Assembly (NCBI RefSeq): GCF_035982055.1
Contig: NZ_CP108427.1
Span: 9,981,001-10,045,000 of the forward strand
Direction: 5' to 3'
Source of the DNA: Streptomyces sp. NBC_01288
GTDB lineage: Bacteria > Actinomycetota > Actinomycetes > Streptomycetales > Streptomycetaceae
Length of the DNA: 64,000 bases
Within the stretch, counting starts at the first letter, position 1, and each line of letters opens with the position of its first letter. The notes below the pieces were generated by a model, which searched no databases, was not told where the DNA came from, and saw only the letters and a list, made by a program, of their open reading frames with translations. The position numbers and the translations under genes were made by a program. This document shows, piece after piece, positions 1 to 64,000 of this stretch.

Positions 1-2
1 CC

Positions 3-965
<963 letters not shown>

Positions 966-989
966 CGTGACGGCGGAGGGGCGGGAGTC

Positions 990-1898
990 TCAGTCCCGAG
1001 TGGTGAGAATGCTCAGCGCGTTCGCGGCCACGACGGCACCGATGCCCGCCCACTCCGCCCAGCCCAGCCGCTGCCCGAGGCCGATCCACCCGACCACGGC
1101 GGCGAGCACGGGATTGACGCTCATGAACAGCCCGAAGGCCGGAGCCGGCACCCGGCGCAGCGTGAACAGATCGGCCAGATACGGCACCGCCGACGACAGC
1201 ACCCCGGCCGCCACCGCGCACGCGGCCGCAGTGAGGGTCGGCGGCTGCCGGACCGCGACGACGATCCCGACCGGCAGGAACATCAGCGCGGACACCCCGG
1301 CCGCCGCGGCCGACCCCTGCGCTCCGGGTATGCGCCTGCCGACGGTCCGGTTGAGCAGGATGTACGACGCCCAGCACACGGCGGCCAGCAGCCCGAGCCC
1401 CATGCCCAGGTAGTCGGCCGAGGGGCGCGGCCGCATCAGTGTCACCACGCCCGCCACCGCGATCACCGCACAACAGGCGTCCACGCGGCGCCGGGTCGCG
1501 GCCAGCGCGATGGACAGCGGACCCAGGAACTCCAGCGTCACCGCCAGACCGAGGCCGACCCGGTCGATGGCGGTGTACAGGGACAGGTTCATCGTCCCGA
1601 ACACCACGGCCAGCAGCAGCACCGGCCACCACTGCCGCCGACTGAACTCCCGCAACCGGGGCCTGCCCACGGCGAACAGGACGGTGGCGGCGACGTACTG
1701 GCGCACCGCGACGACCCCCACCGGCCCGATGACCGGGAAGGCGAGGGAACCGATCGCCGCGCCGAGCTGGTTGGACAGCCCGCTCCCGGCCATGGTGGCG
1801 ACCCCGACGAGGCCCACCCGCGACGGCTGCGGGGTGTCAAGGTCCTTGGCGGGCAGGGGAGTTGAGGCGGCGGCGCGCGCGGGGGCGACTTCAGGCAT
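990..1898 (-). CDS. EamA/DMT-superfamily membrane transporter
   Basis: A 302-residue protein with about ten hydrophobic segments arranged as two EamA repeats, the layout of drug/metabolite exporters of the RhaT/YdcZ type. The N-terminus (about 35 residues, Pro/Ala-rich) precedes the first membrane span. Motifs such as LEFLGPLSIAL and NRTVGRRIPGAQ are common in actinomycete EamA proteins. Transcribed divergently from the LysR gene at 1967, whose likely binding site lies between them, so it is probably that regulator's target. Substrate unknown; DMT members export amino acids, metabolites or aromatic compounds. Confidence 0.85.
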   Translation of the reverse strand: MPEVAPARAAASTPLPAKDLDTPQPSRVGLVGVATMAGSGLSNQLGAAIGSLAFPVIGPVGVVAVRQYVAATVLFAVGRPRLREFSRRQWWPVLLLAVVFGTMNLSLYTAIDRVGLGLAVTLEFLGPLSIALAATRRRVDACCAVIAVAGVVTLMRPRPSADYLGMGLGLLAAVCWASYILLNRTVGRRIPGAQGSAAAAGVSALMFLPVGIVVAVRQPPTLTAAACAVAAGVLSSAVPYLADLFTLRRVPAPAFGLFMSVNPVLAAVVGWIGLGQRLGWAEWAGIGAVVAANALSILTTRD

Positions 1899-1924
1899 GC
1901 TCCGATCGTGCGCCCGTTTGACAC

Positions 1925-1939
1925 TTGCGCAAAATGCAA
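1925..1939. promoter_or_regulatory. LysR-type binding site between divergent genes
   Basis: The sequence TTGCGCAAAATGCAA has inverted TTGC/GCAA arms separated by 7 bases and contains the T-N11-A pattern usual for LysR sites (T at 1926, A at 1938). It lies in the 68-base gap between the DMT exporter and the LysR gene, where a self-regulating LysR protein normally binds. Inference from position and symmetry only. Confidence 0.5.
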
Positions 1940-1952
1940 CAGCGGGACGATC

Positions 1953-1958
1953 TATACG
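1953..1958 (+). promoter_or_regulatory. -10-like element of a probably leaderless lysR transcript
   Basis: TATACG ends 8 bases before the ATG of the LysR gene, and no Shine-Dalgarno-like sequence precedes that ATG (it follows cttgagtc). The arrangement fits a leaderless mRNA starting at or next to the start codon, which is common in actinomycetes. No good -35 is seen at normal spacing, so activation by a regulator is possible. Confidence 0.35.
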
Positions 1959-1966
1959 CTTGAGTC

Positions 1967-2821
1967 ATGGATACGGAGCTGAGGCAGCTGCGGTGTCTCG
2001 TCGCGATCGTCGACGAGGGCACCTTCACCGACGCCGCCGCCGTGCTCGGCGTCTCCCAGGCCGCCGTCTCCCGCACCCTCGCCTCGCTCGAACAGACCCT
2101 GGGCGTACGGCTGTTGCGGCGCACCTCCCGATCGGTGACCCCGACGAGCACCGGGCTGCGGGTGGTCGCGCACGCCCGGCGGGTGCTCGCCGAGGTCGAC
2201 GACCTGGTCCGTGAGGCCACCTCGGGCCACGCCCATCTGCGCATCGGCTACGCCTGGTCGGCGCTCGGCCGGCACACGCTGCCCTTCCAGCGCCGCTGGA
2301 GCCGGGCGCACCCGGAGACCGACCTGCACCTGGTCCGCGTCAACTCGGCCACTTCCGGTCTCGGGGAGGGCACCTGCGAACTCGCCGTGGTCCGCAGGCC
2401 GTTGGACGACCGGCGGTTCGAGTCGGCCATCGTCGGGCTGGAGCGGCGGCTGTGCGCGATGGCCTCCGACGACCCGCTCGCCCGGCGCCGCTCGGTCCGG
2501 CTGGCCGACCTCGCGGGGCGTACCCTCCTCGTCGACCGCCGGACCGGTACCACGACCGCCGATCTGTGGCCGCCCGACTCCCGCCCGGCCACCGAGGACA
2601 CCCACGACGTGGACGACTGGCTCACCGTCATCGCCACCGGCCGCAGCGTCGGCATGACCGCGGAGTCGACCGCCAACCAGTACCCGAGGCCCGGAGTCGT
2701 CTACCGCCCGGTGCGCGACGGCGAGCCCATCGCCGTACGGCTCGCCTGGTGGAAGGACGACCCGCACCCCGCCACCCAGGCCGTACTGGAACTGCTCACC
2801 GCGCTCTACCGCGAGGCCTGA
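1967..2821 (+). CDS. LysR-family transcriptional regulator
   Basis: A 284-residue LysR protein. The N-terminal winged helix-turn-helix is clear (residues 1-60: MDTELRQLRCLVAIVDEGTF followed by a helix with SQAAVSRTLASLE), then a linker helix and a shorter than usual effector domain. The first ATG was chosen because it gives the canonical LysR N-terminus; there is no ribosome binding site, so translation is probably leaderless. It is divergent from the DMT exporter, which it most likely controls. The tannase gene begins 62 bases downstream on the same strand and may be co-transcribed, so a role in sensing a plant phenolic is possible but not shown. Confidence 0.9.
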   Translation: MDTELRQLRCLVAIVDEGTFTDAAAVLGVSQAAVSRTLASLEQTLGVRLLRRTSRSVTPTSTGLRVVAHARRVLAEVDDLVREATSGHAHLRIGYAWSALGRHTLPFQRRWSRAHPETDLHLVRVNSATSGLGEGTCELAVVRRPLDDRRFESAIVGLERRLCAMASDDPLARRRSVRLADLAGRTLLVDRRTGTTTADLWPPDSRPATEDTHDVDDWLTVIATGRSVGMTAESTANQYPRPGVVYRPVRDGEPIAVRLAWWKDDPHPATQAVLELLTALYREA

Positions 2822-2883
2822 GCCTGTCACCCGGGTGGCCCACGGCGGTGGCCTCCGCCGGGGGCCGACTCGACGCTGACAGC

Positions 2884-4770
2884 ATGAGCCCTGGTCATGC
2901 CCATTCGTCGAAGCGGACGAGGATCGTCATCCTGGTGGCCGTCGTCGTCGCGGCCCTCGTCACCGGCCTCGCGCTGCTGCCCGACACGTTCTCGGCGGAC
3001 GCCGACGCGAGCGCGAGCGTCACGAAGGTGTCCACCAGTCCCACCGCGAGTGGTGACGTGGGCAAGAACCTACCGGTCACCCGACCGAAGATCTCCTGCA
3101 CCGACCTGCTGCGGAAGGACTTCGGCACGCTCGACGACGCGGCGACCTCCGTCGCCTCCGCGAGCGTGGTGGCCAAGAGCGGCTCGAACGCGTACGAGTA
3201 CTGCGACGTCAAGGGCACCGTCGCCCCGCAGATCCAGTACGAACTGCGGCTGCCGACCAAGACGTACCGGCAGCGCTACCTCCAGGAGGGCTGCGGCGGC
3301 TACTGCGGCATGGTCGGCGTCAGCGCCCAGCCCGCCGCCTCCACCGGCTGCGCCCCCGTCACCGACGGCTCCTTCGCCCTCGGCCAGGACAACCAGGGCC
3401 ACGTCTCCACCTCCGGCACGGGCGGCGGCTCCGCCGAGGTCTGGGCGACGAACCCCCAGCTCAAGGTGGACTTCGGCTACCGATCCGAGCACGCCTTCGC
3501 GACCGCCGCCAAGGCGATCACCAAGGCGTTCTACGGCGCCGAGCCGACGTACTCCTACTACGACGGCTGCTCGGACGGCGGTCGCGAGACGCTGATGGAG
3601 GTGCAGCGCTACCCCCGCGACTTCAGTGCCGCCCTGGTCGGCGCCCCGGCCTTCAACCAGACCGCGCTCAACGCGATGCAGGAGGCCTACCTCTCCACGA
3701 TCGACTTCCGCGCGGACGGCTCGACGATCCTGCCCGCCTCGAAGCTCGGCACGCTGCACAAGGCCGTCATGGCGAAGTGCGCCGACCCCAAGTTGAACAA
3801 CGACCTCATCCAGGACCCGGCGACCTGCACCTTCGACCCGGCGAGCCTCAAGTGCGCCGACAACAAAGACACTTCGAGCTGTCTCACCTCCGAACAGGTC
3901 GACGTCGTACGCAAGGCCTACGCGGGTGCGACCGCTCCGGACGGCACCCATCTCTACACGGGTGGCCAGCCCTACGGTTCCGAGGCCGCCTGGGAGGGGC
4001 TGTTCATCCCCAGGGCCGGCCAGGGGCAGAGTTCGGTGCAGCTGTACGGGATCGGGCTCGGATTCCTGCGCTGGGTCGGGAAGTGGGAGGCCGATCCCAC
4101 GCTGAGGCTCGACGCGTCCCTGTTCACCGTAGACACCTTCAAGGCCTACCAGCGCGAGGTCTCCGGGATCTACGACGCCACCGACCCCGACCTCACCAAG
4201 TTCCATGAGGCGGGCGGCAAGTTGATCCAGTGGCACGGGCTGACCGACCCCAACATCCCGCCCACCGGCACCCGCGCCTACCGCCAGGCCGTGATCGACA
4301 CCATGGGACAGGACAAGGCCGACGACTTCTACCGCCTGTATCTGTTCCCCGGCGTCAACCACTGCGGAGGCGGTGACGGGCCCGACAGCTTCGACCTGCT
4401 GAGCCGGCTGATCTCCTGGCGGGAGACCGGCAGGACCCCCGGCGCCGTCATCGCGTCCAAGACCAGCGGCGGCGACGAGCCCGGGGGACCGGCGGGCGGT
4501 CGGCTCGGAGGGGGAGGTGCGAAGGCTTCCGCGAGTGCCGACAGCACCGCGCCCACCGTCGAGTACACGCGGCCCGTCTACCCGTACCCGCAACTCGTCG
4601 CCTACGACGGCTCGGGCGACAAGAAGGACGCGGCCAACTACCGCGCCTACACGCCCGACAAGCTGCCCGACGACCACTACAAGTGGGCCGGCTCCTTCAC
4701 CTCGGGCTACCAGGAGTGGTGCGAGACGAAGGACGACAAGTCGATGAGCTGCGGCCGGCACGAGCCGTAG
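2884..4770 (+). CDS. Tannase/feruloyl esterase family protein, secreted or membrane-anchored
   Basis: The family hydrolyses ester bonds of gallate or hydroxycinnamate esters (tannase, feruloyl esterase, MHETase). This 628-residue protein has a positively charged start and one hydrophobic segment (about 12-34), so it is exported or anchored outside the cell. The Cys-Ser-Asp-His-Cys catalytic arrangement of the family is visible: GCSDGG (Ser about 230), HGLTDPNIPP (Asp about 455) and GVNHCGGG (His about 493), the two neighbouring Cys normally being disulfide-linked. The ATG used is the one directly before the charged/hydrophobic leader; upstream in-frame codons lie inside lysR. It sits next to a GntR/galBCD-like operon, so release of gallate from gallotannins is the favoured role. 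Feruloyl or other aryl ester substrates remain possible. Confidence 0.88.
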   Translation: MSPGHAHSSKRTRIVILVAVVVAALVTGLALLPDTFSADADASASVTKVSTSPTASGDVGKNLPVTRPKISCTDLLRKDFGTLDDAATSVASASVVAKSGSNAYEYCDVKGTVAPQIQYELRLPTKTYRQRYLQEGCGGYCGMVGVSAQPAASTGCAPVTDGSFALGQDNQGHVSTSGTGGGSAEVWATNPQLKVDFGYRSEHAFATAAKAITKAFYGAEPTYSYYDGCSDGGRETLMEVQRYPRDFSAALVGAPAFNQTALNAMQEAYLSTIDFRADGSTILPASKLGTLHKAVMAKCADPKLNNDLIQDPATCTFDPASLKCADNKDTSSCLTSEQVDVVRKAYAGATAPDGTHLYTGGQPYGSEAAWEGLFIPRAGQGQSSVQLYGIGLGFLRWVGKWEADPTLRLDASLFTVDTFKAYQREVSGIYDATDPDLTKFHEAGGKLIQWHGLTDPNIPPTGTRAYRQAVIDTMGQDKADDFYRLYLFPGVNHCGGGDGPDSFDLLSRLISWRETGRTPGAVIASKTSGGDEPGGPAGGRLGGGGAKASASADSTAPTVEYTRPVYPYPQLVAYDGSGDKKDAANYRAYTPDKLPDDHYKWAGSFTSGYQEWCETKDDKSMSCGRHEP

Positions 4771-4802
4771 GCAAGCATGAGAAGGTCGTAGAAATACGCT
4801 GT

Positions 4803-4841
4803 CCACTGCCCGTCCATGGCCGGTCCATGGGCGGGCAGTGG
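4803..4841. terminator. Long hairpin after the tannase gene
   Basis: A 17-bp stem (CCACTGCCCGTCCATGG against CCATGGGCGGGCAGTGG, one T/G position that is a G-U pair in RNA) closes a 5-base loop, 33 bases after the tannase stop. There is no T-run, as is usual for Streptomyces terminators. It separates the tannase transcript from the gntR promoter. Confidence 0.7.
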
Positions 4842-4880
4842 CGTGTCTGCGGTAAGTATGGGCGGAAGCATGCGTGCAAT

Positions 4881-4926
4881 ACGGCGGACAAAATTGTTGA
4901 CAATCTTGTTTGGCTAGATTTAGGTT
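4881..4926 (+). promoter_or_regulatory. gntR promoter with tandem 12-bp operator
   Basis: A -35 TTGACA (4897-4902) and a -10 TAGGTT (4921-4926) are 18 bases apart. The -35 lies inside ATTGTTGACAAT (4893-4904), a palindrome with 5-bp arms ATTGT/ACAAT typical of FCD-type GntR operators. The preceding 12 bases (ACGGCGGACAAA) look like a weaker copy. The same layout occurs before the MFS gene and the esterase gene, so this is the likely autoregulatory site of the GntR protein. Confidence 0.7.
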
Positions 4927-4955
4927 CGACAGGCACTCACTCAGGGAGGGCAACG

Positions 4956-5606
4956 ATGCCGAAAGAAGCCCGTCCGAGCACCGGGGAGCAGGCCAAGCAG
5001 CATGCGCTCACGCAGCTGCGGCAGGCGATCCTGCAGGGCGACATGGCACCGGCGCAGCGGTTGGTGGAGAACGAACTCGCCGAGCAGTTCGATGTGACGC
5101 GGGCCAGCATCCGGGCGGCGCTGATCGATCTGGCGGCCGAGGGGCTGGTGGAGCGGATCCGCAACCGGGGTTCCCGGGTGCGGGTGGTGACCGTGGAGGA
5201 AGCGGTCGCCATCACCGAGTGCCGCATGGTCCTGGAGGGACTGTGCGCGGCCAAGGCGGCCGTCGCGGCCAGCGACGAGCAGCTGACCGAACTGACGGAT
5301 CTGGGCCGGGCCATGACCAAGGCCGTGGCCGACGGCGAGCCGGTGACCTACTCCGAGCTCAACAGCGAACTCCACTACAAGGTACGGGAGTTCTCCGGCC
5401 AGCAGACGGCCGTGGCCCTGCTGGAGCGGCTCAACGCCCAACTGGTGCGTCACCGCTTCCAGTTGGCGCTGCGACCGGGGCGTCCGCAGCAGTCCCTGAG
5501 TCAGCATCTGGCGATGATCGAGGCGATCACGGCCAGGGACCCCCAGGCGGCCGAGGCGGCCGTCCGCGCCCATCTCACCAGTGTGATCGAGGCGTTGCGC
5601 GACTGA
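4956..5606 (+). CDS. GntR-family (FCD) transcriptional regulator
   Basis: A 216-residue regulator: an N-terminal winged helix (about residues 15-80, with ALTQLRQAILQGDMAPAQRL and the recognition helix in FDVTRASIRAAL) and a C-terminal all-helical FCD ligand domain whose metal/ligand region includes NSELHYKV and HLAMIEAI. FCD proteins usually repress catabolic operons and are released by the substrate or an intermediate. The ATG after GGGAGGG was chosen. It is the first gene of the galB-galC-galD-like operon, and its probable operator is repeated before the transporter and a distant esterase. Gallate or an oxalomesaconate-pathway intermediate is the likely inducer (inference). Confidence 0.92.
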   Translation: MPKEARPSTGEQAKQHALTQLRQAILQGDMAPAQRLVENELAEQFDVTRASIRAALIDLAAEGLVERIRNRGSRVRVVTVEEAVAITECRMVLEGLCAAKAAVAASDEQLTELTDLGRAMTKAVADGEPVTYSELNSELHYKVREFSGQQTAVALLERLNAQLVRHRFQLALRPGRPQQSLSQHLAMIEAITARDPQAAEAAVRAHLTSVIEALRD

Positions 5607-5667
5607 CGCGCGGCGCAGCGGCACACCGGGGGCGGGCGCACACCTGTCCATCAAGGAGATTCGAGTC

Positions 5668-6417
5668 ATGACGCACGGCAACGCGCCCGCCACCCCACGA
5701 TCGACACTCGTCGTCACGGCGCATGCCGGGGACTTCGTCTGGCGGGCGGGCGGAGCCATCGCCCTGTCCGCCGCCCGCGGCGAGAAGGTCACCATCGCCT
5801 GTCTGACCTTCGGCGAGCGCGGTGAGTCCGCGAAGGCCTGGCGCGAGGGCAAGAAGCTGGACGAGATCAAGGCGATACGCCGGGACGAGGCCGAGCGTGC
5901 CGCGGCCGCCCTCGGCGCCGAGGTCCGTTTCTTCGACGCGGGCGACTATCCCCTGGTCGCCACCGCCGAGTTGACCGACAAGCTCGTCGAGGTCTACCGG
6001 GCCACGCAGCCCGACGTCGTGCTCACCCACCCCACCGAGGACCCGTACAACGGCGACCACCCGGCCGCCAACCGGATGGCGCTGGAGGCCCGCGTCCTCG
6101 CGCAGGCCATCGGCTATCCCGGCGAGGGCGAGATCATCGGCGCCCCGCCGGTCTTCTACTTCGAGCCGCACCAGCCCGAGATGAGCGGCTTCAAGCCCGA
6201 GGTCCTCCTCGACATCACCGAGGTCTGGGACACCAAGCGCAAGGCGATGGAGTGCCTCGGCGCCCAGCAGCACCTGTGGGACTACTACACCGACCTGGCC
6301 GTACGCCGAGGCGTCCAGCTCAAGCGCAACGCCGGCCCGAACCTGGGCCTCGCCCACAAGACGATGGCCGAGGCGTTCATGCGCCCGTACCCGCAGATCG
6401 CGAAGGAGCTGGCATAA
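5668..6417 (+). CDS. galB: PIG-L-family hydratase, likely 4-oxalomesaconate hydratase
   Basis: In Pseudomonas putida GalB, a PIG-L-fold Zn enzyme, hydrates 4-oxalomesaconate to 4-carboxy-4-hydroxy-2-oxoadipate (CHA). This 249-residue protein has the PIG-L fold, but the deacetylase motif AHPDDE is replaced by AHAGDFVWRAGGAIAL, the form I recall for GalB-type hydratases rather than sugar deacetylases. FGERGESAKAWREGKKLDEI and HPTEDPYNGDHPAANR (the second metal-binding block) follow. A good ribosome site (AAGGAG) precedes the ATG. It lies between gntR and the aldolase and tautomerase genes of the same pathway, which is the strongest argument for the function. Confidence 0.83.
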   Translation: MTHGNAPATPRSTLVVTAHAGDFVWRAGGAIALSAARGEKVTIACLTFGERGESAKAWREGKKLDEIKAIRRDEAERAAAALGAEVRFFDAGDYPLVATAELTDKLVEVYRATQPDVVLTHPTEDPYNGDHPAANRMALEARVLAQAIGYPGEGEIIGAPPVFYFEPHQPEMSGFKPEVLLDITEVWDTKRKAMECLGAQQHLWDYYTDLAVRRGVQLKRNAGPNLGLAHKTMAEAFMRPYPQIAKELA

Positions 6418-6419
6418 CC

Positions 6420-7124
6420 ATGGGCGGCGTGATCGTCACCAACCCCCCGAAGGCGGACGCGAAGGACGTCGAGGCGCTGGCCGCCTTCGGCGTGGCCACC
6501 GTCAGCGAGGCCATGGGGCGTACGGGCCTGCTCGGGCCGTCGATTCGCCCTGTCCAGCAGGGAGTTCGGGTCGCGGGCACCGCCGTGACCGTGCTCAGCT
6601 GGCCCGGCGACAACCTCATGATCCACGCGGCCGTCGAGCAGTGCGGCGAGGGCGACATCCTGGTCGTCACCACCACCTCCCCGTGCACGGACGGCCTGTT
6701 CGGCGAGCTCTTCGCCACCGCGCTCCAGAAGCGCGGGGTGCGCGGAGTCGTCCTCAACACCGGCATCCGCGACACCCAGGAACTGCGCGACATGGGCTTC
6801 GCCGCCTGGTCCCGCGCCGTCTCCTCCCAGGGCACCGTCAAGGCCACCGGCGGCTCGGTCAACGTGCCCATCGCCATCGACGGCCAGGTCGTCCGCCCCG
6901 GTGACGTGATCGTCGCCGACGACGACGGCGTGGTGGTCGTCCCGCGCGAGAAGGCACGCGAGACCGCCGAGAGGTCCGAGGCCCGCGAGGCCAAGGAGGC
7001 CGCCACTCGCGCCGCCTTCCTGGCGGGCCAACTCGGCCTGGACCGCTACGGATTGCGCGACACCCTCAAGCGACTCGGCGTCGAGTACCAGTCGTACGAG
7101 GAGTACACCGGAGCCGGGTCGTGA
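6420..7124 (+). CDS. galC: RraA-like 4-carboxy-4-hydroxy-2-oxoadipate (CHA) aldolase
   Basis: CHA aldolases (GalC, LigK) are divalent-metal class II pyruvate aldolases of the RraA fold that split CHA into pyruvate and oxaloacetate. The 234-residue length fits. Visible features are the SEAMGRTG segment near the N-terminus, the GDILVV strand, and the GIRDTQELRDMGF motif whose Arg-Asp pair binds pyruvate and metal, followed by VRPGDVIVADDDGVVVVP. The ATG is 2 bases after the galB stop; a longer in-frame start inside galB is unlikely. The stop overlaps the GTG of the next gene. HMG aldolase activity is a known side activity of the family. Confidence 0.87.
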   Translation: MGGVIVTNPPKADAKDVEALAAFGVATVSEAMGRTGLLGPSIRPVQQGVRVAGTAVTVLSWPGDNLMIHAAVEQCGEGDILVVTTTSPCTDGLFGELFATALQKRGVRGVVLNTGIRDTQELRDMGFAAWSRAVSSQGTVKATGGSVNVPIAIDGQVVRPGDVIVADDDGVVVVPREKARETAERSEAREAKEAATRAAFLAGQLGLDRYGLRDTLKRLGVEYQSYEEYTGAGS

Positions 7125-8269
7125 CAGGGCCCTCGGAGGTCCGCTGCATGCTGATGCGCGGCGGCACCTCCAAGGGCGCCTACTTCCTGGCCGAGGACCT
7201 CCCCGCCGACCCGGCCGAACGCGACGACCTGCTGCTGCGCGTCATGGGCAGCCCCGACCCGCGCCAGATCGACGGCCTGGGCGGCGCCCACCCGCTCACC
7301 AGCAAGGTCGGCGTGGTCTCCGCCTCGACCGACCCCGAGGCCGACGTCGACTACCTGTTCCTGCAAGTCGCCGTCGACCGCCCTGAGGTGACGGACCGTC
7401 AGAACTGCGGCAACATTCTCGCCGGAATAGGCCCGTTCGCCGTGGAGCGGGGGCTCGTGGCCCCCGATGACGGCGAGACCTCCGTCCGCATCCGGATGCT
7501 CAACACCGGGGAACTGGCGATCGCCAGCTTCCCGACTCCGGGCGGGCGGGTCGACTACACCGGCACCGCGGAGATCTCCGGCGTCCCCGGCACCGCGGCA
7601 CCGGTGGTGATCGAATTCCCGCAGGGCGCGAACCCGCTGCTGCCGACCGGCCGTGTCCGCGACGTGATCGCCGGCACCGAGGTGACATGCGTCGACAACG
7701 GCATGCCGGTCGTCCTGATCCCGGCCGCCGCACTGGACGTCACGGGGTACGAGACGCCCGCCGACCTGGAGGAGAACGCCACTCTCGCCGCCCGCCTACG
7801 GGAGATCCGCCTGGCCGCCGGAAAGCTGATGGGCCTCGGTGACGTCGAGCACACCACGATCCCCAAGCTCAGCCTGCTCGCACCGCCCGCGGACGGCGGC
7901 GCGGTGATGACCCGCACCTTCATCCCGGTGCGCTGCCACACCTCCATCGGTGTCCTGGGCGCCGCGAGCGTGGCGGCGGGGCTCCTTGTCCCCGGCGGGG
8001 TGGGGGAGGGCATCGCGGAGGTACCCGCACAAAGTGACCGAATTCGCATCGAGCATCCCAGCGGATTCCTAGACATCGAAACTAGCGTGGACGCCGGATC
8101 CGCGGGCTCCGCTCCCGTGGTCCGCAGAACCGCGGTCGTCCGCACCGCACGCAAGATCTTCGACGGCACGGTCTTCCCCCGGCCCGCCGACATCGAACCG
8201 ACCGACACCGCTCCGACTCCCGCACCCGCACGCCCCCTTGGAGGCAACGATGGCTCCGCCGCTCGGTGA
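7121..8269 (+). CDS. galD: PrpF/GalD-family tautomerase, likely 4-oxalomesaconate tautomerase
   Basis: GalD converts the enol/keto forms and double-bond isomers of 4-oxalomesaconate so that GalB can hydrate it. The 382-residue protein belongs to the PrpF family (two diaminopimelate-epimerase-like halves). It begins with RCMLMRGGTSKGAYFLAEDL, the family N-terminus, and contains NCGNILAGIGPFAVERGL and, in the second half, RCHTSIGVLGAASVAAG. The GTG start overlaps the aldolase stop (GTGA). Its end overlaps the start of the dioxygenase gene by 20 bases, indicating tight translational coupling. Other PrpF members act on aconitate; the neighbours decide here. Confidence 0.86.
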   Translation: MTGPSEVRCMLMRGGTSKGAYFLAEDLPADPAERDDLLLRVMGSPDPRQIDGLGGAHPLTSKVGVVSASTDPEADVDYLFLQVAVDRPEVTDRQNCGNILAGIGPFAVERGLVAPDDGETSVRIRMLNTGELAIASFPTPGGRVDYTGTAEISGVPGTAAPVVIEFPQGANPLLPTGRVRDVIAGTEVTCVDNGMPVVLIPAAALDVTGYETPADLEENATLAARLREIRLAAGKLMGLGDVEHTTIPKLSLLAPPADGGAVMTRTFIPVRCHTSIGVLGAASVAAGLLVPGGVGEGIAEVPAQSDRIRIEHPSGFLDIETSVDAGSAGSAPVVRRTAVVRTARKIFDGTVFPRPADIEPTDTAPTPAPARPLGGNDGSAAR

Positions 8270-9200
8270 CATCGCCCATATCGGCCACGCCCAGCTCTTC
8301 ACCCCGGACCTGGACGCCAGTGTCGCCTTCTTCACCGACTACCTGGGCCTCACCGTGAACGGCCAGGACGGCGACACCGTCCACCTCCGGACCTACGACG
8401 ACTACGAGCACCACAGCCTGGTCCTCACCGCCCGCGAACAGCCCGGCCTCGGCCGGCTCGCCCTGCGCACCTCCAGCGAGGAGGCCCTCCAGCGCCGTAT
8501 CAAGGCGATCGAGGAGGCGGGCGGCACCGGCAGGTGGGTCGAGGACGAGCCCGGCCTCGGCAAGCTCTACGTCACCACCGACCCGGACGGCCACGAGCAC
8601 GCCCTGTACTGGGAGAGCGAGTACTACCAGGCCCCCGACGAGCTGAAGCCCGCACTGAAGAACCAGCCACAGGCCAAGCCCAACAAGGGCGTCGGCGTAC
8701 GGCGGTTGGACCACATCAACTTCCTTGCCGCGGACGTGCTTTCGAGCGCCGAGTTCCAGCAACAGGTGCTGGGCGCAAGGCCGACGGAGCAGATCCGGCT
8801 CAACAGCGGGCGGATCGCGGCGCGTTGGCTGACGTACACGAACAAGTCGTACGACGTCGTCTACACCGAGGACTGGACCGGTTCGACCGGCCGGCTGCAC
8901 CACATCGCCTTCGCGACCGACACCCGCGAGGACATCCTGCGCGCGGCCGATCTCGCCATCGACACCGGTGTGTTCATCGAGACGGGCCCGCACAAGCACG
9001 CCATCCAGCAGACGTTCTTCCTCTACGTCTACGAGCCCGGCGGCAACCGTATCGAGCTGTGCAACCCGCTCACACGGCTCGTCCTGGCGCCCGACTGGCC
9101 GCTGATCACCTGGACCGAGGAGGAGCGGAAGAAGGGGCAGGCCTGGGGCCTGAAGACCATCGAGTCCTTCCATACGCACGGGACTCCGCCGGTCGGCTGA
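8250..9200 (+). CDS. Type I extradiol (catechol 2,3-dioxygenase-like) ring-cleavage enzyme
   Basis: A 316-residue two-domain VOC-fold dioxygenase. The iron ligands line up with those of catechol 2,3-dioxygenase (XylE H153/H214/E265): His155 (RLDHINF), His218 (RLHHIAF), Glu269 (NRIELCN). His250 and Tyr259 correspond to the catalytic His and Tyr before the last ligand. The ATG after GGAGG was used, inside the end of galD. As the only ring-opening enzyme in an operon whose other products process 4-oxalomesaconate, it is inferred to cleave gallate or a close trihydroxybenzoate at the 4,5 position. Known gallate dioxygenases (GalA, DesB) are of the unrelated LigB family, so the substrate needs testing. 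Protocatechuate is the main alternative. Confidence 0.87.
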   Translation: MAPPLGDIAHIGHAQLFTPDLDASVAFFTDYLGLTVNGQDGDTVHLRTYDDYEHHSLVLTAREQPGLGRLALRTSSEEALQRRIKAIEEAGGTGRWVEDEPGLGKLYVTTDPDGHEHALYWESEYYQAPDELKPALKNQPQAKPNKGVGVRRLDHINFLAADVLSSAEFQQQVLGARPTEQIRLNSGRIAARWLTYTNKSYDVVYTEDWTGSTGRLHHIAFATDTREDILRAADLAIDTGVFIETGPHKHAIQQTFFLYVYEPGGNRIELCNPLTRLVLAPDWPLITWTEEERKKGQAWGLKTIESFHTHGTPPVG

Positions 9201-9262
9201 GCGGTGCGCGGAAGCCACTGAGCGGTGCGCGCGAGAGCCGTCCTCCCTGGATTGTCGATGAG

Positions 9263-9308
9263 ATTGTTGACAAAAACGTTGACTATCCAGCGGGTGGCTC
9301 TTTAGCGT
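9263..9308 (+). promoter_or_regulatory. MFS transporter promoter with tandem 12-bp operator
   Basis: Two adjacent 12-bp units, ATTGTTGACAAA (9263-9274) and AACGTTGACTAT (9275-9286), match the gntR operator; the second supplies a -35 TTGACT (9279-9284). A -10 TAGCGT (9303-9308) follows at 18 bases, the same spacing as at gntR. This indicates control of the transporter by the GntR protein, separately from the gal genes upstream. Confidence 0.7.
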
Positions 9309-9339
9309 CTAGCGCACCAAGTACGAGAGGTAACCAACG

Positions 9340-10683
9340 ATGTCTTCCTCCCCCTCGCCGTCCCCCGCGCCCGCCCTGTCCGCGCGCGTCAGCAGGCTGG
9401 CCCTCCTGGTCGTCGGTCTGTGCTGGCTGGCCGTTCTCTTCGACGGCCTCGACATGTTCATCTACGGCTCGGTGCTGCCGCACCTGCTGGAGACGAAGAC
9501 CTTCGGTCTCACCGCGGACAAGGCCGGTGACCTTGGCAGCTACGCCACCTTCGGCATGCTGGTGGGCGCTCTCACCGCGGGTACGGTCGCGGACCGGATC
9601 GGCCGCAAGCAGCTGATGATCGGCTGCGTGACGCTCTTCTCGCTCGCCTCCGCCATCTGTGCGGTCTCGGGCAGCGTCGAGGTCTTCGGCCTCGGCCGCA
9701 CCCTCGCCGGTGTCGGCCTCGGCGGTCTGCTGCCGACCGCGATCAGCATGGTCTCCGACTACGCCCCGCGCGGCCGGACCGCCCTCACCATCGGCATGCT
9801 GATGACCGCCCACCACGCCGGCGGCATCCTCTCCGCCTATGTGGCCAAGTGGCTGGTGGAGCCGGTCGGTTGGCGCGCCGCCTTCTGGGTCTGCGTCCTC
9901 CCGCTGCTCTTCGTCCCGGTGCTCCTGAAGTTCCTGCCCGAGTCGCTGAGCTTCCTCGTCGCCAAGGGCCGCACCGACGAGGCCCACGCCCTCGCCGAAC
10001 GCTTCGAGGTCCAACTGCCCGCAGCGGCGGGCAAGAAGACGGCGGCCGATCGCTGGGACGCCCTGCTCGCCCTCTTCCGCGGCGGCGAACGGCTCCAGAC
10101 CCTGCTGTACTGGCTGGCCTCCTTCGGTGGCCTGCTCCTCGTCTACGGCGTCGCCACCTGGCTGCCCACCCTGATGCGCGCCGAGGGCTACGAACTGGCC
10201 AACGCCCTCACGTTCGTGGTCGTGTTCAACCTCGGCGGCATCGTGGGCATGCTCGTCGCCGGCCGCGCCGCCGACCGCTTCGGCGCCCCGCGCATCTCGG
10301 CGATCTGGTTCGCGCTCACCGCCGTCGGCGTCTTCCTGCTCGGTGTCCACATGAACCAGGCCGTCACGATGCTGGTCGTCTTCCTCACCGGCGTCTTCCT
10401 CAACAGCGCCCAGACGATGATCTACGCGACGGTCTCCATCCGGTCCACTCCGGACAACCGCGCCACCGCGGTCGGTTGGACCTCCGGCATGGGCCGCTTC
10501 GGCGCGGTCTTCGGCCCGTGGCTCGGCGGCCAGCTCCTCGCCTCGGGCAACGGCGACTGGGGTTTCACGTCCTTCGCGATCGCCGGTCTGTCGTCGATGG
10601 TGTTCATCGGCATCGCGGCGCTGCGCAGCTCGAAGCAGGGCGAACAGGCCAACGCCCCGCAGGAGCTGGTCGGTTCGCACTGA
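9340..10683 (+). CDS. MFS aromatic-acid:H+ symporter (AAHS type), likely gallate uptake
   Basis: A 447-residue major facilitator protein with about twelve membrane spans. The first span carries LFDGLDMFIYGSVLPHL, the DGxD signature of the aromatic acid:H+ symporter family (PcaK, GalT, VanK), and the cytoplasmic loop GTVADRIGRKQL follows span 2. It imports aromatic carboxylates by proton symport in the cytoplasmic membrane. The ATG is preceded by AGAGG. It has its own promoter carrying the GntR-type operator and lies directly after the ring-cleavage gene, so gallate or protocatechuate uptake is inferred. Confidence 0.88.
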   Translation: MSSSPSPSPAPALSARVSRLALLVVGLCWLAVLFDGLDMFIYGSVLPHLLETKTFGLTADKAGDLGSYATFGMLVGALTAGTVADRIGRKQLMIGCVTLFSLASAICAVSGSVEVFGLGRTLAGVGLGGLLPTAISMVSDYAPRGRTALTIGMLMTAHHAGGILSAYVAKWLVEPVGWRAAFWVCVLPLLFVPVLLKFLPESLSFLVAKGRTDEAHALAERFEVQLPAAAGKKTAADRWDALLALFRGGERLQTLLYWLASFGGLLLVYGVATWLPTLMRAEGYELANALTFVVVFNLGGIVGMLVAGRAADRFGAPRISAIWFALTAVGVFLLGVHMNQAVTMLVVFLTGVFLNSAQTMIYATVSIRSTPDNRATAVGWTSGMGRFGAVFGPWLGGQLLASGNGDWGFTSFAIAGLSSMVFIGIAALRSSKQGEQANAPQELVGSH

Positions 10684-10777
10684 CCAGGCAGGGCACACAC
10701 GGACAGGACCGGACGCCGGCCACCGCGGGGGATGCGGGGGTCGGCGTCGGTCCGTGTGGGCCGTCTATGGTTCCGGG

Positions 10778-11347
10778 ATGAGCAACTCCGCTGCGGCTGC
10801 TGTCCTGACGACCGCGGACCTGTCCGAAGCGATACGTGCCGTGCGTACCTTGCTGGAGATGGCGGACGTCGACCCGGGAGAGGTCGACTTCGAAGCCGTG
10901 ATCAGGTCGCCGGACGTCCTGGCGCGCGTACGTCACGTACTGCCCGACCTCGAATGGTGGGCGTCGGCCGGCAAGGAGCACGGTTCGTCGGAGGCCGGCG
11001 ACGACCCCGCGGACTGCCTGCCTGCCCAGGTCTTCGACTGGGGCCGTCCGCTGGACCGCGCTGAGCCCTTCATCGCCGCTCTGGGGCCGGACCCCGCGGC
11101 TGTCCGGTGGGATCTGGACGCATGGCCCGCGGTTCCGGAAGCGGGACTGGAGGCGATCTCGCAGAAGTACGCGTACCTCACGTTGACCGTGAATTCCCGG
11201 GATCTCTACCAGGACGAGCCGTCGCAGGACCACACCGTCCATGTGCACGTCCGGAACCGGAACGGCTTCCAGACCGCCCGCGCCCATTGGCTCGCCGATC
11301 AAGTGGGTGGTCGATTCACCGGCAGAGTGGAGTCGGCACCTCTGTGA
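10778..11347 (+). CDS. Hypothetical protein, 189 residues
   Basis: No family recognised. The protein is soluble and acidic, with several Trp residues (EWWASAGKEH, DWGRPLDR, RWDLDAW) and a C-terminal half that looks like beta strands (YLTLTVNSRDLYQDE, HTVHVHVRNRNGFQ). There is no signal peptide or membrane span. The ATG was chosen over an upstream in-frame GTG because it follows a GGG-rich stretch and gives a normal start. It stands alone between the MFS gene and the convergent cupin gene, with GC-rich codon use like its neighbours, so it is probably a real gene. Confidence 0.55.
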   Translation: MSNSAAAAVLTTADLSEAIRAVRTLLEMADVDPGEVDFEAVIRSPDVLARVRHVLPDLEWWASAGKEHGSSEAGDDPADCLPAQVFDWGRPLDRAEPFIAALGPDPAAVRWDLDAWPAVPEAGLEAISQKYAYLTLTVNSRDLYQDEPSQDHTVHVHVRNRNGFQTARAHWLADQVGGRFTGRVESAPL

Positions 11348-11409
11348 CCCGGCACAGCGGCCGGAACGCGTCTCCATCCGCCTGAGTCACCTCGTCGGCC
11401 GGACAGGTC

Positions 11410-11823
11410 CTAGTCGTCCGAGCCCATCTGGTCCTCCGCCGACAGGTGTTCCACCGTCCTGCCCGTCTCGGTGAACGTGCGCGTGACGTACCCCGACGAG
11501 TACACCCACAGGATGCGCAGCGGGGTGTCGCCGATGTTCCGGAACAGGTGGGGGATCGGGGAGGGCACGTATGTGGTGTCGTACCGCTCCAGCTTCGTCA
11601 CCTCGCCGTCGACCACCACCTCCGCCCGGCCCTCCAGGATCGTCACGTGCTCGTCGCAGTTGTGCGAGTGCAACGGCGCCCCGGAGCCGACCGGATACAC
11701 GCTCATCCCACTGGTGATCCGGTTCTCCCCGCCCGCTGACGGCGTCGTGACGAGAGGTGTCGTGACGACGGCACCGCCCCGGTCGAGCACGGGCACGGAC
11801 GCGACCTTGATGATCGTGGTCAT
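11410..11823 (-). CDS. Cupin-domain protein
   Basis: A 137-residue single-domain cupin. Motif 1 is visible ([18 protein letters not shown], with His, His and Glu as metal ligands), and motif 2 follows around [12 protein letters not shown]. Such proteins are small metal-dependent dioxygenases, isomerases or sensors; the function here is unknown. The start at MTTIIK was chosen because AAAGGAAA lies just upstream; a longer form from 11844 is possible. It is divergent from the carboxymuconolactone-decarboxylase-like gene and shares with it a 204-base control region that carries a GCAG-N7-TTGC element. Confidence 0.8.
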
Positions 11824-11903
11824 CCGGATTTCCTTTCCGTTCACACGCTTCTGCGTCGCACGACGTTAGGCCCCGCGTGAAGGAATGGGTGCCCTCTGGC
11901 GTG

Positions 11904-11918
11904 CAGCTTTACCTTGCA
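11904..11918. promoter_or_regulatory. GCAR-N7-TTGC element, cupin/CMD divergent promoter
   Basis: GCAGCTTTACCTTGC is a near match to the perfect GCAA-N7-TTGC sites found before the extradiol dioxygenase gene at 17370 and the amidohydrolase gene at 26663. It lies 110 bases before the CMD start. Probably bound by the LysR protein encoded at 16360 (inference). Confidence 0.4.
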
Positions 11919-12027
11919 TTTCCAGGGGGGTGAGCTTCCCGGACCCGGCTGTACCGTCGGCACGCATCGCACGGATTCACGAACCGTGCACGTAACGCGC
12001 CGGAAAGAAAAGGCAGGTAAAGGCCCC

Positions 12028-12630
12028 ATGAGGCTCCCCGTTCTCACCGAAGAGGAAATGGACCCGCGCCAGCAGGAACTGGCCGCCCGCATCGCCGGCC
12101 GGCGCGGCGGAGTCCGCGGTCCCTTCCGGGTCTGGCTGCACAGCCCGGAGATGTGCGAAAGGGCCGAATCCCTCGGCGCCTTCGCCCGGTTCGACTCCAG
12201 CCTCCCCAGGCACCTGAGCGAACTCACGCTGCTGATGGCCGCCCGCAACTGGGACGCGCAGTACTCCTGGAACGCCCATGTGCACCAGGCGATCGAGGCC
12301 GGCATCCCGGAGGCCGCCGTCAAGGCCATCGCCGAGAAGCGCGAGGCCGTCTTCGACAACGAGGCGGACCAGGCCTTCTACCGGTTCTGCCGCGAGATCC
12401 TCGACGAGCACTTCGTCACCGACGAGACCTTCGCCGCCGCACTGGAACACTTCGGCTCCAAGGGCCTGGTCGACACCATCGGCGCACTCGGCAACTTCAC
12501 CATGCTCGGCATGTGCCTGAACACCTTCCAGGTGGACCTCCAGGCCGACAGGGAACCCCCGTTCCCGGACATCCGCGGCTACGGCCGTGTCGCCCCGGAC
12601 GGCGCCGACGGCACCGAGTCACGGCCGTGA
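12028..12630 (+). CDS. Carboxymuconolactone decarboxylase (AhpD-like) family protein
   Basis: A 200-residue helical CMD-fold protein. The core segment LMAARNWDAQYSWNAHVHQA matches the family's substrate/proton-relay helix; the AhpD CxxC is absent, so peroxidase activity is unlikely. Members act as lactone decarboxylases or of unknown role in aromatic catabolism. The ATG follows AAGGCAGGTAAAGG. Its stop overlaps the GTG of the ABC ATPase gene (GTGA), so it is the first gene of the transporter operon, an unusual pairing that suggests the imported compound is also processed by this protein. Confidence 0.8.
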   Translation: MRLPVLTEEEMDPRQQELAARIAGRRGGVRGPFRVWLHSPEMCERAESLGAFARFDSSLPRHLSELTLLMAARNWDAQYSWNAHVHQAIEAGIPEAAVKAIAEKREAVFDNEADQAFYRFCREILDEHFVTDETFAAALEHFGSKGLVDTIGALGNFTMLGMCLNTFQVDLQADREPPFPDIRGYGRVAPDGADGTESRP

Positions 12631-14129
12631 CAACTCCGGGGGGAGGCGCGGTACTTCGCGTCCGGGGGGTCACCAAGAGCTTCGGTGGCGCTGCCGCGCT
12701 CAAGGGCGTGGACCTCGACCTGTACCCGGGCGAGGTCCACGCGCTGATGGGCATGAACGGCGCCGGCAAGTCGACGCTGGTGCAGGTCCTTTCGGGGGTT
12801 CATCAGGCCGACGCGGGCACCGTCGAGGTCAACGGGCGGGCGCAGCACGGACTTACGGTCCGCAAGGCACGCCGGCTCGGTATCGCGTCGGTGCCACAGC
12901 GCCGGGAGCTGGCAATGGGGCTCACCGTCGCCGAGAACGTGATGCTCGGCGACCTGCCGACGCGCGGCGGTGCCGTGCGCTGGAAGGCGGTCGACTCCGA
13001 GGCCCGCAAGGCCTTGGAGGGGCTCGGCATCGACATCGACGTGACACGGACCGCGGGGTCGCTCACCGTCGCCGAACAGACCATGGTCGAGGTGGCCCGC
13101 GAGGTCCGCCGCGGCGGCCGCATCCTCGTCCTCGACGAACCGACCGCCTGTCTGAGCGCCGAAGCGGCGCACCAGATAAGGGAGTTGGTCCGCACCCTGC
13201 GCGACGAGGGCGTCTCCGTCGTCTACATCTCGCACTACATCGACGAGGTGCTGGCCGTCGCCGACCGGGTCACGGTGCTGCGGGACGGAGCGGTCGTCCG
13301 CAGCGCCCCGGCCGCCGAGTTCGACGCCGCCGGTCTCGTCCGCAGCATGGTCGGCCGCGATGTCGTGTCGCAGCGATCTCAACGGCCCGCTCCCAAGGAC
13401 GAGATCGGGCTCACGGTACGCGGGCTCACCGACGGCCGGGCCGTACGGGACTTCACCGTCGAGGTGCGCAAGGGCGAGATCGTCGCCGTGCTCGGACCCG
13501 CCGGGGACGCGCAGTCGCGCCTCTTCGACCTGCTCTCCGGGCGCCGCCGTCCCGACACCGGCCGACTCGCGGTGGACGGAACTCCGGTGCCGTTCGGCCG
13601 AGTTCACGCCTCCCTCTCCAGTGGTCTGCGCTGCGTCACCGGCGACCGCCGTGCGCTGGGCCTGGTCCCGGAGCTGTCCCTGGACGAGAACCTGATGCTG
13701 GCCGGCGACCGCTTCGCCCGCCGTCGGACGCACCGACGGGCCCAACTCGCCCGCCGGGCAGCCCCGTTGCGCCGCAGCTACGGAGTGGTCGCGCTCGCCG
13801 GGAACCCGCCGGTGGGCGCGCTGTCCGGGGGCAACCAGCAGAAGGTGCTGCTCGCCAAGTGGCTCCAGACCGAGCCGGTCGCCTGCTTCCTGGAGGACCC
13901 CACCAACGGGGTCGACATCGCGGCCATGGCCGACATCCACGCCCTCGTCGACGACCTCGCCTCGCGCGGTGTCGCCGTACTCCTCGCCTCCTCGTCCGCC
14001 GAGGAGGTCATGCGCCTCGCCGACCGGGTCGTCGTCGTCAGCGCCGGCCGGACGGTCGCCGAGCACGACATCGACGCCATCACCCACGACGAACTCGTCG
14101 CCACCGCTCTCGGAGGTCAACCGCAGTGA
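12627..14129 (+). CDS. Sugar-type ABC importer ATPase (RbsA/MglA family)
   Basis: A 500-residue fusion of two nucleotide-binding domains, the format of ribose/galactose-type importers. Domain 1 has Walker A GMNGAGKST, a signature at LTVAEQTMVEVARE and Walker B ILVLDEPT. Domain 2 has a degenerate Walker A (GPAGDAQSRL, no Lys), an intact signature LSGGNQQKV and EDPTNGVDI as Walker B, as usual for this family. It powers the permease encoded next, with 4-nt overlaps at both ends. Context suggests an aromatic or plant-derived solute rather than a sugar; the sequence alone cannot tell. Confidence 0.92.
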   Translation: MTTPGGGAVLRVRGVTKSFGGAAALKGVDLDLYPGEVHALMGMNGAGKSTLVQVLSGVHQADAGTVEVNGRAQHGLTVRKARRLGIASVPQRRELAMGLTVAENVMLGDLPTRGGAVRWKAVDSEARKALEGLGIDIDVTRTAGSLTVAEQTMVEVAREVRRGGRILVLDEPTACLSAEAAHQIRELVRTLRDEGVSVVYISHYIDEVLAVADRVTVLRDGAVVRSAPAAEFDAAGLVRSMVGRDVVSQRSQRPAPKDEIGLTVRGLTDGRAVRDFTVEVRKGEIVAVLGPAGDAQSRLFDLLSGRRRPDTGRLAVDGTPVPFGRVHASLSSGLRCVTGDRRALGLVPELSLDENLMLAGDRFARRRTHRRAQLARRAAPLRRSYGVVALAGNPPVGALSGGNQQKVLLAKWLQTEPVACFLEDPTNGVDIAAMADIHALVDDLASRGVAVLLASSSAEEVMRLADRVVVVSAGRTVAEHDIDAITHDELVATALGGQPQ

Positions 14130-15139
14130 GCGTCAAGACACTTCCCGAAGCCCCCGGCGTCGACGACCCACCCGGGAAAGCCCGTTCCCGCTTCTCGCCG
14201 GCGGCCTTGCGCGGGGCCCCGCACACCGGGCTGATCGCCGTCCTGATCGTCGTGATCGTGGCCACCTCGATGCGGACCGACTCGTTCGCCACCGACACGA
14301 ACGTCATCAACATCCTGCGCCAGGTCAGCGTCGTCGCCGTGATCGCGGCGGGACTCACGCTGCTGATGACCGCGGGCGGCATGGACTTCTCGATGGGCAG
14401 CAACGTCGCCGTGACGACCGCGGTCGGGGCGCAGTTGCTGGCCCACGGCCACTCCACCGCGTTCACCGTCGTCGTCTCACTCGTACTGGCCACGCTGATC
14501 GGTCTGGTCAACGGGGTGGTCGTGACGTTCACGAACGTCGCCCCCTTCGTCGCGACCCTGGCGACGGCCACCCTGCTGGACGGCGTCGCCCTGCTCGTGC
14601 TCGACAGCGTCAGCGTCTCCATCGGCACCAAGATGTTCGCCCTCGGCAACAACAAGATCCTCGGGGTGCCGTACCTGCTGGTCGTGGCGATCCTCGTGCT
14701 GGTGGCGACCGCCCTGGTCATGCGGTTCACCGTGTTCGGCCGCGACGCCTTCGCCATCGGCGGCAACGAGCACGTCGCCCGGCTCAGCGGCATCAATGTC
14801 ACCGCCCGCAAGCTCTCGCTCTACGCCCTCACCGGCGCCCTGTCCGGCCTCGCGGGCCTGATGCTGCTGTCCCGGCTCAGCGGCAGCAGCCCCGGCACCG
14901 GCGGACTCTCCCTCCAGCTCCAGGCCGTCGCGGCGGTCGTCATCGGCGGCACCGCCCTGGCCGGCGGCCACGGCACGGTCGTAGGCACCGCGCTCGGTGT
15001 GGTCCTCCTCGGCGTGGTCGCCAACGCGCTGAACCTGCTCCAGGTCTCCAGCAACTACCAGTCGGTCTCCGTCGGCGCGGTGCTGCTCATCGCGGCCGTC
15101 GCCAACGAGATGCACAAGGCACGTTCCGCACGGCATTGA
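14126..15139 (+). CDS. ABC importer permease (RbsC-like, BPD_transp_2)
   Basis: A 337-residue integral membrane protein with eight or more hydrophobic spans after a roughly 30-residue cytoplasmic leader. The GGMDFSMGSNVAV segment near the third span and AIGGNEHVARLSGINV in the cytoplasmic coupling loop are typical of RbsC-type permeases, followed by AVVIGGTALAGGHGTV. It probably forms a homodimeric channel with the two-domain ATPase encoded just upstream (GTGA overlap). The third component, a binding lipoprotein, follows after 51 bases. Confidence 0.92.
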   Translation: MSVKTLPEAPGVDDPPGKARSRFSPAALRGAPHTGLIAVLIVVIVATSMRTDSFATDTNVINILRQVSVVAVIAAGLTLLMTAGGMDFSMGSNVAVTTAVGAQLLAHGHSTAFTVVVSLVLATLIGLVNGVVVTFTNVAPFVATLATATLLDGVALLVLDSVSVSIGTKMFALGNNKILGVPYLLVVAILVLVATALVMRFTVFGRDAFAIGGNEHVARLSGINVTARKLSLYALTGALSGLAGLMLLSRLSGSSPGTGGLSLQLQAVAAVVIGGTALAGGHGTVVGTALGVVLLGVVANALNLLQVSSNYQSVSVGAVLLIAAVANEMHKARSARH

Positions 15140-15190
15140 CCGGCTCTACTCACTCCCTCCTTTCGCTCCCTCCTTGAATGGCGGTTCACC

Positions 15191-16141
15191 ATGAGAATCT
15201 CGTTCCGTTCCCGCAGAGCCATGCTCGCCGCGTTCGCCGGCACCACTCTCGTACTGAGCGGTTGCGGCACGAGCGACGACAGCGGCAGTTCCGGCGATGT
15301 CACCCTCGGGTTCGTCAACGGCGGCGACACCGAGTTCCACAGCTGTCTCCAGAAAGCGGTCGAGCAGGAGGCGAAGACGGAGAACGCCAAGGTCTTCACC
15401 GCCAACTCGCACCAGAATTCCACCACCGAGCTGTCCAACATCGAGGACATGACCTCGCGCAACGTGAGCGCGCTGATCGTGCAGACGGTCAACGTGGACG
15501 CGCTGAAGGGCGACATCGCCAAGGCGAAGGCCGCGGACATACCGATCTATCTGACCTCCGTTGCCACCAGCGACGTGAACGACATCCTCGGCGCGGCCGT
15601 CGTGGACCTCACGAAGGTCGGCGCCCTGGACGCGGGCTGGGTCGCGACCGACGCGGGCGGCAAGAGCGTCGAGGTCGGCGTCATCGCGGGTGCGCCCGGC
15701 GCCGCCTCCGACCTCCTCGTGGGCGGTTTCACCAAGGCGCTGCCCAGCACCGCGAAGGTGGTCGCGAACCAGCCGGGCATGTTCAACCCGGTGAAGGCGC
15801 AGGACGTCGCGGAGAACATGATCCAGGCGCATCCGAACCTGGAGTACGCGTTCGTCGCCTCCGAGGACATGGCGCTGGCCGCCCGCAAGGCGTTCGACGC
15901 GGCCGGCAAGAAGGACGTGAAGATCGTGACCGTCAACGGCACGGACGAGGGCCTGGCCGCCGTCAAGGACGGACGGCTCTCCGCCACCGTGGCCAACTCG
16001 GCCATGGCGATCGGACAGACCGCCGTGAAGAACGCGGTCGGTCTGCTGGCCGAGAAAAAGGTTGACAAAATTGCCAACATTCCTCTTTTGTTGGTGACCA
16101 AGGACAACCTGAGCAAGGCCCCCCAGTACTGCCCGAAGTAA
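15191..16141 (+). CDS. ABC importer solute-binding lipoprotein (Peripla_BP_4 type)
   Basis: A 316-residue binding protein with a twin-charged leader, hydrophobic stretch and lipobox VLSGC (Cys about 25), so it is lipid-anchored on the outer face of the membrane. The remainder is a two-lobed ribose-binding-like fold (VTLGFVNGGDTEF at the first strand; NVSALIVQTVN; hinge region near the C-terminus). It delivers solute to the permease encoded upstream. The last 60 bases are noticeably AT-rich (GTTGACAAAATTGCCAAC), unlike the rest. A strong hairpin follows the stop. Confidence 0.9.
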   Translation: MRISFRSRRAMLAAFAGTTLVLSGCGTSDDSGSSGDVTLGFVNGGDTEFHSCLQKAVEQEAKTENAKVFTANSHQNSTTELSNIEDMTSRNVSALIVQTVNVDALKGDIAKAKAADIPIYLTSVATSDVNDILGAAVVDLTKVGALDAGWVATDAGGKSVEVGVIAGAPGAASDLLVGGFTKALPSTAKVVANQPGMFNPVKAQDVAENMIQAHPNLEYAFVASEDMALAARKAFDAAGKKDVKIVTVNGTDEGLAAVKDGRLSATVANSAMAIGQTAVKNAVGLLAEKKVDKIANIPLLLVTKDNLSKAPQYCPK

Positions 16142-16149
16142 CGAGCACC

Positions 16150-16177
16150 GCTCGAAGCGACGAGCACCGCTTCGAGC
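16150..16177. terminator. Hairpin ending the ABC importer operon
   Basis: A perfect 10-bp stem GCTCGAAGCG/CGCTTCGAGC with an 8-base loop begins 8 bases after the binding-protein stop. No T-run follows. A transcription end here would separate the importer operon from the LysR gene. Confidence 0.7.
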
Positions 16178-16359
16178 AGCGGAGTCCGGTGCCGGGAGCG
16201 ACACCTGTCTCATTGTTGTCCGAGCCGCCTGTCCGCCACATCGCCGGAATGTCCAAGTGGAGCCGCCACCAGGACACCCCGGCAGGGGTCGGACCCATCA
16301 GTACGACCGGCACCGCCGCCGGGGCCCACCCCTGGCACACGTGGGCCTCCGGAGGAATC

Positions 16360-17271
16360 ATGGATCGACTGCTCCTCATGCACAGCTTCGTCACCGTCGC
16401 GCAGGCCGGCAGCTTCAGCGGCGCGGCGAAGAAGCTGGGCTCGTCGGGCTCGCTGGTGTCGCGCCACGTCGCCGAGCTGGAACGACAGGTGGGCGTCCGC
16501 CTGGTCAACCGCACCGCCCGCTCGGTCAGCCTCACCGAACCGGGGCTGAAGTACGCCGAGTTCGCGGCCCGCATCCTCGACGAGATAGAGGCCGAGGACG
16601 CTGTCATCTCGCACCTCCACGACCGCGCCGAGGGCACCCTGAGCATCATCTGCCCGAAGTGGATAGGCAGCCTGGACCTCGGGGACGCGATCGCCGCCTT
16701 CTCCGCCGCCCACCCCAAGATCCACGTCCGCTTCGAGCTCGGCGGTATGTCGGACCGTACGTACGACTTCCTGGACAGCGGCTTCGACGTCGCCTTCCAC
16801 ACCCGCGACCTGCGCGACTCCAGCGTCCGCCTCAAGAAGATCGCCTCACTGCCCTTCGTCCTCTGCGCCGCCGAGAAGTACCTGGAGCGCGGCGGCCCCC
16901 TCACCGAGCCCAACGGCCTCGCCCACCACGACTGCCTCGTCCACGTCAACGACCCGGTCTGGCGCATCGGCCACGGCCACGCCTCCACCCTGCACAAGAT
17001 CCGCAACATCGCCTTCTCGTCGAACTCGTACATCGCCCTCCAGAAGGCCGCCGTCCACGGCCGCGGCATCGCCCTGCTGCCCCAGCGTCCCGCCTACGAC
17101 GACCTGATGACCGGCGCCCTCCAGGTCCTGCTCCCCGAGCTGGCGGTCCCCGACCGCCCCCTGTTCGCGATCTACGGCCCCGGCCAGGCCACCCCGCGCA
17201 AGGTCAGCGTGTTCCTGGACTTCCTCGCCGAATGGTTCTCGCAGAATCCCATTCCGGCCATCGAGTCGTAG
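16360..17271 (+). CDS. LysR-family transcriptional regulator
   Basis: A 303-residue LysR protein; the N-terminal HTH is clear (FVTVAQAGSFSGAAKKLGSS, then GSLVSRHVAELE) and the effector domain is full length. The ATG follows GGAGGA at ideal spacing. It is encoded upstream of, and in the same direction as, the second meta-cleavage gene set. A perfect palindrome CGCAA-N7-TTGCG lies 2 bases after its stop, in front of the dioxygenase gene, and related elements precede three other units, so it is the best candidate regulator of this catabolic region. Confidence 0.93.
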   Translation: MDRLLLMHSFVTVAQAGSFSGAAKKLGSSGSLVSRHVAELERQVGVRLVNRTARSVSLTEPGLKYAEFAARILDEIEAEDAVISHLHDRAEGTLSIICPKWIGSLDLGDAIAAFSAAHPKIHVRFELGGMSDRTYDFLDSGFDVAFHTRDLRDSSVRLKKIASLPFVLCAAEKYLERGGPLTEPNGLAHHDCLVHVNDPVWRIGHGHASTLHKIRNIAFSSNSYIALQKAAVHGRGIALLPQRPAYDDLMTGALQVLLPELAVPDRPLFAIYGPGQATPRKVSVFLDFLAEWFSQNPIPAIES

Positions 17272-17272
17272 C

Positions 17273-17289
17273 CGCAAGAAACGATTGCG
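17273..17289. promoter_or_regulatory. CGCAA-N7-TTGCG palindrome before the extradiol dioxygenase operon
   Basis: Perfect 5-bp arms with a 7-base spacer (CGCAAGAAACGATTGCG), 80 bases upstream of the dioxygenase ATG, in a LysR-type position. A -10-like TAGGCT is at 17335-17340. The same palindrome with other spacer bases occurs at 26569-26585. Confidence 0.55.
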
Positions 17290-17369
17290 AATTCAGACGA
17301 GCCCGGACCATTGAGGCCTTCACGCCCCGAAATCTAGGCTCGCCGGGCGACCCGCGAAACGAGGCATCC

Positions 17370-18290
17370 ATGGGAATCCAGAGAATCGAATCCGTCACCT
17401 ACGGGATCGACGACGTAGACGAATGTGTCCGTTTCTTCGGCGACTTCGGGCTGTTCCTGCTGGAACGGACCGAGGAGCACGCGGTCTTCGAGACCCTCAC
17501 CGGGCAGACCCTCCACCTGGACACCGTGCCCGGCCCCCTGCTGCCGCCGCCGGTGGAGGCAGGCCCGACCATCCGTGAGGTGGTCTGGGGCGTCGACACC
17601 CCGGAGGAACTCGCCCGCCTGGTCGCCGAGTTGGGCCGCGATCGCAAGGTCCACGCGAGCGCCGACGGCGTCCACCACACCGTCGACGAGAGCGGCTTCG
17701 GCGTCGGACTCACCCTGGCCCGCCCGAAGAACGCGGACGTCACCCCGCGCCCCGCCAACGCGCTGGGCAGCGTGGCCCGTTGGAACACCGCCCTGGACCC
17801 GCTCACCCGGGCGTTCCCGCTGCGCATGTGCCATGTCGCGCTGAACATCGTCAAGGCCGGGCGAGAGGAAGCCGTCGCGTTCTACACCGAGCGGCTCGGC
17901 TTCCGGCCCACCGACATCGTCGAACCGATGGGCGTCTTCATGCAGGCACCGGGCGACGACGACCAGCACACCATGCTGCTCTGCCACCGCCCCGACCGCG
18001 CCGGCGTCAACCACATCGCCTACGAGGTCCCCGGCTTCGACGACGTCATCGAGGGCGGCAACCACATGATCGAGCGCGGCTGGCGGGAGGCCCGCAAGCT
18101 CGGCCGCCACACCGTCGGTTCGAACGTCTTCCGCTTCCTGCACGCCCCGTGCGGCGGCCGCGTCGAGTACGCGGCGGACATGGACCGCGTCGACGACACC
18201 TACGAGACCCGCGTCCACGAGACCACCCCGCCGCACCACATCTGGGCGCTGCGCTCCAACCGCGACCAGCAGGACGCCCCCGCCACCTGA
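17370..18290 (+). CDS. VOC-family extradiol ring-cleavage dioxygenase
   Basis: A 306-residue two-domain vicinal-oxygen-chelate protein. A full iron triad can be assigned in the C-terminal domain: His155 (MCHVALN), His215 (VNHIAYE) and Glu266 (GRVEYAADMD), at nearly the spacing of catechol 2,3-dioxygenase. The N-terminal domain is a degenerate repeat. This supports true extradiol activity on a catechol-type substrate. Downstream genes supply aldehyde dehydrogenase, FAH-family and alpha/beta-hydrolase functions expected for a meta-cleavage product. Ring substrate unknown. Confidence 0.82.
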   Translation: MGIQRIESVTYGIDDVDECVRFFGDFGLFLLERTEEHAVFETLTGQTLHLDTVPGPLLPPPVEAGPTIREVVWGVDTPEELARLVAELGRDRKVHASADGVHHTVDESGFGVGLTLARPKNADVTPRPANALGSVARWNTALDPLTRAFPLRMCHVALNIVKAGREEAVAFYTERLGFRPTDIVEPMGVFMQAPGDDDQHTMLLCHRPDRAGVNHIAYEVPGFDDVIEGGNHMIERGWREARKLGRHTVGSNVFRFLHAPCGGRVEYAADMDRVDDTYETRVHETTPPHHIWALRSNRDQQDAPAT

Positions 18291-18322
18291 CTCTCCTCCC
18301 CAGCCTGAGAGGGCACCCACTC

Positions 18323-19771
18323 ATGACCTCCGACCACGGCTACCCCGCCGTCCGCATGTACATCGCGGGCGAGTGGTGCCAGGGCGGCACCGGACGGACC
18401 GCCCCGATCGTGAACCCGGCCACCGAGAAGGTGATCGGCGACGTACCCCTCGCCACCACCGCCGACCTCGACCGCGCCCTCGACGCGGCCACCGAGGGCT
18501 TCCGCATCTGGCGCGACACCCCGATAGGAAAGCGCTCCGCGATCCTGCACGCCGCCGCCGACCTGATCACCGAACGCGCCCCCGACATCGGCCGCATCAT
18601 GGCCCAGGAACAGGGCAAGCCCCTCCGCGAGGGCGCCACCGAGGCCCTGCGCACCGCCGACACCCTGCGCTGGCACATCGAGGACGCCCGCCGCGCCTAC
18701 GGCCGGATCATCCCGTCCGCACCCGGCACCGTCCTCACCGTCCGCCGCGAACCGGTCGGCCCCGTCGCCGCGTTCGTGCCGTGGAACTTCCCCGTCGGCG
18801 GCCCCAACCGCAAGCTGTCCTCGGCCCTGTCGGCCGGTTGCTCGATCGTCATCAAGGCGTCCGAGGAAACTCCCGGGACCGCCGCCGCGCTCGTCGCCTG
18901 CTACGCCGACGCCGGACTCCCGGCCGGTGTCCTCAACCTCGTCTTCGGCGAACCGGCCGAAATATCAGCCCACTTGATCCCCTCGCCGCGGATCCGCCTG
19001 GTCGCCTTCACCGGCTCGGTCCCGGTCGGCAAGCTCCTCGCCGCCCAGGCCGGCGAGGTCATGAAGCCCACCCTGATGGAACTCGGCGGCCACGCCCCGG
19101 TCATCGTCTGCGCCGACGCCGACCCGGTGAAGTCCGCCCGCAAGGCGGCCCAGGCGAAGTTCTTCAACGCGGGCCAGGTGTGCACCTCGCCGAGCCGCTT
19201 CTTCGTCCACGCGAGCATCGTCGAGGCCTTCACCGCCGAGTTCGTGAAGGCCGCCCAGGAAGTCACCGTAGGAGACGGCCTCGACGCCGACACCACCATG
19301 GGCCCGCTGGCCAACGAGCGCCGACTGCAGGCCATGGAGAACCTGGTTTCCGACGCCGTCGAACGCGGCGCCAAGGTGCTCACCGGCGGCCAACGCCTGA
19401 GCCGCGACGGCTACTTCTACGCCCCGACCGTCCTCACCGACGTACCGGCGGACGCAAAGGTGATGCACGAGGAACCCTTCGGCCCGCTCGCGCCGATCGT
19501 CCCGTTCACCGACTTGGATGAGACCCTGGCCGTCGCCAACTCCCTTCCCTACGGCCTCGCCGCCTACGGCTTCACCGAGTCCGCGGCCACCGCGGAGAAG
19601 CTCTCGGACGCGCTGGAGGCCGGCATCCTCTCCATCAACCACTGCGGCGGCTCCGTCGCGGAAGCCCCCTCCGGTGGCGTGAAGGAGAGCGGCTACGGCA
19701 GGGAGGGCGGCCCCGAAGCCCTCGACGCCTACCTCATCACCAAGCGCGTCTCGCACCTGCTGGCGGGCTGA
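18323..19771 (+). CDS. NAD(P)-dependent aldehyde dehydrogenase
   Basis: A 482-residue ALDH of normal length. Visible motifs are WNFPVGGPNRKLSSAL (cofactor side), the catalytic Glu in LMELGGHAP and the catalytic Cys in NAGQVCTSPSRFF, then EEPFGPLAPI and SGYGREGG near the C-terminus. It oxidises an aldehyde to the acid, resembling succinate-semialdehyde or hydroxymuconic-semialdehyde enzymes. Its place right after an extradiol dioxygenase gene suggests oxidation of a ring-fission semialdehyde. The ATG was chosen by homology-like N-terminus (MTSDHGYPAVRMYIAGEW). Confidence 0.9.
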   Translation: MTSDHGYPAVRMYIAGEWCQGGTGRTAPIVNPATEKVIGDVPLATTADLDRALDAATEGFRIWRDTPIGKRSAILHAAADLITERAPDIGRIMAQEQGKPLREGATEALRTADTLRWHIEDARRAYGRIIPSAPGTVLTVRREPVGPVAAFVPWNFPVGGPNRKLSSALSAGCSIVIKASEETPGTAAALVACYADAGLPAGVLNLVFGEPAEISAHLIPSPRIRLVAFTGSVPVGKLLAAQAGEVMKPTLMELGGHAPVIVCADADPVKSARKAAQAKFFNAGQVCTSPSRFFVHASIVEAFTAEFVKAAQEVTVGDGLDADTTMGPLANERRLQAMENLVSDAVERGAKVLTGGQRLSRDGYFYAPTVLTDVPADAKVMHEEPFGPLAPIVPFTDLDETLAVANSLPYGLAAYGFTESAATAEKLSDALEAGILSINHCGGSVAEAPSGGVKESGYGREGGPEALDAYLITKRVSHLLAG

Positions 19772-19777
19772 ACCGCC

Positions 19778-20548
19778 ATGAGGTACACGCGAGTTGCGGT
19801 CGGCGGCCGGGCGGTGTGGGGCCGCGTGGGGGAGTCGCGCGTCGAGCTGCTGTCCGAGTCCCCTCTCGATGGGGACCCGACCGTGATCGGCACGGTGCCG
19901 ATCGCAGACGCCCACTGGCTGCCCGTCGTAGTCCCGCCCGTGTTCTACGCCGTCGGCATGAACTACCCGCGGCACATCGCGCATGCCCACGCCGAGACCC
20001 CCACCCGTCCCGAGGTCGGCTACCGAGCCAACAACGCGCTCACCGGCCACCGTTCACCCATCGTCAAGCCGGCCGAGGTCGAGGGACGCTTCGAGGCCGA
20101 GCCCGAACTCGTCGCGGTCATCGGCCGCACCCTGAAGCACGCCTCCTACGACGAGGCCCGCAAGTCGGTCTTCGGCTGGACGATCGGCAACGACGTGAGC
20201 GCCCGCGCCTGGCAGCACCAGGACCGCTCCTTCTGGCGCAGCAAGAACAGCGACACGTTCAAGCCGATGGGCCCGTGGATCGAAACCGATGTCGACGCGC
20301 TCGCGCAGACCACGACACTCCGTGTGAACGGTGAGGTCCGCGCCTCGTTCGCCACCGGCGACATGGTCTTCGACCCGTTCGACCACATCGTCGAGCTGAC
20401 CAAGCACATCACCATGCACCCGGGGGACGTGCTGTGGATGGGTGCCGAGTCCACCTGCCAACTCGAACCCGGGGACACCGTGGACATCGAGATCAGCGGC
20501 ATCGGCGTCCTGTCCAACCCCGTACACAGCGAAGGGAATCCGTCATGA
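19778..20548 (+). CDS. Fumarylacetoacetate hydrolase (FAH) family protein
   Basis: A 256-residue FAH-fold enzyme. Metal ligands are in the EPELVAVIGR segment and the Asp of GWTIGNDVSARAWQ; SFWRSKNSDTFKPMGPWI is the conserved lid/active-site block. Family members decarboxylate or hydrate 4-oxalocrotonate-like meta-pathway intermediates, or hydrolyse acylpyruvates. It lies 6 bases after the aldehyde dehydrogenase and overlaps the next VOC gene (ATGA), consistent with a meta-pathway isomerase/decarboxylase step. Confidence 0.88.
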   Translation: MRYTRVAVGGRAVWGRVGESRVELLSESPLDGDPTVIGTVPIADAHWLPVVVPPVFYAVGMNYPRHIAHAHAETPTRPEVGYRANNALTGHRSPIVKPAEVEGRFEAEPELVAVIGRTLKHASYDEARKSVFGWTIGNDVSARAWQHQDRSFWRSKNSDTFKPMGPWIETDVDALAQTTTLRVNGEVRASFATGDMVFDPFDHIVELTKHITMHPGDVLWMGAESTCQLEPGDTVDIEISGIGVLSNPVHSEGNPS

Positions 20549-20916
20549 GCAGCGCACCCCGCTACATCCACCACGTCAACTTCCCCACCACCGACCCCGA
20601 CCGCACCGCCGAGTGGTACACGAAGGTCTTCGGGATGAAGCGCATCATGCCCAAGTCCAACACCCGTGTGGTGCTGATGACCCGAGGCAACTTCGACCTC
20701 CACTTCACCCCGGTCGAGGAGATGGAGCGCATGGCGCCCTATCACTTCGCCGTCGAGGTCGACGACTGGGACGACTTCCTCGCCCACCTCAAGGAGCTGG
20801 GCATCCGGCACACCCGGCCGATCGAACGGCCCGAGAACCAGTCGAAGTTCTGCTACATCCACGACCCCGACCACACCATGATCGAGCTCGTCTTCCACGG
20901 CCGCCGCCCCAACTAG
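20545..20916 (+). CDS. Small VOC-family protein
   Basis: A 123-residue single-repeat VOC protein with possible metal-binding residues at HHVNF (N-terminus), HFAVEV (middle) and DHTMIELVF (C-terminus). Single-repeat VOC proteins act as dimers in glyoxalase, isomerase or dioxygenase reactions. It overlaps the FAH gene by ATGA, so it is made with the meta-pathway enzymes. A precise function cannot be given. Confidence 0.8.
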   Translation: MSSAPRYIHHVNFPTTDPDRTAEWYTKVFGMKRIMPKSNTRVVLMTRGNFDLHFTPVEEMERMAPYHFAVEVDDWDDFLAHLKELGIRHTRPIERPENQSKFCYIHDPDHTMIELVFHGRRPN

Positions 20917-20942
20917 CCACCCGCGTACAGGAGTTCACCCCC

Positions 20943-21728
20943 ATGCCCATCGCCGACTCCGACGGCACCTCCATCTACTACGAGCGCCACGGCAGCGGCC
21001 CGGCGATCCTGTTCGTGCACGGCAGCGGCGGCCACCACGCCGCCTGGTGGCAGCAAGTGGCCGCACTCCGCGAGGAGTTCACGATCGTCACCGTGGACCT
21101 GCGCGGCTTCGGCAAGTCCGACTCGTCGATGCCTGAGTTCGACGGCCAGGACTTCCCCGGTGACGTGGTCGCGGTACTGGACCAAGAGGACCTGACCGAC
21201 GCGATGTTGGTCGGCCAGTCCATCGGCTCCGTCGCCGCGCTCCGGGCCGGACTGCTCCGCCCCGAGCGCGTGGGCTCCGTCGTGCTCGGCCACTCGCTGG
21301 GCGGCATCAGCCACCCCGAGCTGAAGGAACTCGCCGCCGCCGACCGCGCCGAGGCCGTCAAACTGCCGGTCATCGACCGCCTGTTGACCAAGAGATTCCA
21401 GCAGGAACGCGCCGATCTCACCTTCCTCTTCCAGCAGATGGGCACGTTCAACGTCGCCAGGATGCAGGATCTGCGCAACCTCGACACCGACGGCCCGACC
21501 CTGGACGACATCCAGAACTCCGGCGTGAGAGTCGCCTTCCTGGCCGGCGAGAAGGACGCGGTGCTCAGCGTGAAGACCGTGACCCGCGCCCACGAACTGC
21601 TGCCCGGCTCGCACCTGGAGATCGTCCCGGACGCCCCGCACTCCATGTACTGGGAGACACCCGCGAAGTACAACGCCGCCGTCGCCCACCTGCGCCGCAC
21701 CCTCACCGCACCGAAGGAAGCAGCATGA
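20943..21728 (+). CDS. Alpha/beta hydrolase, possible meta-cleavage product hydrolase
   Basis: A 261-residue alpha/beta hydrolase with the oxyanion motif VHGSGG, the nucleophile elbow GQSIGS and the C-terminal His in PDAPHSMYWE. Size and layout match small serine C-C or ester hydrolases such as meta-cleavage product hydrolases and 3-oxoadipate enol-lactonases. It begins 26 bases after the VOC gene and overlaps the HbpS-like gene, in a ring-fission operon; hydrolysis of a ring-fission product is inferred. Confidence 0.85.
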   Translation: MPIADSDGTSIYYERHGSGPAILFVHGSGGHHAAWWQQVAALREEFTIVTVDLRGFGKSDSSMPEFDGQDFPGDVVAVLDQEDLTDAMLVGQSIGSVAALRAGLLRPERVGSVVLGHSLGGISHPELKELAAADRAEAVKLPVIDRLLTKRFQQERADLTFLFQQMGTFNVARMQDLRNLDTDGPTLDDIQNSGVRVAFLAGEKDAVLSVKTVTRAHELLPGSHLEIVPDAPHSMYWETPAKYNAAVAHLRRTLTAPKEAA

Positions 21729-22201
21729 GCAGCCTCACCCTGGACGCCGCCGAGGAGATCATCGACGCCGCCCACAAGCGCGCCCAGTCGATCGGGAAGG
21801 CGGTCAGCGTCGCCGTCGTGGACGCCGGCGGTTTCCCCATCGCCATCCGCCGCCCGGACGGCGCCCGCCCGCTCACCCCCGACATCGCCCGCGCCAAGGC
21901 GTACACGGCCGCCATCATGCAGCGGCCCGGCAAGATGCTGAAGAAGTGGCAGGAGAGCCAGCCCGTGTTCTTCGCCCAGCTCTCCCAACTCCCCGGCGCC
22001 GCCATGCCGATCATGGCCACCGAAGGCAGCCTCACCATCAAGAAAGACGGCGAGATCATCGGCGGCCTCGGTATCGCGGGCGGCACAGCGGACGAGGACC
22101 AGCAGATCGCCGAGGAGGTGCTCGCCTCCCTCGGGTATGAACTGGAGTTCGCCGCTTGGGGCGTCGCGGGCAAGCCGGCCTCGACCGGAAAGGACGCATG
22201 A
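21725..22201 (+). CDS. GlcG/HbpS-family protein
   Basis: A 158-residue protein of the GlcG/HbpS (DUF336) family: the opening SSLTLDAAEEIIDAAHKRAQ, VAVVDAGGFPIAIRR and the C-terminal GGLGIAGGTADEDQQIA are all characteristic. HbpS of Streptomyces binds haem and signals oxidative stress; GlcG-type members are common in catabolic operons with unclear roles. There is no signal peptide, so it is cytoplasmic. It overlaps the preceding hydrolase gene by ATGA. Confidence 0.85.
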   Translation: MSSLTLDAAEEIIDAAHKRAQSIGKAVSVAVVDAGGFPIAIRRPDGARPLTPDIARAKAYTAAIMQRPGKMLKKWQESQPVFFAQLSQLPGAAMPIMATEGSLTIKKDGEIIGGLGIAGGTADEDQQIAEEVLASLGYELEFAAWGVAGKPASTGKDA

Positions 22202-22204
22202 CCC

Positions 22205-23233
22205 ATGGCGGACACGTTCAACTACCGCATCGACCACCACGGCAGCCTGGTCCGCCCCGCTGAGCTGGCAGCGGCCCGCGCCGCAGCCGCCCCCGAGACC
22301 CTGAAGGAGGCAGAGCTCCAGGCGGTCAAGGACGCGGTCGCCTTCCAGCGTAAGCTCCGCTCCACCGTCGTCACCGACGGCGACTTCCCCCGAGAAGACT
22401 TCCGCAGCGCGGTCCTTGACGGAGTGTCAGGATTCCGGCGTACGGACGAGACGGACGCCGACGGCCTCACCCACTGGGTCGCGGAGTCCCTCCCGAAGGC
22501 CAACGGCCCACTCCTCGCGGACTGGGCGGCACGCCTCACCGACCTGACGGTGATCGCCCCGAAGGCCTCGCTGCCCTCACCCGCGTACCTCGCCGCCACC
22601 ACCTTCCGACCGGGCCACGGCCCGTCCTCCGCAAGGGAGTTGGGGGAGGCGCTCGCGGAGATCGTCCTCGCCGAGATAGAGCTGCTGGTCTCCAAGGGCG
22701 TCCGCCTGATCCAGCTCAACAACCCCCTTCTGCTGGGGCAGTTGGGAACCGACCCGGCCGACCCCGGCGCGCTCTCCTTCGAGGACGCGCTCGCCGTCGA
22801 CGCGCTGGCGGTACGCCTGGACGAGCGCCCCGAGGGAGTTCGGATCGCGGTGGCTCCCGGCGCGGTGGCCCCTGCCGCAGTGGATTGGGCCCGCGCCGAG
22901 CAGCTCTACGGCGTGATCGGCGCCGACCGCTGGGTCCTCCCGTTCGATCAGGGCACCCCGGCCGAACTCGCCCTGGTCAAGGCGCTGCCGGAGGACCGGG
23001 ACTTCTGCCTGGGTGTCGTCGACGCGACCGTGCCCGAGCTGGAGGACATCGACACGGTGATGGCCAGGCTCGACGCGGTGGGGGAGTTCAAGGACCTGGA
23101 GGACGGGGCCGTAGCTCCGTCGCGAGGCTTCGCCGACGTGGCGAGCCGGCCGTTGCTGAGCACTGAGCAGCAGCGCCGCAAGATCGAGCTGGTAGAGACC
23201 GTGGCGCGGTACGTCTGGGGCAACGAGTTCTGA
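22205..23233 (+). CDS. MetE-like (cobalamin-independent methionine synthase fold) protein lacking zinc ligands
   Basis: A 342-residue protein resembling the C-terminal catalytic barrel of MetE: the beginning has HHGSLVRPAEL and VVTDGDFPREDFRSAVLDGV, and IQLNNPLLLGQL is in the middle. In MetE the zinc is held by His, Cys, Glu and Cys. Here the last Cys motif (PDCGLKTR in MetE) reads APSRGFADVASR, and no HxC pair is visible, so zinc-thiolate methyl transfer looks lost. It ends the operon of the second meta-cleavage set. A demethylation role for methoxylated aromatics would be attractive but is not supported by the residues. Confidence 0.72.
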   Translation: MADTFNYRIDHHGSLVRPAELAAARAAAAPETLKEAELQAVKDAVAFQRKLRSTVVTDGDFPREDFRSAVLDGVSGFRRTDETDADGLTHWVAESLPKANGPLLADWAARLTDLTVIAPKASLPSPAYLAATTFRPGHGPSSARELGEALAEIVLAEIELLVSKGVRLIQLNNPLLLGQLGTDPADPGALSFEDALAVDALAVRLDERPEGVRIAVAPGAVAPAAVDWARAEQLYGVIGADRWVLPFDQGTPAELALVKALPEDRDFCLGVVDATVPELEDIDTVMARLDAVGEFKDLEDGAVAPSRGFADVASRPLLSTEQQRRKIELVETVARYVWGNEF

Positions 23234-23240
23234 CGCACGG

Positions 23241-23270
23241 GCCGGGAAGCGCGTGCCCACGCTTCCCGGC
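23241..23270. terminator. Bidirectional hairpin between convergent genes
   Basis: A perfect 11-bp stem GCCGGGAAGCG/CGCTTCCCGGC with an 8-base loop fills the 46-base gap between the MetE-like gene and the convergent ABM-domain gene, the expected place for a shared terminator. Confidence 0.75.
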
Positions 23271-23279
23271 AAGGCTCCC

Positions 23280-23567
23280 TCAGAGCACCTCGGCGAACGT
23301 CACCCTGCGGTCGGTCAGCAGCGGCCAAATCGCCTCTACGATCAGCTCGTTGAAGTGCTCGGCCGCCTTGTGCGCGTCGAAACCGGCCCGGTCGGCGTAT
23401 TGCTCGTACAGCACGAAACTCCCCGGAACGTCGGCCTCGGCGTGCACCTCGTACGCCAGGTTCGCCGGTTCGGCACGGGTGTGTTCGCGCACCTTCAGCA
23501 ACGCGGCACGCACCGTGGCCTCGTCGGCGGGCTCGCAGAAGTAGTGGGCGATGACGGCGTAGGCCAT
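23280..23567 (-). CDS. Antibiotic biosynthesis monooxygenase (ABM) domain protein
   Basis: A 95-residue single-domain ABM protein of the putative quinol monooxygenase type (YgiN-like). The start MAYAVIAHYFCEPAD and the segment FVLYEQYADRAGFDAHKAAE, with its conserved E-x-Y and HxxxxHF-like region, are characteristic. Such cofactor-free dimers oxidise quinols or remove reactive quinones. The ATG after GAGGAG was chosen. It is convergent with the meta-cleavage operon and divergent from the aldehyde dehydrogenase gene. Confidence 0.82.
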   Translation of the reverse strand: MAYAVIAHYFCEPADEATVRAALLKVREHTRAEPANLAYEVHAEADVPGSFVLYEQYADRAGFDAHKAAEHFNELIVEAIWPLLTDRRVTFAEVL

Positions 23568-23626
23568 GTCGTGTCTCTCCTCGTCGAAATCCTCGGCGGG
23601 TCCTCGAATCCTCAGTGGATCCTCGG

Positions 23627-23647
23627 CTGCCGACGGAGTGTCGGCAG
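23627..23647. other. Hairpin in the ABM/ALDH divergent intergenic region
   Basis: A perfect 8-bp stem CTGCCGAC/GTCGGCAG with a 5-base loop. It is preceded by four short ATCCTCGG-like repeats (23589-23626). Role unknown; possibly part of an mRNA leader. Confidence 0.4.
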
Positions 23648-23704
23648 TTGCCGTGCGGCCCGCCGATTCCAGCACGGATCAACCCTCCGCCGACCTGCGC
23701 CCCG

Positions 23705-23721
23705 CGCAAGCAATGCCTGCC
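23705..23721. promoter_or_regulatory. GCAA-N7-CTGC element before the aldehyde dehydrogenase gene
   Basis: CGCAAGCAATGCCTGCC keeps GCAA-N7-xTGC, one base from the perfect palindromes at 17273 and 26569. It is 116 bases upstream of the ALDH start. Supported mainly by similarity to the other sites. Confidence 0.35.
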
Positions 23722-23836
23722 TCCGCGGGGCTGGTGGCACCGCCCCCACATGGTGTGTTGTCGCATCCGGCCCACTGCGGCCGCTGACTGTGCAGACCGC
23801 GGACCCGCACCGCGGCGGACGAAGGAAGTGATCTTC

Positions 23837-25285
23837 ATGCGAAGCCTGGAAACCCTCTCCGGTGGAGAGTGGGTGACGACCGGCGAGTGGATCGAGGTGC
23901 AGAACCCCGCCGACATCCGCACCCCCCTCGCGCGCATCCCCGCCCTCGCCGCCAAGGACGTCACCCGCGCCTACGACCACGCCGAGCGCGGCTTCGCCGT
24001 ATGGAAGCGCACCAGCCCCTTCGAGCGCGCCCGGATCTTCACCGAGGCGGCCAGGCTGATCCGCGACCGGGTCGACGAGATCGCCGCCGACGTCACCGCC
24101 GAGAACGGCAAGACCGGCGCCGAGGCCCGCGGCGAGACCCTTAAGGCCGCCGACTTCCTCGACTACTACGCGGGCCTGGCCCGCCAGGGCTACGGCACCC
24201 TCCTGCACGACGCCCGCCCGGACACCCGCGTGCACACCCAGCGCGAGCCGATCGGCGTGATCCTCGTGATCAGCCCTTGGAACGATCCACTGATCACCCC
24301 GGCCCGCAAGCTGGCCCCGCTGCTGGCCACCGGTAACGCGGCCGTGTTCAAGCCGGCCACCGAGACACCGTTGTCGGGCCTGCACTTCGCCCGCGCCCTG
24401 CACGACGCGGGCCTGCCCGCCGGTGTCCTGAACGTCGTCACCGGCCGCACCGCCGAGATCGAGGAGGCGCTCCTCGACGACCCGCGCATCGTCGCCATCA
24501 CTTTCACCGGCTCCAACGAGGTCGGAGGCCGCATCCGCCGCCGTCTCGCCGACCGCAACGTCCGCTTCCAGGGCGAACTCGGCGGCAAGAACGCCTCGGT
24601 GGTCCTCAAGGACGCCGACCTGCCGTTCGCCGCGAGGACCGTCGTAGCGGCGTCGTTCGGCCAGGCCGGACAGCGCTGCACCGCCACCAGTCGGGTCGTC
24701 GTAGAACGGCCCGTGTACGACGAGTTCACGCGCCTCCTGGTCGCCGAGGTCGAGGCGCTGAAGGTCGGCCCGGGCAGCGATCCGGCGACCACCCTGTGCC
24801 CGTTGTCCAGCCCGAAGCAGCGCGACAGCGTCCTCGCCCACCTCGCGGGGGCCGTGGAACAAGGCGCCACCGTCCTCACCGGCGGTCACGCGGACACCGA
24901 CGGCGACCGCGCGCACGGCTGCTTCGTCCAGCCGACCGTGCTCGCCGGCGTCACCGCCGAGACGGCGATCTGGCGCGAGGAGGTGTTTGGACCGGTCCTC
25001 GCCGTGCGCGCCGTGGACGACTTCACGCAGGCCGTCGACGCGGTCAACGACTCCGAATTCGGCCTCGCCGCCGCCGTGTTCACCCGCGACCTCACCTCCG
25101 CGTACCGCTTCGCCGACGAGGCCGAGTGCGGGCAGATCGCCGTCAACGCCACCACGCCGGGCTGGGACGTCCACCTGCCCTTCGGCGGCTTCCACGACTC
25201 CGGCACCGGCTACAAGGAGCAGGGTGACGAGGTCCTGCGCTTCTCCACCCGGGTCAAGACGGTTGCCATCCACTTCGGCGTCTGA
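23837..25285 (+). CDS. Aldehyde dehydrogenase, benzaldehyde/vanillin dehydrogenase-like
   Basis: A 482-residue ALDH. The cofactor-side motif is SPWNDPLITPARKLAP, the catalytic Glu is in FQGELGGKNAS and the catalytic Cys in GQAGQRCTATSR; EEVFGPVLAV and LPFGGFHDSGTGYKEQG follow. The SPWN(D/F)P and C-terminal features resemble ketoglutarate-semialdehyde and aryl-aldehyde enzymes. The ATG follows GAAGGAAG; longer in-frame codons upstream are not coding-like. It precedes the LhgO-like and ThDP decarboxylase genes, so oxidation of an aldehyde produced by that decarboxylase is a reasonable inference. Confidence 0.88.
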   Translation: MRSLETLSGGEWVTTGEWIEVQNPADIRTPLARIPALAAKDVTRAYDHAERGFAVWKRTSPFERARIFTEAARLIRDRVDEIAADVTAENGKTGAEARGETLKAADFLDYYAGLARQGYGTLLHDARPDTRVHTQREPIGVILVISPWNDPLITPARKLAPLLATGNAAVFKPATETPLSGLHFARALHDAGLPAGVLNVVTGRTAEIEEALLDDPRIVAITFTGSNEVGGRIRRRLADRNVRFQGELGGKNASVVLKDADLPFAARTVVAASFGQAGQRCTATSRVVVERPVYDEFTRLLVAEVEALKVGPGSDPATTLCPLSSPKQRDSVLAHLAGAVEQGATVLTGGHADTDGDRAHGCFVQPTVLAGVTAETAIWREEVFGPVLAVRAVDDFTQAVDAVNDSEFGLAAAVFTRDLTSAYRFADEAECGQIAVNATTPGWDVHLPFGGFHDSGTGYKEQGDEVLRFSTRVKTVAIHFGV

Positions 25286-25290
25286 GCAAG

Positions 25291-25321
25291 TCGGTACGAC
25301 AGAGATTCGGTACGACAGAGA
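25291..25321 (+). repeat. 15-nt direct repeat before the LhgO-like gene
   Basis: TCGGTACGACAGAGA occurs twice with one base between copies, in the 47-base gap before the LhgO-like gene; the second copy runs into its ribosome binding site. It looks like a recent small duplication. Confidence 0.7.
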
Positions 25322-25332
25322 GGAGGATGCCG

Positions 25333-26541
25333 ATGGCTGACGAGACGATCGGCATCGTCGGCGCCGGCATCGTGGGCCTGGCCACCGCCCGCGAGATCGC
25401 CCTGCGCCGCCCTGGCACCCGGGTCGTGGTCCTGGAGAAGGAACACGAGGTCGCCGTCCACCAGACCGGCCACAACTCCGGGGTCGTACACGCCGGCATC
25501 TACTACGCGCCGGGCAGCCTCAAGGCCGACCTGTGCGTGCGCGGCGTATCGATCCTGCGCGAGTACTGCCAGGAGCGCGGGCTGCCGTACGACGAGATCG
25601 GCAAGCTCGTAGTGGCCGTACGCCAGGACGAGTTGGGCCGGATGGAGAACCTCTACGAGCGGGCCAGGAACAACCACGTGCCCGAACTCCGCAGGATCTC
25701 CCAGGAGGAGATCAAGGAGCTGGAGCCGCACGCCGGCGGCATCGCGGCGCTGCACTCGCCACGCACCGCGATCACCGACTACCCGGCGATCGCAAGGGAG
25801 TTCGCCAAGGACATCGAGGCCTCCGGCGGCGAGGTGAAGCTCGGATTCCCGGTCACGTCCATCACCAATGTGCCCGGCGGCATCGAGGTCGCCTCGGGTC
25901 AACTACGCGTCCGCGTCGACCGGTTGATCCTCTGCGCCGGCCTCCACTCGGACGCCGTGGCGAAGCTGGCGCAGGACACGAGGGAACCGAGGATCGTCCC
26001 GTTCCGGGGCGAGTACATGCTCCTCAGGCCGGAGCGCACGAACCTCGTGCGCGGGCTCATCTACCCGGTGCCGGACCCCCGTTACCCCTTCCTCGGCGTG
26101 CACTTCACCCCGCGGGTCGACGGCAGCGTCGAGGTCGGCCCGAACGCCGTCCTGGCCCTGGCCAGGGAGGGTTACAAGCTCAGCCGTTTCTCCCTGAAGG
26201 ACCTCGCCGGACTCGCCGCGTACCCGGGCTCCTGGAAGATGGCCGCCCAGCACTGGCGGACCGGCATCAAGGAGTACCGCGGCTCGCTGTCCGCGAAGGC
26301 CTTCATGAAGGACGCCAAGCTGTACGTCCCCGGTGTCGGCGTCTCCGACGTCGTACGCGGCGGGGCAGGCGTCCGCGCCCAGGCACTGGACCCCGACGGC
26401 ACCCTCGTGGACGACTTCCGCATCCATCAGGTGGGCCGGATCACCGCCGTGCGCAACGCGCCCTCGCCGGCCGCAACGGCGTCCATGGCGATCGCCGAGC
26501 ACATCGTGGGCGCCGTGTTCGACACCCCGTCCGCACACTGA
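25333..26541 (+). CDS. L-2-hydroxyglutarate oxidase-like FAD enzyme (LhgO family)
   Basis: A 402-residue FAD-dependent oxidoreductase. The N-terminal dinucleotide site is GIVGAGIVGLATAREI, followed by the LhgO hallmark HNSGVVHAGIYYAPGSLKA; FRGEYMLLRPER and the C-terminal GVGVSDVVRGGAGVRAQA also fit. The family oxidises L-2-hydroxyglutarate or related 2-hydroxy acids to 2-oxo acids at the membrane. The second of two nearby ATGs was chosen because AGGAGG ends 6 bases before it. In this cluster it may act on a 2-hydroxy acid feeding the ThDP decarboxylase. Confidence 0.88.
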   Translation: MADETIGIVGAGIVGLATAREIALRRPGTRVVVLEKEHEVAVHQTGHNSGVVHAGIYYAPGSLKADLCVRGVSILREYCQERGLPYDEIGKLVVAVRQDELGRMENLYERARNNHVPELRRISQEEIKELEPHAGGIAALHSPRTAITDYPAIAREFAKDIEASGGEVKLGFPVTSITNVPGGIEVASGQLRVRVDRLILCAGLHSDAVAKLAQDTREPRIVPFRGEYMLLRPERTNLVRGLIYPVPDPRYPFLGVHFTPRVDGSVEVGPNAVLALAREGYKLSRFSLKDLAGLAAYPGSWKMAAQHWRTGIKEYRGSLSAKAFMKDAKLYVPGVGVSDVVRGGAGVRAQALDPDGTLVDDFRIHQVGRITAVRNAPSPAATASMAIAEHIVGAVFDTPSAH

Positions 26542-26567
26542 GAATGCCCTGCGTACAGCGGTGTTTC

Positions 26568-26586
26568 GCGCAACTACTGCTTGCGC
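26568..26586. promoter_or_regulatory. GCGCAA-N7-TTGCGC palindrome before the amidohydrolase operon
   Basis: A perfect 6-bp inverted repeat with a 7-base spacer, 76 bases upstream of the amidohydrolase ATG; a -10-like TAGCGT is at 26619-26624. The core CGCAA-N7-TTGCG is identical in form to the site at 17273. Confidence 0.55.
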
Positions 26587-26662
26587 TCCCAGGGCTCGGC
26601 AAGGCCCTCTCGCCCGCCTAGCGTTCCTTCCGTAAAGACCTTCGAGAGAAAGAGCTCACGAC

Positions 26663-27523
26663 ATGTTCGTTGTCGACACGCAGATCCACATCTGGAAGGA
26701 AGAGACCCCGGACCGCCCCTGGGTCCCGGGCGCGCGGGAGCGCATCCGCCTCAACGGACACCGCGAGGACCCCTTCTCCTACGAAGAGGCCCTGGAGCTG
26801 ATGGACGAGGCCGGCGTCAACCGGGCCCTGATCCTGCCGCCGTCCTGGGAGGGCGACCGCATCGACTACGCCCTGGAGGCCTGCGAGGCGCACCCGGACC
26901 GCTTCGGCATCATGGCGCGCATCCCGCAGAACAAGCCCGAAGAGGGCAAGGCGATGCTGGCGGACTTCGCGCAGAACCCGCATGTGAAGGGCACGCGCCT
27001 CACCTTCCACCGGCCGCAGGACCGCAACTGGATGATCGACGGCACCAACGACTGGTACTGGCCGATCGCCGAGGAGCTGCGCGTCCCGACGATGGTCCAC
27101 GCGCCCATCTGGAAGCGGGAGTTGGGCGAGATCGCCGCCAAGCACCCCGAGCTGAAGATCATCATCGACCACATGGGCATCATGGCCCGCTGCGTCGACG
27201 ACGCGATCGGCTACTGGGTCTCGGAGACCGCCGACCTGGCCGCGCACCCGAACATCTACGTGAAGCTCTCGGCGCTCCCGGGCTACTCCACTCAGCCGTT
27301 CCCGAACAACAACATCCAGAAGTACGTCCGCGAGATGGTCGACAAGATGGGCCCGCAGCGCTGCTTCTACGGCACCGACATCACCCGCCTGCTCGGCCAC
27401 GGCATCACCTACACCGACACGATCGAGCAGTTCACCAAGCACTGGGACTTCACGCCCGAGGAGCTTGAATGGATCATGGGCCGCGGTATCTCCGAGGTCC
27501 TGAACTGGCCGATCGAGGGCTGA
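26663..27523 (+). CDS. Amidohydrolase-2 family metal-dependent hydrolase/decarboxylase
   Basis: A 286-residue TIM-barrel enzyme of the Amidohydro_2 family. The first metal motif is altered to DTQIHIW (usual DxHxH); other ligands are likely at MVHAPIW, IIDHMGIM and the Asp of FYGTDITRL. Relatives include ACMSD, o-pyrocatechuate-type decarboxylases and lactonases such as 2-pyrone-4,6-dicarboxylate hydrolase. It is first in an operon with the ThDP decarboxylase gene (13-base gap) and the Ldh2 gene. A lactonase or decarboxylase step in aromatic acid breakdown is plausible. Confidence 0.82.
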   Translation: MFVVDTQIHIWKEETPDRPWVPGARERIRLNGHREDPFSYEEALELMDEAGVNRALILPPSWEGDRIDYALEACEAHPDRFGIMARIPQNKPEEGKAMLADFAQNPHVKGTRLTFHRPQDRNWMIDGTNDWYWPIAEELRVPTMVHAPIWKRELGEIAAKHPELKIIIDHMGIMARCVDDAIGYWVSETADLAAHPNIYVKLSALPGYSTQPFPNNNIQKYVREMVDKMGPQRCFYGTDITRLLGHGITYTDTIEQFTKHWDFTPEELEWIMGRGISEVLNWPIEG

Positions 27524-27536
27524 GGAAACACGAGAG

Positions 27537-29246
27537 ATGACCGACACCAACAACACCCCCGGCGCCGACGGCGGCGACGCTCTCGTCACCGCCTTCAACG
27601 CCGTCGGCGCCGACTACATCTTCTGTTCGTCGGGATCCGAGTGGGCCCCCGTCTGGGAGTCCCTGGCCCGCCGCCACCGCGACGGACTGCCCTGCCCGCA
27701 GTACCTGGACCTGACCCACGAGACCGTCGCCGTCGGCATGGCCACCGGCTACGGACTCGTCAAGCGCCGCCCGCAGGGCGTACTCCTGCACGCGGCCCCC
27801 GGTCTGCTCCAGGGCTCGATGGCCGTGCACGGGGCGCTGCTCGCGGGCGTCCCGATGGTGGTCAGCTCCTCGGAGTCCACCACCTACGGCGACGGCCCCG
27901 GCCAGGACCCCGGCGGCCAGTGGTACCGCAACCTCTCCGTCGTGGGCGGCCCGCACCAGATCGCCCAGCCCTTCACCAAGTGGTCCAACGAGGCCGCCAG
28001 CGTCCACACCCTTCCCACGATGGTGACGCGGGCGGCGGAACTGGCCTGGCGGGCCCCGGCGGGACCGGCGTACCTGAACGTCCCGCTGGAGATCCTGCTG
28101 GAGGAGTGGGACGGGCGCGAGGCCAAGCCGATCGTGCGGCCCGGCTCGACGCACAGTTCGCCCGAAGAGGTCGACCCTGTCGCCCAGTTGATCCGCGAGG
28201 CGACGAACCCGGTCATCGTCACGGAGACGGCGGGCCGTGAGGCGGGCGGTTTCGAGGCGCTCGTCGCCTTCGCCGAGGCGTGGAACATCCCGGTCGTCGA
28301 GCCCGACTCGGCGGTCTGCGGCAACTTCCCGCGCACCCACCCGCTGCACGCCGGCAGCGACATCGGCCCGTGGATGGACGAGGCGGACCTGATTCTTCTG
28401 GTCAACTGCCGTGCTCCCTTCTACCCGCCGTCGCGCCGGCCCTCCAAGGCGACGATCGTCGTCATCGACGAGGTGCCGCAGCGCCCGCACGTCGTCTACC
28501 AAGTCCTGTTCGCCGACACGTACTTGGAAGGCAACGTCACCAACACCCTGCGCCAACTGACCAAGCGGGCAAAGGACGTTGACGCGGGAGCCGTAGCGGT
28601 ACGCCGTGCGGCCCAGGAACAGCGGCACGCCGACGAGCAGGCCGCCATCGCCACCGCGGAGGCAAAGGCGGCGCAGGCGGAGGGCGTTGACCCGGTCCTC
28701 GTCGCCGCGACTCTGCGCAGACTGCTGGACGGCCAGGGCGGAATCGTCGTCGACGAGACCATCACGCACAGCCGTGTCGTCAAGCGCCATGTCCAGACCG
28801 CCGACCCCGACTCGTACTTCTACGTCCAGGGCGGTCTCGGTCAGGGCATCGCGGTCGCGCTCGGCGTCAAACTCGCCGCGCGGGAACGCCCGGTGGTGCT
28901 CACCATCGGCGACGGCGCGTTCACCTACAACCCGGTGATCCCGTCGTACGACGCGTCCAACGCCTACGAACTCCCGTTGCTGATCGTGGTGTTCAACAAC
29001 CGCGTCTACAAGTCGATGAACATGAACCACCGCAGGTTCTACCCCGAGGGCGCCGCCGCCGACACCGGTGAGTGGCTCGGCACCGATCTGCACCGGCTGC
29101 CCCGACTCGCCGCGTTCGCCGAGCCGTTCGGGATGCACACCGAGACCGTCGACGCACCCGAGGCCCTCGCCCCCGCGCTGGAGCGTGCGCTCAAGGCCGT
29201 GGCGGAGGGCACCACCGCCGTCGTCGACGTGCTCGTCACCCGCTGA
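27537..29246 (+). CDS. Thiamine-diphosphate-dependent decarboxylase-like enzyme
   Basis: A 569-residue ThDP enzyme of the acetolactate synthase/benzoylformate decarboxylase group. The N-terminal domain carries the activating Glu (DLTHETVAVGMATGYG), a central domain follows, and the C-terminal domain holds the ThDP-Mg motif GDGAFTYNPV...VVFNN. It probably decarboxylates a 2-oxo acid or carries out a carboligation. It sits between an amidohydrolase gene and a malate/lactate-type dehydrogenase gene, with two aldehyde dehydrogenase genes nearby, as in mandelate-type pathways. The substrate cannot be read from the sequence. Confidence 0.86.
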   Translation: MTDTNNTPGADGGDALVTAFNAVGADYIFCSSGSEWAPVWESLARRHRDGLPCPQYLDLTHETVAVGMATGYGLVKRRPQGVLLHAAPGLLQGSMAVHGALLAGVPMVVSSSESTTYGDGPGQDPGGQWYRNLSVVGGPHQIAQPFTKWSNEAASVHTLPTMVTRAAELAWRAPAGPAYLNVPLEILLEEWDGREAKPIVRPGSTHSSPEEVDPVAQLIREATNPVIVTETAGREAGGFEALVAFAEAWNIPVVEPDSAVCGNFPRTHPLHAGSDIGPWMDEADLILLVNCRAPFYPPSRRPSKATIVVIDEVPQRPHVVYQVLFADTYLEGNVTNTLRQLTKRAKDVDAGAVAVRRAAQEQRHADEQAAIATAEAKAAQAEGVDPVLVAATLRRLLDGQGGIVVDETITHSRVVKRHVQTADPDSYFYVQGGLGQGIAVALGVKLAARERPVVLTIGDGAFTYNPVIPSYDASNAYELPLLIVVFNNRVYKSMNMNHRRFYPEGAAADTGEWLGTDLHRLPRLAAFAEPFGMHTETVDAPEALAPALERALKAVAEGTTAVVDVLVTR

Positions 29247-29267
29247 ACCAGGAAGGCACCCGCCACC

Positions 29268-30347
29268 ATGTCCGACACCGCAACGCCCAAGCCGGGCAAG
29301 GTACTTGTCGCCGCCGACGACCTGCGCACCTTCTCCGCCGCACTCCTGGAGAAGGGCGGCCTGAACGCCGAGCAGGCGCGCACCACCGCCGACGTGTTCG
29401 TGTGGGCCGCGCTGCGCGGCGTCGACTCGCACGGCATCGCCCGCGTCCCCGCCTACCTGGAGCTGCTCGCCAAGGGCGTGGCCAACGCCGACGCCGACAT
29501 CAGCATCGAGTCGACTGCCCCGGCCGCGGCCGTCCTCGACGCCGACCGTGCCCCCGGCCCGGTGGCCCTCAGCGCCGCCGCCGACGAGGCGGTCACCCGG
29601 GCCAGGATCAGCGGAGTCGCCGCCGTCGGGGTCCGCCGCACCGTCCACACCGGTGCCATCGGCTACTACGTGTCGAAGATCGCCGAGCAGGGACTCGTCG
29701 GCATCGGCTATGTCTCCGGGATGCCCAACATGGGGTACACCGGCGTCAAGGGCGCCGCCGTGGCGACCAGCCCGCTCGCCATCGCCGTACCGGCCGAGTC
29801 GCATGCCCCGCTGCTCCTCGACATGGCCACGGCGACCATCGCCCTGGGCAAGATCCGCCAGGCGAAGGCGAGCGGCACCCCGCTGCCCGAGGGCGCGGCG
29901 GCCACCGCGGACGGTACCCCGACCACCGACCCCGAACTGGCCGTCATGCCCCTGCCGTTGGGCGGGGCCAAGGGCTCCGGCATGTCCCTGGCCTTCGAGT
30001 TGCTCACCAGCGTGCTGGTCGGTGCGCCGATCTTCGCCGCGTTCCACTCGGACGACCCCCAGGGCCGCAAACACCGCCAGAACGCCCTGCTCATCGCCCT
30101 CGACCCGGCGGCCTTCGGCGACCCGGCCGCCTTCACCTCGGCGGTCGACGAAACGCTGGCGACCCTGAAGCGGCTGCCGCCGGCGGACGGTGCCGAGGGC
30201 GTCTTCTACCCCGGCGAGCGCAGCGCGACGGTCGCCGAGGGGCGGGGTGCGAAGGGCATCCCCGTCGCGCCCAAGGTCTGGCGTGAACTGGCCGAGGCGG
30301 CAGAGAAGTTCGGCCTCACACCGCCGGAGCCGGTGCCGTCGGCCTGA
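29268..30347 (+). CDS. Malate/L-lactate dehydrogenase family (Ldh2) oxidoreductase
   Basis: A 359-residue NAD(P)-dependent enzyme of the Ldh_2 fold (malate, sulfolactate, ureidoglycolate dehydrogenases, delta1-piperideine-2-carboxylate reductase). Family segments are VDSHGIARVPAYLELL near the N-terminus, GMPNMGYTGVKGAAVATSPL in the middle and PLPLGGAKGSGMSLAFELL. It interconverts a 2-hydroxy or imino acid and the 2-oxo acid. It ends the amidohydrolase-ThDP operon and is followed by a strong terminator hairpin. Confidence 0.88.
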   Translation: MSDTATPKPGKVLVAADDLRTFSAALLEKGGLNAEQARTTADVFVWAALRGVDSHGIARVPAYLELLAKGVANADADISIESTAPAAAVLDADRAPGPVALSAAADEAVTRARISGVAAVGVRRTVHTGAIGYYVSKIAEQGLVGIGYVSGMPNMGYTGVKGAAVATSPLAIAVPAESHAPLLLDMATATIALGKIRQAKASGTPLPEGAAATADGTPTTDPELAVMPLPLGGAKGSGMSLAFELLTSVLVGAPIFAAFHSDDPQGRKHRQNALLIALDPAAFGDPAAFTSAVDETLATLKRLPPADGAEGVFYPGERSATVAEGRGAKGIPVAPKVWRELAEAAEKFGLTPPEPVPSA

Positions 30348-30359
30348 CCCGGAGCCCTT

Positions 30360-30390
30360 TCGCCGACCGTCCGAGGGGGACGGTCGGCGA
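30360..30390. terminator. Strong hairpin between convergent genes
   Basis: A perfect 13-bp stem TCGCCGACCGTCC/GGACGGTCGGCGA with a 5-base loop, in the 65-base gap between the Ldh2 gene and the convergent esterase gene; likely serves both. Confidence 0.85.
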
Positions 30391-30412
30391 GTGCGTTGTC
30401 CGGGAAGGGAGT

Positions 30413-31348
30413 TCAGGCGTTGCCGACGGCATCCCGCAGCTGACGGGCGATCAGGGCATAGGTGTGCAGGGCCCGTTCGTCGTCCTTGCCGTCGTAGCCG
30501 TGGTCGGCTCCGGCGACGTCGACGTGCCCGGCCAGGGAGCCCGCCGTCCGTAGCCGGTCGGCGTAGGCGATGCCCTCCGCCTTGAGGAGGTCGTACTCCG
30601 CCGTGATGATCAGGGCCGGGGCGATGCCCTTCAGGTCCGCGGTGTCCGAGGGATGTGCGGGTGACACCAGCCGGTCGGCCCGTACCTTCGGATCCGGGAC
30701 GTACGACGTGTCGAAGATTTCGGCCATCCAGGGCTTCAACACGGGCTTCGCGATGGCGGAGCGCTTGTTCTTGGCGCTGGTCGCCAGGTCCAGCGGCGGA
30801 TAGTGCAGCACCTGGAGGGCGATCGAGGGCCCGCCCTCCTCCAGCGCCTGCCGGGCCACCGCCGCAGCGAGCCCACCCCCGGCACTCTGCCCGCCCACGG
30901 TGAGCCGCTCCCCGTCCCAGCCCTGCTCACCGCCGTGCTCGGCGATCCACCGGACGACCTCGAAGGCCTGCCGGGTCGGCGCCGGGAACGGGTGCTGCGG
31001 CGCGACGACGTAGTCGACGTTGATCACGACGACGCCTGCCTCCGCCGCGAGGAAACGGCACAGCGGGTCGTCGAGTTCCGTCAGCGGGACGACGTAGCCG
31101 CCGCCGTGGAAGTTCACGTGCACCGGCGGAGGCGGCCCTTCGCCGGCCGGCAGGTACACCGTGGCCCGCGCCGGGGCGATGCTGGTCGGGATCGTCAACT
31201 CCCGTGTCCGGCGCGGGAATTCAGGAAGCCGCTGATGCGAGGAGGCGGCGGAACCCCGCCCGCTCGGGCGCCGGTCGGCCATCACGGCGAGACGCTGGAA
31301 GGACTTGGCGGCGAGGGCGGCCACCGCAGGCCGGGCCAGAACAGTCAT
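30413..31348 (-). CDS. Alpha/beta hydrolase, hormone-sensitive-lipase-like esterase
   Basis: A 311-residue HSL-family esterase: oxyanion motif NFHGGGYV, nucleophile elbow GGQSAGGG, Asp in TAEYDLLKAEG and His in GADHGYDG. It hydrolyses short acyl or aryl esters; there is no clear signal peptide, although the first 25 residues are partly hydrophobic. The gene stands alone, convergent with the Ldh2 gene, with 214 bases before the BlaR1 gene in which nothing is recognised. Its link to the surrounding pathways is unknown. Confidence 0.86.
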   Translation of the reverse strand: MTVLARPAVAALAAKSFQRLAVMADRRPSGRGSAASSHQRLPEFPRRTRELTIPTSIAPARATVYLPAGEGPPPPVHVNFHGGGYVVPLTELDDPLCRFLAAEAGVVVINVDYVVAPQHPFPAPTRQAFEVVRWIAEHGGEQGWDGERLTVGGQSAGGGLAAAVARQALEEGGPSIALQVLHYPPLDLATSAKNKRSAIAKPVLKPWMAEIFDTSYVPDPKVRADRLVSPAHPSDTADLKGIAPALIITAEYDLLKAEGIAYADRLRTAGSLAGHVDVAGADHGYDGKDDERALHTYALIARQLRDAVGNA

Positions 31349-31562
31349 GCCGTTCCATTCGTGGGGTGCGCGCGAAGGGGGTGGGGATTTCCGTCCGATC
31401 GCCGGGATCGATCAACAGGATTCCTGGCGATGAGTAGGGCGACGATAACACGGGCGTATTTCGGGTGGATGGTGGGATCGGCGCTGTTCAGGGGTGGCGG
31501 GCAGGGTGGGGTGAGGGATGGGCCGACGGCGCTGTCATGGAGCCGCCTGAGTCGCCTGGTGG

Positions 31563-32576
31563 TCAGCGGTGCCGGACGGGCCCGTCCGGTTCTCCGTGTT
31601 CGCCGCACACCCCGTGCGGTGGGGTCGGCAGGGTCGGCGGCGTCGACGTGGCCGCCGCCTGAGCCGTCACGCACGCCGCCCGCTGCGCCGTCTCGATCAT
31701 GTCCTCGCTGTCGGTCGCGGCGTCGGCCAGGCTCACGCAGCACACGACGAGCAGCGCGGCGCCCGCGACGAACGGCAGGGCCCGGCGCGGGGGAGGAGGG
31801 GCGAGCAGCGCCCGGACCCGCTGCGGCACCGCTCCGCCGGTCGCGGCGAGCACCGGGCGGGAACGGTTCGCCGAGGTGGCGAGCGCGGCCCGGCCCACGG
31901 CATGGGCGACGACCGTACGATCGCCGACGCGCATCGCGGCCTCCTCGTCGGCCCAGCGCTCCAGGACGAAGCCGCCCGCGTTGGACAGCGGTCGTAGGAG
32001 CGGATTCACGGCGGCGGAGAGGCGCCAGAGGGTCTGGAAGAGATGGTGGCGGTCGCGCAGGTGTGCCCGCTCGTGGGCGAGAAGTGCCTCGCGTTCGCGG
32101 TCGCCGAGGCAGCGCAGCATCCCGCTCGACACCACGATCCGTCCGGGTGCTCCCGGTAGTGCGAACGCCTCCGGCGACTCGGTGTCCAGGACGGCCAACT
32201 CCGTGTCGCCGGGCAGGAGTCGGCATTCGCGGCGGGCCCAGCGCAGGTGCCGTAGCTGACGTGTCGCGGCGACGGTGAGGCCCGTGACGGACGCGAGGAG
32301 GGCGAGGGCGGCGGCCCCGGCGACGGTGAGGTAGACCGGGTCGGAGGCGCGCACGGCCGCGACCGACCACCGGCCCTCCTCGGCGACCTCGGGGATCTGG
32401 ACCAGTCCGGCGAACGCGAGCAGCGCCAGTGAACCCAGCCAGCCGAGCGACGCCACCAGCGCGGCGGAGGCCAGGGACCAGGCGGCCGGGCGCGGAGCGA
32501 GCAGGCGGGCGGCGCGGGGTGCGAACACCGCGAGGACCATGGTGGTCAGAAGGGGGACGTACACGCTGATCAGCAC
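31563..32576 (-). CDS. M56-family BlaR1-like membrane metalloprotease
   Basis: A 337-residue membrane protease with hydrophobic spans in the N-terminal third and near residue 270, and the zinc motif HERAHLRDRHH (HExxH form). It lacks the large extracellular penicillin-binding sensor of classical BlaR1, as is common in actinomycete members. It is expected to cleave or inactivate the partner repressor BlaI. The ATG lies 4 bases after the BlaI stop in the same operon. Confidence 0.86.
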   Translation of the reverse strand: MLISVYVPLLTTMVLAVFAPRAARLLAPRPAAWSLASAALVASLGWLGSLALLAFAGLVQIPEVAEEGRWSVAAVRASDPVYLTVAGAAALALLASVTGLTVAATRQLRHLRWARRECRLLPGDTELAVLDTESPEAFALPGAPGRIVVSSGMLRCLGDREREALLAHERAHLRDRHHLFQTLWRLSAAVNPLLRPLSNAGGFVLERWADEEAAMRVGDRTVVAHAVGRAALATSANRSRPVLAATGGAVPQRVRALLAPPPPRRALPFVAGAALLVVCCVSLADAATDSEDMIETAQRAACVTAQAAATSTPPTLPTPPHGVCGEHGEPDGPVRHR

Positions 32577-32580
32577 CGGC

Positions 32581-33006
32581 TCACGGTCCTTCGTCGGTGT
32601 GGCCGGTGGGGTGCGGCCCGTCGTGCCCGGAGAGCAGTCGCTGTAGCAATTGCTCGTCCTGCTCGGAGAGTTCGGAGACGAAGCGGGTGAGTACCGCCTC
32701 GCGGTCGGTGCCGTGCTCCAGCAGTGAGCGCATCCGTTCCGCGGTGTGGGTCGCCTCGTCGCGGGCCGGCGCGTACGCGTACCCGCGGCCCGCGCGCTGC
32801 CGGACGAGCATCCCCTTGTCGTGCAGGCGGGACAGGATCGTCAGCACGGTCGTGTACGCGAGGTCCCCGGGCAGCCGGTCCTTGACCTGGCGTGCGGTCT
32901 GCGGTTCGTCGGCCCCGTAGAGGGCGGCGAGAACGCCGCTCTCCAGCTCACCGCGCGCCCGCCTGCCGGACGTCGCGCCGGGCTCGTCGATCTTCCGGTC
33001 GTGCAC
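32581..33006 (-). CDS. BlaI/MecI-family transcriptional repressor
   Basis: A 141-residue winged-helix repressor. The DNA-binding half has LESGVLAALYGADEPQTARQ and the recognition region LAYTTVLTILSRLHDKGMLV, followed by the C-terminal dimerisation helices. BlaI dimers bind palindromes containing ACATGT-like cores and are relieved by BlaR1 proteolysis. A GTG start is used, after GGTGGGG. Three BlaI-like boxes lie between this gene and the divergent glycosyltransferase gene, so both units are likely under its control. Confidence 0.9.
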   Translation of the reverse strand: MHDRKIDEPGATSGRRARGELESGVLAALYGADEPQTARQVKDRLPGDLAYTTVLTILSRLHDKGMLVRQRAGRGYAYAPARDEATHTAERMRSLLEHGTDREAVLTRFVSELSEQDEQLLQRLLSGHDGPHPTGHTDEGP

Positions 33007-33056
33007 TGTTCACCCCACCGCCTTTCACCGCTCGGCGTCACAGCCTACCCGCGCAC

Positions 33057-33072
33057 CTACTACGGCCTGTAG
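33057..33072. promoter_or_regulatory. BlaI-like box 1 (blaI side)
   Basis: CTACTACGGCCTGTAG has the CTAC/GTAG outer arms of the two boxes at 33158 and 33182 (12 of 16 bases shared with the latter) but a changed core. It is 51 bases upstream of the blaI start and may serve autoregulation. Confidence 0.4.
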
Positions 33073-33157
33073 GAAGTGCGCCAAGGGCTCGACAGGATGG
33101 ACCGAGGGGTCGGAAAAGATCGACCAGGGCGTCGATCGAGGGCTTTGCGGACGCGAT

Positions 33158-33173
33158 CTACTACATGTCGTAC
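33158..33173. promoter_or_regulatory. BlaI-like box 2
   Basis: CTACTACATGTCGTAC: near-palindromic 16-mer with an ACATGT core, 8 bases before a second, better copy and 64 bases upstream of the glycosyltransferase gene. Confidence 0.6.
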
Positions 33174-33181
33174 GAGCTTAC

Positions 33182-33197
33182 CTACTACATGTTGTAG
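33182..33197. promoter_or_regulatory. BlaI-like box 3, glycosyltransferase promoter
   Basis: CTACTACATGTTGTAG is a 16-bp palindrome except for one T/T pair, with the ACATGT core typical of BlaI operators. It lies 40 bases upstream of the glycosyltransferase ATG, where it would block transcription. Confidence 0.7.
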
Positions 33198-33236
33198 AGT
33201 TTCGCCGCTCCACTCCACCTGCGGAGGAAGAAGCCC

Positions 33237-34691
33237 ATGCCCCACCTCGGAAACACGGTGCGCCGTCCGTCGTCGGCCGAGCGTGTCGTGATCGTCTCGG
33301 CGAGCGTCGGCGCCGGTCACGACGGCGCCGCCGCCGAACTGGAGCGGCGGCTGGTGGCGGCCGGTCTCACGGTCGACCGGTTCGACCTGCTGGACGTGCT
33401 GCCCGCCCGGCTCGGCCGGCTCGTGCGGGACGGCTACCACCGCATGCTCGTCCGGGCGCCGTGGGCCTACCAGCGGATCTACAGCAGCACCGAGCGCGCA
33501 GGGGGCGGCGGCGCTGTCGCGAGGGCGCTGCTCCGCTCCGCCGAGGAACGGCTGCTGCGCGCCCTGCCCGCCGACACGGGCGCCGTCGTGTCGACCTACC
33601 CGGGCTCGAGCCGGGTCCTGGGCAACCTGCGGCTCGACGGCCGACTGGCCGTGCCCGTCCTCACCTACCTCACCGACTTCTCGGTGCACCCGCTGTGGGT
33701 GGCCGACGGCGTCGACGTCCACCTCGCGCTGCACGCCGTGCCCGCCGCACAGGCCCGGGCCGCCGGTGCGCGCGACGTCCGCGTCTGCGGCCCGGTCGCC
33801 GACCCGCGCTTCCGTCCCGCGGACGCGCCGGAACGCGCCGCGGCCCGGGCCCGCTTCGGTCTGCCGCCAACTGCCGCACTGGCTTTGCTGGTTGCCGGTT
33901 CCTGGGGCGTGGGACCGGTCCGGGAGGTCGCCCGGGACCTGCGCGACTGCGGCGCGGCCGTACCGCTCGTGGTCTGCGGCCGCAACGAGACACTGGCCGA
34001 CCAGCTCCGCGCGGACGGCATCGAACACGTCCACGGCTGGGTCGACGACATGCCCGGCCTGATGCACGCCGCCGACGTCCTGGTGCAGAACGCCGGCGGC
34101 CTGACCTCCCTGGAGGCCTTCGCCACCGGCCTGCCCGTCGCCAGCTACGGCTGCATACCCGGCCACGGGCTGACCAACGCGGCCGCCCTGGACGAGGCGG
34201 GCGTCGCCGCGTGGATCCGGGACCCGGCCCAACTCAAGCACGAGCTGGGCGAGTTGATCGACGGCCCGCGAGGGTTGCTGCAACGGGAGGCGGGTCTCAC
34301 CCTGTTCGCGGACGAGTCGCTCGGCCCACACCGGGGCCCGGCCGAGGAGACGGCCAGGATCTGCCGGGCGGGCATCGGGCCCGCCGCCCCGACCACCACT
34401 CGGTCGACCGCGCGACTCACCGCGCAGCCCGCCACCCCGCCTTCCGCGCCACTCACCGTGCCGCCCATCGCCCGGCGGGTCGGCCGACCGGCCGCCGTGC
34501 GGCTCGCGACCACCACCGTCCTGGCGTGCGCGGTCTGGGCGGGCGCCGTCGGCACGGCGGTCGCCACGACCGAGGGCGGCCCACGCCTGATGCACGCCAT
34601 CGGACACGGCCTCGACCTCGACGACCTGGGCCACGCACACCACGCGGATCACGTCTCCCACGGGGGTTACGCGAAAGGGCGCCACGCGTGA
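33237..34691 (+). CDS. MGDG-synthase-like glycosyltransferase with C-terminal membrane segment
   Basis: A 484-residue GT-B glycosyltransferase of the MGDG synthase/MurG-like (GT28) type. The N-terminal domain starts with VVIVSASVGAGHDGAAAEL (MGDG-synthase signature), then YLTDFSVHPLWV. The C-terminal donor domain has HGWVDDMPGLMHAADVLVQNAGGLTS as separate recognisable parts. Beyond about residue 385 there is a Pro/Thr-rich linker, one hydrophobic segment near residue 425 and a His-rich tail, not usual for the family. It is likely to glycosylate a lipid at the membrane. It is preceded by BlaI boxes, and its last codon overlaps the first of three small ORFs (GTGA). Confidence 0.84.
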   Translation: MPHLGNTVRRPSSAERVVIVSASVGAGHDGAAAELERRLVAAGLTVDRFDLLDVLPARLGRLVRDGYHRMLVRAPWAYQRIYSSTERAGGGGAVARALLRSAEERLLRALPADTGAVVSTYPGSSRVLGNLRLDGRLAVPVLTYLTDFSVHPLWVADGVDVHLALHAVPAAQARAAGARDVRVCGPVADPRFRPADAPERAAARARFGLPPTAALALLVAGSWGVGPVREVARDLRDCGAAVPLVVCGRNETLADQLRADGIEHVHGWVDDMPGLMHAADVLVQNAGGLTSLEAFATGLPVASYGCIPGHGLTNAAALDEAGVAAWIRDPAQLKHELGELIDGPRGLLQREAGLTLFADESLGPHRGPAEETARICRAGIGPAAPTTTRSTARLTAQPATPPSAPLTVPPIARRVGRPAAVRLATTTVLACAVWAGAVGTAVATTEGGPRLMHAIGHGLDLDDLGHAHHADHVSHGGYAKGRHA

Positions 34692-34795
34692 GAACCGCAG
34701 GCCCCCTCCGCGTGACCGCGTGTGCCGCGCCGCGCATCCTCGACCCCGCGCACACCGGGTCCGCCGCGCGCCGCACGAAGGGGCGCCGCCCATGA
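34688..34795 (+). CDS. Small ORF 1 of a coupled tandem series, 35 residues
   Basis: A GTG-initiated frame whose first bases overlap the glycosyltransferase stop (GTGA) and whose stop overlaps the ATG of small ORF 2 (ATGA). The product is basic (11 Arg/Lys), begins VRTAGPLRVTACAAPR and ends RTKGRRP; one Cys is at residue 12. The final KGR codons coincide with the Shine-Dalgarno-like AAGGGGCGCC of the next frame. There is no match to a known family. It could be a real coupled peptide or a decayed duplicate of the deacetylase start region. Confidence 0.35.
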   Translation: MRTAGPLRVTACAAPRILDPAHTGSAARRTKGRRP

Positions 34796-34899
34796 CTGTC
34801 GTACACCTTCTTCATGCGGCCGCCTGCGCCGCGTCGCGCAACTTCCCCTCCCCATCTGCCATTTCCGTCGAGGGCTACGTGGAGGGGCGCCACGCATGA
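34792..34899 (+). CDS. Small ORF 2 of a coupled tandem series, 35 residues
   Basis: An ATG frame of the same length as its neighbours, beginning MTVVHLLHAAACAASR and ending YVEGRHA, an ending close to that of the glycosyltransferase (YAKGRHA). Its stop overlaps the next ATG (ATGA). GC at third positions (about 26 of 35) is lower than in normal genes here, which argues for weak coding constraint. Cys is again at residue 12. Confidence 0.35.
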   Translation: MTVVHLLHAAACAASRNFPSPSAISVEGYVEGRHA

Positions 34900-35003
34900 C
34901 CCCAGTAGGCCTTCTCTCTACGACCGCCTGTGCCGAGCCGCGCCCTCCCGGCGCGGCGCGCATCGCGCCCCTCACAGGCCGCACGAAGGGCCGCCTCCCA
35001 TGA
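34896..35003 (+). CDS. Small ORF 3 of a coupled tandem series, 35 residues
   Basis: An ATG frame beginning MTPVGLLSTTACAEPR and ending RTKGRLP; its stop overlaps the deacetylase ATG (ATGA). Its first 11 residues line up with the deacetylase leader (MTATRLLRTTA), suggesting all units arose by copying that start region. Function unknown; coupling could set the expression level of the deacetylase. Confidence 0.35.
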   Translation: MTPVGLLSTTACAEPRPPGAARIAPLTGRTKGRLP

Positions 35004-35743
35004 CAGCCACCCGCCTCCTCCGCACGACCGCCCGCGTCGCGCTCCCCGCACTCCCGATCCTCGCCGCCGCGTACGCCGCCCCCGTCCTCTCCACCTACGG
35101 CCCGCTGCGCAACCGCGTCATGCCCCGCCTCGCCGGTCGCGGTCGGCCGGACCACGTGGCGCTCACCTTCGACGACGGGCCGGACCCGCTGTCAACTCCG
35201 TTGTTCCTACGGCTGCTTGACGAGCGCCGGGTCCACGCCACGTTCTTCCTCCTCGGCAACCAAGCCGTACGCGCCCCCGGCCTGGTACGCGAGATGGCCG
35301 CCGCCGGACACGAGATCGCCGTTCACGGCTGGCTGCACCGGCCGCTGCTGCTGCGCGGTCCCCGCGCCACCCACGACGATCTGACCCGCGCCCGCGACAC
35401 CGTCGGCGACCTCATCGGGCGCGCGCCACGGCTCTTCCGGCCGCCCTACGGCGTGATGTCGACCGCCGCCCACCTCGCGGCCCGCCGCCTGGAGCTCACG
35501 CCGGTGCTGTGGACGGCCTGGGGCGAGGACTGGCGGGCGCGTGCCACACCCGAGTCGGTCCACCGGACGGTCACCGAGGACCTGCGCGGCGGCGGCACCG
35601 TCCTGCTGCACGACTCCGACTGCACCTCGGCGCCCGGCAGTTGGCGCGCCACCCTCGGCGCGGTGCCCCGCATCCTCGACACCTGCGCGCAGCGGGGCCT
35701 GTTCGTGGGCCCACTGCGGGAGCATGCTGTGGATCCGCTCTGA
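35000..35743 (+). CDS. Polysaccharide deacetylase (NodB domain), membrane-anchored or secreted
   Basis: A 247-residue protein with a hydrophobic N-terminal leader (about 10-30) then a NodB/CE4 domain. Motif 1 is LTFDDGPDPLS (catalytic and metal Asp), motif 2 HGWLHRPLL (metal His; the usual SHTxxH has changed first residues), motif 3 RLFRPPYGVMS, and TVLLHDS near the end. It removes acetyl groups from N-acetylglucosamine polymers such as peptidoglycan or chitin outside the cell. The start was chosen at the ATG overlapping small ORF 3. Paired with the glycosyltransferase under BlaI-like control, it suggests envelope remodelling. Confidence 0.86.
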   Translation: MTATRLLRTTARVALPALPILAAAYAAPVLSTYGPLRNRVMPRLAGRGRPDHVALTFDDGPDPLSTPLFLRLLDERRVHATFFLLGNQAVRAPGLVREMAAAGHEIAVHGWLHRPLLLRGPRATHDDLTRARDTVGDLIGRAPRLFRPPYGVMSTAAHLAARRLELTPVLWTAWGEDWRARATPESVHRTVTEDLRGGGTVLLHDSDCTSAPGSWRATLGAVPRILDTCAQRGLFVGPLREHAVDPL

Positions 35744-35787
35744 AGTTGACAATAGTGTTGGCAATCCTGGTCGGCGGAATTTACGTT
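35742..35787 (+). promoter_or_regulatory. Esterase promoter with tandem 12-bp GntR-type operator
   Basis: Two adjacent 12-bp units, GAAGTTGACAAT (35742-35753) and AGTGTTGGCAAT (35754-35765), match the gntR and MFS operators. A -35 TTGGCA (35758-35763) and a -10 TACGTT (35782-35787) are 18 bases apart. From the second unit to the ATG the sequence is alignable with the gntR promoter almost base for base, so this gene probably belongs to the same regulon. Confidence 0.7.
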
Positions 35788-35815
35788 CGCGAGTACCTAG
35801 ACCAGGGAGCCCCCC

Positions 35816-37468
35816 ATGCTTTCGAACGCCATGAACCGTCGGACCTTCCTCAACGGGTCGCTGACCGTCGCCGCGACGGCCGCACTCGTCGGTGCGGGAA
35901 CGAGCGCCGACGCGGCGGACCCCACGACCTCAGGAACCCCACTCACCGGCCCGCTCCGCATCGACACCGGCCGCGTGTCCGGCGTGGCCTCCCTCGTCCC
36001 CGGCGTCACCGTGTTCAAGGGGCTGCCGTACGCGGCGACCACGGCGGGCGCCAACCGCTGGCGTCCGCCGCAGCGGGCGACATCCTGGACCGGCGTGCGC
36101 GTCGCGGACACCTTCGGGGACATCTGCCCCCAGCAGCTGATGGGTTCGGCCTCGGTCACCATGAGCGAGGACTGCCTCAACCTCAACGTCTGGACCGGCG
36201 CGGCGAGTTCACGCGAGAAGCGCCCGGTCCTGGTCTGGATCTACGGCGGCCGGTTCACCGGCGGCTACGCCTCCGACCCGGGCTTCGACGGCGCGGGCCT
36301 CGCCGCCAAGGGCCTGGTCGTGGTGACCCTCAACTACCGCACCGGCGTGTTCGGTTTCCTCTCCACCCCCGAACTCAGCGCGGAGTCCGGACACCAGGCG
36401 TCCGGCAACTACGGTCTACTGGACCAGATTTCGGCCCTGCGCTGGGTACGGCGCAACATCTCCGCGTTCGGCGGCGACCCGGACCGCGTGACGATCGCAG
36501 GCCAGTCCGCGGGCGGCGCCTCGGTGATGCACCTCATCTACTCCCCGCTCGCCAAGGGCCTGTTCCAGGGCGCGATCTCCGAGAGCGGCGGCGCCCGAGC
36601 CACCGGCGACCCCGAGATCGCGGCGCTGGCAGCGTCGTACCGCACGCCGGAAACGGCGGAGAGCCAGGGCACCGCGTACGCCGAAGCACTCGGCACCACT
36701 TCGCTGACCGCTCTCCGGGCCCTGGACAGCACCAAGTTGATGGCGGGTCAGAACGCGAGCGACACCACGGTCAGCGGACCGGTGAACGGCAACCCGCCGG
36801 AGTTCCGCCCGGTCCTTGACGGCTGGGTCAAGCCGTGGACGTACGAACAGGCCCTGGCGGGCGGCCACTTGAACGACGTGCCCGTATTGGCCGGCGGCAA
36901 CAAGGACGAGAACGGCGCCTCCCCGGCCCCGACCGTGAAGCTCGCGGACTATCTGAGCACCGCGGAGAAGGAGTACGGCACGCTCGCCGACGAGTTCCTG
37001 AAGCTCTACCCCGCCACCACCGACACGGAGGCGGGCCAGGCCCGCAACGCCTCCGCCCGCGAGGGCTCGCGCGTCTCCGCGAACCTGTGGGCGGCGGAGT
37101 GGGGTGAGACGGCCAAGAGCCCGGTGTTCACGTACTACTGGGAACACGTCCCGCCGACCGCGACCGGCGCCAACTCCCGTGGGGCATACCACGGTTCGGA
37201 GATCAACTACGTCTTCGACAACCTCTACGCCACGAACCTGCCCTGGACCGACGCGGACCGCACGGTCGCCGACACCCTGTCCGACTACGTGGTGAACTTC
37301 GTGACCCACGGCGACCCGAACAGCCGCGGCCTCACCCGCTGGCCCGCGGCGAACCACCGCTTCGCGACCACGATGGAACTCGGCGACCGGTTCGGCCCGC
37401 TCGCCCTCGCGGACGCGGCCAAGGTGGACTTCTTCGAGCGGTTCTTCGCGAGCCAGAAGCCCTGGTGA
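35816..37468 (+). CDS. Type-B carboxylesterase with Tat-like signal
   Basis: A 550-residue carboxylesterase/lipase type B. The leader contains NRRTFLNGS and a hydrophobic stretch ending near TSADAA, a twin-arginine-like signal, so it is secreted. Catalytic residues are Ser in GQSAGGAS, Glu in GGNKDENG and His in AYHGSEINYVF; EDCLNLNVW and GFLSTPELSAESG are family blocks. The ATG follows GGGAG; a second ATG five codons on is possible. Its promoter copies that of the gntR-gal operon, so hydrolysis of a gallate or other phenolic ester outside the cell is inferred. Confidence 0.88.
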   Translation: MLSNAMNRRTFLNGSLTVAATAALVGAGTSADAADPTTSGTPLTGPLRIDTGRVSGVASLVPGVTVFKGLPYAATTAGANRWRPPQRATSWTGVRVADTFGDICPQQLMGSASVTMSEDCLNLNVWTGAASSREKRPVLVWIYGGRFTGGYASDPGFDGAGLAAKGLVVVTLNYRTGVFGFLSTPELSAESGHQASGNYGLLDQISALRWVRRNISAFGGDPDRVTIAGQSAGGASVMHLIYSPLAKGLFQGAISESGGARATGDPEIAALAASYRTPETAESQGTAYAEALGTTSLTALRALDSTKLMAGQNASDTTVSGPVNGNPPEFRPVLDGWVKPWTYEQALAGGHLNDVPVLAGGNKDENGASPAPTVKLADYLSTAEKEYGTLADEFLKLYPATTDTEAGQARNASAREGSRVSANLWAAEWGETAKSPVFTYYWEHVPPTATGANSRGAYHGSEINYVFDNLYATNLPWTDADRTVADTLSDYVVNFVTHGDPNSRGLTRWPAANHRFATTMELGDRFGPLALADAAKVDFFERFFASQKPW

Positions 37469-37579
37469 GGCTTCGCTGAGGTGGGCGCGGAGGCGGGAAC
37501 GGGGCGAGGTGTGGGGGCGGCGGAGCGGCGGAACGCCCGGCAAGTACTCTCTCCGCAGTACGCGCGCCAAACGGATGCG

Positions 37580-37597
37580 GTAACTTACTTGAGTTAC
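37580..37597. promoter_or_regulatory. Palindrome GTAACT-N6-AGTTAC, probable MarR operator
   Basis: A perfect 6-bp inverted repeat with a 6-base spacer, 25 bases before the MarR ATG and next to a -10-like TATGGT (37605-37610). Position and symmetry suggest MarR autorepression. Confidence 0.55.
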
Positions 37598-37622
37598 GCA
37601 ACAATATGGTAAAGTGGGTCCC

Positions 37623-38144
37623 ATGTCCACACCACCGATCCCCGAAGCCCCCGCCTCCCCGGAGGTGACCGAGATCGAGCGAGCCCTCACTCGGATCACC
37701 TACCTGAGCACGCGCGCCCGCCAGCACGACCGGCTGATGGCCCTCGCCGGTGTGCCCCTGGACCGCGCGGCGGTGGCGTTGCTGCGCCAGGTCGCCGACT
37801 CCGACCCGCTGCGCCCCGGGGAGCTGGCCCATCGCCTCGGGGTCGAGGCCTCGCATGTGACGCGTACGGTGCAGCAACTCCAGAAGTCCGGCTACGTCAC
37901 CCGCGTGCCCGACCCCGACGACCGCCGCGCCCAGCGGATCGAGCTGACCGAGGCCGGCCGGAAGGCCGTGAGCAGTGTCCGGGACGCCGGTGCGCGCGGC
38001 ATGCAAATGGCCCTCTCGGAGTGGTCGACGGACGAACTGCAGCAACTGGCAACGCTGTTCCACCGCATGGTCGACGATTTCCTGAAGTACTCGATCGACG
38101 AGGACGGAGAGCCCGAGGTCGTGGCACCGGCCGGCACGGTCTGA
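37623..38144 (+). CDS. MarR-family transcriptional regulator
   Basis: A 173-residue MarR protein with the winged-helix core: LRPGELAHRLGVEASHVTRT (recognition helix), VQQLQKSGYVTRVPDPDDRR (wing with the DxRR motif) and RIELTEAGR. The ATG closest to the conserved helices was used; an in-frame GTG 9 bases upstream is possible, and there is little leader before either. It is convergent with the DapB-like dehydrogenase gene. Its target may be itself or nearby catabolic genes; a palindrome lies in its promoter. Confidence 0.92.
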   Translation: MSTPPIPEAPASPEVTEIERALTRITYLSTRARQHDRLMALAGVPLDRAAVALLRQVADSDPLRPGELAHRLGVEASHVTRTVQQLQKSGYVTRVPDPDDRRAQRIELTEAGRKAVSSVRDAGARGMQMALSEWSTDELQQLATLFHRMVDDFLKYSIDEDGEPEVVAPAGTV

Positions 38145-38232
38145 GTTCCAGGCGCAGGTCGACTCGGTGCCGGTTGAGGGCCGTCCGGGTTCCGTGCGGC
38201 CCGTCCGGGTTCCGGGCCCGGTCGCGCCGGCG

Positions 38233-39294
38233 TCACCCGAGGTCGGCGACGATCTGCGGAAGGTCGGCCGTGGTGCGGATTCCGGGGGCCGCCGCGCAGA
38301 CGAACGGCACGGCGTTCACCGCACGGTTCGCGGTGTACGACGGGGACATCGCCGCCATCCGGTCGAGCGGCACCGGGAACCGCAGGTCGACGTCGAGCGG
38401 CGCGTCCCCCTCGACCGCGACATGCCAGCCGGTCGCGCGGAGATCCCAGCCGGGGTCGAGGTCGGTGGTGCAGTACCAGTTGGCGCGGAACCGCAGCAGG
38501 GGTTGGCCTTCGCGTAGGCCGGACACGGTGATCCGCTGCGCGGCTACGGTGCCCGCGGGCAGTGTGCCCGCGGCGATTCGGGTGGTATGGCGGGCAGTTG
38601 CTACCTCGCCGACCGCCTCCACCGAGTCGAGCGGTGTCGAGAGGGCCTCGGCGAGCAGCCGCAACGACGGGCCGAAGCTGTCGCGCAGTCCGGCCAGGCG
38701 CTGTTCGCCGAATGCGGCAGGGGGTCGGCCGAAGCCCATCACCTCGAACAGCAGCCCGGGGGAGTCCCGTTGGGAGAGATCCGCGAACTCGTCGATCGTC
38801 AGCGCGTCGAGCCGCCGCTGGATCGAGGTGAGCGTGAGTGGCAGCGCCTCCGTGATGAACCCGGGACTGCTGCCCGTGCTGTACACCGAGGTCCCGCCCC
38901 GCTCGCACGCGTCCTCGATCCGCTTCCGTGTGACCGGGTCCAGGCTGGGCGGGTGATGGAACTCGCCGCGCGTGGACACGACGTTCACGCCTGACGAGAG
39001 CAGCGCGCACACCTCGTCGAAGTCGCAGGTGCGTGGGGTGTAGAGGACGCAGTCGGCGCCGAGCGCCAGGATCTCGTCGATGTCGTGCGTTGCGAGGATC
39101 CCCGTGGCGCCGAGCCTGTCCGCGCTCAACTCGCCTGCGTCCAGACCTGCTTTGGCCGGGGTGTGGACATACACCCCGGCCAAGGTCAGGTTCGGATGCT
39201 CCAGTACGGCACGCATCGTGCGGGCGCCGATGTTCCCGGTGGCCCACTGCACGACCCGGTAGCGCTGCACTCCATGCCGTAGCGGCTCGGTCAT
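38233..39294 (-). CDS. NAD(P)H-dependent dehydrogenase of the DapB-N-terminal/diaminopentanoate dehydrogenase type
   Basis: A 353-residue protein starting with a nucleotide-binding region YRVVQWATGNIGARTMRAV and continuing with the 2,4-diaminopentanoate-dehydrogenase-like C-terminal domain (STGSSPGFITEALPL; EFADLSQRDSP). Actinomycetes carry many of these near steroid and terpenoid catabolic genes, with unknown reactions. The inner start was chosen because GAGGGG lies just before it. Convergent with marR; the TetR gene lies 98 bases upstream in the same direction, so it may lie in the TetR unit. Confidence 0.8.
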   Translation of the reverse strand: MTEPLRHGVQRYRVVQWATGNIGARTMRAVLEHPNLTLAGVYVHTPAKAGLDAGELSADRLGATGILATHDIDEILALGADCVLYTPRTCDFDEVCALLSSGVNVVSTRGEFHHPPSLDPVTRKRIEDACERGGTSVYSTGSSPGFITEALPLTLTSIQRRLDALTIDEFADLSQRDSPGLLFEVMGFGRPPAAFGEQRLAGLRDSFGPSLRLLAEALSTPLDSVEAVGEVATARHTTRIAAGTLPAGTVAAQRITVSGLREGQPLLRFRANWYCTTDLDPGWDLRATGWHVAVEGDAPLDVDLRFPVPLDRMAAMSPSYTANRAVNAVPFVCAAAPGIRTTADLPQIVADLG

Positions 39295-39392
39295 CGCCCA
39301 CCCCTCGTTCCAGTGGGCGAGAACCGTACTCTCCGCTGTGGAGAGCGTCAATTACGTCGTCGACTGCCCGTCGTATACCCGTCAGCCGTCCG

Positions 39393-40058
39393 TCAGTTGT
39401 GCACCGGGACGCCCGAGAGGCCGCCGAGACAGAACTGCCAGACCTCCTCGGCGGTGACCGGGGCCGCATGGCTGCCGGCCGGAACTCCGTTGCCCTGCGC
39501 GACGAACATGACCGTCTGCATCAGGATCGAGGCCTGACGGCGAGGCTTTCCGGCGGGGATGACGCCGGCGTCCTCGGCCTGCTCGACCAACTCCGTGAAC
39601 ACCTGGTGCAGGGGGAGGTGAGCGGTCGCCACCTGCGCGGGGTGCTTCACGAGGAGTTGGAGTGCGAAGTCGCTGAACAGGGGGCGCTCCACACCGGGGT
39701 TGGACAGCGACTGCTCGAACAGCATCGTCACCCCGAGCTGTAGGGCCTGGAGCGGATCCGACAGGGAGCCTGCCGATTCGCGGATCTCCGCCGCCGACTT
39801 GGACAACGCGTCCTCGAACAGGGCGAGCAGCAGCTCGTGTTTGCCGTCGAAGTGCTGGTAGAAGCTGCGCAGTGACTGTTTGGAGCGGTCCACGACCTCC
39901 TGGACGGTGAAGTCCGTCGTCCGCTTCTCCGCGATGAGTCCCTGCGCCGCGTCGAGGAAGCGCTGCACACGTTGTTCGGCGCGGAGCTTGGCGGCACGGG
40001 TGGAACGCTCAACGGCGCGCTGGCGCCAGGCTGGTTGTTCTTCGGGGACAGCTGTCAC
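39393..40058 (-). CDS. TetR-family transcriptional regulator
   Basis: A TetR protein of about 221 residues. The HTH spans roughly residues 28-75 (RFLDAAQGLIAEKRTTDFTV, then SKQSLRSFYQHFDGKHELL). Two GTG starts are possible: the one used here, giving VTAVPEEQPAW, or an upstream one at 40118 that adds 20 residues; neither has a strong ribosome site. It is divergent from the ACAD-kinase operon, and a perfect 21-bp palindrome lies between them. Related palindromes near the Rieske and SDR genes make it a candidate master repressor of the 40-64 kb region. Confidence 0.88.
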   Translation of the reverse strand: MTAVPEEQPAWRQRAVERSTRAAKLRAEQRVQRFLDAAQGLIAEKRTTDFTVQEVVDRSKQSLRSFYQHFDGKHELLLALFEDALSKSAAEIRESAGSLSDPLQALQLGVTMLFEQSLSNPGVERPLFSDFALQLLVKHPAQVATAHLPLHQVFTELVEQAEDAGVIPAGKPRRQASILMQTVMFVAQGNGVPAGSHAAPVTAEEVWQFCLGGLSGVPVHN

Positions 40059-40147
40059 TTGAAGAACGATACTCCACTTCAGCGGTAACACCCCGGCTTC
40101 CCCTACCGAAGGGCGCACTGCAAGTTTCGAGACCCTTACTTGCGTGA

Positions 40148-40168
40148 GATGAGAATGATATTCTCATC
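40148..40168. promoter_or_regulatory. 21-bp palindrome, probable TetR operator
   Basis: GATGAGAAT-GAT-ATTCTCATC: perfect 9-bp arms and a 3-base spacer, midway between the TetR gene and the acyl-CoA dehydrogenase operon. The inner GAGAAT-N3-ATTCTC recurs exactly at 53192 and with one change at 54598. Confidence 0.75.
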
Positions 40169-40203
40169 GCCATCCGTCCGGGTTGGCAGGAGGTTCGTCT
40201 GAC

Positions 40204-41484
40204 ATGGCATGGGACTTTTCCACCGAGCCGGAGTTCGAGGAGAAACTGGAGTGGATCCGGCGATTCCGCTCCGAGCGCGTGGAGCCGCTCGACCTGCTCT
40301 ATCCGGACCGGGCGTACCATCCGCTCGACGACGAACTCGGCCCCACAGTCCGGGCGTTGAAGCAACGGGTCCGCGACGAGGGCCTGTGGGCACCGCACCT
40401 CGGACCCGAACTCGGCGGGCGCGGCTTCGGCCAGGTCAAGCTCGCGCTCATCAACGAGATCCTGGGCCAGTCGAGTTGGGCCCCCGTCATCTTCGGCACG
40501 GCCGCACCCGACACCGGCAACGCCGAGATCATCGCCCGCTACGGCACCGAAGAACAGAAGGAGCGCTACCTCCGGCCGCTGCTGGAAGGCGAGTGCTTCT
40601 CCTGCTTCTCCATGACCGAGCCACAGGCCGGCGCCGACCCCACGATGTTCACCACCCGCGCCGAACGCGACGGCGACGACTGGGTCATCACCGGCCGCAA
40701 GTTCTTCTCCTCCAACGCCCGCACCTCGAAGTTCGTCATCGTGATGGCCGTGACGAACCCCGACGTCGGCCCCTACAAGGGCATGTCGATGTTCCTCGTA
40801 CCCAGCGACACCCCCGGCGTCCGCATCGAGCGCCACCTCGGCATCATGGGCGAGGCCACCGACGAGGGCATGCACGCACTCATCGCCTACGACGGCGTCC
40901 GCGTCCCCGCCGACGCCCTGCTCGGCGGTGAGGGCCAGGCCTTCGCGATCGCCCAGACCCGGCTCGGCGGTGGCCGCGTCCACCACGCGATGCGGGTCGT
41001 GGGCCAGAGCCAGAAGGCGCTCGACATGATGGCCGAGCGGGCCCTGTCCCGCGAGACCCAGGGCGAGCGGCTCGCGGACAAGCAGCTCGTCCGCGCCGAC
41101 CTCGCCGACTCCTACGCCCAACTCGCCCAGTTCCGGCTCTTCGTGCTCTACACCGCCTGGCAGATCGACCGGTACCAGGACTACAAGCGGGTCCGTAAGG
41201 ACATCGCCGCCATCAAGTTCCTCACCCCGAAGGTGCTGCACGACGTCGTGTACCGCTCGATGCATCTGCACGGCGCCCTCGGTGTGTCGAACGAGATGCC
41301 GTTCGCGGACATGTGGAACGGCGCTGCCGTCATGGCGGTCGTCGACGGCCCCACCGAGGTCCACAAGATCACCGTCGCCCGTGACGTCCTGCGCGGCTAC
41401 GAAGCGGCCCCCGGCCTCTGGCCCACCCAGCACCTGCCCACCCGCCGCGAATGGGCCCGGAAGCAGTTGGAGGACCTGCTGTGA
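40204..41484 (+). CDS. ACAD10/11-type acyl-CoA dehydrogenase
   Basis: A 426-residue acyl-CoA dehydrogenase fold protein. GTAAPDTGNAEIIARYGTEE and CFSMTEPQAGADP are characteristic of the ACAD10/ACAD11 branch; the catalytic Glu is probably that of DGPTEVHKITVARD. The FAD-binding SMTEP and the GRKFFSSNARTSKF block are intact. In ACAD10/11 and the bacterial levulinate (Lva) pathway, a 4-hydroxyacyl-CoA is phosphorylated by a kinase and the dehydrogenase-like partner removes phosphate to give an enoyl-CoA. Here the kinase-like gene follows with a GTGA overlap. The ATG follows AGGAGG. Confidence 0.88.
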   Translation: MAWDFSTEPEFEEKLEWIRRFRSERVEPLDLLYPDRAYHPLDDELGPTVRALKQRVRDEGLWAPHLGPELGGRGFGQVKLALINEILGQSSWAPVIFGTAAPDTGNAEIIARYGTEEQKERYLRPLLEGECFSCFSMTEPQAGADPTMFTTRAERDGDDWVITGRKFFSSNARTSKFVIVMAVTNPDVGPYKGMSMFLVPSDTPGVRIERHLGIMGEATDEGMHALIAYDGVRVPADALLGGEGQAFAIAQTRLGGGRVHHAMRVVGQSQKALDMMAERALSRETQGERLADKQLVRADLADSYAQLAQFRLFVLYTAWQIDRYQDYKRVRKDIAAIKFLTPKVLHDVVYRSMHLHGALGVSNEMPFADMWNGAAVMAVVDGPTEVHKITVARDVLRGYEAAPGLWPTQHLPTRREWARKQLEDLL

Positions 41485-42503
41485 CGCTCGCGAACACGGA
41501 ATCACTCACCCGCTGGCTGGACGACCAGGGCATCGCCCCCGGCGAACCCGTCGAGACGTCGTACATCTCCGGCGGAACCTCCAACGACATCTACGGCATC
41601 CGGCGCGGCGACCGCAGCATGGTGCTGCGCAAACCGCCGGAGAAGGTTCCGCCGGGGCGCAACGAGACCATGCTCCGTGAATACCGCGTTCTCAACGCGC
41701 TCAACGGCACGGACGTCCCGCACCCCGAGGCGATCGCCGTGTGCGACGACACGAGCGTGCTCGGTTCCTGCTTCTATCTCATGGCACACGTCGACGGCTG
41801 GTCGCCGATGAACACCGACGGCTGGCCCGAGCCGTTCCTCGGCGACCTGTCCCTGCGTTCGGGCCTTGCGTACCAACTCGTCGAGGGCATCGCCAAGTTG
41901 GGCAACGTGGATTGGCGGGCCCAGGGTCTTGAAGGCTTCGGCCGGCCTGACGGCTTCCACGACCGGCAGGTCGACCGCTGGCTCGCCCACCTGGCCGAGT
42001 TCAGGTTCCGCGAGATACCCGGACTGGAGAACGCCGCTGCCTGGCTGCGGGAACACCGTCCCGCCCACTGGGAACCCGGCATCATCCACGGCGACTACCA
42101 GTTCGCCAACGTCATGTTCCAGCACGGCGCGCCCGCCAAGCTCGCGGCCCTCGTCGACTTCGAAATGGCCACCGTGGGCGACCCGTTGCTCGACCTCGGC
42201 TGGGTCATCATGGGCTGGCCGGACGCCGACGAGGACCGCACCCAGAAGGGCTACGTCGACTACACCGGCATGCCCGACCGCGCCGACCTGCTGGAGCACT
42301 ACGCCAAGGTCAGCGGGCGCGACGTCAGCGAGATCGACTACTACGTGATCCTCGCCCGGTTCAAGATGGCCATCGTCCTCGAAGGCGGCTACGCCCGTCA
42401 CGTCAGGGGCGAGGGCGGCAACCCGAAGATGGCCCACTACGGCGACGTCGTGCTCCAGATGGCGGCCCAGGCGGCCGAACTCGCCGCGACGACCCGGCTA
42501 TGA
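41481..42503 (+). CDS. Aminoglycoside-phosphotransferase-fold kinase, ACAD10/11 partner type
   Basis: A 340-residue APH-fold kinase. ATP and catalytic motifs are visible: the Lys-containing MVLRKPPEKVPPG region with REYRVLNAL, the Brenner motif HGDYQFANVMF and the metal motif DFEMATVGDP. This form (PPGRN...REYRV...HGDYxxxN) is that of ACAD10/11 kinase domains and LvaA, rather than of antibiotic-resistance kinases. It is translationally coupled to the ACAD gene (GTGA) and overlaps the next oxidoreductase gene by ATGA, so phosphorylation of a hydroxyacyl-CoA is the inferred role. Confidence 0.86.
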   Translation: MTLANTESLTRWLDDQGIAPGEPVETSYISGGTSNDIYGIRRGDRSMVLRKPPEKVPPGRNETMLREYRVLNALNGTDVPHPEAIAVCDDTSVLGSCFYLMAHVDGWSPMNTDGWPEPFLGDLSLRSGLAYQLVEGIAKLGNVDWRAQGLEGFGRPDGFHDRQVDRWLAHLAEFRFREIPGLENAAAWLREHRPAHWEPGIIHGDYQFANVMFQHGAPAKLAALVDFEMATVGDPLLDLGWVIMGWPDADEDRTQKGYVDYTGMPDRADLLEHYAKVSGRDVSEIDYYVILARFKMAIVLEGGYARHVRGEGGNPKMAHYGDVVLQMAAQAAELAATTRL

Positions 42504-43471
42504 GAGCCGCCCGCTGCAACGCCGTCGGCGGCCCGGTGGTCGTCGAGGACATCCCCGAACCGGTCGTACCTGAAGGGGAGTCGGCCGGGCCGGAGGGTGG
42601 CATCCCGGTCGACGTGCACTACGCCGCCGTCAACTTCGCCGACGTCCTCGTCATCGACGGCGCCTACCAGGTGAAGGCGGAGCCGCCCTTCACCCCCGGC
42701 AGCGAGTTCGCCGGTGTGGTCGCCGCCTCCGCGAACGGATTCGAGAAGGGCGAGCGGGTCTTCGGGTCGATGTTCGTCGGCGCCTTCGCCGAACGCGTCA
42801 CCGCACGGTCGGCCGGCTTGAGCCGTATCCCCGAGGGAATCCCCACCGAGCGCGCGGCGGCCTTCGGGGTCAGCCACGCCACCGCCTTCGACGCCCTCCG
42901 CCTGGTCGCCGACGTACAGCCGGGTGAGCGGGTCGCCGTTCTCGGTGCGGCCGGCGGGGTCGGGCTCGCGACCGTCGAACTCGCCGCGCTGCTCGGCGCG
43001 GAGGTCGTCGCCGTCGCCTCGACGGAGGAGAAGCGAAGGGCGTGCGCCGAGCAGGGCGCGCGGCTGACCCTGCCGTACGACGATCTGAAGCGGAGCCTGC
43101 GGGACGCGGGCGGTGCCGATGTCGTGATCGACCCCGTCGGCGGGCCGTACGCGGAGGAGGCGTTGCGGGCGATGCGCTGGGGCGGACGGTTCGTGAGCGT
43201 GGGGTTCGCGAGCGGGGAGATCCCGCGTATCCCGCTCAACCTCCCGATGCTCAAAGGTGTCACCCTGCACGGCTTCGACCTCGGCGGCTGGGCGCGGCAC
43301 CGGCGGGACGACCTGGTCGCCGCCCGCACCGAACTCCACGGACTGTTCGCCGCCGGGACGATCCGGCCCCGCGTCCACGCCGTGTATCCGCTCGCCGACG
43401 TCGCCGAGGCTCTCAGCTTGGGCCGCCGCGCCATCGGCAAGGTCCTTCTGGAGGTCGCGCATGGAGTTTGA
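42500..43471 (+). CDS. Quinone oxidoreductase (QOR)-like NADPH dehydrogenase
   Basis: A 323-residue medium-chain reductase without the zinc ligands of alcohol dehydrogenases. The GroES-like N-terminal domain has PFTPGSEFAGVV; the cofactor domain has VLGAAGGVGLATVELA. It probably reduces an enoyl or quinone group using NADPH. It overlaps the kinase gene before (ATGA) and the small acyl-CoA dehydrogenase gene after by 11 bases, so all are co-translated in the degradation operon. Confidence 0.88.
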   Translation: MRAARCNAVGGPVVVEDIPEPVVPEGESAGPEGGIPVDVHYAAVNFADVLVIDGAYQVKAEPPFTPGSEFAGVVAASANGFEKGERVFGSMFVGAFAERVTARSAGLSRIPEGIPTERAAAFGVSHATAFDALRLVADVQPGERVAVLGAAGGVGLATVELAALLGAEVVAVASTEEKRRACAEQGARLTLPYDDLKRSLRDAGGADVVIDPVGGPYAEEALRAMRWGGRFVSVGFASGEIPRIPLNLPMLKGVTLHGFDLGGWARHRRDDLVAARTELHGLFAAGTIRPRVHAVYPLADVAEALSLGRRAIGKVLLEVAHGV

Positions 43472-44312
43472 GTTCGACGACGAACAGCGGCTGCTCCAGC
43501 GAGTGGTCCGCGAAACGGTCACCAAGTCACGGTCCCTGCCCGAGAAGCAACTCTGGGACACCTATCTGGAGTTGGGCTGGCTCGAAGCCCCGCCGGTGGA
43601 ACTGGCCATCGTTCTGGAGGAGTTGGGTTACGTAGCCGATCCGACGCCCTTCCTCGCCACGGCGACCTGGTTCGCGCCGCTGGCCGGGCGGCTTCCGCGC
43701 GGCTCGGGCACCGGTGTCTTCGACGGGGAGGGAAAGTTCGTCCTCGACGCCGACCGCGCGGACGAGATCGCGATTCTCACCTCCGAGGGCGTGGTCGTAC
43801 GGGACGGAAAGGACCTGGCGGCCGAGCGGCTTTCGGTGTTCGACCCGACCCTGCACATCGCCCGGGTGGACGTGCCTGACCTGGTCGCCGGCGTACCGGA
43901 CCTGGCCCTGATGGGCCTGGCGGTGAGCACCGTGGGCAGTTGCCGGCGCATCCTCGACCTGGTCGTCGCCCATGTGAAGCAACGGCACCAATTCGGCGTC
44001 CCCATCGGCTCGTTCCAGGCGGTCAAGCACAAGGCCGCCGACATGTACGTCGCGATCGAACGCGCCAAGGTGCTCGCCTACTTTTCCGCGCTCACCATCG
44101 CCGAGGACGACCCACGCCGCGGCCGGGCCGCAGCGATGGCCAAAGCCGCCGCCGGAGACTGCCAACGGGTCTGTTTCCAGAACGGGTTCCAGCTCTTCGG
44201 GGCCATGGGCTACACGTGGGAGAACGAGCTGCAGATCCATCTCAAGCGGGCCAAGGCCGGGGACCTGCTCCTCGGTACGGCGTCCGAGCACAGGAAGGCG
44301 CTGCTGGTATGA
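43461..44312 (+). CDS. Acyl-CoA dehydrogenase, small subunit
   Basis: A 283-residue short acyl-CoA dehydrogenase. The N-terminal and middle domains are reduced and divergent, but the C-terminal FAD-contact block RHQFGVPIGSFQAVKHKAAD and FGAMGYTWENELQIHLKRA are intact. Such short forms act as one half of alpha2beta2 enzymes, for example the FadE/ChsE heteromers of actinobacterial steroid breakdown. The larger partner gene follows directly with an ATGA overlap. Confidence 0.88.
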   Translation: MEFEFDDEQRLLQRVVRETVTKSRSLPEKQLWDTYLELGWLEAPPVELAIVLEELGYVADPTPFLATATWFAPLAGRLPRGSGTGVFDGEGKFVLDADRADEIAILTSEGVVVRDGKDLAAERLSVFDPTLHIARVDVPDLVAGVPDLALMGLAVSTVGSCRRILDLVVAHVKQRHQFGVPIGSFQAVKHKAADMYVAIERAKVLAYFSALTIAEDDPRRGRAAAMAKAAAGDCQRVCFQNGFQLFGAMGYTWENELQIHLKRAKAGDLLLGTASEHRKALLV

Positions 44313-45457
44313 GGCTGGCCCCCGACCCCGAGGTCGAGAAGTTCCGCGCCGATTTCAGCGACTTCCTCGACGCCCACCTGCCCGCACCCGAAGAGGCCAC
44401 GGTCCGCTCCAAGTCCAGTGCGGACATACCCGATTGGGCCCGGCACTGGCAGCGCAAGCTCTTCGACGCGGGCTGGCTGCTGCCCGCCCAGCCGCCCGAG
44501 TACGGCGGCCGCAACGCCACCCTGCCTCAAGTCGTCGCCCACCTGGAGGAGTTGTCCCGGCGGCGGATCTACCACAGCTTCAACCCGCAGGGCCTCAACA
44601 TCATCGCGGCCTCGCTGCTCACCTTCGGTACCGAGCAACAGAAACGCGACTGGGCCGTACCCCTGCTGCGCGCCGAGATCACCGCGTCGCTCGGCATGAG
44701 CGAACCCGGAGCCGGCTCCGACCTGGCCGGGCTGCGCACCCGCGCGGCCCTTGAAGGCGACCACTTCGTCGTCAACGGACAGAAGGTGTGGACCTCGGGC
44801 GCGCACGACGCCGACGTCCTGCTCACCTTCGTCCGCACCGACCCCGAGGCCCCCAAGCACAAGGGGATCAGCGTCCTGCTCATCCCCACCGACTCCGAGG
44901 GCCTGGTCCGGCGGCCGTTCGGGTCGATCGCCGCGCCGGACGACCTCGACTTCAACGAGGTGTTCTTCACCGACGTCCACGTCCCGAAGGAGAACCTCGT
45001 CGGCCCCCTCAACGAGGGCTGGCGCGTGGCCAACGGCTCGCTCGGCCACGAACGGACCCTGCTGTGGGTGCACTACGCCGAGCGGATGGACGCCCTGATC
45101 AATGACGCGGCCTGCGACGAGGAGTGGCACGCCACCCTCCAAATGGACGTCCAGGCACTGCGGTTGCTCGGCTACCGGCTCCTCGGCCCCGACCGGAATC
45201 CGGTGGAGATCTCGGTGCTCAAACTGCTCGGCTCCGAGGCCGCGCAGAGCGCCGAACTGCACGCCCTCGAACAGCACGGCGCCGAGGCGCTGTTGCACCC
45301 GGTGCAGACAGGGCCGTACACCCATATGAACTTGGAGACGTTCAACGCCAGTTGGTTCGAAAGGTACGCGCGCAGCTTCGGCGGGACGATCGCCGGCGGC
45401 ACGTCCGAGATCCAGCGCAACATCATCGCCGAGCGCATCCTCGGCCTGCCCCGCTAG
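44309..45457 (+). CDS. Acyl-CoA dehydrogenase, large subunit
   Basis: A 382-residue acyl-CoA dehydrogenase with full three-domain layout: substrate/FAD motifs ASLGMSEPGAGSDLAGL and VVNGQKVWTSGAHDAD, and the C-terminal GGTIAGGTSEIQRNIIAERI. Beside the shortened gene upstream it probably forms a heteromeric dehydrogenase for a bulky CoA ester. The operon then supplies an enoyl-CoA hydratase for the next step. Confidence 0.92.
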   Translation: MRLAPDPEVEKFRADFSDFLDAHLPAPEEATVRSKSSADIPDWARHWQRKLFDAGWLLPAQPPEYGGRNATLPQVVAHLEELSRRRIYHSFNPQGLNIIAASLLTFGTEQQKRDWAVPLLRAEITASLGMSEPGAGSDLAGLRTRAALEGDHFVVNGQKVWTSGAHDADVLLTFVRTDPEAPKHKGISVLLIPTDSEGLVRRPFGSIAAPDDLDFNEVFFTDVHVPKENLVGPLNEGWRVANGSLGHERTLLWVHYAERMDALINDAACDEEWHATLQMDVQALRLLGYRLLGPDRNPVEISVLKLLGSEAAQSAELHALEQHGAEALLHPVQTGPYTHMNLETFNASWFERYARSFGGTIAGGTSEIQRNIIAERILGLPR

Positions 45458-45508
45458 AGCCGTCAGCCCAGAGAGCCGACACACCAGAGCCGACAGAGGA
45501 CAAGACGC

Positions 45509-46300
45509 ATGGACGAGATCCTGTACGAGGTCGACGGCCGGGTGGGGATCATCACCCTCAACCGGCCCGAGGTCGCCAACGCGCAGAACAGTGAACTCCT
45601 CGACGCCCTGGACGCGGCCTGGAGCCGGGCCGCGGCCGACGAGGACGTGAAGGTCATTCTCCTGAAGGCCAACGGCAAGCACTTCTCCTCGGGACACGAC
45701 CTGAAGGACCGCTGGCCGGCGCCGAAGGAGATCACCCTGGAGTGGATCTACAGCGCCGAGACCCGCCGGTACCTGGAGTACACCCTGCGCTGGCGCAACG
45801 TGCCCAAGCCGACGATCGCGGCCGTGCAGGGCAAGTGCATCGCGGGTGGACTGATGCTCTGCTGGCCCTGCGACCTGATCGTGGCCGCCGAGAACGCCGA
45901 ATTCTCCGACCCCGTCGTCCACATGGGCATCGGGGGAGTCGAATACCACGGCCACACCTGGGAGTTGGGCCCGCGCAAGGCGAAGGAGATCCTCTTCACC
46001 GGACGGGCCGTGACCGCCGAGGAGGCGGAGCGGGTCGGCATGGTGAACAAGGTCGTCCCGCTCGACCAACTGGTCACCGAGGCCCTGGAGTTGGCCCACC
46101 AGATTGCCCGGATGCCGTCCTTCGGACTGCGCCAGGCGAAGCGGGCCGTCAACCAGAGTCTCGACGTCCAGGGCTTCTACGCCGCCATCCAGTCCGTGTT
46201 CGACATCCACGAGACGGGACACGGGAACGCACTGAGCGTGAGCGGATATCCCATTCTCACGCAGCTCGACGCCATGAAGGAACGCATCAAGGGCCAGTAG
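45509..46300 (+). CDS. Enoyl-CoA hydratase/isomerase family protein
   Basis: A 263-residue crotonase-fold protein. The oxyanion-hole motifs HFSSGHDLKD and GKCIAGGLMLCWPCDL are clear, and NRPEVANAQN lies near the N-terminus. The usual catalytic Glu region reads MGIGGVEYHGHTW. It hydrates the enoyl-CoA made by the dehydrogenases encoded just before it and is the last gene of this operon. The downstream SDR gene is convergent. Confidence 0.9.
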   Translation: MDEILYEVDGRVGIITLNRPEVANAQNSELLDALDAAWSRAAADEDVKVILLKANGKHFSSGHDLKDRWPAPKEITLEWIYSAETRRYLEYTLRWRNVPKPTIAAVQGKCIAGGLMLCWPCDLIVAAENAEFSDPVVHMGIGGVEYHGHTWELGPRKAKEILFTGRAVTAEEAERVGMVNKVVPLDQLVTEALELAHQIARMPSFGLRQAKRAVNQSLDVQGFYAAIQSVFDIHETGHGNALSVSGYPILTQLDAMKERIKGQ

Positions 46301-46336
46301 GCCGGGCCGCCGGGTCGGTGGACCGGGCCGAGACCG

Positions 46337-47140
46337 TCACTGTTCCTTGTGCGCGGTCGCGCCCCGGCTCATCGCCAGGACCGCGTCTCGGCGGCTCAAC
46401 GCCCCGAACGGTGAACCGCCGGTCGGGGTGGGGCTGCCGCAGATCCAGGTCGGACCGTCGGAGAGATGGTCGAGCGCCTCGGCGGCCACATCGTCGGGAT
46501 CGGCCAAGTCGCCGCCGTAGGAGCCCCCTTGGACGCCTTCGGTCCGGCGCAGGGACGGGGTGTCGGTCCTGCCGAGCACCAGCCCGAGGACGTCCACCCC
46601 GCTGCCCTGCCACTCCGCCCACAGGCTCTCCGCGAGGATGAGGTCGAAGGCCTTCGACGCGCCGTAGGCGGCGAGTGTGGCGCCACCCGCCCATGCGGCG
46701 CCCGAGGTCACCAGGACCACGGCTCCCCGCTTGCGCGCCACCATCGGGCCGCCGAAGCGGTAGGCCGCTTCGAGTACGGCGGTGCAGTTGCGCCGCACCA
46801 GCCCGAGGTGGGTGTCGAGGTCCTTGTCGAGGAACGGGACGCTGCGGTCGTCGCTGCCCGCGTTGTACACGAAGAGGCCGACCTCCAGCCCGGCGGTCGC
46901 CTCCTCCAGCTCCGCCAGGGCAGTTGAGGAGGTGAGGTCGAGGGCGACGGTCCGGACCTCGACGCCGTAGCGTGCGCGGATCTCGTCGGCGGACGCCTCC
47001 AGCACGGGCAGGCGCCGGGCCACCAGCACCACGTTCATCCCCTGGGCGGCCAGCCGGTGGGCGAACGCGGCACCCACCCCGTCCGACCCGCCGGCGACGA
47101 CACCCCACGGCCCGTACTTGCTCGCGAGAGATTCAGCCAC
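46337..47140 (-). CDS. Short-chain dehydrogenase/reductase
   Basis: A 267-residue SDR with an atypical cofactor motif GGSDGVGAAFAHRL, the NAG motif (YNAGSDD) and the active site Ser (TSGAAWAG) with YGASK. It oxidises a hydroxy or reduces an oxo group of a pathway intermediate; the C-terminal tail is longer than usual. It is the last gene of a leftward group with the HIBADH-like, SnoaL-like and alcohol dehydrogenase genes, after a 90-base gap. Confidence 0.87.
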   Translation of the reverse strand: MAESLASKYGPWGVVAGGSDGVGAAFAHRLAAQGMNVVLVARRLPVLEASADEIRARYGVEVRTVALDLTSSTALAELEEATAGLEVGLFVYNAGSDDRSVPFLDKDLDTHLGLVRRNCTAVLEAAYRFGGPMVARKRGAVVLVTSGAAWAGGATLAAYGASKAFDLILAESLWAEWQGSGVDVLGLVLGRTDTPSLRRTEGVQGGSYGGDLADPDDVAAEALDHLSDGPTWICGSPTPTGGSPFGALSRRDAVLAMSRGATAHKEQ

Positions 47141-47230
47141 TTCGCACTCCTCATTCAGGTAATCGAAATTCGGGTAGTCGCAGCAAAAGCGTCAACAGGG
47201 CAGCATTGGCGCGGAGTTCGCATGCCTGCG

Positions 47231-48058
47231 TCATGACGGCGGCCGTTGGAGAACCTTCTTCTCGACCGCGTCCGACGACAGCACCGTCCCGATGATCCCA
47301 AGGTCGGCACCGGTGCTGCGCGCGACCTCGCGTACCACGGCGACGTCCTTGCTCATCAGGTCCGCGAGCCGCACCGCGACCGAGTCGACCGACCCGCCAC
47401 TCGCGACGACACCGAGCGCCCGACTGGCACCGCTGCCGTGTTGCAGGGCCGCGAGAATCACCTTCTCGTCGATGCCCAGCGACCCCGCCACCCGCACCGC
47501 GTCGACCGCGAGCCCGACCTGTGCCACGAACAGGGCGTTGTTGACGAGCTTGACCCGCTGACCGTTGCCGGCCGGTCCCACGAACATGACCGGCGAGGCA
47601 TACGTCTCCAACAGCGGGCGGATCTGTTCCAGTTGGGCCTCGTCCCCGCCTACCCACAGGGTGAGGCGGCCCGCGGCGATGTCGTGCGGTCCGCCCGAGA
47701 GTGCGGCGTCCAGCACTCGGACATCGCGCTCCGCGCCCGCTTCGGCGAGCAGGCGGGCGGTTCCGGGGGCGGAGGTGGTGTGCTGGACGAGCGTCGCCCC
47801 CGCCGCCATGGCCGCGATGGCACCGTGAGGGCCGAGGCACACCGATCGCACCTGCTCGTCCGTCAGTACGACGACGAACACCGCGTCGGCGTCGCGCACA
47901 GTCGCTTCGATTGTGTCGGCCGAACTCGGCCCGTCCGCCTCGGCGTCGGCGTGCGTCTCCGGGTGGCGTGAGTGGACGGTGACGTCATGTCCCGCGGCCA
48001 CGAGGCGCTCGACGATCGGCCGCCCCATGCGGCCCGACCCGATGATCCCGATCTTCAA
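47231..48058 (-). CDS. 3-hydroxyisobutyrate dehydrogenase-like (beta-hydroxyacid) oxidoreductase
   Basis: A 275-residue beta-hydroxyacid dehydrogenase: N-terminal NAD-binding GIIGSGRMGRPIVERL, substrate motif DAALSGGPHDIAAG, and the catalytic Lys in GPAGNGQRVKLVNNAL. It oxidises a 3-hydroxy acid or reduces a semialdehyde. The start overlaps the stop of the SnoaL-like gene by 4 bases, so the two are coupled. Confidence 0.88.
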   Translation of the reverse strand: MKIGIIGSGRMGRPIVERLVAAGHDVTVHSRHPETHADAEADGPSSADTIEATVRDADAVFVVVLTDEQVRSVCLGPHGAIAAMAAGATLVQHTTSAPGTARLLAEAGAERDVRVLDAALSGGPHDIAAGRLTLWVGGDEAQLEQIRPLLETYASPVMFVGPAGNGQRVKLVNNALFVAQVGLAVDAVRVAGSLGIDEKVILAALQHGSGASRALGVVASGGSVDSVAVRLADLMSKDVAVVREVARSTGADLGIIGTVLSSDAVEKKVLQRPPS

Positions 48059-48582
48059 CTCTCCTCCAGGTGGAGCGAGTTGGAGGACGGTGCCAGCATC
48101 GCGCGCGGTCCCTCGGTGCCGTCGAGGTTGGCGTTGACCCGCTCGGCTATCCGCCAGCCCTCCGAAGTGCGCACCCAGCGCCAGGTGTTGGCGGAGACCT
48201 GAAACACCCAGAACCGTCCGGCGTCGGCGTCCCAGCGCAGGTGCAGCGCGTGGCTACGGCCGGTGGCGTGGTCGCCGTCGACGACGACGTGCGGCGCGGT
48301 CAGCACGTGACCGCAGCCGTTGTGGATCACGCTCTGGTGGTTGGGTCCGTGGACCATGCCGGCGATGCCGTCGTGGCCCTCCATCCGCAGATGGGGGACC
48401 GCGTCGAAGACGCCGTCCTCGGTCCACAGCCCCGCCGCGGCATCTCCGGAGCCGCTGTCGACCGCGGGTCCGTACTGGGCGACGAGCTGGGTGATCTCGA
48501 CCTGGTCCTCCAAGGCACGCACCTTCGCCGCCAACGATTCGACGGTGGCGCGCAGTTGGGCAAGTTCGTCGGTCTCGCTCAT
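48055..48582 (-). CDS. SnoaL/NTF2-like protein
   Basis: A 175-residue protein with an N-terminal coiled-coil-like helix (about residues 5-30) and a SnoaL-like NTF2 fold, with LVAQYGPAVDSGSGDAAAGL, VIHNGCGHVLTAPH and the strand region RWVRTSEGWRIAERVN. Members with the segment TEDGVFDA are often dehydratase or isomerase-like enzymes in steroid and aromatic catabolism. It is coupled to the dehydrogenase gene downstream and lies 6 bases from the alcohol dehydrogenase gene. Confidence 0.82.
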   Translation of the reverse strand: MSETDELAQLRATVESLAAKVRALEDQVEITQLVAQYGPAVDSGSGDAAAGLWTEDGVFDAVPHLRMEGHDGIAGMVHGPNHQSVIHNGCGHVLTAPHVVVDGDHATGRSHALHLRWDADAGRFWVFQVSANTWRWVRTSEGWRIAERVNANLDGTEGPRAMLAPSSNSLHLEES

Positions 48583-48588
48583 GAGTGT

Positions 48589-49611
48589 TCAGCTCCCTGG
48601 TACGACGATGATGCGGGCCGGCCCGTCGGCGTCCCGTGCGGCGTCGAGCGCGGCCGGCACCCCGTCGAGCCCGACGGTGTGGCCGAGCATCGGCCCGACA
48701 TCGAGGCCGCCGGAGCAGACCGCCCGGAACGCCTCGTCCCAGTGGTCCATCGACGGGCCGCCCCCGAACTGGATGTTGAGCCCCTTCCGCTTCGCGGTCA
48801 GGGTGTGCAGATGGTCGCCCTCCGGCGGACCGCCGACGGAGAAGATCCGGGTTCCGCGCTCGCAGCCCTTGATGATCGAGTCGAGAACGCCGGGGACGCC
48901 GACGCACTCGAACACGACACAACTCGCCTGTGGACCGGCCGCGTTGCGCCACGCCTCGTACGGCGAGACCTCGGCCGGGTCGACGACCACGTCGGCGCCC
49001 ATCGCCAGCGCGGTCGCACGACGTGACGCCACGAGGTCGGCCGCCACGATCGGGCCGACACCGAGGTTCTTGAGCCGGCCGATCGCCGAGAGGGCGATGG
49101 CCCCGCAGCCGATGACCAACGCCGCCTCTTTCACGGTCAGTTGGGCGCGGGACGCGGTCGACCAGCCCACCGAGATCGCGTCGGCGACACACACGATCTC
49201 GCTCGGTAGGTCCGACACCACGACCCGGGTGATGGCCTCGGTCAGCAGGAACAACTCCCCGAACCCGCCCGGTGCTTCGGGGCTCTGGCCGATGATCCTG
49301 CGGCCGGCCGGGGTGGCCAGCACGGGCAGCGAACTCACCCGCGTCCCGACCGGGATCCGCCGCTCGGTACCGGGGCCGTAGTCCACGACCTCGGCGCAGT
49401 ACTCGTGACCCATCACGATGTCGACGTCCTGGTCGTACGTCGACATCCCGCTGTCGTCGTCGGCGCCCGCCTCCGGATGGTCCATGAAGTGCAGATCCGA
49501 CGCGCAGATCCCGCACGCCAGCGAGCGGACGAGGAGTTGGCCCGGTCCGGGGACCGGATCGTCGACGGTCCGCGCCTCGACGCTCCCGCCCCGCAGTACA
49601 GCAGCACGCAT
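48589..49611 (-). CDS. Zinc-dependent medium-chain alcohol dehydrogenase
   Basis: A 340-residue MDR protein. The catalytic zinc ligands are visible in CGICASDLHF and GHEYCAEV; the structural four-Cys loop is missing, replaced by a short insertion. The cofactor motif is VIGCGAIALSAIG. It oxidises an alcohol with NAD. The ATG after GGAGGAG was chosen. It starts a leftward operon with the SnoaL- and HIBADH-like genes and is divergent from a TetR gene, whose control region contains inverted repeats. Confidence 0.87.
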   Translation of the reverse strand: MRAAVLRGGSVEARTVDDPVPGPGQLLVRSLACGICASDLHFMDHPEAGADDDSGMSTYDQDVDIVMGHEYCAEVVDYGPGTERRIPVGTRVSSLPVLATPAGRRIIGQSPEAPGGFGELFLLTEAITRVVVSDLPSEIVCVADAISVGWSTASRAQLTVKEAALVIGCGAIALSAIGRLKNLGVGPIVAADLVASRRATALAMGADVVVDPAEVSPYEAWRNAAGPQASCVVFECVGVPGVLDSIIKGCERGTRIFSVGGPPEGDHLHTLTAKRKGLNIQFGGGPSMDHWDEAFRAVCSGGLDVGPMLGHTVGLDGVPAALDAARDADGPARIIVVPGS

Positions 49612-49628
49612 CAGACTCTCCTCCGCAC

Positions 49629-49652
49629 TCCGAAGTCCGTCCCCTTCGGACT
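49629..49652. promoter_or_regulatory. Overlapping inverted repeats in the ADH/TetR divergent promoter
   Basis: TCCGAAG (49629) pairs with CTTCGGA (49644), and AGTCCG (49634) pairs with CGGACT (49647). A TATAAT that could be the -10 of the TetR gene is at 49689-49694. Probable site for the adjacent TetR protein; weak evidence. Confidence 0.4.
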
Positions 49653-49733
49653 GTAGCCACACAGAGGCAATTACAGAAGACAGTCTCCTATAATTAAGAA
49701 CGCGGAACACCGCCCGGTCACTACAATCACGGC

Positions 49734-50327
49734 ATGGCAGAACCGCGCCGCGCCCCGGGCCGTCCACGGGACACGAGCATCAACGAACGGGCCCTCGCGG
49801 CAACGCGCGAACTCCTCGTCCAGCGCGGCTTCGACGCGACGACGATCCAGGCGGTCGCGGAACACTCCGGTGTGCACGCCTCCGCCATCTACCGCCGCTG
49901 GCCGTCCCGGATCGAGCTGATCGAAGAGGCCACGTTCCCCGGACTCAGCCCGTTGAGCGTCCAACCGACGGGGGACCTGCGACGCGACCTCCGCCGGTTC
50001 GTGCGTGCCTACTTGGCGGCCTTCGGCGCGCCCGCGGCCCGTGCCGCCGCGGCCGGCCTCTTCGCGCACTCCCAGACGTCGAACACGCCCCGGCCGCCGG
50101 AGATGCTGCTGCGCGTGTCGGCGCGACCGCAGTTCCAGGACATCCTGCGCGCCGCGCCGACCGGGACCGTCGACCCCGCCGTGGACCCGGACGACGTCTT
50201 CGACATGCTCCTCGGCGCCGTACTGACCCGCACCCTCCTGTCCACGGTCACGGCCCGCAACCGTCCCGTCGAGCGCACGGTCGACATGATCGTGCGGATG
50301 CTACGACCCTTCGACGGGCCGGTGTGA
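49734..50327 (+). CDS. TetR-family transcriptional regulator
   Basis: A 197-residue TetR protein with an HTH at about residues 15-60 (ALAATRELLVQRGFDATTIQ, then HSGVHASAIYRRWPSRIEL). The C-terminal ligand domain resembles the TetR_C_11-like group. It is divergent from the alcohol dehydrogenase operon, which it probably represses. The TATAAT element 40 bases upstream fits its promoter. Confidence 0.92.
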   Translation: MAEPRRAPGRPRDTSINERALAATRELLVQRGFDATTIQAVAEHSGVHASAIYRRWPSRIELIEEATFPGLSPLSVQPTGDLRRDLRRFVRAYLAAFGAPAARAAAAGLFAHSQTSNTPRPPEMLLRVSARPQFQDILRAAPTGTVDPAVDPDDVFDMLLGAVLTRTLLSTVTARNRPVERTVDMIVRMLRPFDGPV

Positions 50328-50335
50328 TCAACTCC

Positions 50336-50367
50336 CGCCGCTGGCATGGGCGTTGGAGTCAGCGGCG
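50336..50367. terminator. Possible hairpin between convergent TetR and amidohydrolase genes
   Basis: CGCCGCTG pairs perfectly with CAGCGGCG across a 16-base loop; the 3' arm overlaps the end of the amidohydrolase gene. The long loop makes it only a moderate candidate. Confidence 0.4.
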
Positions 50368-51591
50368 TTCGTCGCGGAACACCTTCCCGCCCTTCATCAC
50401 GAACCGGACGTCCGCCATCACGGAGACGTCCTCCAGCGGATTGCCCGGCACCGCGATCAGATCGGCGAGCAGGCCCTCCGCTATACGGCCCCGGTCGTCG
50501 GCGTCGATCAGCTCCGCCGCGTTGACGGTCGCCGCCCGGAGCGCCTCCAGGGGAGTCATCCCTCGGTCGACCAGGGCGATCAGCTCCTGGGCGCCGCGAC
50601 CGTGCGGGATCGCCGGTGCGTCCGTGCCCAGCGCCATCCGGACACCCGCCTTGCCGGCCCTGGCCACCACCGTCTTCGCCCGGGGGAAGATCTCGGCGGC
50701 CTTCTCCTTCAGCTCGGGCGCGGCATGGGACATGTCCATCCCGTCGATGAGAGCGGTGGTCGGCACCAGGAAAGTGCCCCTCTCCGCCATCAGCGCGATG
50801 GTGTCGTCGTCGAGCAGGAAGCCGTGCTCGATGCAGTCGATGCCCGCCTCCACCGCGGACCGGACGGCGTCGGCCCCATGGGTGTGGGCCGCCACCTTCA
50901 GTCCGCGCCGGTGGGCCTCGTCGACGATGGCGCGCAGTTCCTCGTCGGAGTAGTGCTGCGCGCCGGGGGTGCCGGTGTGGGACATGACGCCCCCGGACGC
51001 GCAGACCTTGATCAGCCGTGCCCCGTGCTTGATCTGGTAGCGGACGGCCTTCCGCACCTCGTCGACACCGTTGGCAATGCCCTCTTCCAAGGAGAGAGGC
51101 ATGATTCCGGGGGCGTACGCGGCGAACATCGTGGGGTCGAGATGGCCGCCGGTGGGGGTGATGGCGTGTCCGGCGGGCACGATGCGCGGGCCGTCGATCC
51201 AGCCGGCGTCGATGGCCTTGGCCAGCGCGACGTCCAGCAGATAGCCGCCCGTCTTCACGAACAGGCCGAGGTTACGGACCGTGGTGAACCCCGCGCGCAG
51301 GGTCCGCCGGGCGTTGCCCACCGCGCGGAGCATCCGCAGCGGGGGATCGTCCTGGACGGGGGAGAACGCGAGCGTCTCTCCCCGGCCGCCCATCAGGAGG
51401 TTGACCTCCATGTCCATGAGACCGGGCAGGAGAGTCACGTCGCCGAGGTCGAGAACCTCGTTCTCACCGGACCCCTCACCGGACCCCTCGCCGGTGTGCG
51501 TGATGCGGTCGCCCTCGACCGTGATCAGGCCCGGCGACTCGAACTCGCCCGTCTCCACGTGCAGTACACGCGCCGCTTTGAGCGTGAGCAC
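50359..51591 (-). CDS. Amidohydrolase (imidazolonepropionase/prolidase-like)
   Basis: A 410-residue TIM-barrel amidohydrolase. The metal motif here reads LPGLMDMEVNLLMG (the usual HxH is lost), while KVAAHTHGADAV, DCIEHGFLLDD and MALGTDAPAIPHG carry later His/Asp ligands. Relatives include Xaa-Pro dipeptidases and imidazolonepropionases. Loss of the first HxH suggests altered metal binding or a changed activity. It ends the Rieske operon, 6 bases after the 106-residue unknown. Confidence 0.82.
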   Translation of the reverse strand: MLTLKAARVLHVETGEFESPGLITVEGDRITHTGEGSGEGSGENEVLDLGDVTLLPGLMDMEVNLLMGGRGETLAFSPVQDDPPLRMLRAVGNARRTLRAGFTTVRNLGLFVKTGGYLLDVALAKAIDAGWIDGPRIVPAGHAITPTGGHLDPTMFAAYAPGIMPLSLEEGIANGVDEVRKAVRYQIKHGARLIKVCASGGVMSHTGTPGAQHYSDEELRAIVDEAHRRGLKVAAHTHGADAVRSAVEAGIDCIEHGFLLDDDTIALMAERGTFLVPTTALIDGMDMSHAAPELKEKAAEIFPRAKTVVARAGKAGVRMALGTDAPAIPHGRGAQELIALVDRGMTPLEALRAATVNAAELIDADDRGRIAEGLLADLIAVPGNPLEDVSVMADVRFVMKGGKVFRDERR

Positions 51592-51597
51592 GACCGG

Positions 51598-51918
51598 TCA
51601 GACCTTCGGCTCGACGACGAGGTCCATATAGGCGGCCCCGCTGTCCGGCACCCGGGCCTGCTTCCAGACCTCGACCGGGAACGACACGTTCACCAGGGAG
51701 AACATCAGGAGCAGCAAGTTGCGCTCCTGCTCCGGGAGTTCGGAGAGCGGGAACTTGTCGAGGTGGTCGGAGGCCTGTTCCAGCAGCGGGAACGCGGCGT
51801 CGTAGAACGTCTGCATCTCCTCCATGGAGCTGGCCAGGCGCTTGCTGTAGCGGTCGCGCTCGGACTCCAGGACCCACGCGTTGAACGGCTCGAGTGCCGC
51901 GAACTCACTGGGCAGCAT
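51598..51918 (-). CDS. Hypothetical protein coupled to the Rieske oxygenase
   Basis: A 106-residue acidic, mostly helical protein of no recognised family; the segment LASSMEEMQTFYDAAFPLLE looks helical and the C-terminus is strand-like (AAYMDLVVEPKV). Its start overlaps the end of the Rieske gene by 14 bases, so the two are translated together. It is too short and unlike to be a ring-hydroxylating oxygenase beta subunit, but a structural or accessory role for the oxygenase is suggested by the coupling. Confidence 0.7.
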   Translation of the reverse strand: MLPSEFAALEPFNAWVLESERDRYSKRLASSMEEMQTFYDAAFPLLEQASDHLDKFPLSELPEQERNLLLLMFSLVNVSFPVEVWKQARVPDSGAAYMDLVVEPKV

Positions 51919-53170
51919 CGGTGTGCTCCTTGACGTAGTCGGCGACCGTCTTGTGCAGATGGCGGAGCAGCAACTCCTGGTCGCAGAGCGGGAATTCGGT
52001 GACGACCCGGCTCTTGAGCATCGTCTGGGTGGCCTCCAGCGTGTTGCCGTCCTGGAGCGCGTACTCCTTGAACGTCACCGCCGCCAGCTCCTGCTTCAGC
52101 CGCTCGCGTGCCGTCTTGGCGGGCACGAAGTACAGGTTGGCCTCGAAGATGTGCTTGTCCACCGCCGTCGGCCAGTAGTGGTACGTCAGGTACCAGCCGG
52201 GCTTCCAGATCAGCAGGGTCATGTTGGGGAAGAACTCGAAGGAGTCGTTGCCCCAGGCGCGGTGCCGGCCCGGGTTGAGGCCCGTCGGCAGGTTTTCCAG
52301 GCCCTCGATGTCGGGCGCCTCCCACGGCCCGAACAGGCCGCTGCGCAGGACGCGTTCGATGGGCTTGACGATGGTCAGGTCCTTGGGCGGGGACATGCCT
52401 CCCCAGGAGGAGATCATCGAGTGCGGGGAGTGGATCTCGTAGTGCAGCGCCTCGTACCCGACGTTGAAGAGCTTGTCGGCCTCGTCCTTGACGGCCTGCT
52501 TCATGTGCAGGACGGGCGCGTGGTAGAACTCCGCGAACGCGTCGATGAACAGCTTCCAGTTGCTGCCGATCTCGGCCTTGTACGTGAAGACCTCGGTCAT
52601 CTCGTGGAAGGGATAGCCCTCCAGGCCCTTCGCGAACTCGCCCAAGTACTCCTTGAGCGGCTGGGCTTCGGGGTCGAGGTTGACGAAGACGAACCCCTCC
52701 CAGACCTCGCAGCGGACCAGCTTGAGGCCGTAGTCCGCCTTGTCCAGGTCGAAGAACTCCTTCTCCTGCTGGACGAAGGTCAGATCGCCGTCGAGGCTGT
52801 AGCGCCAGGCGTGGTACTTGCAGGTGAACTGGCGGCAGGTGCCCTTGACCTCCTCGCCCGGGAAGTCGTTCCACACGAGCTTGTTGCCGCGGTGGCGGCA
52901 GACGTTGTGGAAGGCGCGGATCTCCTTGTCCTTGCCCCGCACGATCACCAGTGAGGTGTCGGCGACGGCCAGCTCCTTCGTGAAGTAGCTGCCGACCTTG
53001 GGCACTTGCTCGACCCGGCCGACGTTCAGCCAGGTCTTCTTGAAGATCGCTTCCTTCTCGGCCTCGTAGTACGCGGGGTCGATGGAGTCCTCGTAGTTCA
53101 CCGGGCTGGTGCCCAGCTCGGGGTAGTTCTCGGTCCAGCTCCCGGCCTCGGGCTTGGTGAAGTGTGGCAT
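51905..53170 (-). CDS. Rieske non-haem iron oxygenase, alpha subunit
   Basis: A 421-residue ring-hydroxylating oxygenase alpha subunit. The Rieske [2Fe-2S] ligands are C91-R-H93 and C117-K-Y-H120. The mononuclear iron site is in the catalytic domain at DAFAEFYHAPVLH (Asp, His, His pattern). It hydroxylates or demethylates an aromatic or alicyclic substrate. No reductase, Rieske ferredoxin or classical beta subunit is seen in the window, so redox partners are encoded elsewhere or shared. It lies in a leftward operon after SDR and CMD genes, and a GAGAAT-N3-ATTCTC palindrome sits 21 bases before its start. Confidence 0.92.
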   Translation of the reverse strand: MPHFTKPEAGSWTENYPELGTSPVNYEDSIDPAYYEAEKEAIFKKTWLNVGRVEQVPKVGSYFTKELAVADTSLVIVRGKDKEIRAFHNVCRHRGNKLVWNDFPGEEVKGTCRQFTCKYHAWRYSLDGDLTFVQQEKEFFDLDKADYGLKLVRCEVWEGFVFVNLDPEAQPLKEYLGEFAKGLEGYPFHEMTEVFTYKAEIGSNWKLFIDAFAEFYHAPVLHMKQAVKDEADKLFNVGYEALHYEIHSPHSMISSWGGMSPPKDLTIVKPIERVLRSGLFGPWEAPDIEGLENLPTGLNPGRHRAWGNDSFEFFPNMTLLIWKPGWYLTYHYWPTAVDKHIFEANLYFVPAKTARERLKQELAAVTFKEYALQDGNTLEATQTMLKSRVVTEFPLCDQELLLRHLHKTVADYVKEHTDAAQ

Positions 53171-53174
53171 GGGA

Positions 53175-53849
53175 TCACCCCTCTCGTTTGTGAGAATACC
53201 ATTCTCGTTTTGGGAAACTGAAGTTCTCTTCCGAGATCACTGGGTCGAGTTCCACGCCGAAGGTGTTGAGGGCCATCGTGAGCATCGTGTAGGCGCCGAT
53301 CGTGAACACCAGGTCCATCAGCTGGTGTTCGTCCAGGTCGGCGGCGAGCGCGGCGTAGGTCGCGTCCGACAGGCCCGAGTCGGTGTCCAGTTCGTCCACC
53401 GCCCGGTTGAGCAACGTGTCGGCCCCCGTGCGGACTTCGTCGATCTCGGCCTCGGTCACCCCGGCCTTCCGGGCGATCAGGACATGGCTCGCCCACTCGT
53501 ACCTGCTGCCCCGCCGCCAGGCCACCCGCAGGACGGCCAGCTCACGGACGCGCACCGGCAGGGTCGTGGTGTTGAGGTGCATGTTGAACGTCAGGAACGC
53601 CCGGGCCAGGGCCGGATGACGCTGGAAGATCCCCAGGACGTTGGCCTGCGGCAGCTTCCGGGGATGGTTGATGACCGAGAACAGCTCGTGGTCCCAGTCG
53701 TCGTACGGCACCGGGGCGATGCGAACGTCGTTCTCGGCGGCGGTGTCGGCGGCGGTGCCGTGGTGCAAGCCGTGCTCTCCGTGCCCGCTGCGCTCGGTGG
53801 CCGTCTCGCCGGGGCCGTGGTTCTGGCCGTGCTCGCTCTGCTCGCTCAC
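53175..53849 (-). CDS. Carboxymuconolactone decarboxylase-family protein with His-rich N-terminus
   Basis: A 224-residue CMD/AhpD-fold protein. The first 40 residues are rich in His and Gly (HGQNHGPGE, SGHGEHGLHHG), not part of the usual domain. The CMD core has LRVAWRRGSRYEWASHVLIA. A GTG start overlaps the SDR stop (GTGA). The codons for its last residues contain a palindrome identical to the probable TetR operator. Function unknown, made with the Rieske operon. Confidence 0.8.
   Translation of the reverse strand: MSEQSEHGQNHGPGETATERSGHGEHGLHHGTAADTAAENDVRIAPVPYDDWDHELFSVINHPRKLPQANVLGIFQRHPALARAFLTFNMHLNTTTLPVRVRELAVLRVAWRRGSRYEWASHVLIARKAGVTEAEIDEVRTGADTLLNRAVDELDTDSGLSDATYAALAADLDEHQLMDLVFTIGAYTMLTMALNTFGVELDPVISEENFSFPKREWYSHKREG
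53192..53206. promoter_or_regulatory. GAGAAT-N3-ATTCTC palindrome upstream of the Rieske gene
   Basis: An exact match to the core of the 40148 operator, inside the final codons of the CMD gene and 21 bases before the Rieske start (leftward). It could control an internal promoter for the Rieske gene. Confidence 0.55.
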
Positions 53850-54550
53850 GTGTTCCGCCCGCCGTTGACGCCCAGGATCTGGCCGGTGATGTAGCCGGCC
53901 TCCTCGGAGGCGAGGAAGGCGCAGGCCGCGGCGATGTCCTCCGGGCGGCCGACCCGCCGTACCGGAGTGCGCTGGATGTGCTCCTCGACCGTCCCGCCGA
54001 GGAGTTGGCGCTCCTCCGAGCGGCGCAGCATCGGCGTGTCGATGAAGCCGGGCGGCACCGCGTTGACGGTGATGCCCTGCGGACCCAGCTCCAGGGCCAG
54101 CGCCTTGGTCAGCCCGTTGACCGCCGACTTGGCGGCCACGTAGTGCGTCATGAACGGCTGGCCGGACTGCGCGCTGGACGAGGAGATGTTGACTATCCGG
54201 CCCCAGCCGGCCTCCACCATGTCCGGCAGAACCGCCTGGACGCAGTGGAAGACGCCGTGGAGGTTGACGTCGATGACCCGCTGCCAGGCCTCGAAGGTGA
54301 GGTTGGCGAAGCGCTTGTAGCCCTCCATCCCGGCCGCGTTGACCAGGACCGTGACCGGGCCGAGCTGCTCCCGGATCTCGGTCAGTGCCTCGTCCACCTG
54401 GGCCCGGTCGGAGACGTCGGCCTTCCGGGAGAAGCCCCTGTCGGACGGGTTGAGGTCGAGGGTGGCGACCTGGAGACCGTCGGCCTCCAGGCGCTGTGCG
54501 ATGGCCTGTCCGATGCCGGAGCCGCCGCCTGTGACGAGCGCTGTCCTCAC
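53846..54550 (-). CDS. Short-chain dehydrogenase/reductase
   Basis: A 234-residue classical SDR: cofactor motif TGGGSGIGQAIA, NAAG, catalytic Ser in NISSSSAQSG and YVAAK, C-terminal LGVNGGR. It is FabG-like and acts as an NAD(P)-dependent alcohol/ketone oxidoreductase. It is the first gene of the leftward SDR-CMD-Rieske-unknown-amidohydrolase operon, with a GTG start. Its 236-base divergent promoter region carries one good and two partial TetR-type palindromes. Confidence 0.9.
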   Translation of the reverse strand: MRTALVTGGGSGIGQAIAQRLEADGLQVATLDLNPSDRGFSRKADVSDRAQVDEALTEIREQLGPVTVLVNAAGMEGYKRFANLTFEAWQRVIDVNLHGVFHCVQAVLPDMVEAGWGRIVNISSSSAQSGQPFMTHYVAAKSAVNGLTKALALELGPQGITVNAVPPGFIDTPMLRRSEERQLLGGTVEEHIQRTPVRRVGRPEDIAAACAFLASEEAGYITGQILGVNGGRNT

Positions 54551-54597
54551 GCCGGAACCCCCTTCGTCTCGATCATGAAAATCTCCCTTCCAGATCT

Positions 54598-54612
54598 GAG
54601 AAGCGTATTCTC
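54598..54612. promoter_or_regulatory. GAGAAG-N3-ATTCTC element, divergent SDR promoters
   Basis: Eleven of twelve arm bases match the 40148 operator. It lies 48 bases before the leftward SDR operon. Two weaker matches, at 54687-54701 and 54730-54744, lie nearer the rightward SDR. Confidence 0.55.
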
Positions 54613-54729
54613 GTCTCTGGTGCTTCCGGAAGTCCCGCGCAGGCGGGGGCTGTTCGCCGAGCTCCGCGGGGCTGTCAGCAAGTCGTCAGGATGACATTCT
54701 CGCTGCCGGATGGTTGATTCGCGTATAAG

Positions 54730-54744
54730 GAGAATGTAGTTTCC
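54730..54744. promoter_or_regulatory. Partial operator near the rightward SDR operon
   Basis: GAGAAT-GTA-GTTTCC keeps one perfect half of the palindrome (9 of 12 arm bases overall). It is 43 bases upstream of the SDR ATG, a usual repression position. Confidence 0.35.
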
Positions 54745-54786
54745 GCTTCATTGGAGCAAGCCGCCCATCCATGCGAGGAGAACAGG

Positions 54787-55514
54787 ATGCGGTTCCAGGA
54801 CAAGGTGGCGATCGTCACCGGAGCGGGACAGGGAATCGGCGAGGACTACGCCCGGGCGCTGGCCGCCGAGGGAGCACGGGTCGTGGTCGCCGACATCAAC
54901 GAGGAGCAGGGACAGCGGGTCGCCAAGGAACTGGACTCCGCGCTCTTCGTCAAGGTCGACGTCGGAGACCCCGCCTCGGCCGACGCGCTGGCCGCGGCCA
55001 CCGTCGCCGAGTTCGGCCGCATCGACTACCTGATCAACAACGCCGCGATCTACCACAGCATGCGGCGCGAGGGCCTGACCACCGTCGACCTCGACTACCT
55101 CAACCGCTTCATCCAGGTGAACCTGATGGGCGCCCTGTACGTCACGCGGGCCGTCGTCCCGCACCTGACCGAGGGCGCCGCGATCGTCAACCAGTCGTCC
55201 GCCGCCGCCTACATGGCGAGCGGCTACTACGGCCTGGCCAAGATCGGCATCAACCACCTCACCGCGTCCCTCGCCGCCGAACTCGGCGGCCGGGGCATCC
55301 GCGTCAACGGCATCGCCCCCGGCCCCACCGACACCGAGGCCACGGCCACCGTCGTACCGGTCGAGTTCCAGGAGCGGATGACCCAGGCCCTGGCCCTCAA
55401 ACGGATGGGCACGCCCGGCGACCTGACCCCCACCGTGCTGTTCCTGCTCTCCGACGACGCGGGCTGGCTCACCGGCCAGACCATCAGCGTGGACGGCGGA
55501 CAGGTGGTGCGGCT

Positions 55515-55518
<4 letters not shown>
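54787..55518 (+). CDS. Short-chain dehydrogenase/reductase
   Basis: A 243-residue SDR: TGAGQGIGEDYARAL, NNAA, the active-site Ser in VNQSSAAAY and YYGLAKIG, ending in VDGGQVVRL. It is probably a hydroxyacyl or alicyclic alcohol dehydrogenase. The ATG follows GAGGAG. It is first in a rightward operon running to the window end, with overlaps or short gaps throughout, and its divergent promoter carries TetR-type elements. Confidence 0.9.
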
Positions 55519-56950
<1,432 letters not shown>

Positions 56951-56954
<4 letters not shown>

Positions 56955-58156
56955 TGCCGCTCGAAGGCATCCGCGTCCTCGAAGTCGCCATGTACGGCTT
57001 CGTGCCCTCGGCGGGAGCCGTCCTCTCCGACTGGGGAGCGGACGTCATCAAGGTCGAGCACGCCGTTACCGGCGACCCGCAACGCGGTCTTCGCCAGACC
57101 GGCTCGATGCGCGTCGAAGGCGACCCGAATCCCAACGTCGAGCACGCCAACCGCGGCAAGCGCAGCCTCGGCCTCGACATCTCCCGCCCCGAGGGAAAGG
57201 ACGTTCTCTACGACCTCGCCCGCCGCTCGGACGTGTTCCTGACCAGCTTCCTGCCCGGTCACCGGGAGCGGTTCGGCATCGACGTCGACGACATCCGTGC
57301 CGTCAACCCCCGGATCATCTACGCCCGGGGCAGCGCCTTCGGCCCGCGCGGAGCGGAAGCGCGCAAGGGCGGCTACGACATGACGGCGTTCTGGGCCCGC
57401 GCCGGCACCGCCGCGAGCATCACCCCGGAAGGCACCGACGGCATCATCAACCCGCCCGCACCGGCCTACGGCGACACCATCTCCGGCACCAACCTCGCCG
57501 GCGGCATCGCGGCCGCGCTCCTGAAACGCGAACGCACCGGCGAACCGTCGGTCGTGGACGTCTCGTTGCTCGGCAGCGGACTGTGGGCGATGGGTCACGC
57601 CACCGCGCTCTCCCTGCACCTCGGCAAGCCCTGGCTCCCGCCGCCCGTCGGCACCCACGGCTCCGTGACCAACCCCCTGTCCGGGCTGTACGAGACCTCC
57701 GACGGCCACCATCTGGCGTTCGTCATGATGCAGCCCGGCAAGTTCTGGGCCGATGTGTGCCGGCACATCGACCGCCCCGAACTCGCCGACGACCCCCGCT
57801 TCGACACGGCCGAGAACATCGCGGCCAACACGGCGGAGGCCGTCAAGATCCTGCGCGAGGTCATCGCCACCCGCACCCTCGCGGAGTGGAGCAGGCGCTT
57901 CACCACCCTGGCCGGGCCGTGGGCCCCGGTGCAGGACTCACTGCAAGTGGGCGACGACCCGCAGATCAGAGCGAACGAGTACCTCCTGCAAGCAGGAGAG
58001 CTCGAACTGGTCGCCAGCCCCGTGCAGTTCGACGTGCACGCCCCACAACTCGGGCCCGCACCCGAGTTCGCCGCCCAGACCGAGGAGATCCTCCTCGAAC
58101 TGGGCCTGGACTGGGACCGCATCATCGCGCTCAAGGCGGCGGGCGCGGTCACCTGA
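56951..58156 (+). CDS. CaiB/BaiF-family (class III) CoA-transferase
   Basis: A 401-residue class III CoA-transferase. The N-terminal block GIRVLEVAMYGFVPSAGAVL and DVIKVEH, then NRGKRSLGLDI, GSAFGPRG and VVDVSLLGSGLW, are family features. It moves CoA from a donor ester to a free acid, the only acid-activating enzyme seen in this operon (no CoA ligase gene in the window). It likely activates the acid made by the aldehyde dehydrogenase. Confidence 0.9.
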
Positions 58157-58195
58157 TCACTTGCCGGCGGGATTCATTCTCAACGAGGAGAACCG

Positions 58196-59563
58196 ATGAG
58201 ACGCTTGCTCATCCCCGCGCTAGTCCTGGCCCTCGCGGCCGCTGCCGGATGCTCCGGCCGCACCAAGTCCGCGGACACCAGCAGCCCTTCCACCACCGGA
58301 GCCGCCGACACGGCCACCGCTGACTTCGGCACGCTGAAGTCCGTGTGCGGGAAGGGGACGGCCAAGTCCGTCACCAGTCAGGGCGTCACCAGCTCAGAGA
58401 TCAAGGTCGGCGTCTTCAGCGACGTCGGGTTCACCAAGAACCCGGAGTTCGAGAACGCGGCGAAGGTCTTCACCTCCTGGTGCAACGCCGCCGGCGGCAT
58501 CAACGGACGCAAGATCACGCCCGAGACGCACGACGCCCAGCTCATGCAGGTCAACCAGCAGATGATCTCGGCCTGCCGCACCGACTTCTTCGAGGTCGGC
58601 GGCGGCGCCGCCCTCGACGGCCTCGGCGTCAAGACCCGGCTGAAGTGCCTGCTCCCCGAGTTCCCGGCACAGGTCACCTCCGAGGTCGGCGCCGACCTCC
58701 AGGTGATGACGCAGGGGGCCTCCTCCGGGTACGCGCCCTACACGGGTTACTACTCCTGGCTGTTGAAGGAGGCGTACCCGTCGTCGGCGAGCGGCGTCGG
58801 CATCATCGCCGGAGACGTGGCCGTCACCAAGGGCATCGGCGCGCAGGACAAGGAAGTCCTCACGGCGCTGGGCGGCAAGGTCAACTACTTCGACCTCTAC
58901 CCCGCGCAGGGCGTCTCCGACTGGACGCCGTACGCCCAGTCGATCAAGACGAAGAAGGTCAAGGGCCTTGTGTTCCTGGGGGACTTCACCCAGTTGGCGA
59001 AGCTGGAGCAGGCGCTGACCAACATCGACTACAAGCTCGACTGGGTCGACGCCAACAACAACGCCTACGGCCCCGCGTTCCTCAAGCTGGCCGACACCGC
59101 GCTGAGCTCGCAGACCAACTTCGCGAGCATCGACGGGACTTACCCGCTGGAGAAGGCGGACGACAACCCGGCGACCAAGGAGATGGTCGCGCTGTTCAAG
59201 AAGTTCGCGCCCGACGCGCAGATCACCCTGCCCGCCGTGCACGCCTTCTCCGCCTGGCTGCTGTTCGCCACCTCGGCCCGTGACTGCGCTGAACTGACCC
59301 GGAGTTGTGTCCTGGCGAACGCCAAGAAGCAGACCGAGTGGACCGGGGGAGGGCTCCAGGCCCCGGTGAACCTGACCAGGCCCGACGAACCCGTGAAGTG
59401 CTTCAACGTCGAGAAGGCCACCACCAGCGGCTGGGTCCCCGCCGACTTCAAGCCGACCGACGGCGCCTACCGCTGCGACGCGCCCGTCTACAAGTACAAG
59501 GGCAACTACGGCGAGCCGCCGACGCTGGCCGATGTCGGCAAGTCGCTCGCCGACCTCAAGTAG
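58196..59563 (+). CDS. Orphan branched-chain-amino-acid-type solute-binding lipoprotein
   Basis: A 455-residue type I binding protein (Peripla_BP_6) with a lipoprotein signal (RLLIPALVLALAAAAGC, Cys about 18). The two-lobe fold is visible from EIKVGVFSDVGFTKN onward. It binds a small molecule outside the membrane. No LivHMGF permease or ATPase genes are in the window, so it may serve a transporter encoded elsewhere or act as a sensor. Its place inside the P450 operon suggests the pathway's substrate as ligand. The ATG follows GAGGAG. Confidence 0.88.
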   Translation: MRRLLIPALVLALAAAAGCSGRTKSADTSSPSTTGAADTATADFGTLKSVCGKGTAKSVTSQGVTSSEIKVGVFSDVGFTKNPEFENAAKVFTSWCNAAGGINGRKITPETHDAQLMQVNQQMISACRTDFFEVGGGAALDGLGVKTRLKCLLPEFPAQVTSEVGADLQVMTQGASSGYAPYTGYYSWLLKEAYPSSASGVGIIAGDVAVTKGIGAQDKEVLTALGGKVNYFDLYPAQGVSDWTPYAQSIKTKKVKGLVFLGDFTQLAKLEQALTNIDYKLDWVDANNNAYGPAFLKLADTALSSQTNFASIDGTYPLEKADDNPATKEMVALFKKFAPDAQITLPAVHAFSAWLLFATSARDCAELTRSCVLANAKKQTEWTGGGLQAPVNLTRPDEPVKCFNVEKATTSGWVPADFKPTDGAYRCDAPVYKYKGNYGEPPTLADVGKSLADLK

Positions 59564-59605
59564 GCACGAGAGAAACCCCGTTCACCACGGCAGGAAGGAA
59601 GGACC

Positions 59606-59800
59606 GTGAAGGTACGAGTCGACCCGGAGCGCTGCCAGGGCCACACGCTCTGCGCGATGCGCGCTCCGGACACCTTCGAACTCAGCGAGATCGACGGGCA
59701 CTCCTCGGTCGTCGAGGAAGAGGTCCCGGCCGACCAGGAGGCGGCCGTCCGCGAGGCGGTCCTGTCCTGTCCGGAGCGGGCGATCTCCCTCATCTCCTGA
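59606..59800 (+). CDS. [3Fe-4S]-type ferredoxin for the P450
   Basis: A 64-residue single-cluster ferredoxin. Ligand positions are C10-x2-H13-x2-C16 and C55-P, i.e. the second ligand of a CxxCxxC motif is His, the form common beside actinobacterial P450 genes. It passes electrons to the P450 encoded 36 bases downstream. No ferredoxin reductase gene is seen. The GTG... frame begins at an ATG preceded by GAAGGAAGGA. Confidence 0.9.
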   Translation: MKVRVDPERCQGHTLCAMRAPDTFELSEIDGHSSVVEEEVPADQEAAVREAVLSCPERAISLIS

Positions 59801-59836
59801 CCCCCACCTCATCCACCGAGCAGGAGAGGACTCCGC

Positions 59837-61213
59837 ATGACCACGGAAGACGCGGCCGTCGACGACGACGGTGGCCGTAAGCACCCCCAGGTGCACTTCG
59901 ACCGGCACACACCCGACTACCGCGACCGGTTCGAGGACATCACCCACGAGCTGCACGGGCAGTGCCCGATCGCCTGGACGGAGACCCACGGCGGCCACTG
60001 GGTCGCCAGCGGCAACCGTGAGGTCTTCGAACTCGCGAGGTCCGCAGAGTTCCTCTCCAACGACCATGACGTGAAAGGGGAACGGCGCGGCTACAAGGGC
60101 ATCTCCATCCCCCCGCCGCCGCGCGCCAGCGAGGCCCAGGGCGGCTTCCTGGAGATGGACCCGCCGGACCAGCGCTACTACCGGCAGACCCTCAACCCGT
60201 ATCTGTCGCCGGCGGCCATCCAGCGCTGGATCCCGTTCGTCGACGAGGTCGTGCGCGCCAGCATCGACGAGAAGATCGAGTCCGGGCGCATCGACTTCGT
60301 CGACGACCTCGCCAACATCGTCCCCGCCGTCCTCACGTTGGCGATGATGGGCATCCCGATCGAGCGCTGGACCATCTACAACGAACCCGCCCACGCCTCC
60401 GTCTACACACCGCCCAACTCCCCGGACCGGCAACGGGTGTTGGAGCTGAGCCGCAAGATGGGCATGGACCTCATGGGTCAGCTCATGGAGATCCGCAAGG
60501 CGCCCCGCCCGGGTCTGGTGGACGCGCTGGTCCGCGCCGACCTGAACGGCCGCACCCCGGACGACGGCGAACTCCTGGGCGTACTCGCCCTGTTGATCGG
60601 CGGCGGCTTCGACACCACCACCGCCCTCACCGCCCACGCCCTCGAATGGCTCTCGCAGAACCCCGGGGAACGCGACCGGCTCAGCCATGACCGGAAGACC
60701 CTGCTGGACTCCGCCACTGAGGAGTTCCTGCGCTTCTACACCCCGGCCCCCGGCGACGGACGTACCTTCTCCGCCGACTGCGAGATCGCCGGCACCGAGT
60801 TCAAGGAGGGCGAACGTCTCTGGCTCTCCTGGGCGATGGCCAACCGCGACCCCTCGGTCTTCCCCGAACCCGACACGATCGACATGGAACGCAAGGGCAA
60901 CCGGCACAGCAGCTTCGGCCTCGGCATCCACCGCTGCATCGGCTCCAACGTGGCCCGCACGGTGTTCAAGCGGATGGTGACGGCCGTCCTCGACCGGATG
61001 CCCGACTACGCCTGCGACCCCGAAGGCGCCGTGCACTACGAGACCATCGGCGTCATCCAGGGCATGCGCCACCTCCCCGCGACCTTCACCCCGGGCGAGC
61101 GGCTCGGCGCCGGACTCGACGAGACCCTCGCCGGACTCCAGAAGGTCTGCGACGAACAGCGCCTCGCCGAACCGGTCACCGTCCGCACGGCGAAGGCACG
61201 GATCGGCACATGA
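59837..61213 (+). CDS. Cytochrome P450
   Basis: A 458-residue soluble bacterial P450. The haem-binding motif is FGLGIHRCIGSN (Cys367), the I-helix oxygen-binding motif GGGFDTTTALTAHA (Asp-Thr), and the K-helix ExxR is EEFLRF. It hydroxylates a hydrophobic substrate with electrons from the adjacent ferredoxin. The C-terminal part after the haem motif is about 90 residues, longer than usual. The stop overlaps the start of the fused DUF35/thiolase-like gene (ATGA). Confidence 0.94.
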   Translation: MTTEDAAVDDDGGRKHPQVHFDRHTPDYRDRFEDITHELHGQCPIAWTETHGGHWVASGNREVFELARSAEFLSNDHDVKGERRGYKGISIPPPPRASEAQGGFLEMDPPDQRYYRQTLNPYLSPAAIQRWIPFVDEVVRASIDEKIESGRIDFVDDLANIVPAVLTLAMMGIPIERWTIYNEPAHASVYTPPNSPDRQRVLELSRKMGMDLMGQLMEIRKAPRPGLVDALVRADLNGRTPDDGELLGVLALLIGGGFDTTTALTAHALEWLSQNPGERDRLSHDRKTLLDSATEEFLRFYTPAPGDGRTFSADCEIAGTEFKEGERLWLSWAMANRDPSVFPEPDTIDMERKGNRHSSFGLGIHRCIGSNVARTVFKRMVTAVLDRMPDYACDPEGAVHYETIGVIQGMRHLPATFTPGERLGAGLDETLAGLQKVCDEQRLAEPVTVRTAKARIGT

Positions 61214-62868
61214 ACTCCCCAACCCGCCCGGGGCCGTTGGTCACAGAGGAGAACGCGTTCTTCTGGGCCTCCGGCGCGGACGGCCGACTGCGGCTGGCGG
61301 AGTGCGGGTCCTGCGCGGCCCTCATCCACCCGCCGCAGCCGGTCTGCCGGTACTGCCACGGGCACGACATCGGCGTCCGGGCCGTCTCCGGCCGTGCGAC
61401 GCTGATCGGCTTCACCGTCAACCACCGCTTCGCCCTGCCCGGCCTGCCCGCGCCCTACGTCGTGGCCCAGGTCGCCATCGAGGAGGACCCCCGGGTCCGG
61501 CTCACCACCAACGCCGTCCAATGCGCCCCGGACGAGCTGGAGTTGGGCATGCGGATGGAGGTCGTCTTCGAACAGGTCGAGGACGCCTGGCTGCCCCTGT
61601 TCCGCCCGGCTCGCGAACACCCGGCCCTGGACCCGCTGCCGCTCGCCGAGGTCGAGACCCGCCAACTCTCCCGCCGGGTAAGGCCGATGGTGACCACGGA
61701 GAAGTTCGAGGACAAGGTCGCGATCACCGGCATCGGCATGTCGGAGATCGGCCGCCGCCTGATGGTCCCGCCGGTGTCGCTGACCGTGCAGGCCTGCGAA
61801 CGCGCGATCGCCGACGCAGGCCTCACCATCGCCGACATCGACGGCCTCGCGACCTACCCCGGCGCCGGCGCCTACGGCGGCTTCGGCGAAGGCGGAGTGA
61901 CCGCCCTGGAATCCGCCCTGGGCCTGGAACCGACCTGGTACAACGGCGGCGGCGAGACCTTCGGCCCCGGCGGCTCCCTCATCTCCGCGATGCTCGCCGT
62001 CGCGGGCGGCCTGGCCCGCCATGTGCTGTGCTTCCGCACGGTCTGGGAGGCGTCGTACGGCGAACTCGTGCGCCGCGGCCGGATCGCGCAGAACGCGCCG
62101 CGCCAACTGGACGGCTGGATGAAGCCGTTCGGGGCGATCTCGGCCGCCCACACCCTCGCCCAGAACGCCCAACGCCACTTCCACCGCTACGGCACCACCC
62201 GCGAGACCCTCGGCTGGATCGCCCTCAACCAGCGGGCCAACGCGGCACTCAACCCCACGGCGGTCTACCGCGATCCGATGACGATGGACGACTACCTCAA
62301 CGCCCGTCCCATCACCACTCCGTTCGGCCTCTACGACTGTGACGTTCCCTGCGACGGAGCGGTCGCCGTGATCGTGTCGGCGGTGGACGCGGCCCAGGAC
62401 CTCGCCCAACCGCCCGTCTACGTCGAGGCAGTTGGCACACAGATCCTGGAACGGCTCGAATGGGACCAGAGCACACTCACACACGAACCCCAAGTCCTCG
62501 GCCAGTCCGCCCACTTGTGGTCCCGCACCGCGCTGCGCCCCGAAGACGTCGACGTGGCCGAGCTGTACGACGGCTTCACCTTCAACTGCCTTTCCTGGCT
62601 GGAGGGGTTGGGGTTCTGCGGCATCGGCGAGGCCAAGGACTTCCTGGACGGAGGCAAGAACATCGCACGGGACGGCGTACTGCCCCTGAACACCCACGGC
62701 GGACAGCTCTCCCACGGCCGCACCCACGGCATGGGACTGGTCCACGAGGCCATCACCCAACTGCGCGGCGCGGCCGGAGCACGCCAGATACCCGGCGCGC
62801 GGGTCGCGGTGGCGAGCAGCGGCGGACTCACCCCGAGCGGCGTCATCCTCTTCCGGGCGGACGGATGA
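61210..62868 (+). CDS. Fusion of DUF35 (OB/zinc-ribbon) and thiolase-like (Ltp2-type) domains
   Basis: A 552-residue protein. Residues about 1-160 are a DUF35 domain with a four-Cys zinc ribbon (CGSC...CRYC) and an OB fold. Residues about 175-552 are an SCP2-thiolase-like domain (KVAITGIGMSEIGRR; LYDGFTFNCLSWLEGLGFC; THGGQLSHGRTHGMG). The segment where thiolases have the catalytic Cys reads WYNGGGETFGPGGSL, so ordinary thiolysis is unlikely. Separate DUF35 and Ltp2 chains form the retro-aldolase that ends steroid side-chain breakdown; here both are in one chain. A retro-aldol cleavage of a beta-hydroxyacyl-CoA is inferred. Confidence 0.88.
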   Translation: MNSPTRPGPLVTEENAFFWASGADGRLRLAECGSCAALIHPPQPVCRYCHGHDIGVRAVSGRATLIGFTVNHRFALPGLPAPYVVAQVAIEEDPRVRLTTNAVQCAPDELELGMRMEVVFEQVEDAWLPLFRPAREHPALDPLPLAEVETRQLSRRVRPMVTTEKFEDKVAITGIGMSEIGRRLMVPPVSLTVQACERAIADAGLTIADIDGLATYPGAGAYGGFGEGGVTALESALGLEPTWYNGGGETFGPGGSLISAMLAVAGGLARHVLCFRTVWEASYGELVRRGRIAQNAPRQLDGWMKPFGAISAAHTLAQNAQRHFHRYGTTRETLGWIALNQRANAALNPTAVYRDPMTMDDYLNARPITTPFGLYDCDVPCDGAVAVIVSAVDAAQDLAQPPVYVEAVGTQILERLEWDQSTLTHEPQVLGQSAHLWSRTALRPEDVDVAELYDGFTFNCLSWLEGLGFCGIGEAKDFLDGGKNIARDGVLPLNTHGGQLSHGRTHGMGLVHEAITQLRGAAGARQIPGARVAVASSGGLTPSGVILFRADG

Positions 62869-63797
62869 ACTCCCGTACCGCGGAGGTGGTTTCGCGCGTC
62901 GTCGACGTCGACGGCATCCCCATGTCGGGGCTGCTGTGCGAGGTCCGCGAGCCGCGCGCGGTCGTCGTCGCCCTGCACGGGGGAGCGGTGACGTCGGGCT
63001 ACTTCGACTACCCGGACCAGCCCCGGCTGTCCCTCCTGCGCACCGCGGCGGCCCTGGGCTTCACCGTCGTCGCCATCGACCGCCCGGGATACGGCAGTTC
63101 GGCTCCGCACGGCGAGACCATGGCGTCGCCCGCGCGGCGCGTCGACCTCGCCTACGCGGCGGTGGACCGGCTGCTGGCCTCGCGTCCGCGCGGAGCGGGA
63201 CTGTTCCTCTGGGCGCACTCGATCGGCTGCGCCCTGGGTGTGCACATGGCCGGCGACGAACGCCGGAACGACCTTCTCGGCCTGGAGATCGCCGGTACCG
63301 GACGCCACCACGCGCCCGGCGCCGTCGAGATCCTCGACTTCCGACGGCGTGACCCGGCCGTGCCGCGACGGTCCGGTCCCGGGCTGCGCGACCTGCTGTG
63401 GGAACCGGCGCGCCTGTACCCGGACGAGGTCATCGGCGCGCCCCGGATCCAGTCACCGGGTCCGCCGTACGAGTCGACCGTCGCCCGGCGCTGGCCACGG
63501 GAGTTCGCCGAAGTCGCCGCCCGCGTACGGATTCCCGTCCACTACACGCTCGGCGACCACGAACGCGTGTGGAGTTCCGGGCCCGAGGCCATGGCCGATA
63601 TCGCGAGCCTGTTCACCGACTCCCCGCGGGTCGTCACCGACGAACAGGCCGACAGCGGCCACAACTTGAGCATCGGGCACACCGCGACCGGATACCACCT
63701 GAAGATCCTCTCGTTCGTCGAGGAGTGCGTTCTCGCATCCGAGAACCGTGGATACGACAACGACGGGATCGACCGTCTCCCGAGGAGGGCCGGATGA
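62865..63797 (+). CDS. Alpha/beta hydrolase
   Basis: A 310-residue alpha/beta hydrolase. The oxyanion region is ALHGGAVTSGYFD, the nucleophile elbow WAHSIGC (Ser), the Asp probably in YTLGDHERVW and the His in DSGHNLSIG. It may be an ester, lactone or CoA-thioester hydrolase. It is coupled by ATGA to the fused aldolase-like gene and to the DoxX gene, inside the degradation operon. Confidence 0.84.
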   Translation: MNSRTAEVVSRVVDVDGIPMSGLLCEVREPRAVVVALHGGAVTSGYFDYPDQPRLSLLRTAAALGFTVVAIDRPGYGSSAPHGETMASPARRVDLAYAAVDRLLASRPRGAGLFLWAHSIGCALGVHMAGDERRNDLLGLEIAGTGRHHAPGAVEILDFRRRDPAVPRRSGPGLRDLLWEPARLYPDEVIGAPRIQSPGPPYESTVARRWPREFAEVAARVRIPVHYTLGDHERVWSSGPEAMADIASLFTDSPRVVTDEQADSGHNLSIGHTATGYHLKILSFVEECVLASENRGYDNDGIDRLPRRAG

Positions 63798-64000
63798 GTG
63801 ACGCCGACGTCGCGGTACTGCTGCTCGTACGCGTGGTCGTAGGACTGATCATGATCATGCACGGGCTGAACCACTGGCGCGGCGGCGGCCGCATCGAGGG
63901 CACGGCCCGCTGGTTCACCGGACTCGGCCTGAGACAGGGCGTGTTGCAGGCCTGGGCGAGCGTGCTCACCGAGGTCGGCGCGGGCGTTCTCCTCGTCCTG
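63794..64000 (+). CDS. DoxX-family membrane protein, N-terminal part
   Basis: The first 69 residues of a gene that leaves the window. Two hydrophobic spans are present (LLLVRVVVGLIMIMHGLNHW and VGAGVLLVL region), with the MHGLNHW and GTARWFTGLGL segments usual in DoxX-type proteins. It is a small integral membrane protein, perhaps part of a quinone-linked oxidase or a transport accessory. It overlaps the hydrolase stop (ATGA). Confidence 0.75.
   Translation, partial: MSDADVAVLLLVRVVVGLIMIMHGLNHWRGGGRIEGTARWFTGLGLRQGVLQAWASVLTEVGAGVLLVL

Follow-up and report, generated by a model that had tools for sequence, protein, structure and literature searches.

Which enzyme opens the aromatic ring in an operon whose other enzymes act on 4-oxalomesaconate? 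The question is raised by a locus of the soil bacterium Streptomyces sp. NBC_01288, found in a window of 64 kb (the whole stretch of DNA that was analysed). According to the accessible parts of two sources, known gallate dioxygenases are type II enzymes of the LigB superfamily (AromaDeg, PMC4250580; DesB, PMC3962378). The candidate put forward within this operon is a protein of the VOC (type I) class. We consider it likely that this protein cleaves gallate as a type I 4,5-dioxygenase and has displaced the LigB-type GalA/DesB, a reading inferred from context, with no activity shown. The gene order GntR-galB-galC-galD-VOC-transporter, with a tannase-family gene upstream, was confirmed, and every gene listed in the preliminary description was recovered (Table 1).

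Table 1 Genes of the putative gallate locus, with window positions and supporting matches
Feature	Position	Strand	Support
Tannase/feruloyl-esterase family esterase	2884..4770	+	PF07519, 344 bits
GntR/FCD-type regulator	4956..5606	+	PF00392, PF07729
galB, 4-oxalomesaconate hydratase, PIG-L fold	5668..6417	+	PF02585; 5cgz 272 bits
galC/ligK, 4-carboxy-4-hydroxy-2-oxoadipate aldolase	6420..7124	+	NF006731 329 bits, cut-off 179
galD, 4-oxalomesaconate tautomerase	7121..8269	+	NF033377 501 bits, cut-off 440
VOC (type I) extradiol dioxygenase, proposed gallate 4,5-dioxygenase	8250..9200	+	PF00903, TIGR03211
MFS symporter (aromatic acid/H+), proposed to import gallate	9340..10683	+	TIGR00895

The tautomerase, the hydratase and the aldolase stand together in the operon, GalD and GalC being identified by model scores over the cut-offs and GalB by its best solved match, itself a 4-oxalomesaconate hydratase, in an alignment that includes the AHxxDFVWRAGG segment. 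The motif AHAGDFVWRAGG in GalB, taken in the preliminary description as unusual, is not odd because the solved GalB has AHSADFVWRAGG. GalD is the sole match to its model in the genome at E <= 0.001. GalC falls under the cut-off of the narrower model TIGR02798 (291 bits; cut-off 304.5), and the symporter under that of its own model (294 bits; cut-off 418.55).

The likeliest start of the VOC gene is ATG 8250 rather than TTG 8238, because a GGAGG at 8240–8244 ends 5 bases ahead of the ATG; read from there, the gene shares its first 20 bases with the end of galD. With this start the earlier numbering of the metal ligands, H155, H218 and E269, holds in the alignment, and the 2-His-1-Glu site is present in 131 of 131 aligned rows, duplicates included. 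The two glyoxalase-type domains of the VOC architecture are seen as two stretches matching PF00903. The acid-base His is absent, Tyr201 being aligned at its position with the same spacing from the conserved Trp193 as in homoprotocatechuate 2,3-dioxygenase (HPCD). To our knowledge, a missing catalytic His would be unexpected in any extradiol enzyme, and this counts against the gallate reading. Since the second-sphere acid-base His is a hallmark of the characterised enzymes and not of the VOC fold, our assignment of the protein to the VOC/type I extradiol dioxygenase superfamily rests on its domains and metal site alone. The residue is a signature of the clade to which the protein belongs (the gal clade): Tyr occupies the position in 34/34 clade rows and His in 7/7 rows outside, and the clade is separate from its outside relatives in the tree with a support of 95/88. 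Structure prediction was poor (mean pLDDT 53, from an alignment of 32 close sequences), and the 50 fold matches listed from the model, among them AphC, C23O, BphC and HPCD, were used as a name check only. A scan of viral_contigs, made to widen the set of sequences, gave no relative.

Comparison with characterised enzymes places the protein more closely. HPCD (1f1x) is likewise of type I, and its H155/H214/E267 and Tyr257 are equivalent to H155/H218/E269 and Tyr259, while its His200 is equivalent to Tyr201. In the alignment Arg243 and Arg293 of HPCD, which we take to be carboxylate-binding residues, are replaced by Thr245 and Gly296. AphC of Rhodococcus jostii RHA1 (7q2a, with 4-ethylcatechol; 234 bits), which ranks high among the fold matches from the poor model, shares the family and the metal ligands but keeps the catalytic His and lies outside the gal clade; around a close relative of it (L108), gal genes are absent to a distance of about 9 kb. 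The closest solved chain is PDB 9wgj (371 bits; 323 residues), deposited as ‘Catechol 1,2-dioxygenase’. It has the same Tyr and falls inside the gal clade on a long branch at the base, a placement that is weakly supported (83/65). It was absent from the 50 fold matches listed from the poor model, and a literature search gave no paper, source organism or substrate for it. BLC23O of Bacillus ligniniphilus is a VOC-type catechol 2,3-dioxygenase for which the accessible portions of two reports describe no gal operon (PMC9925492, PMC8671467). In the available text of one, gallic acid lost 14% of its phenolic signal in 6 h (PMC9925492), and in that of the other, activity on protocatechuate and pyrogallol was not seen (PMC8671467).

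GalA of Pseudomonas putida and DesB of Sphingobium SYK-6 share with the VOC protein the proposed reaction and the partners GalB, GalC and GalD, whereas their fold and metal site are unrelated to it. DesB carries a LigA-like C-terminal domain, and its Glu377' touches the third hydroxyl of the substrate (PMC3962378, accessible part). The VOC protein has no such domain, and matches neither it nor the LigB fold.

No LigC, LigI or LigAB was found in the window by tblastn, as the preliminary description had claimed, and searching the complete genome (10.56 Mb) brought up no LigA domain (PF07746), no GalA/DesB-like protein and no LigC or LigI orthologue. The best matches in the genome are at 26% over 237 residues (77 bits) for LigC and 29% for LigI; the same queries gave 74% and 65–67% in two other actinomycetes. 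To the extent that such searches can tell, there is no semialdehyde route to be found in the source genome. An amidohydrolase in the window (26663–27523, PF04909) was considered as LigI and rejected, having no match to the LigI query. A LigB-type gallate dioxygenase elsewhere in the genome would have counted against the proposed replacement, and none was found. Three PF02900 (LigB-fold) proteins, at 524106, 5955148 and 10430768, are not GalA-like: the gallate-dioxygenase model NF009904 (cut-off 412) gives two of them 99 and 62 and does not list the third. For the proteins at 524106 and 10430768 the highest scores are those for 3-carboxyethylcatechol dioxygenase, at 165 and 197 bits, and the protein at 5955148 scores as a DOPA dioxygenase (174 bits; cut-off 233). 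They look like two MhpB-type enzymes and one DOPA-type enzyme, all under the cut-offs of those models. An apparent alpha/beta hydrolase, recognised by reading without a family search, adjoins each of 524106 and 10430768.

The genes around the VOC protein are conserved among its relatives. In the best 80 of 569 relatives, which were the loci kept for the survey, galD adjoins the VOC gene at 79 and a GntR/FCD regulator is near it at 79, galC at 78 and galB at 75 (galB being absent beside it at 4 uncut loci); an MFS symporter was matched in line at 64. The operon recurs in Streptomyces, in other Actinomycetes and in Pseudomonadota, and this recurrence is beyond chance. Catechol meta-cleavage context, for instance dmpG or the hydroxymuconic semialdehyde enzymes, is absent at the VOC locus, where the operon is galBCD; a dmpG context was found with the Thermus thermophilus relatives. 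Among plasmid loci, chosen by eye for variety and not at random, galC and galD lie within 8 kb of a clade VOC gene in 11/17, in several gene orders, and in 3/17 (L135, L142, L144) neither tblastn nor annotation gave galB, galC or galD in the flank, which counts against the reading. None of five relatives outside the clade has galB, galC or galD nearby (flanks of 6–9 kb). The linkage to galBCD across phyla and the clade-wide change from His to Tyr strengthen the reading of the protein as a gallate dioxygenase.

A survey of 296 Actinomycetes genomes gave the same association. The VOC clade was found in 14, of which 13 have a strong galD directly beside the VOC gene, and galD occurs in 8 of the 282 others (Fisher p 1.7e-16, kinship ignored). 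The p value is a guide only, because the genomes are related. A LigB-type GalA over the cut-off is present in two genomes, both with galBCD and neither with the VOC protein, and in none of the 296 were the VOC clade and a true LigB-type GalA seen together. LigA domains occur in 1/14 genomes with the VOC protein and in 7/8 galD genomes without it; one genome (G209) has both VOC and LigAB-type genes, and in another (G123) no GalB was found at E <= 1e-20, two findings that count against the gallate reading, as do the 4 uncut loci without galB beside the VOC gene. In many genomes only part of the first-look candidates was scored (e.g. 7/21, 5/10), so that genes may have been missed and these counts are subject to that limit. 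Gal operons with the VOC gene, which the preliminary description had suggested looking for in actinomycetes without a LigB gene, do recur, in genomes where no GalA was found. The replacement of GalA by the VOC protein in one operon slot is visible in G111, where the order is galB-galC-galD-galA and a fused LigB-type GalA occupies the slot held by the VOC gene in Streptomyces. Thus the earlier proposal that a VOC enzyme has replaced the LigB type is supported by the gal linkage, the failure to find a GalA in the genome and this slot, the activity being inferred.

From these data we propose the following route. Gallate would be taken up by the MFS symporter under an operon regulated by the GntR protein. 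The VOC enzyme would hold Fe(II) (or Mn(II)) by H155, H218 and E269, chelate two neighbouring hydroxyls of gallate and cleave the ring between C4 and C5, beside the third hydroxyl, to give 4-oxalomesaconate in one step. With the ring opened there the product would be an acid, so that neither a LigC dehydrogenase nor a LigI pyrone hydrolase would be needed. GalD would then tautomerise 4-oxalomesaconate, GalB hydrate it and GalC split it to pyruvate and oxaloacetate. The substrate, the position of cleavage and the replacement of the missing His by Tyr201 or by the third hydroxyl of the substrate are all inferred. We lean towards a wider view in which the clade is a convergent VOC-fold family of gallate 4,5-dioxygenases in Actinomycetota, Pseudomonadota and perhaps Deinococcota, with His changed to Tyr and the proton transferred by the third hydroxyl or by the Tyr. 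That the protein comes from another family than the known gallate enzymes suggests that gallate ring opening arose twice in nature, although the activity is unmeasured. No VOC-type gallate dioxygenase was found in the literature, which is weak evidence of absence as most subscription journals lay outside the search.

If the reading is correct, it provides a clear non-orthologous replacement within one operon slot, accounts for the possible use of gallate, in the absence of GalA, by many actinomycetes and plant-associated plasmids, and corrects the label ‘catechol 2,3-dioxygenase’ carried by many clade records. On the wider view of a convergent family, Actinomycetes would more often open gallate with the VOC type (found in 14 of the 296 genomes) than with a LigB-type GalA (over the cut-off in 2). 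The change from His to Tyr raises the testable question of whether a protein base is needed for extradiol cleavage of a trihydroxy substrate, and possible uses lie in lignin/tannin funnelling and in biosensors.

It is unlikely that the protein is instead a protocatechuate 4,5-dioxygenase of type I, with or without gallate as a second substrate, the LigC and LigI steps being left to unrelated enzymes. Gallate is also cleaved by a type II protocatechuate 4,5-dioxygenase (PMC8431788, as far as its accessible text goes). The clade member of Thermus oshimai (WP_018461912.1; 54%) is accompanied by homologues of GalB and LigK, by a DUF6282 protein and by a DUF1932 dehydrogenase, and adjoins a 4-hydroxybenzoate 3-monooxygenase, with galD not in the flank. 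Many alphaproteobacterial clade loci likewise have an annotated DUF1932 dehydrogenase next to them. Gal-clade loci without galD were also seen in Roseomonas and Methylobacterium, and LigI-like genes lie near the VOC gene in Roseomonas and at one Agrobacterium locus (L123, L144, L133); these observations, with the Thermus locus, count against the main reading. Against a protocatechuate enzyme, the source genome lacks recognisable LigC and LigI orthologues, Pfam, in a search confined to the operon, assigns none of its seven proteins to DUF1932, galD adjoins the VOC gene almost throughout the close loci, and a separate protocatechuate 3,4-dioxygenase is encoded elsewhere in the genome (pcaH model, 348 bits).

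Still less probable is cleavage of 3-O-methylgallate derived from syringate, an unlinked esterase hydrolysing the methyl ester or pyrone product to 4-oxalomesaconate. What can be consulted of two papers is compatible with it: in Pseudomonas sp. NGC7 galBCD also serve 3-O-methylgallate cleavage (PMC12314914), and demethylation of syringate is reported for a VanAB from Streptomyces (as cited in PMC12481942). However, the seven operon genes include neither a pyrone hydrolase nor, except perhaps for the tannase-family protein, any evident methylesterase, and the LigI query reaches no more than the 29% identity given above. Least probable is an ordinary catechol 2,3-dioxygenase lying in the gal operon by chance while an unrecognised enzyme cleaves gallate: the name given to 9wgj by its depositors and a score barely above the cut-off of the NCBI catechol 2,3-dioxygenase model TIGR03211 (324.3 against 320.2) favour it, whereas a catechol-pathway relative scores 379, three of five clade mates fall under the cut-off (L128, L125 and L105, 297 each; L126 and L123 are over it at 332 and 355), and the galBCD linkage in many genomes and gene orders, the separation of the clade and its Tyr all oppose it.

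Returning to the proposed type I gallate dioxygenase, the preliminary description put the supply of its substrate too strongly. A tannase-family gene is present in the locus as stated, but it is not a fixed operon member, being in line at one of the close loci (best 80 of 569 relatives) and divergent at one more. The PF07519 family also includes feruloyl esterases, and among solved structures this esterase comes closest to feruloyl esterase B-2 and MHETase, so that tannin is only a possible substrate. As proof of the VOC substrate the gene is weakened by the rare linkage and the mixed family, and this part of the first reading is weaker than stated. From its hydrophobic N-terminal stretch the esterase is probably exported. 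Gallic acid being a constituent of plant tannins, gallate in the source strain may come from tannins through it, and in other Streptomyces would probably have other sources, such as syringate by demethylation. Another tannase lies beside a clade VOC gene at one plasmid locus.

The genes named in the preliminary description of the gal operon, a tannase-family esterase, GalB, GalC/LigK, GalD, the VOC (type I) dioxygenase and an MFS symporter, all lie on the + strand and fit their assigned families, and the regulator is of the GntR/FCD family. Packing is tight from galB through the VOC gene, whose start (8250) falls within the 3′ end of galD. The genome is a single 10.56-Mb contig, 99.97% complete, of which the window spans 9981001–10045000.

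A LigB-type gallate dioxygenase elsewhere in the genome would have counted against the VOC enzyme, and none was found. There are three LigB-fold proteins, none of which reaches the 412-bit cut-off of the NCBI gallate dioxygenase model; two score 99 and 62 bits and the third is listed for the DOPA-dioxygenase model only, below that model's cut-off. Against the entire genome, the gallate model gave no match at E ≤ 1e-30 (5 of 10 candidates scored). DesB has a LigB-like N-terminal and a LigA-like C-terminal part (PMC3962378), and a profile search located no LigA domain in the genome at E ≤ 1. Plasmids of Novosphingobium KA1 and Azospirillum TSH58 supplied the LigC and LigI queries, proteins that adjoin LigA and LigB there and are annotated merely as Gfo/Idh/MocA and amidohydrolase family. 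Their best matches here are distant (26% over 237 residues for LigC, 29% for LigI); two other actinomycetes match the same queries at 74% and 65–67%.

The close loci, the best 80 of 569 VOC relatives, come from Streptomyces in 79 cases and from an "Actinobacteria bacterium" in one. By tblastn within 8 kb of the VOC gene and in the same orientation, they carry GntR (79/80), GalB (75/80), GalC (78/80), GalD (79/80) and the MFS gene (64/80), and queries with LigA, LigB, LigC, LigI and LigJ found nothing in any of the 80. The tannase is in line in one locus and divergent in one more. L060 is without GntR, GalB, GalC and GalD, its contig ending just before the VOC gene. GalB is absent from four uncut loci, L033, L079, L084 and L085, the second of which is without GalC too; L115 is a further Streptomyces gal operon lacking galB, and no GalB was found in its genome (G123) at E ≤ 1e-20.

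The same association is seen in one draw of 296 Actinomycetes genomes, all of which were covered by the VOC, GalD and gallate-dioxygenase-model searches and some of which by those for LigA domains and GalB. VOC matches at E ≤ 1e-60 occur in 15 genomes, including 10 of the 28 of the same genus. One (G139) is a 39% relative of the AphC type with His and was rejected, leaving the gal clade, whose members have Tyr at this position, in 14. Strong GalD is found in 21 genomes (20 above the cut-off and G204 at 438 bits), in 13 of which the VOC gene lies within 200 bases of galD. Strong galD next to the VOC gene is present in 13 of 14 clade genomes, against galD in 8 of 282 others (Fisher p = 1.7e-16, a guide only because genomes share ancestry); in the fourteenth, G295, the VOC gene adjoins galC and a LigJ hydratase. 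Among the eight galD genomes without VOC, galC is accompanied by LigA, LigB, LigC, LigI and LigJ in G027 and G288, and G111 and G152 have galBCD with a fused LigB-type GalA (754 and 763 bits); these two are the only genomes of the survey above 412 bits. In G111 the order is galB-galC-galD-galA, with galA in the slot of VOC; in G152 galA-galD run in one direction, galC and galB diverging from them. G199 retains GntR-galC-galD and has its LigAB genes in a different setting on a different contig, and in G131, G250 and G252 galD is in other settings. Genomes with some match to the gallate model at E ≤ 1e-30 number 11, including the VOC genome G209 (309 bits). Of the 14 VOC genomes one, G209, has LigA domains, and these are on contigs other than that of the VOC gene, versus 7 of the 8 galD genomes without VOC (Fisher p = 3.5e-4).

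The linkage extends beyond Actinomycetes. A plasmid collection gave 81 records at E ≤ 1e-40, many of them near-copies, from which 21 regions were examined with 8-kb flanks (17 in the clade, 4 outside). Both galC and galD lie in the flanks of 11 of the 17 clade loci: Roseibium, Pantoea piersonii, Agrobacterium tumefaciens (two), Agrobacterium vitis, Rhizobium (two), Thioclava (two), a Paracoccaceae strain and the actinomycete Nonomuraea. The order is galB-VOC-galC-galD in most rhizobia and in Thioclava, VOC-galB-galC-galD in Roseibium and galB-galC-galD-VOC in Nonomuraea; in Agrobacterium L133 galC-galD precede VOC, with LigJ- and LigI-like genes nearby, and in Pantoea VOC adjoins an aromatic-acid symporter, divergent from galBCD. 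The pAt plasmid of a walnut Agrobacterium has a tannase-family gene directly 3′ of galD, an independent pairing. Three clade loci (Thermus oshimai, Methylobacterium and Roseomonas gilardii) have GalC/LigK without galD in the flank, and three (L135, L142, L144) have no galB, galC or galD there. These genes were found in none of five relatives outside the clade (L108, L139, L140, L141, L145; 38–44% identity; flanks 6–9 kb); two Thermus thermophilus loci outside the clade have dmpG. In contrast, LigA and LigB adjoin galBCD in Azospirillum TSH58, whose galD region was located independently of the VOC query.

A LigJ-type hydratase (62–67% to the KA1 protein) adjoins VOC in L104, L106 and L124, where no GalB was found; this makes a second case in which one enzyme of the pathway is exchanged for an unrelated one. 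Outside Streptomyces, the loci L123, L124, L126–L129, L134, L136, L137, L143 and L144 all have as a neighbour a gene annotated as DUF1932 or as an NAD(P)-dependent oxidoreductase; Pfam confirmation of DUF1932 was limited to L123, L126 and L128, the others resting on annotation.

In a 41-row tree, 34 clade rows split from 7 others with support 95/88. Within the clade, Actinomycetota form one group (98/99), Pseudomonadota group with Thermus oshimai (89/87) and 9wgj, a solved member, is basal with weak support (83/65); HPCD and L140 are on long branches. The metal ligands are retained in all rows. The column of HPCD His200 is Tyr in all 34 clade rows and His in all 7 others (125 Tyr and 6 His over all 131 rows, duplicates included). 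K199 is present throughout the clade and otherwise in L140 alone, R293 and Q297 are invariant in the clade and absent from the other 7, and H308 is shared by one row outside. HPCD Arg243 and Arg293, which we take to be its carboxylate-binding residues, are both missing from the window protein. PDB titles name Q, N, E and C variants of HPCD His200, and the 50 entries listed include no change to Tyr. According to PMC3962378, a catalytic base adjoins the axial hydroxyl in every extradiol dioxygenase; a role for Tyr201 remains a hypothesis.

Taken together, the partners, the lack of any other route found, the GalA slot exchange and the cross-phylum linkage point to gallate as the substrate, in the absence of an assay. 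Ring opening beside the third hydroxyl would yield 4-oxalomesaconate, an acid, in one go, and gallate cleavage feeds GalD, GalB and GalC directly in the established pathway (PMC12314914). The poor predicted structure, the undetermined nature of the 9wgj entry and the clade members in settings that fit other substrates are weak points of this reading. Protocatechuate fits the setting of the Thermus member, whose plasmid locus (L126, pTHEOS01) sets a clade VOC gene with GntR, DUF6282, PIG-L, LigK and DUF1932 beside a 4-hydroxybenzoate 3-monooxygenase; this is possibly a type I protocatechuate 4,5-pathway, with DUF6282 and DUF1932 candidates for the missing steps. In the present genome, with only distant LigC and LigI matches and a protocatechuate 3,4-dioxygenase beta gene (pcaH, at 1478102, 348 bits), the protocatechuate semialdehyde would have no recognised path to GalD/GalB/GalC. 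Mixed syringate metabolism would suit Roseomonas (L123, L144), where LigI-like, LigA-like, LigB-like and clade VOC genes share one stretch and both dioxygenase types are adjacent. For the gallate reading, we found no report of a VOC-type gallate dioxygenase in the open literature, and AromaDeg (PMC4250580) assigns gallate dioxygenases to the LigB superfamily. We rate the fold and the pathway as known, the combination as new and the catalytic residue as altered.

Coordinates of the second cluster of the window and of side features in other loci
Feature	Sequence	Position	Strand	Remark
Second cluster	window	12028-30347	same as gal operon	separate; looks catabolic
ABC transporter, sugar-type; LysR	window	in 12028-30347	same	by reading only
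VOC protein	window	17370-18290	same	second cluster
Two aldehyde dehydrogenases, FAA hydrolase, alpha/beta hydrolase, FAD oxidase	window			second cluster
Amidohydrolase, TPP enzyme, malate/ureidoglycolate-type dehydrogenase	window			second cluster
The FAD oxidase above (DAO family), look-alike of the G199 oxidase	window	25333-26541		second cluster
FAD oxidase	L179 (G199)	7304-8503		after galD
Clade VOC locus, Thermus oshimai	L126	7965-14364
Lig-like and clade VOC genes, Roseomonas	L123, L144	about 3025-8975

The FAD oxidase that follows galD in G199, where VOC is absent, starts with MADETIGIVGAG, and its resemblance to the second-cluster protein was judged by eye.
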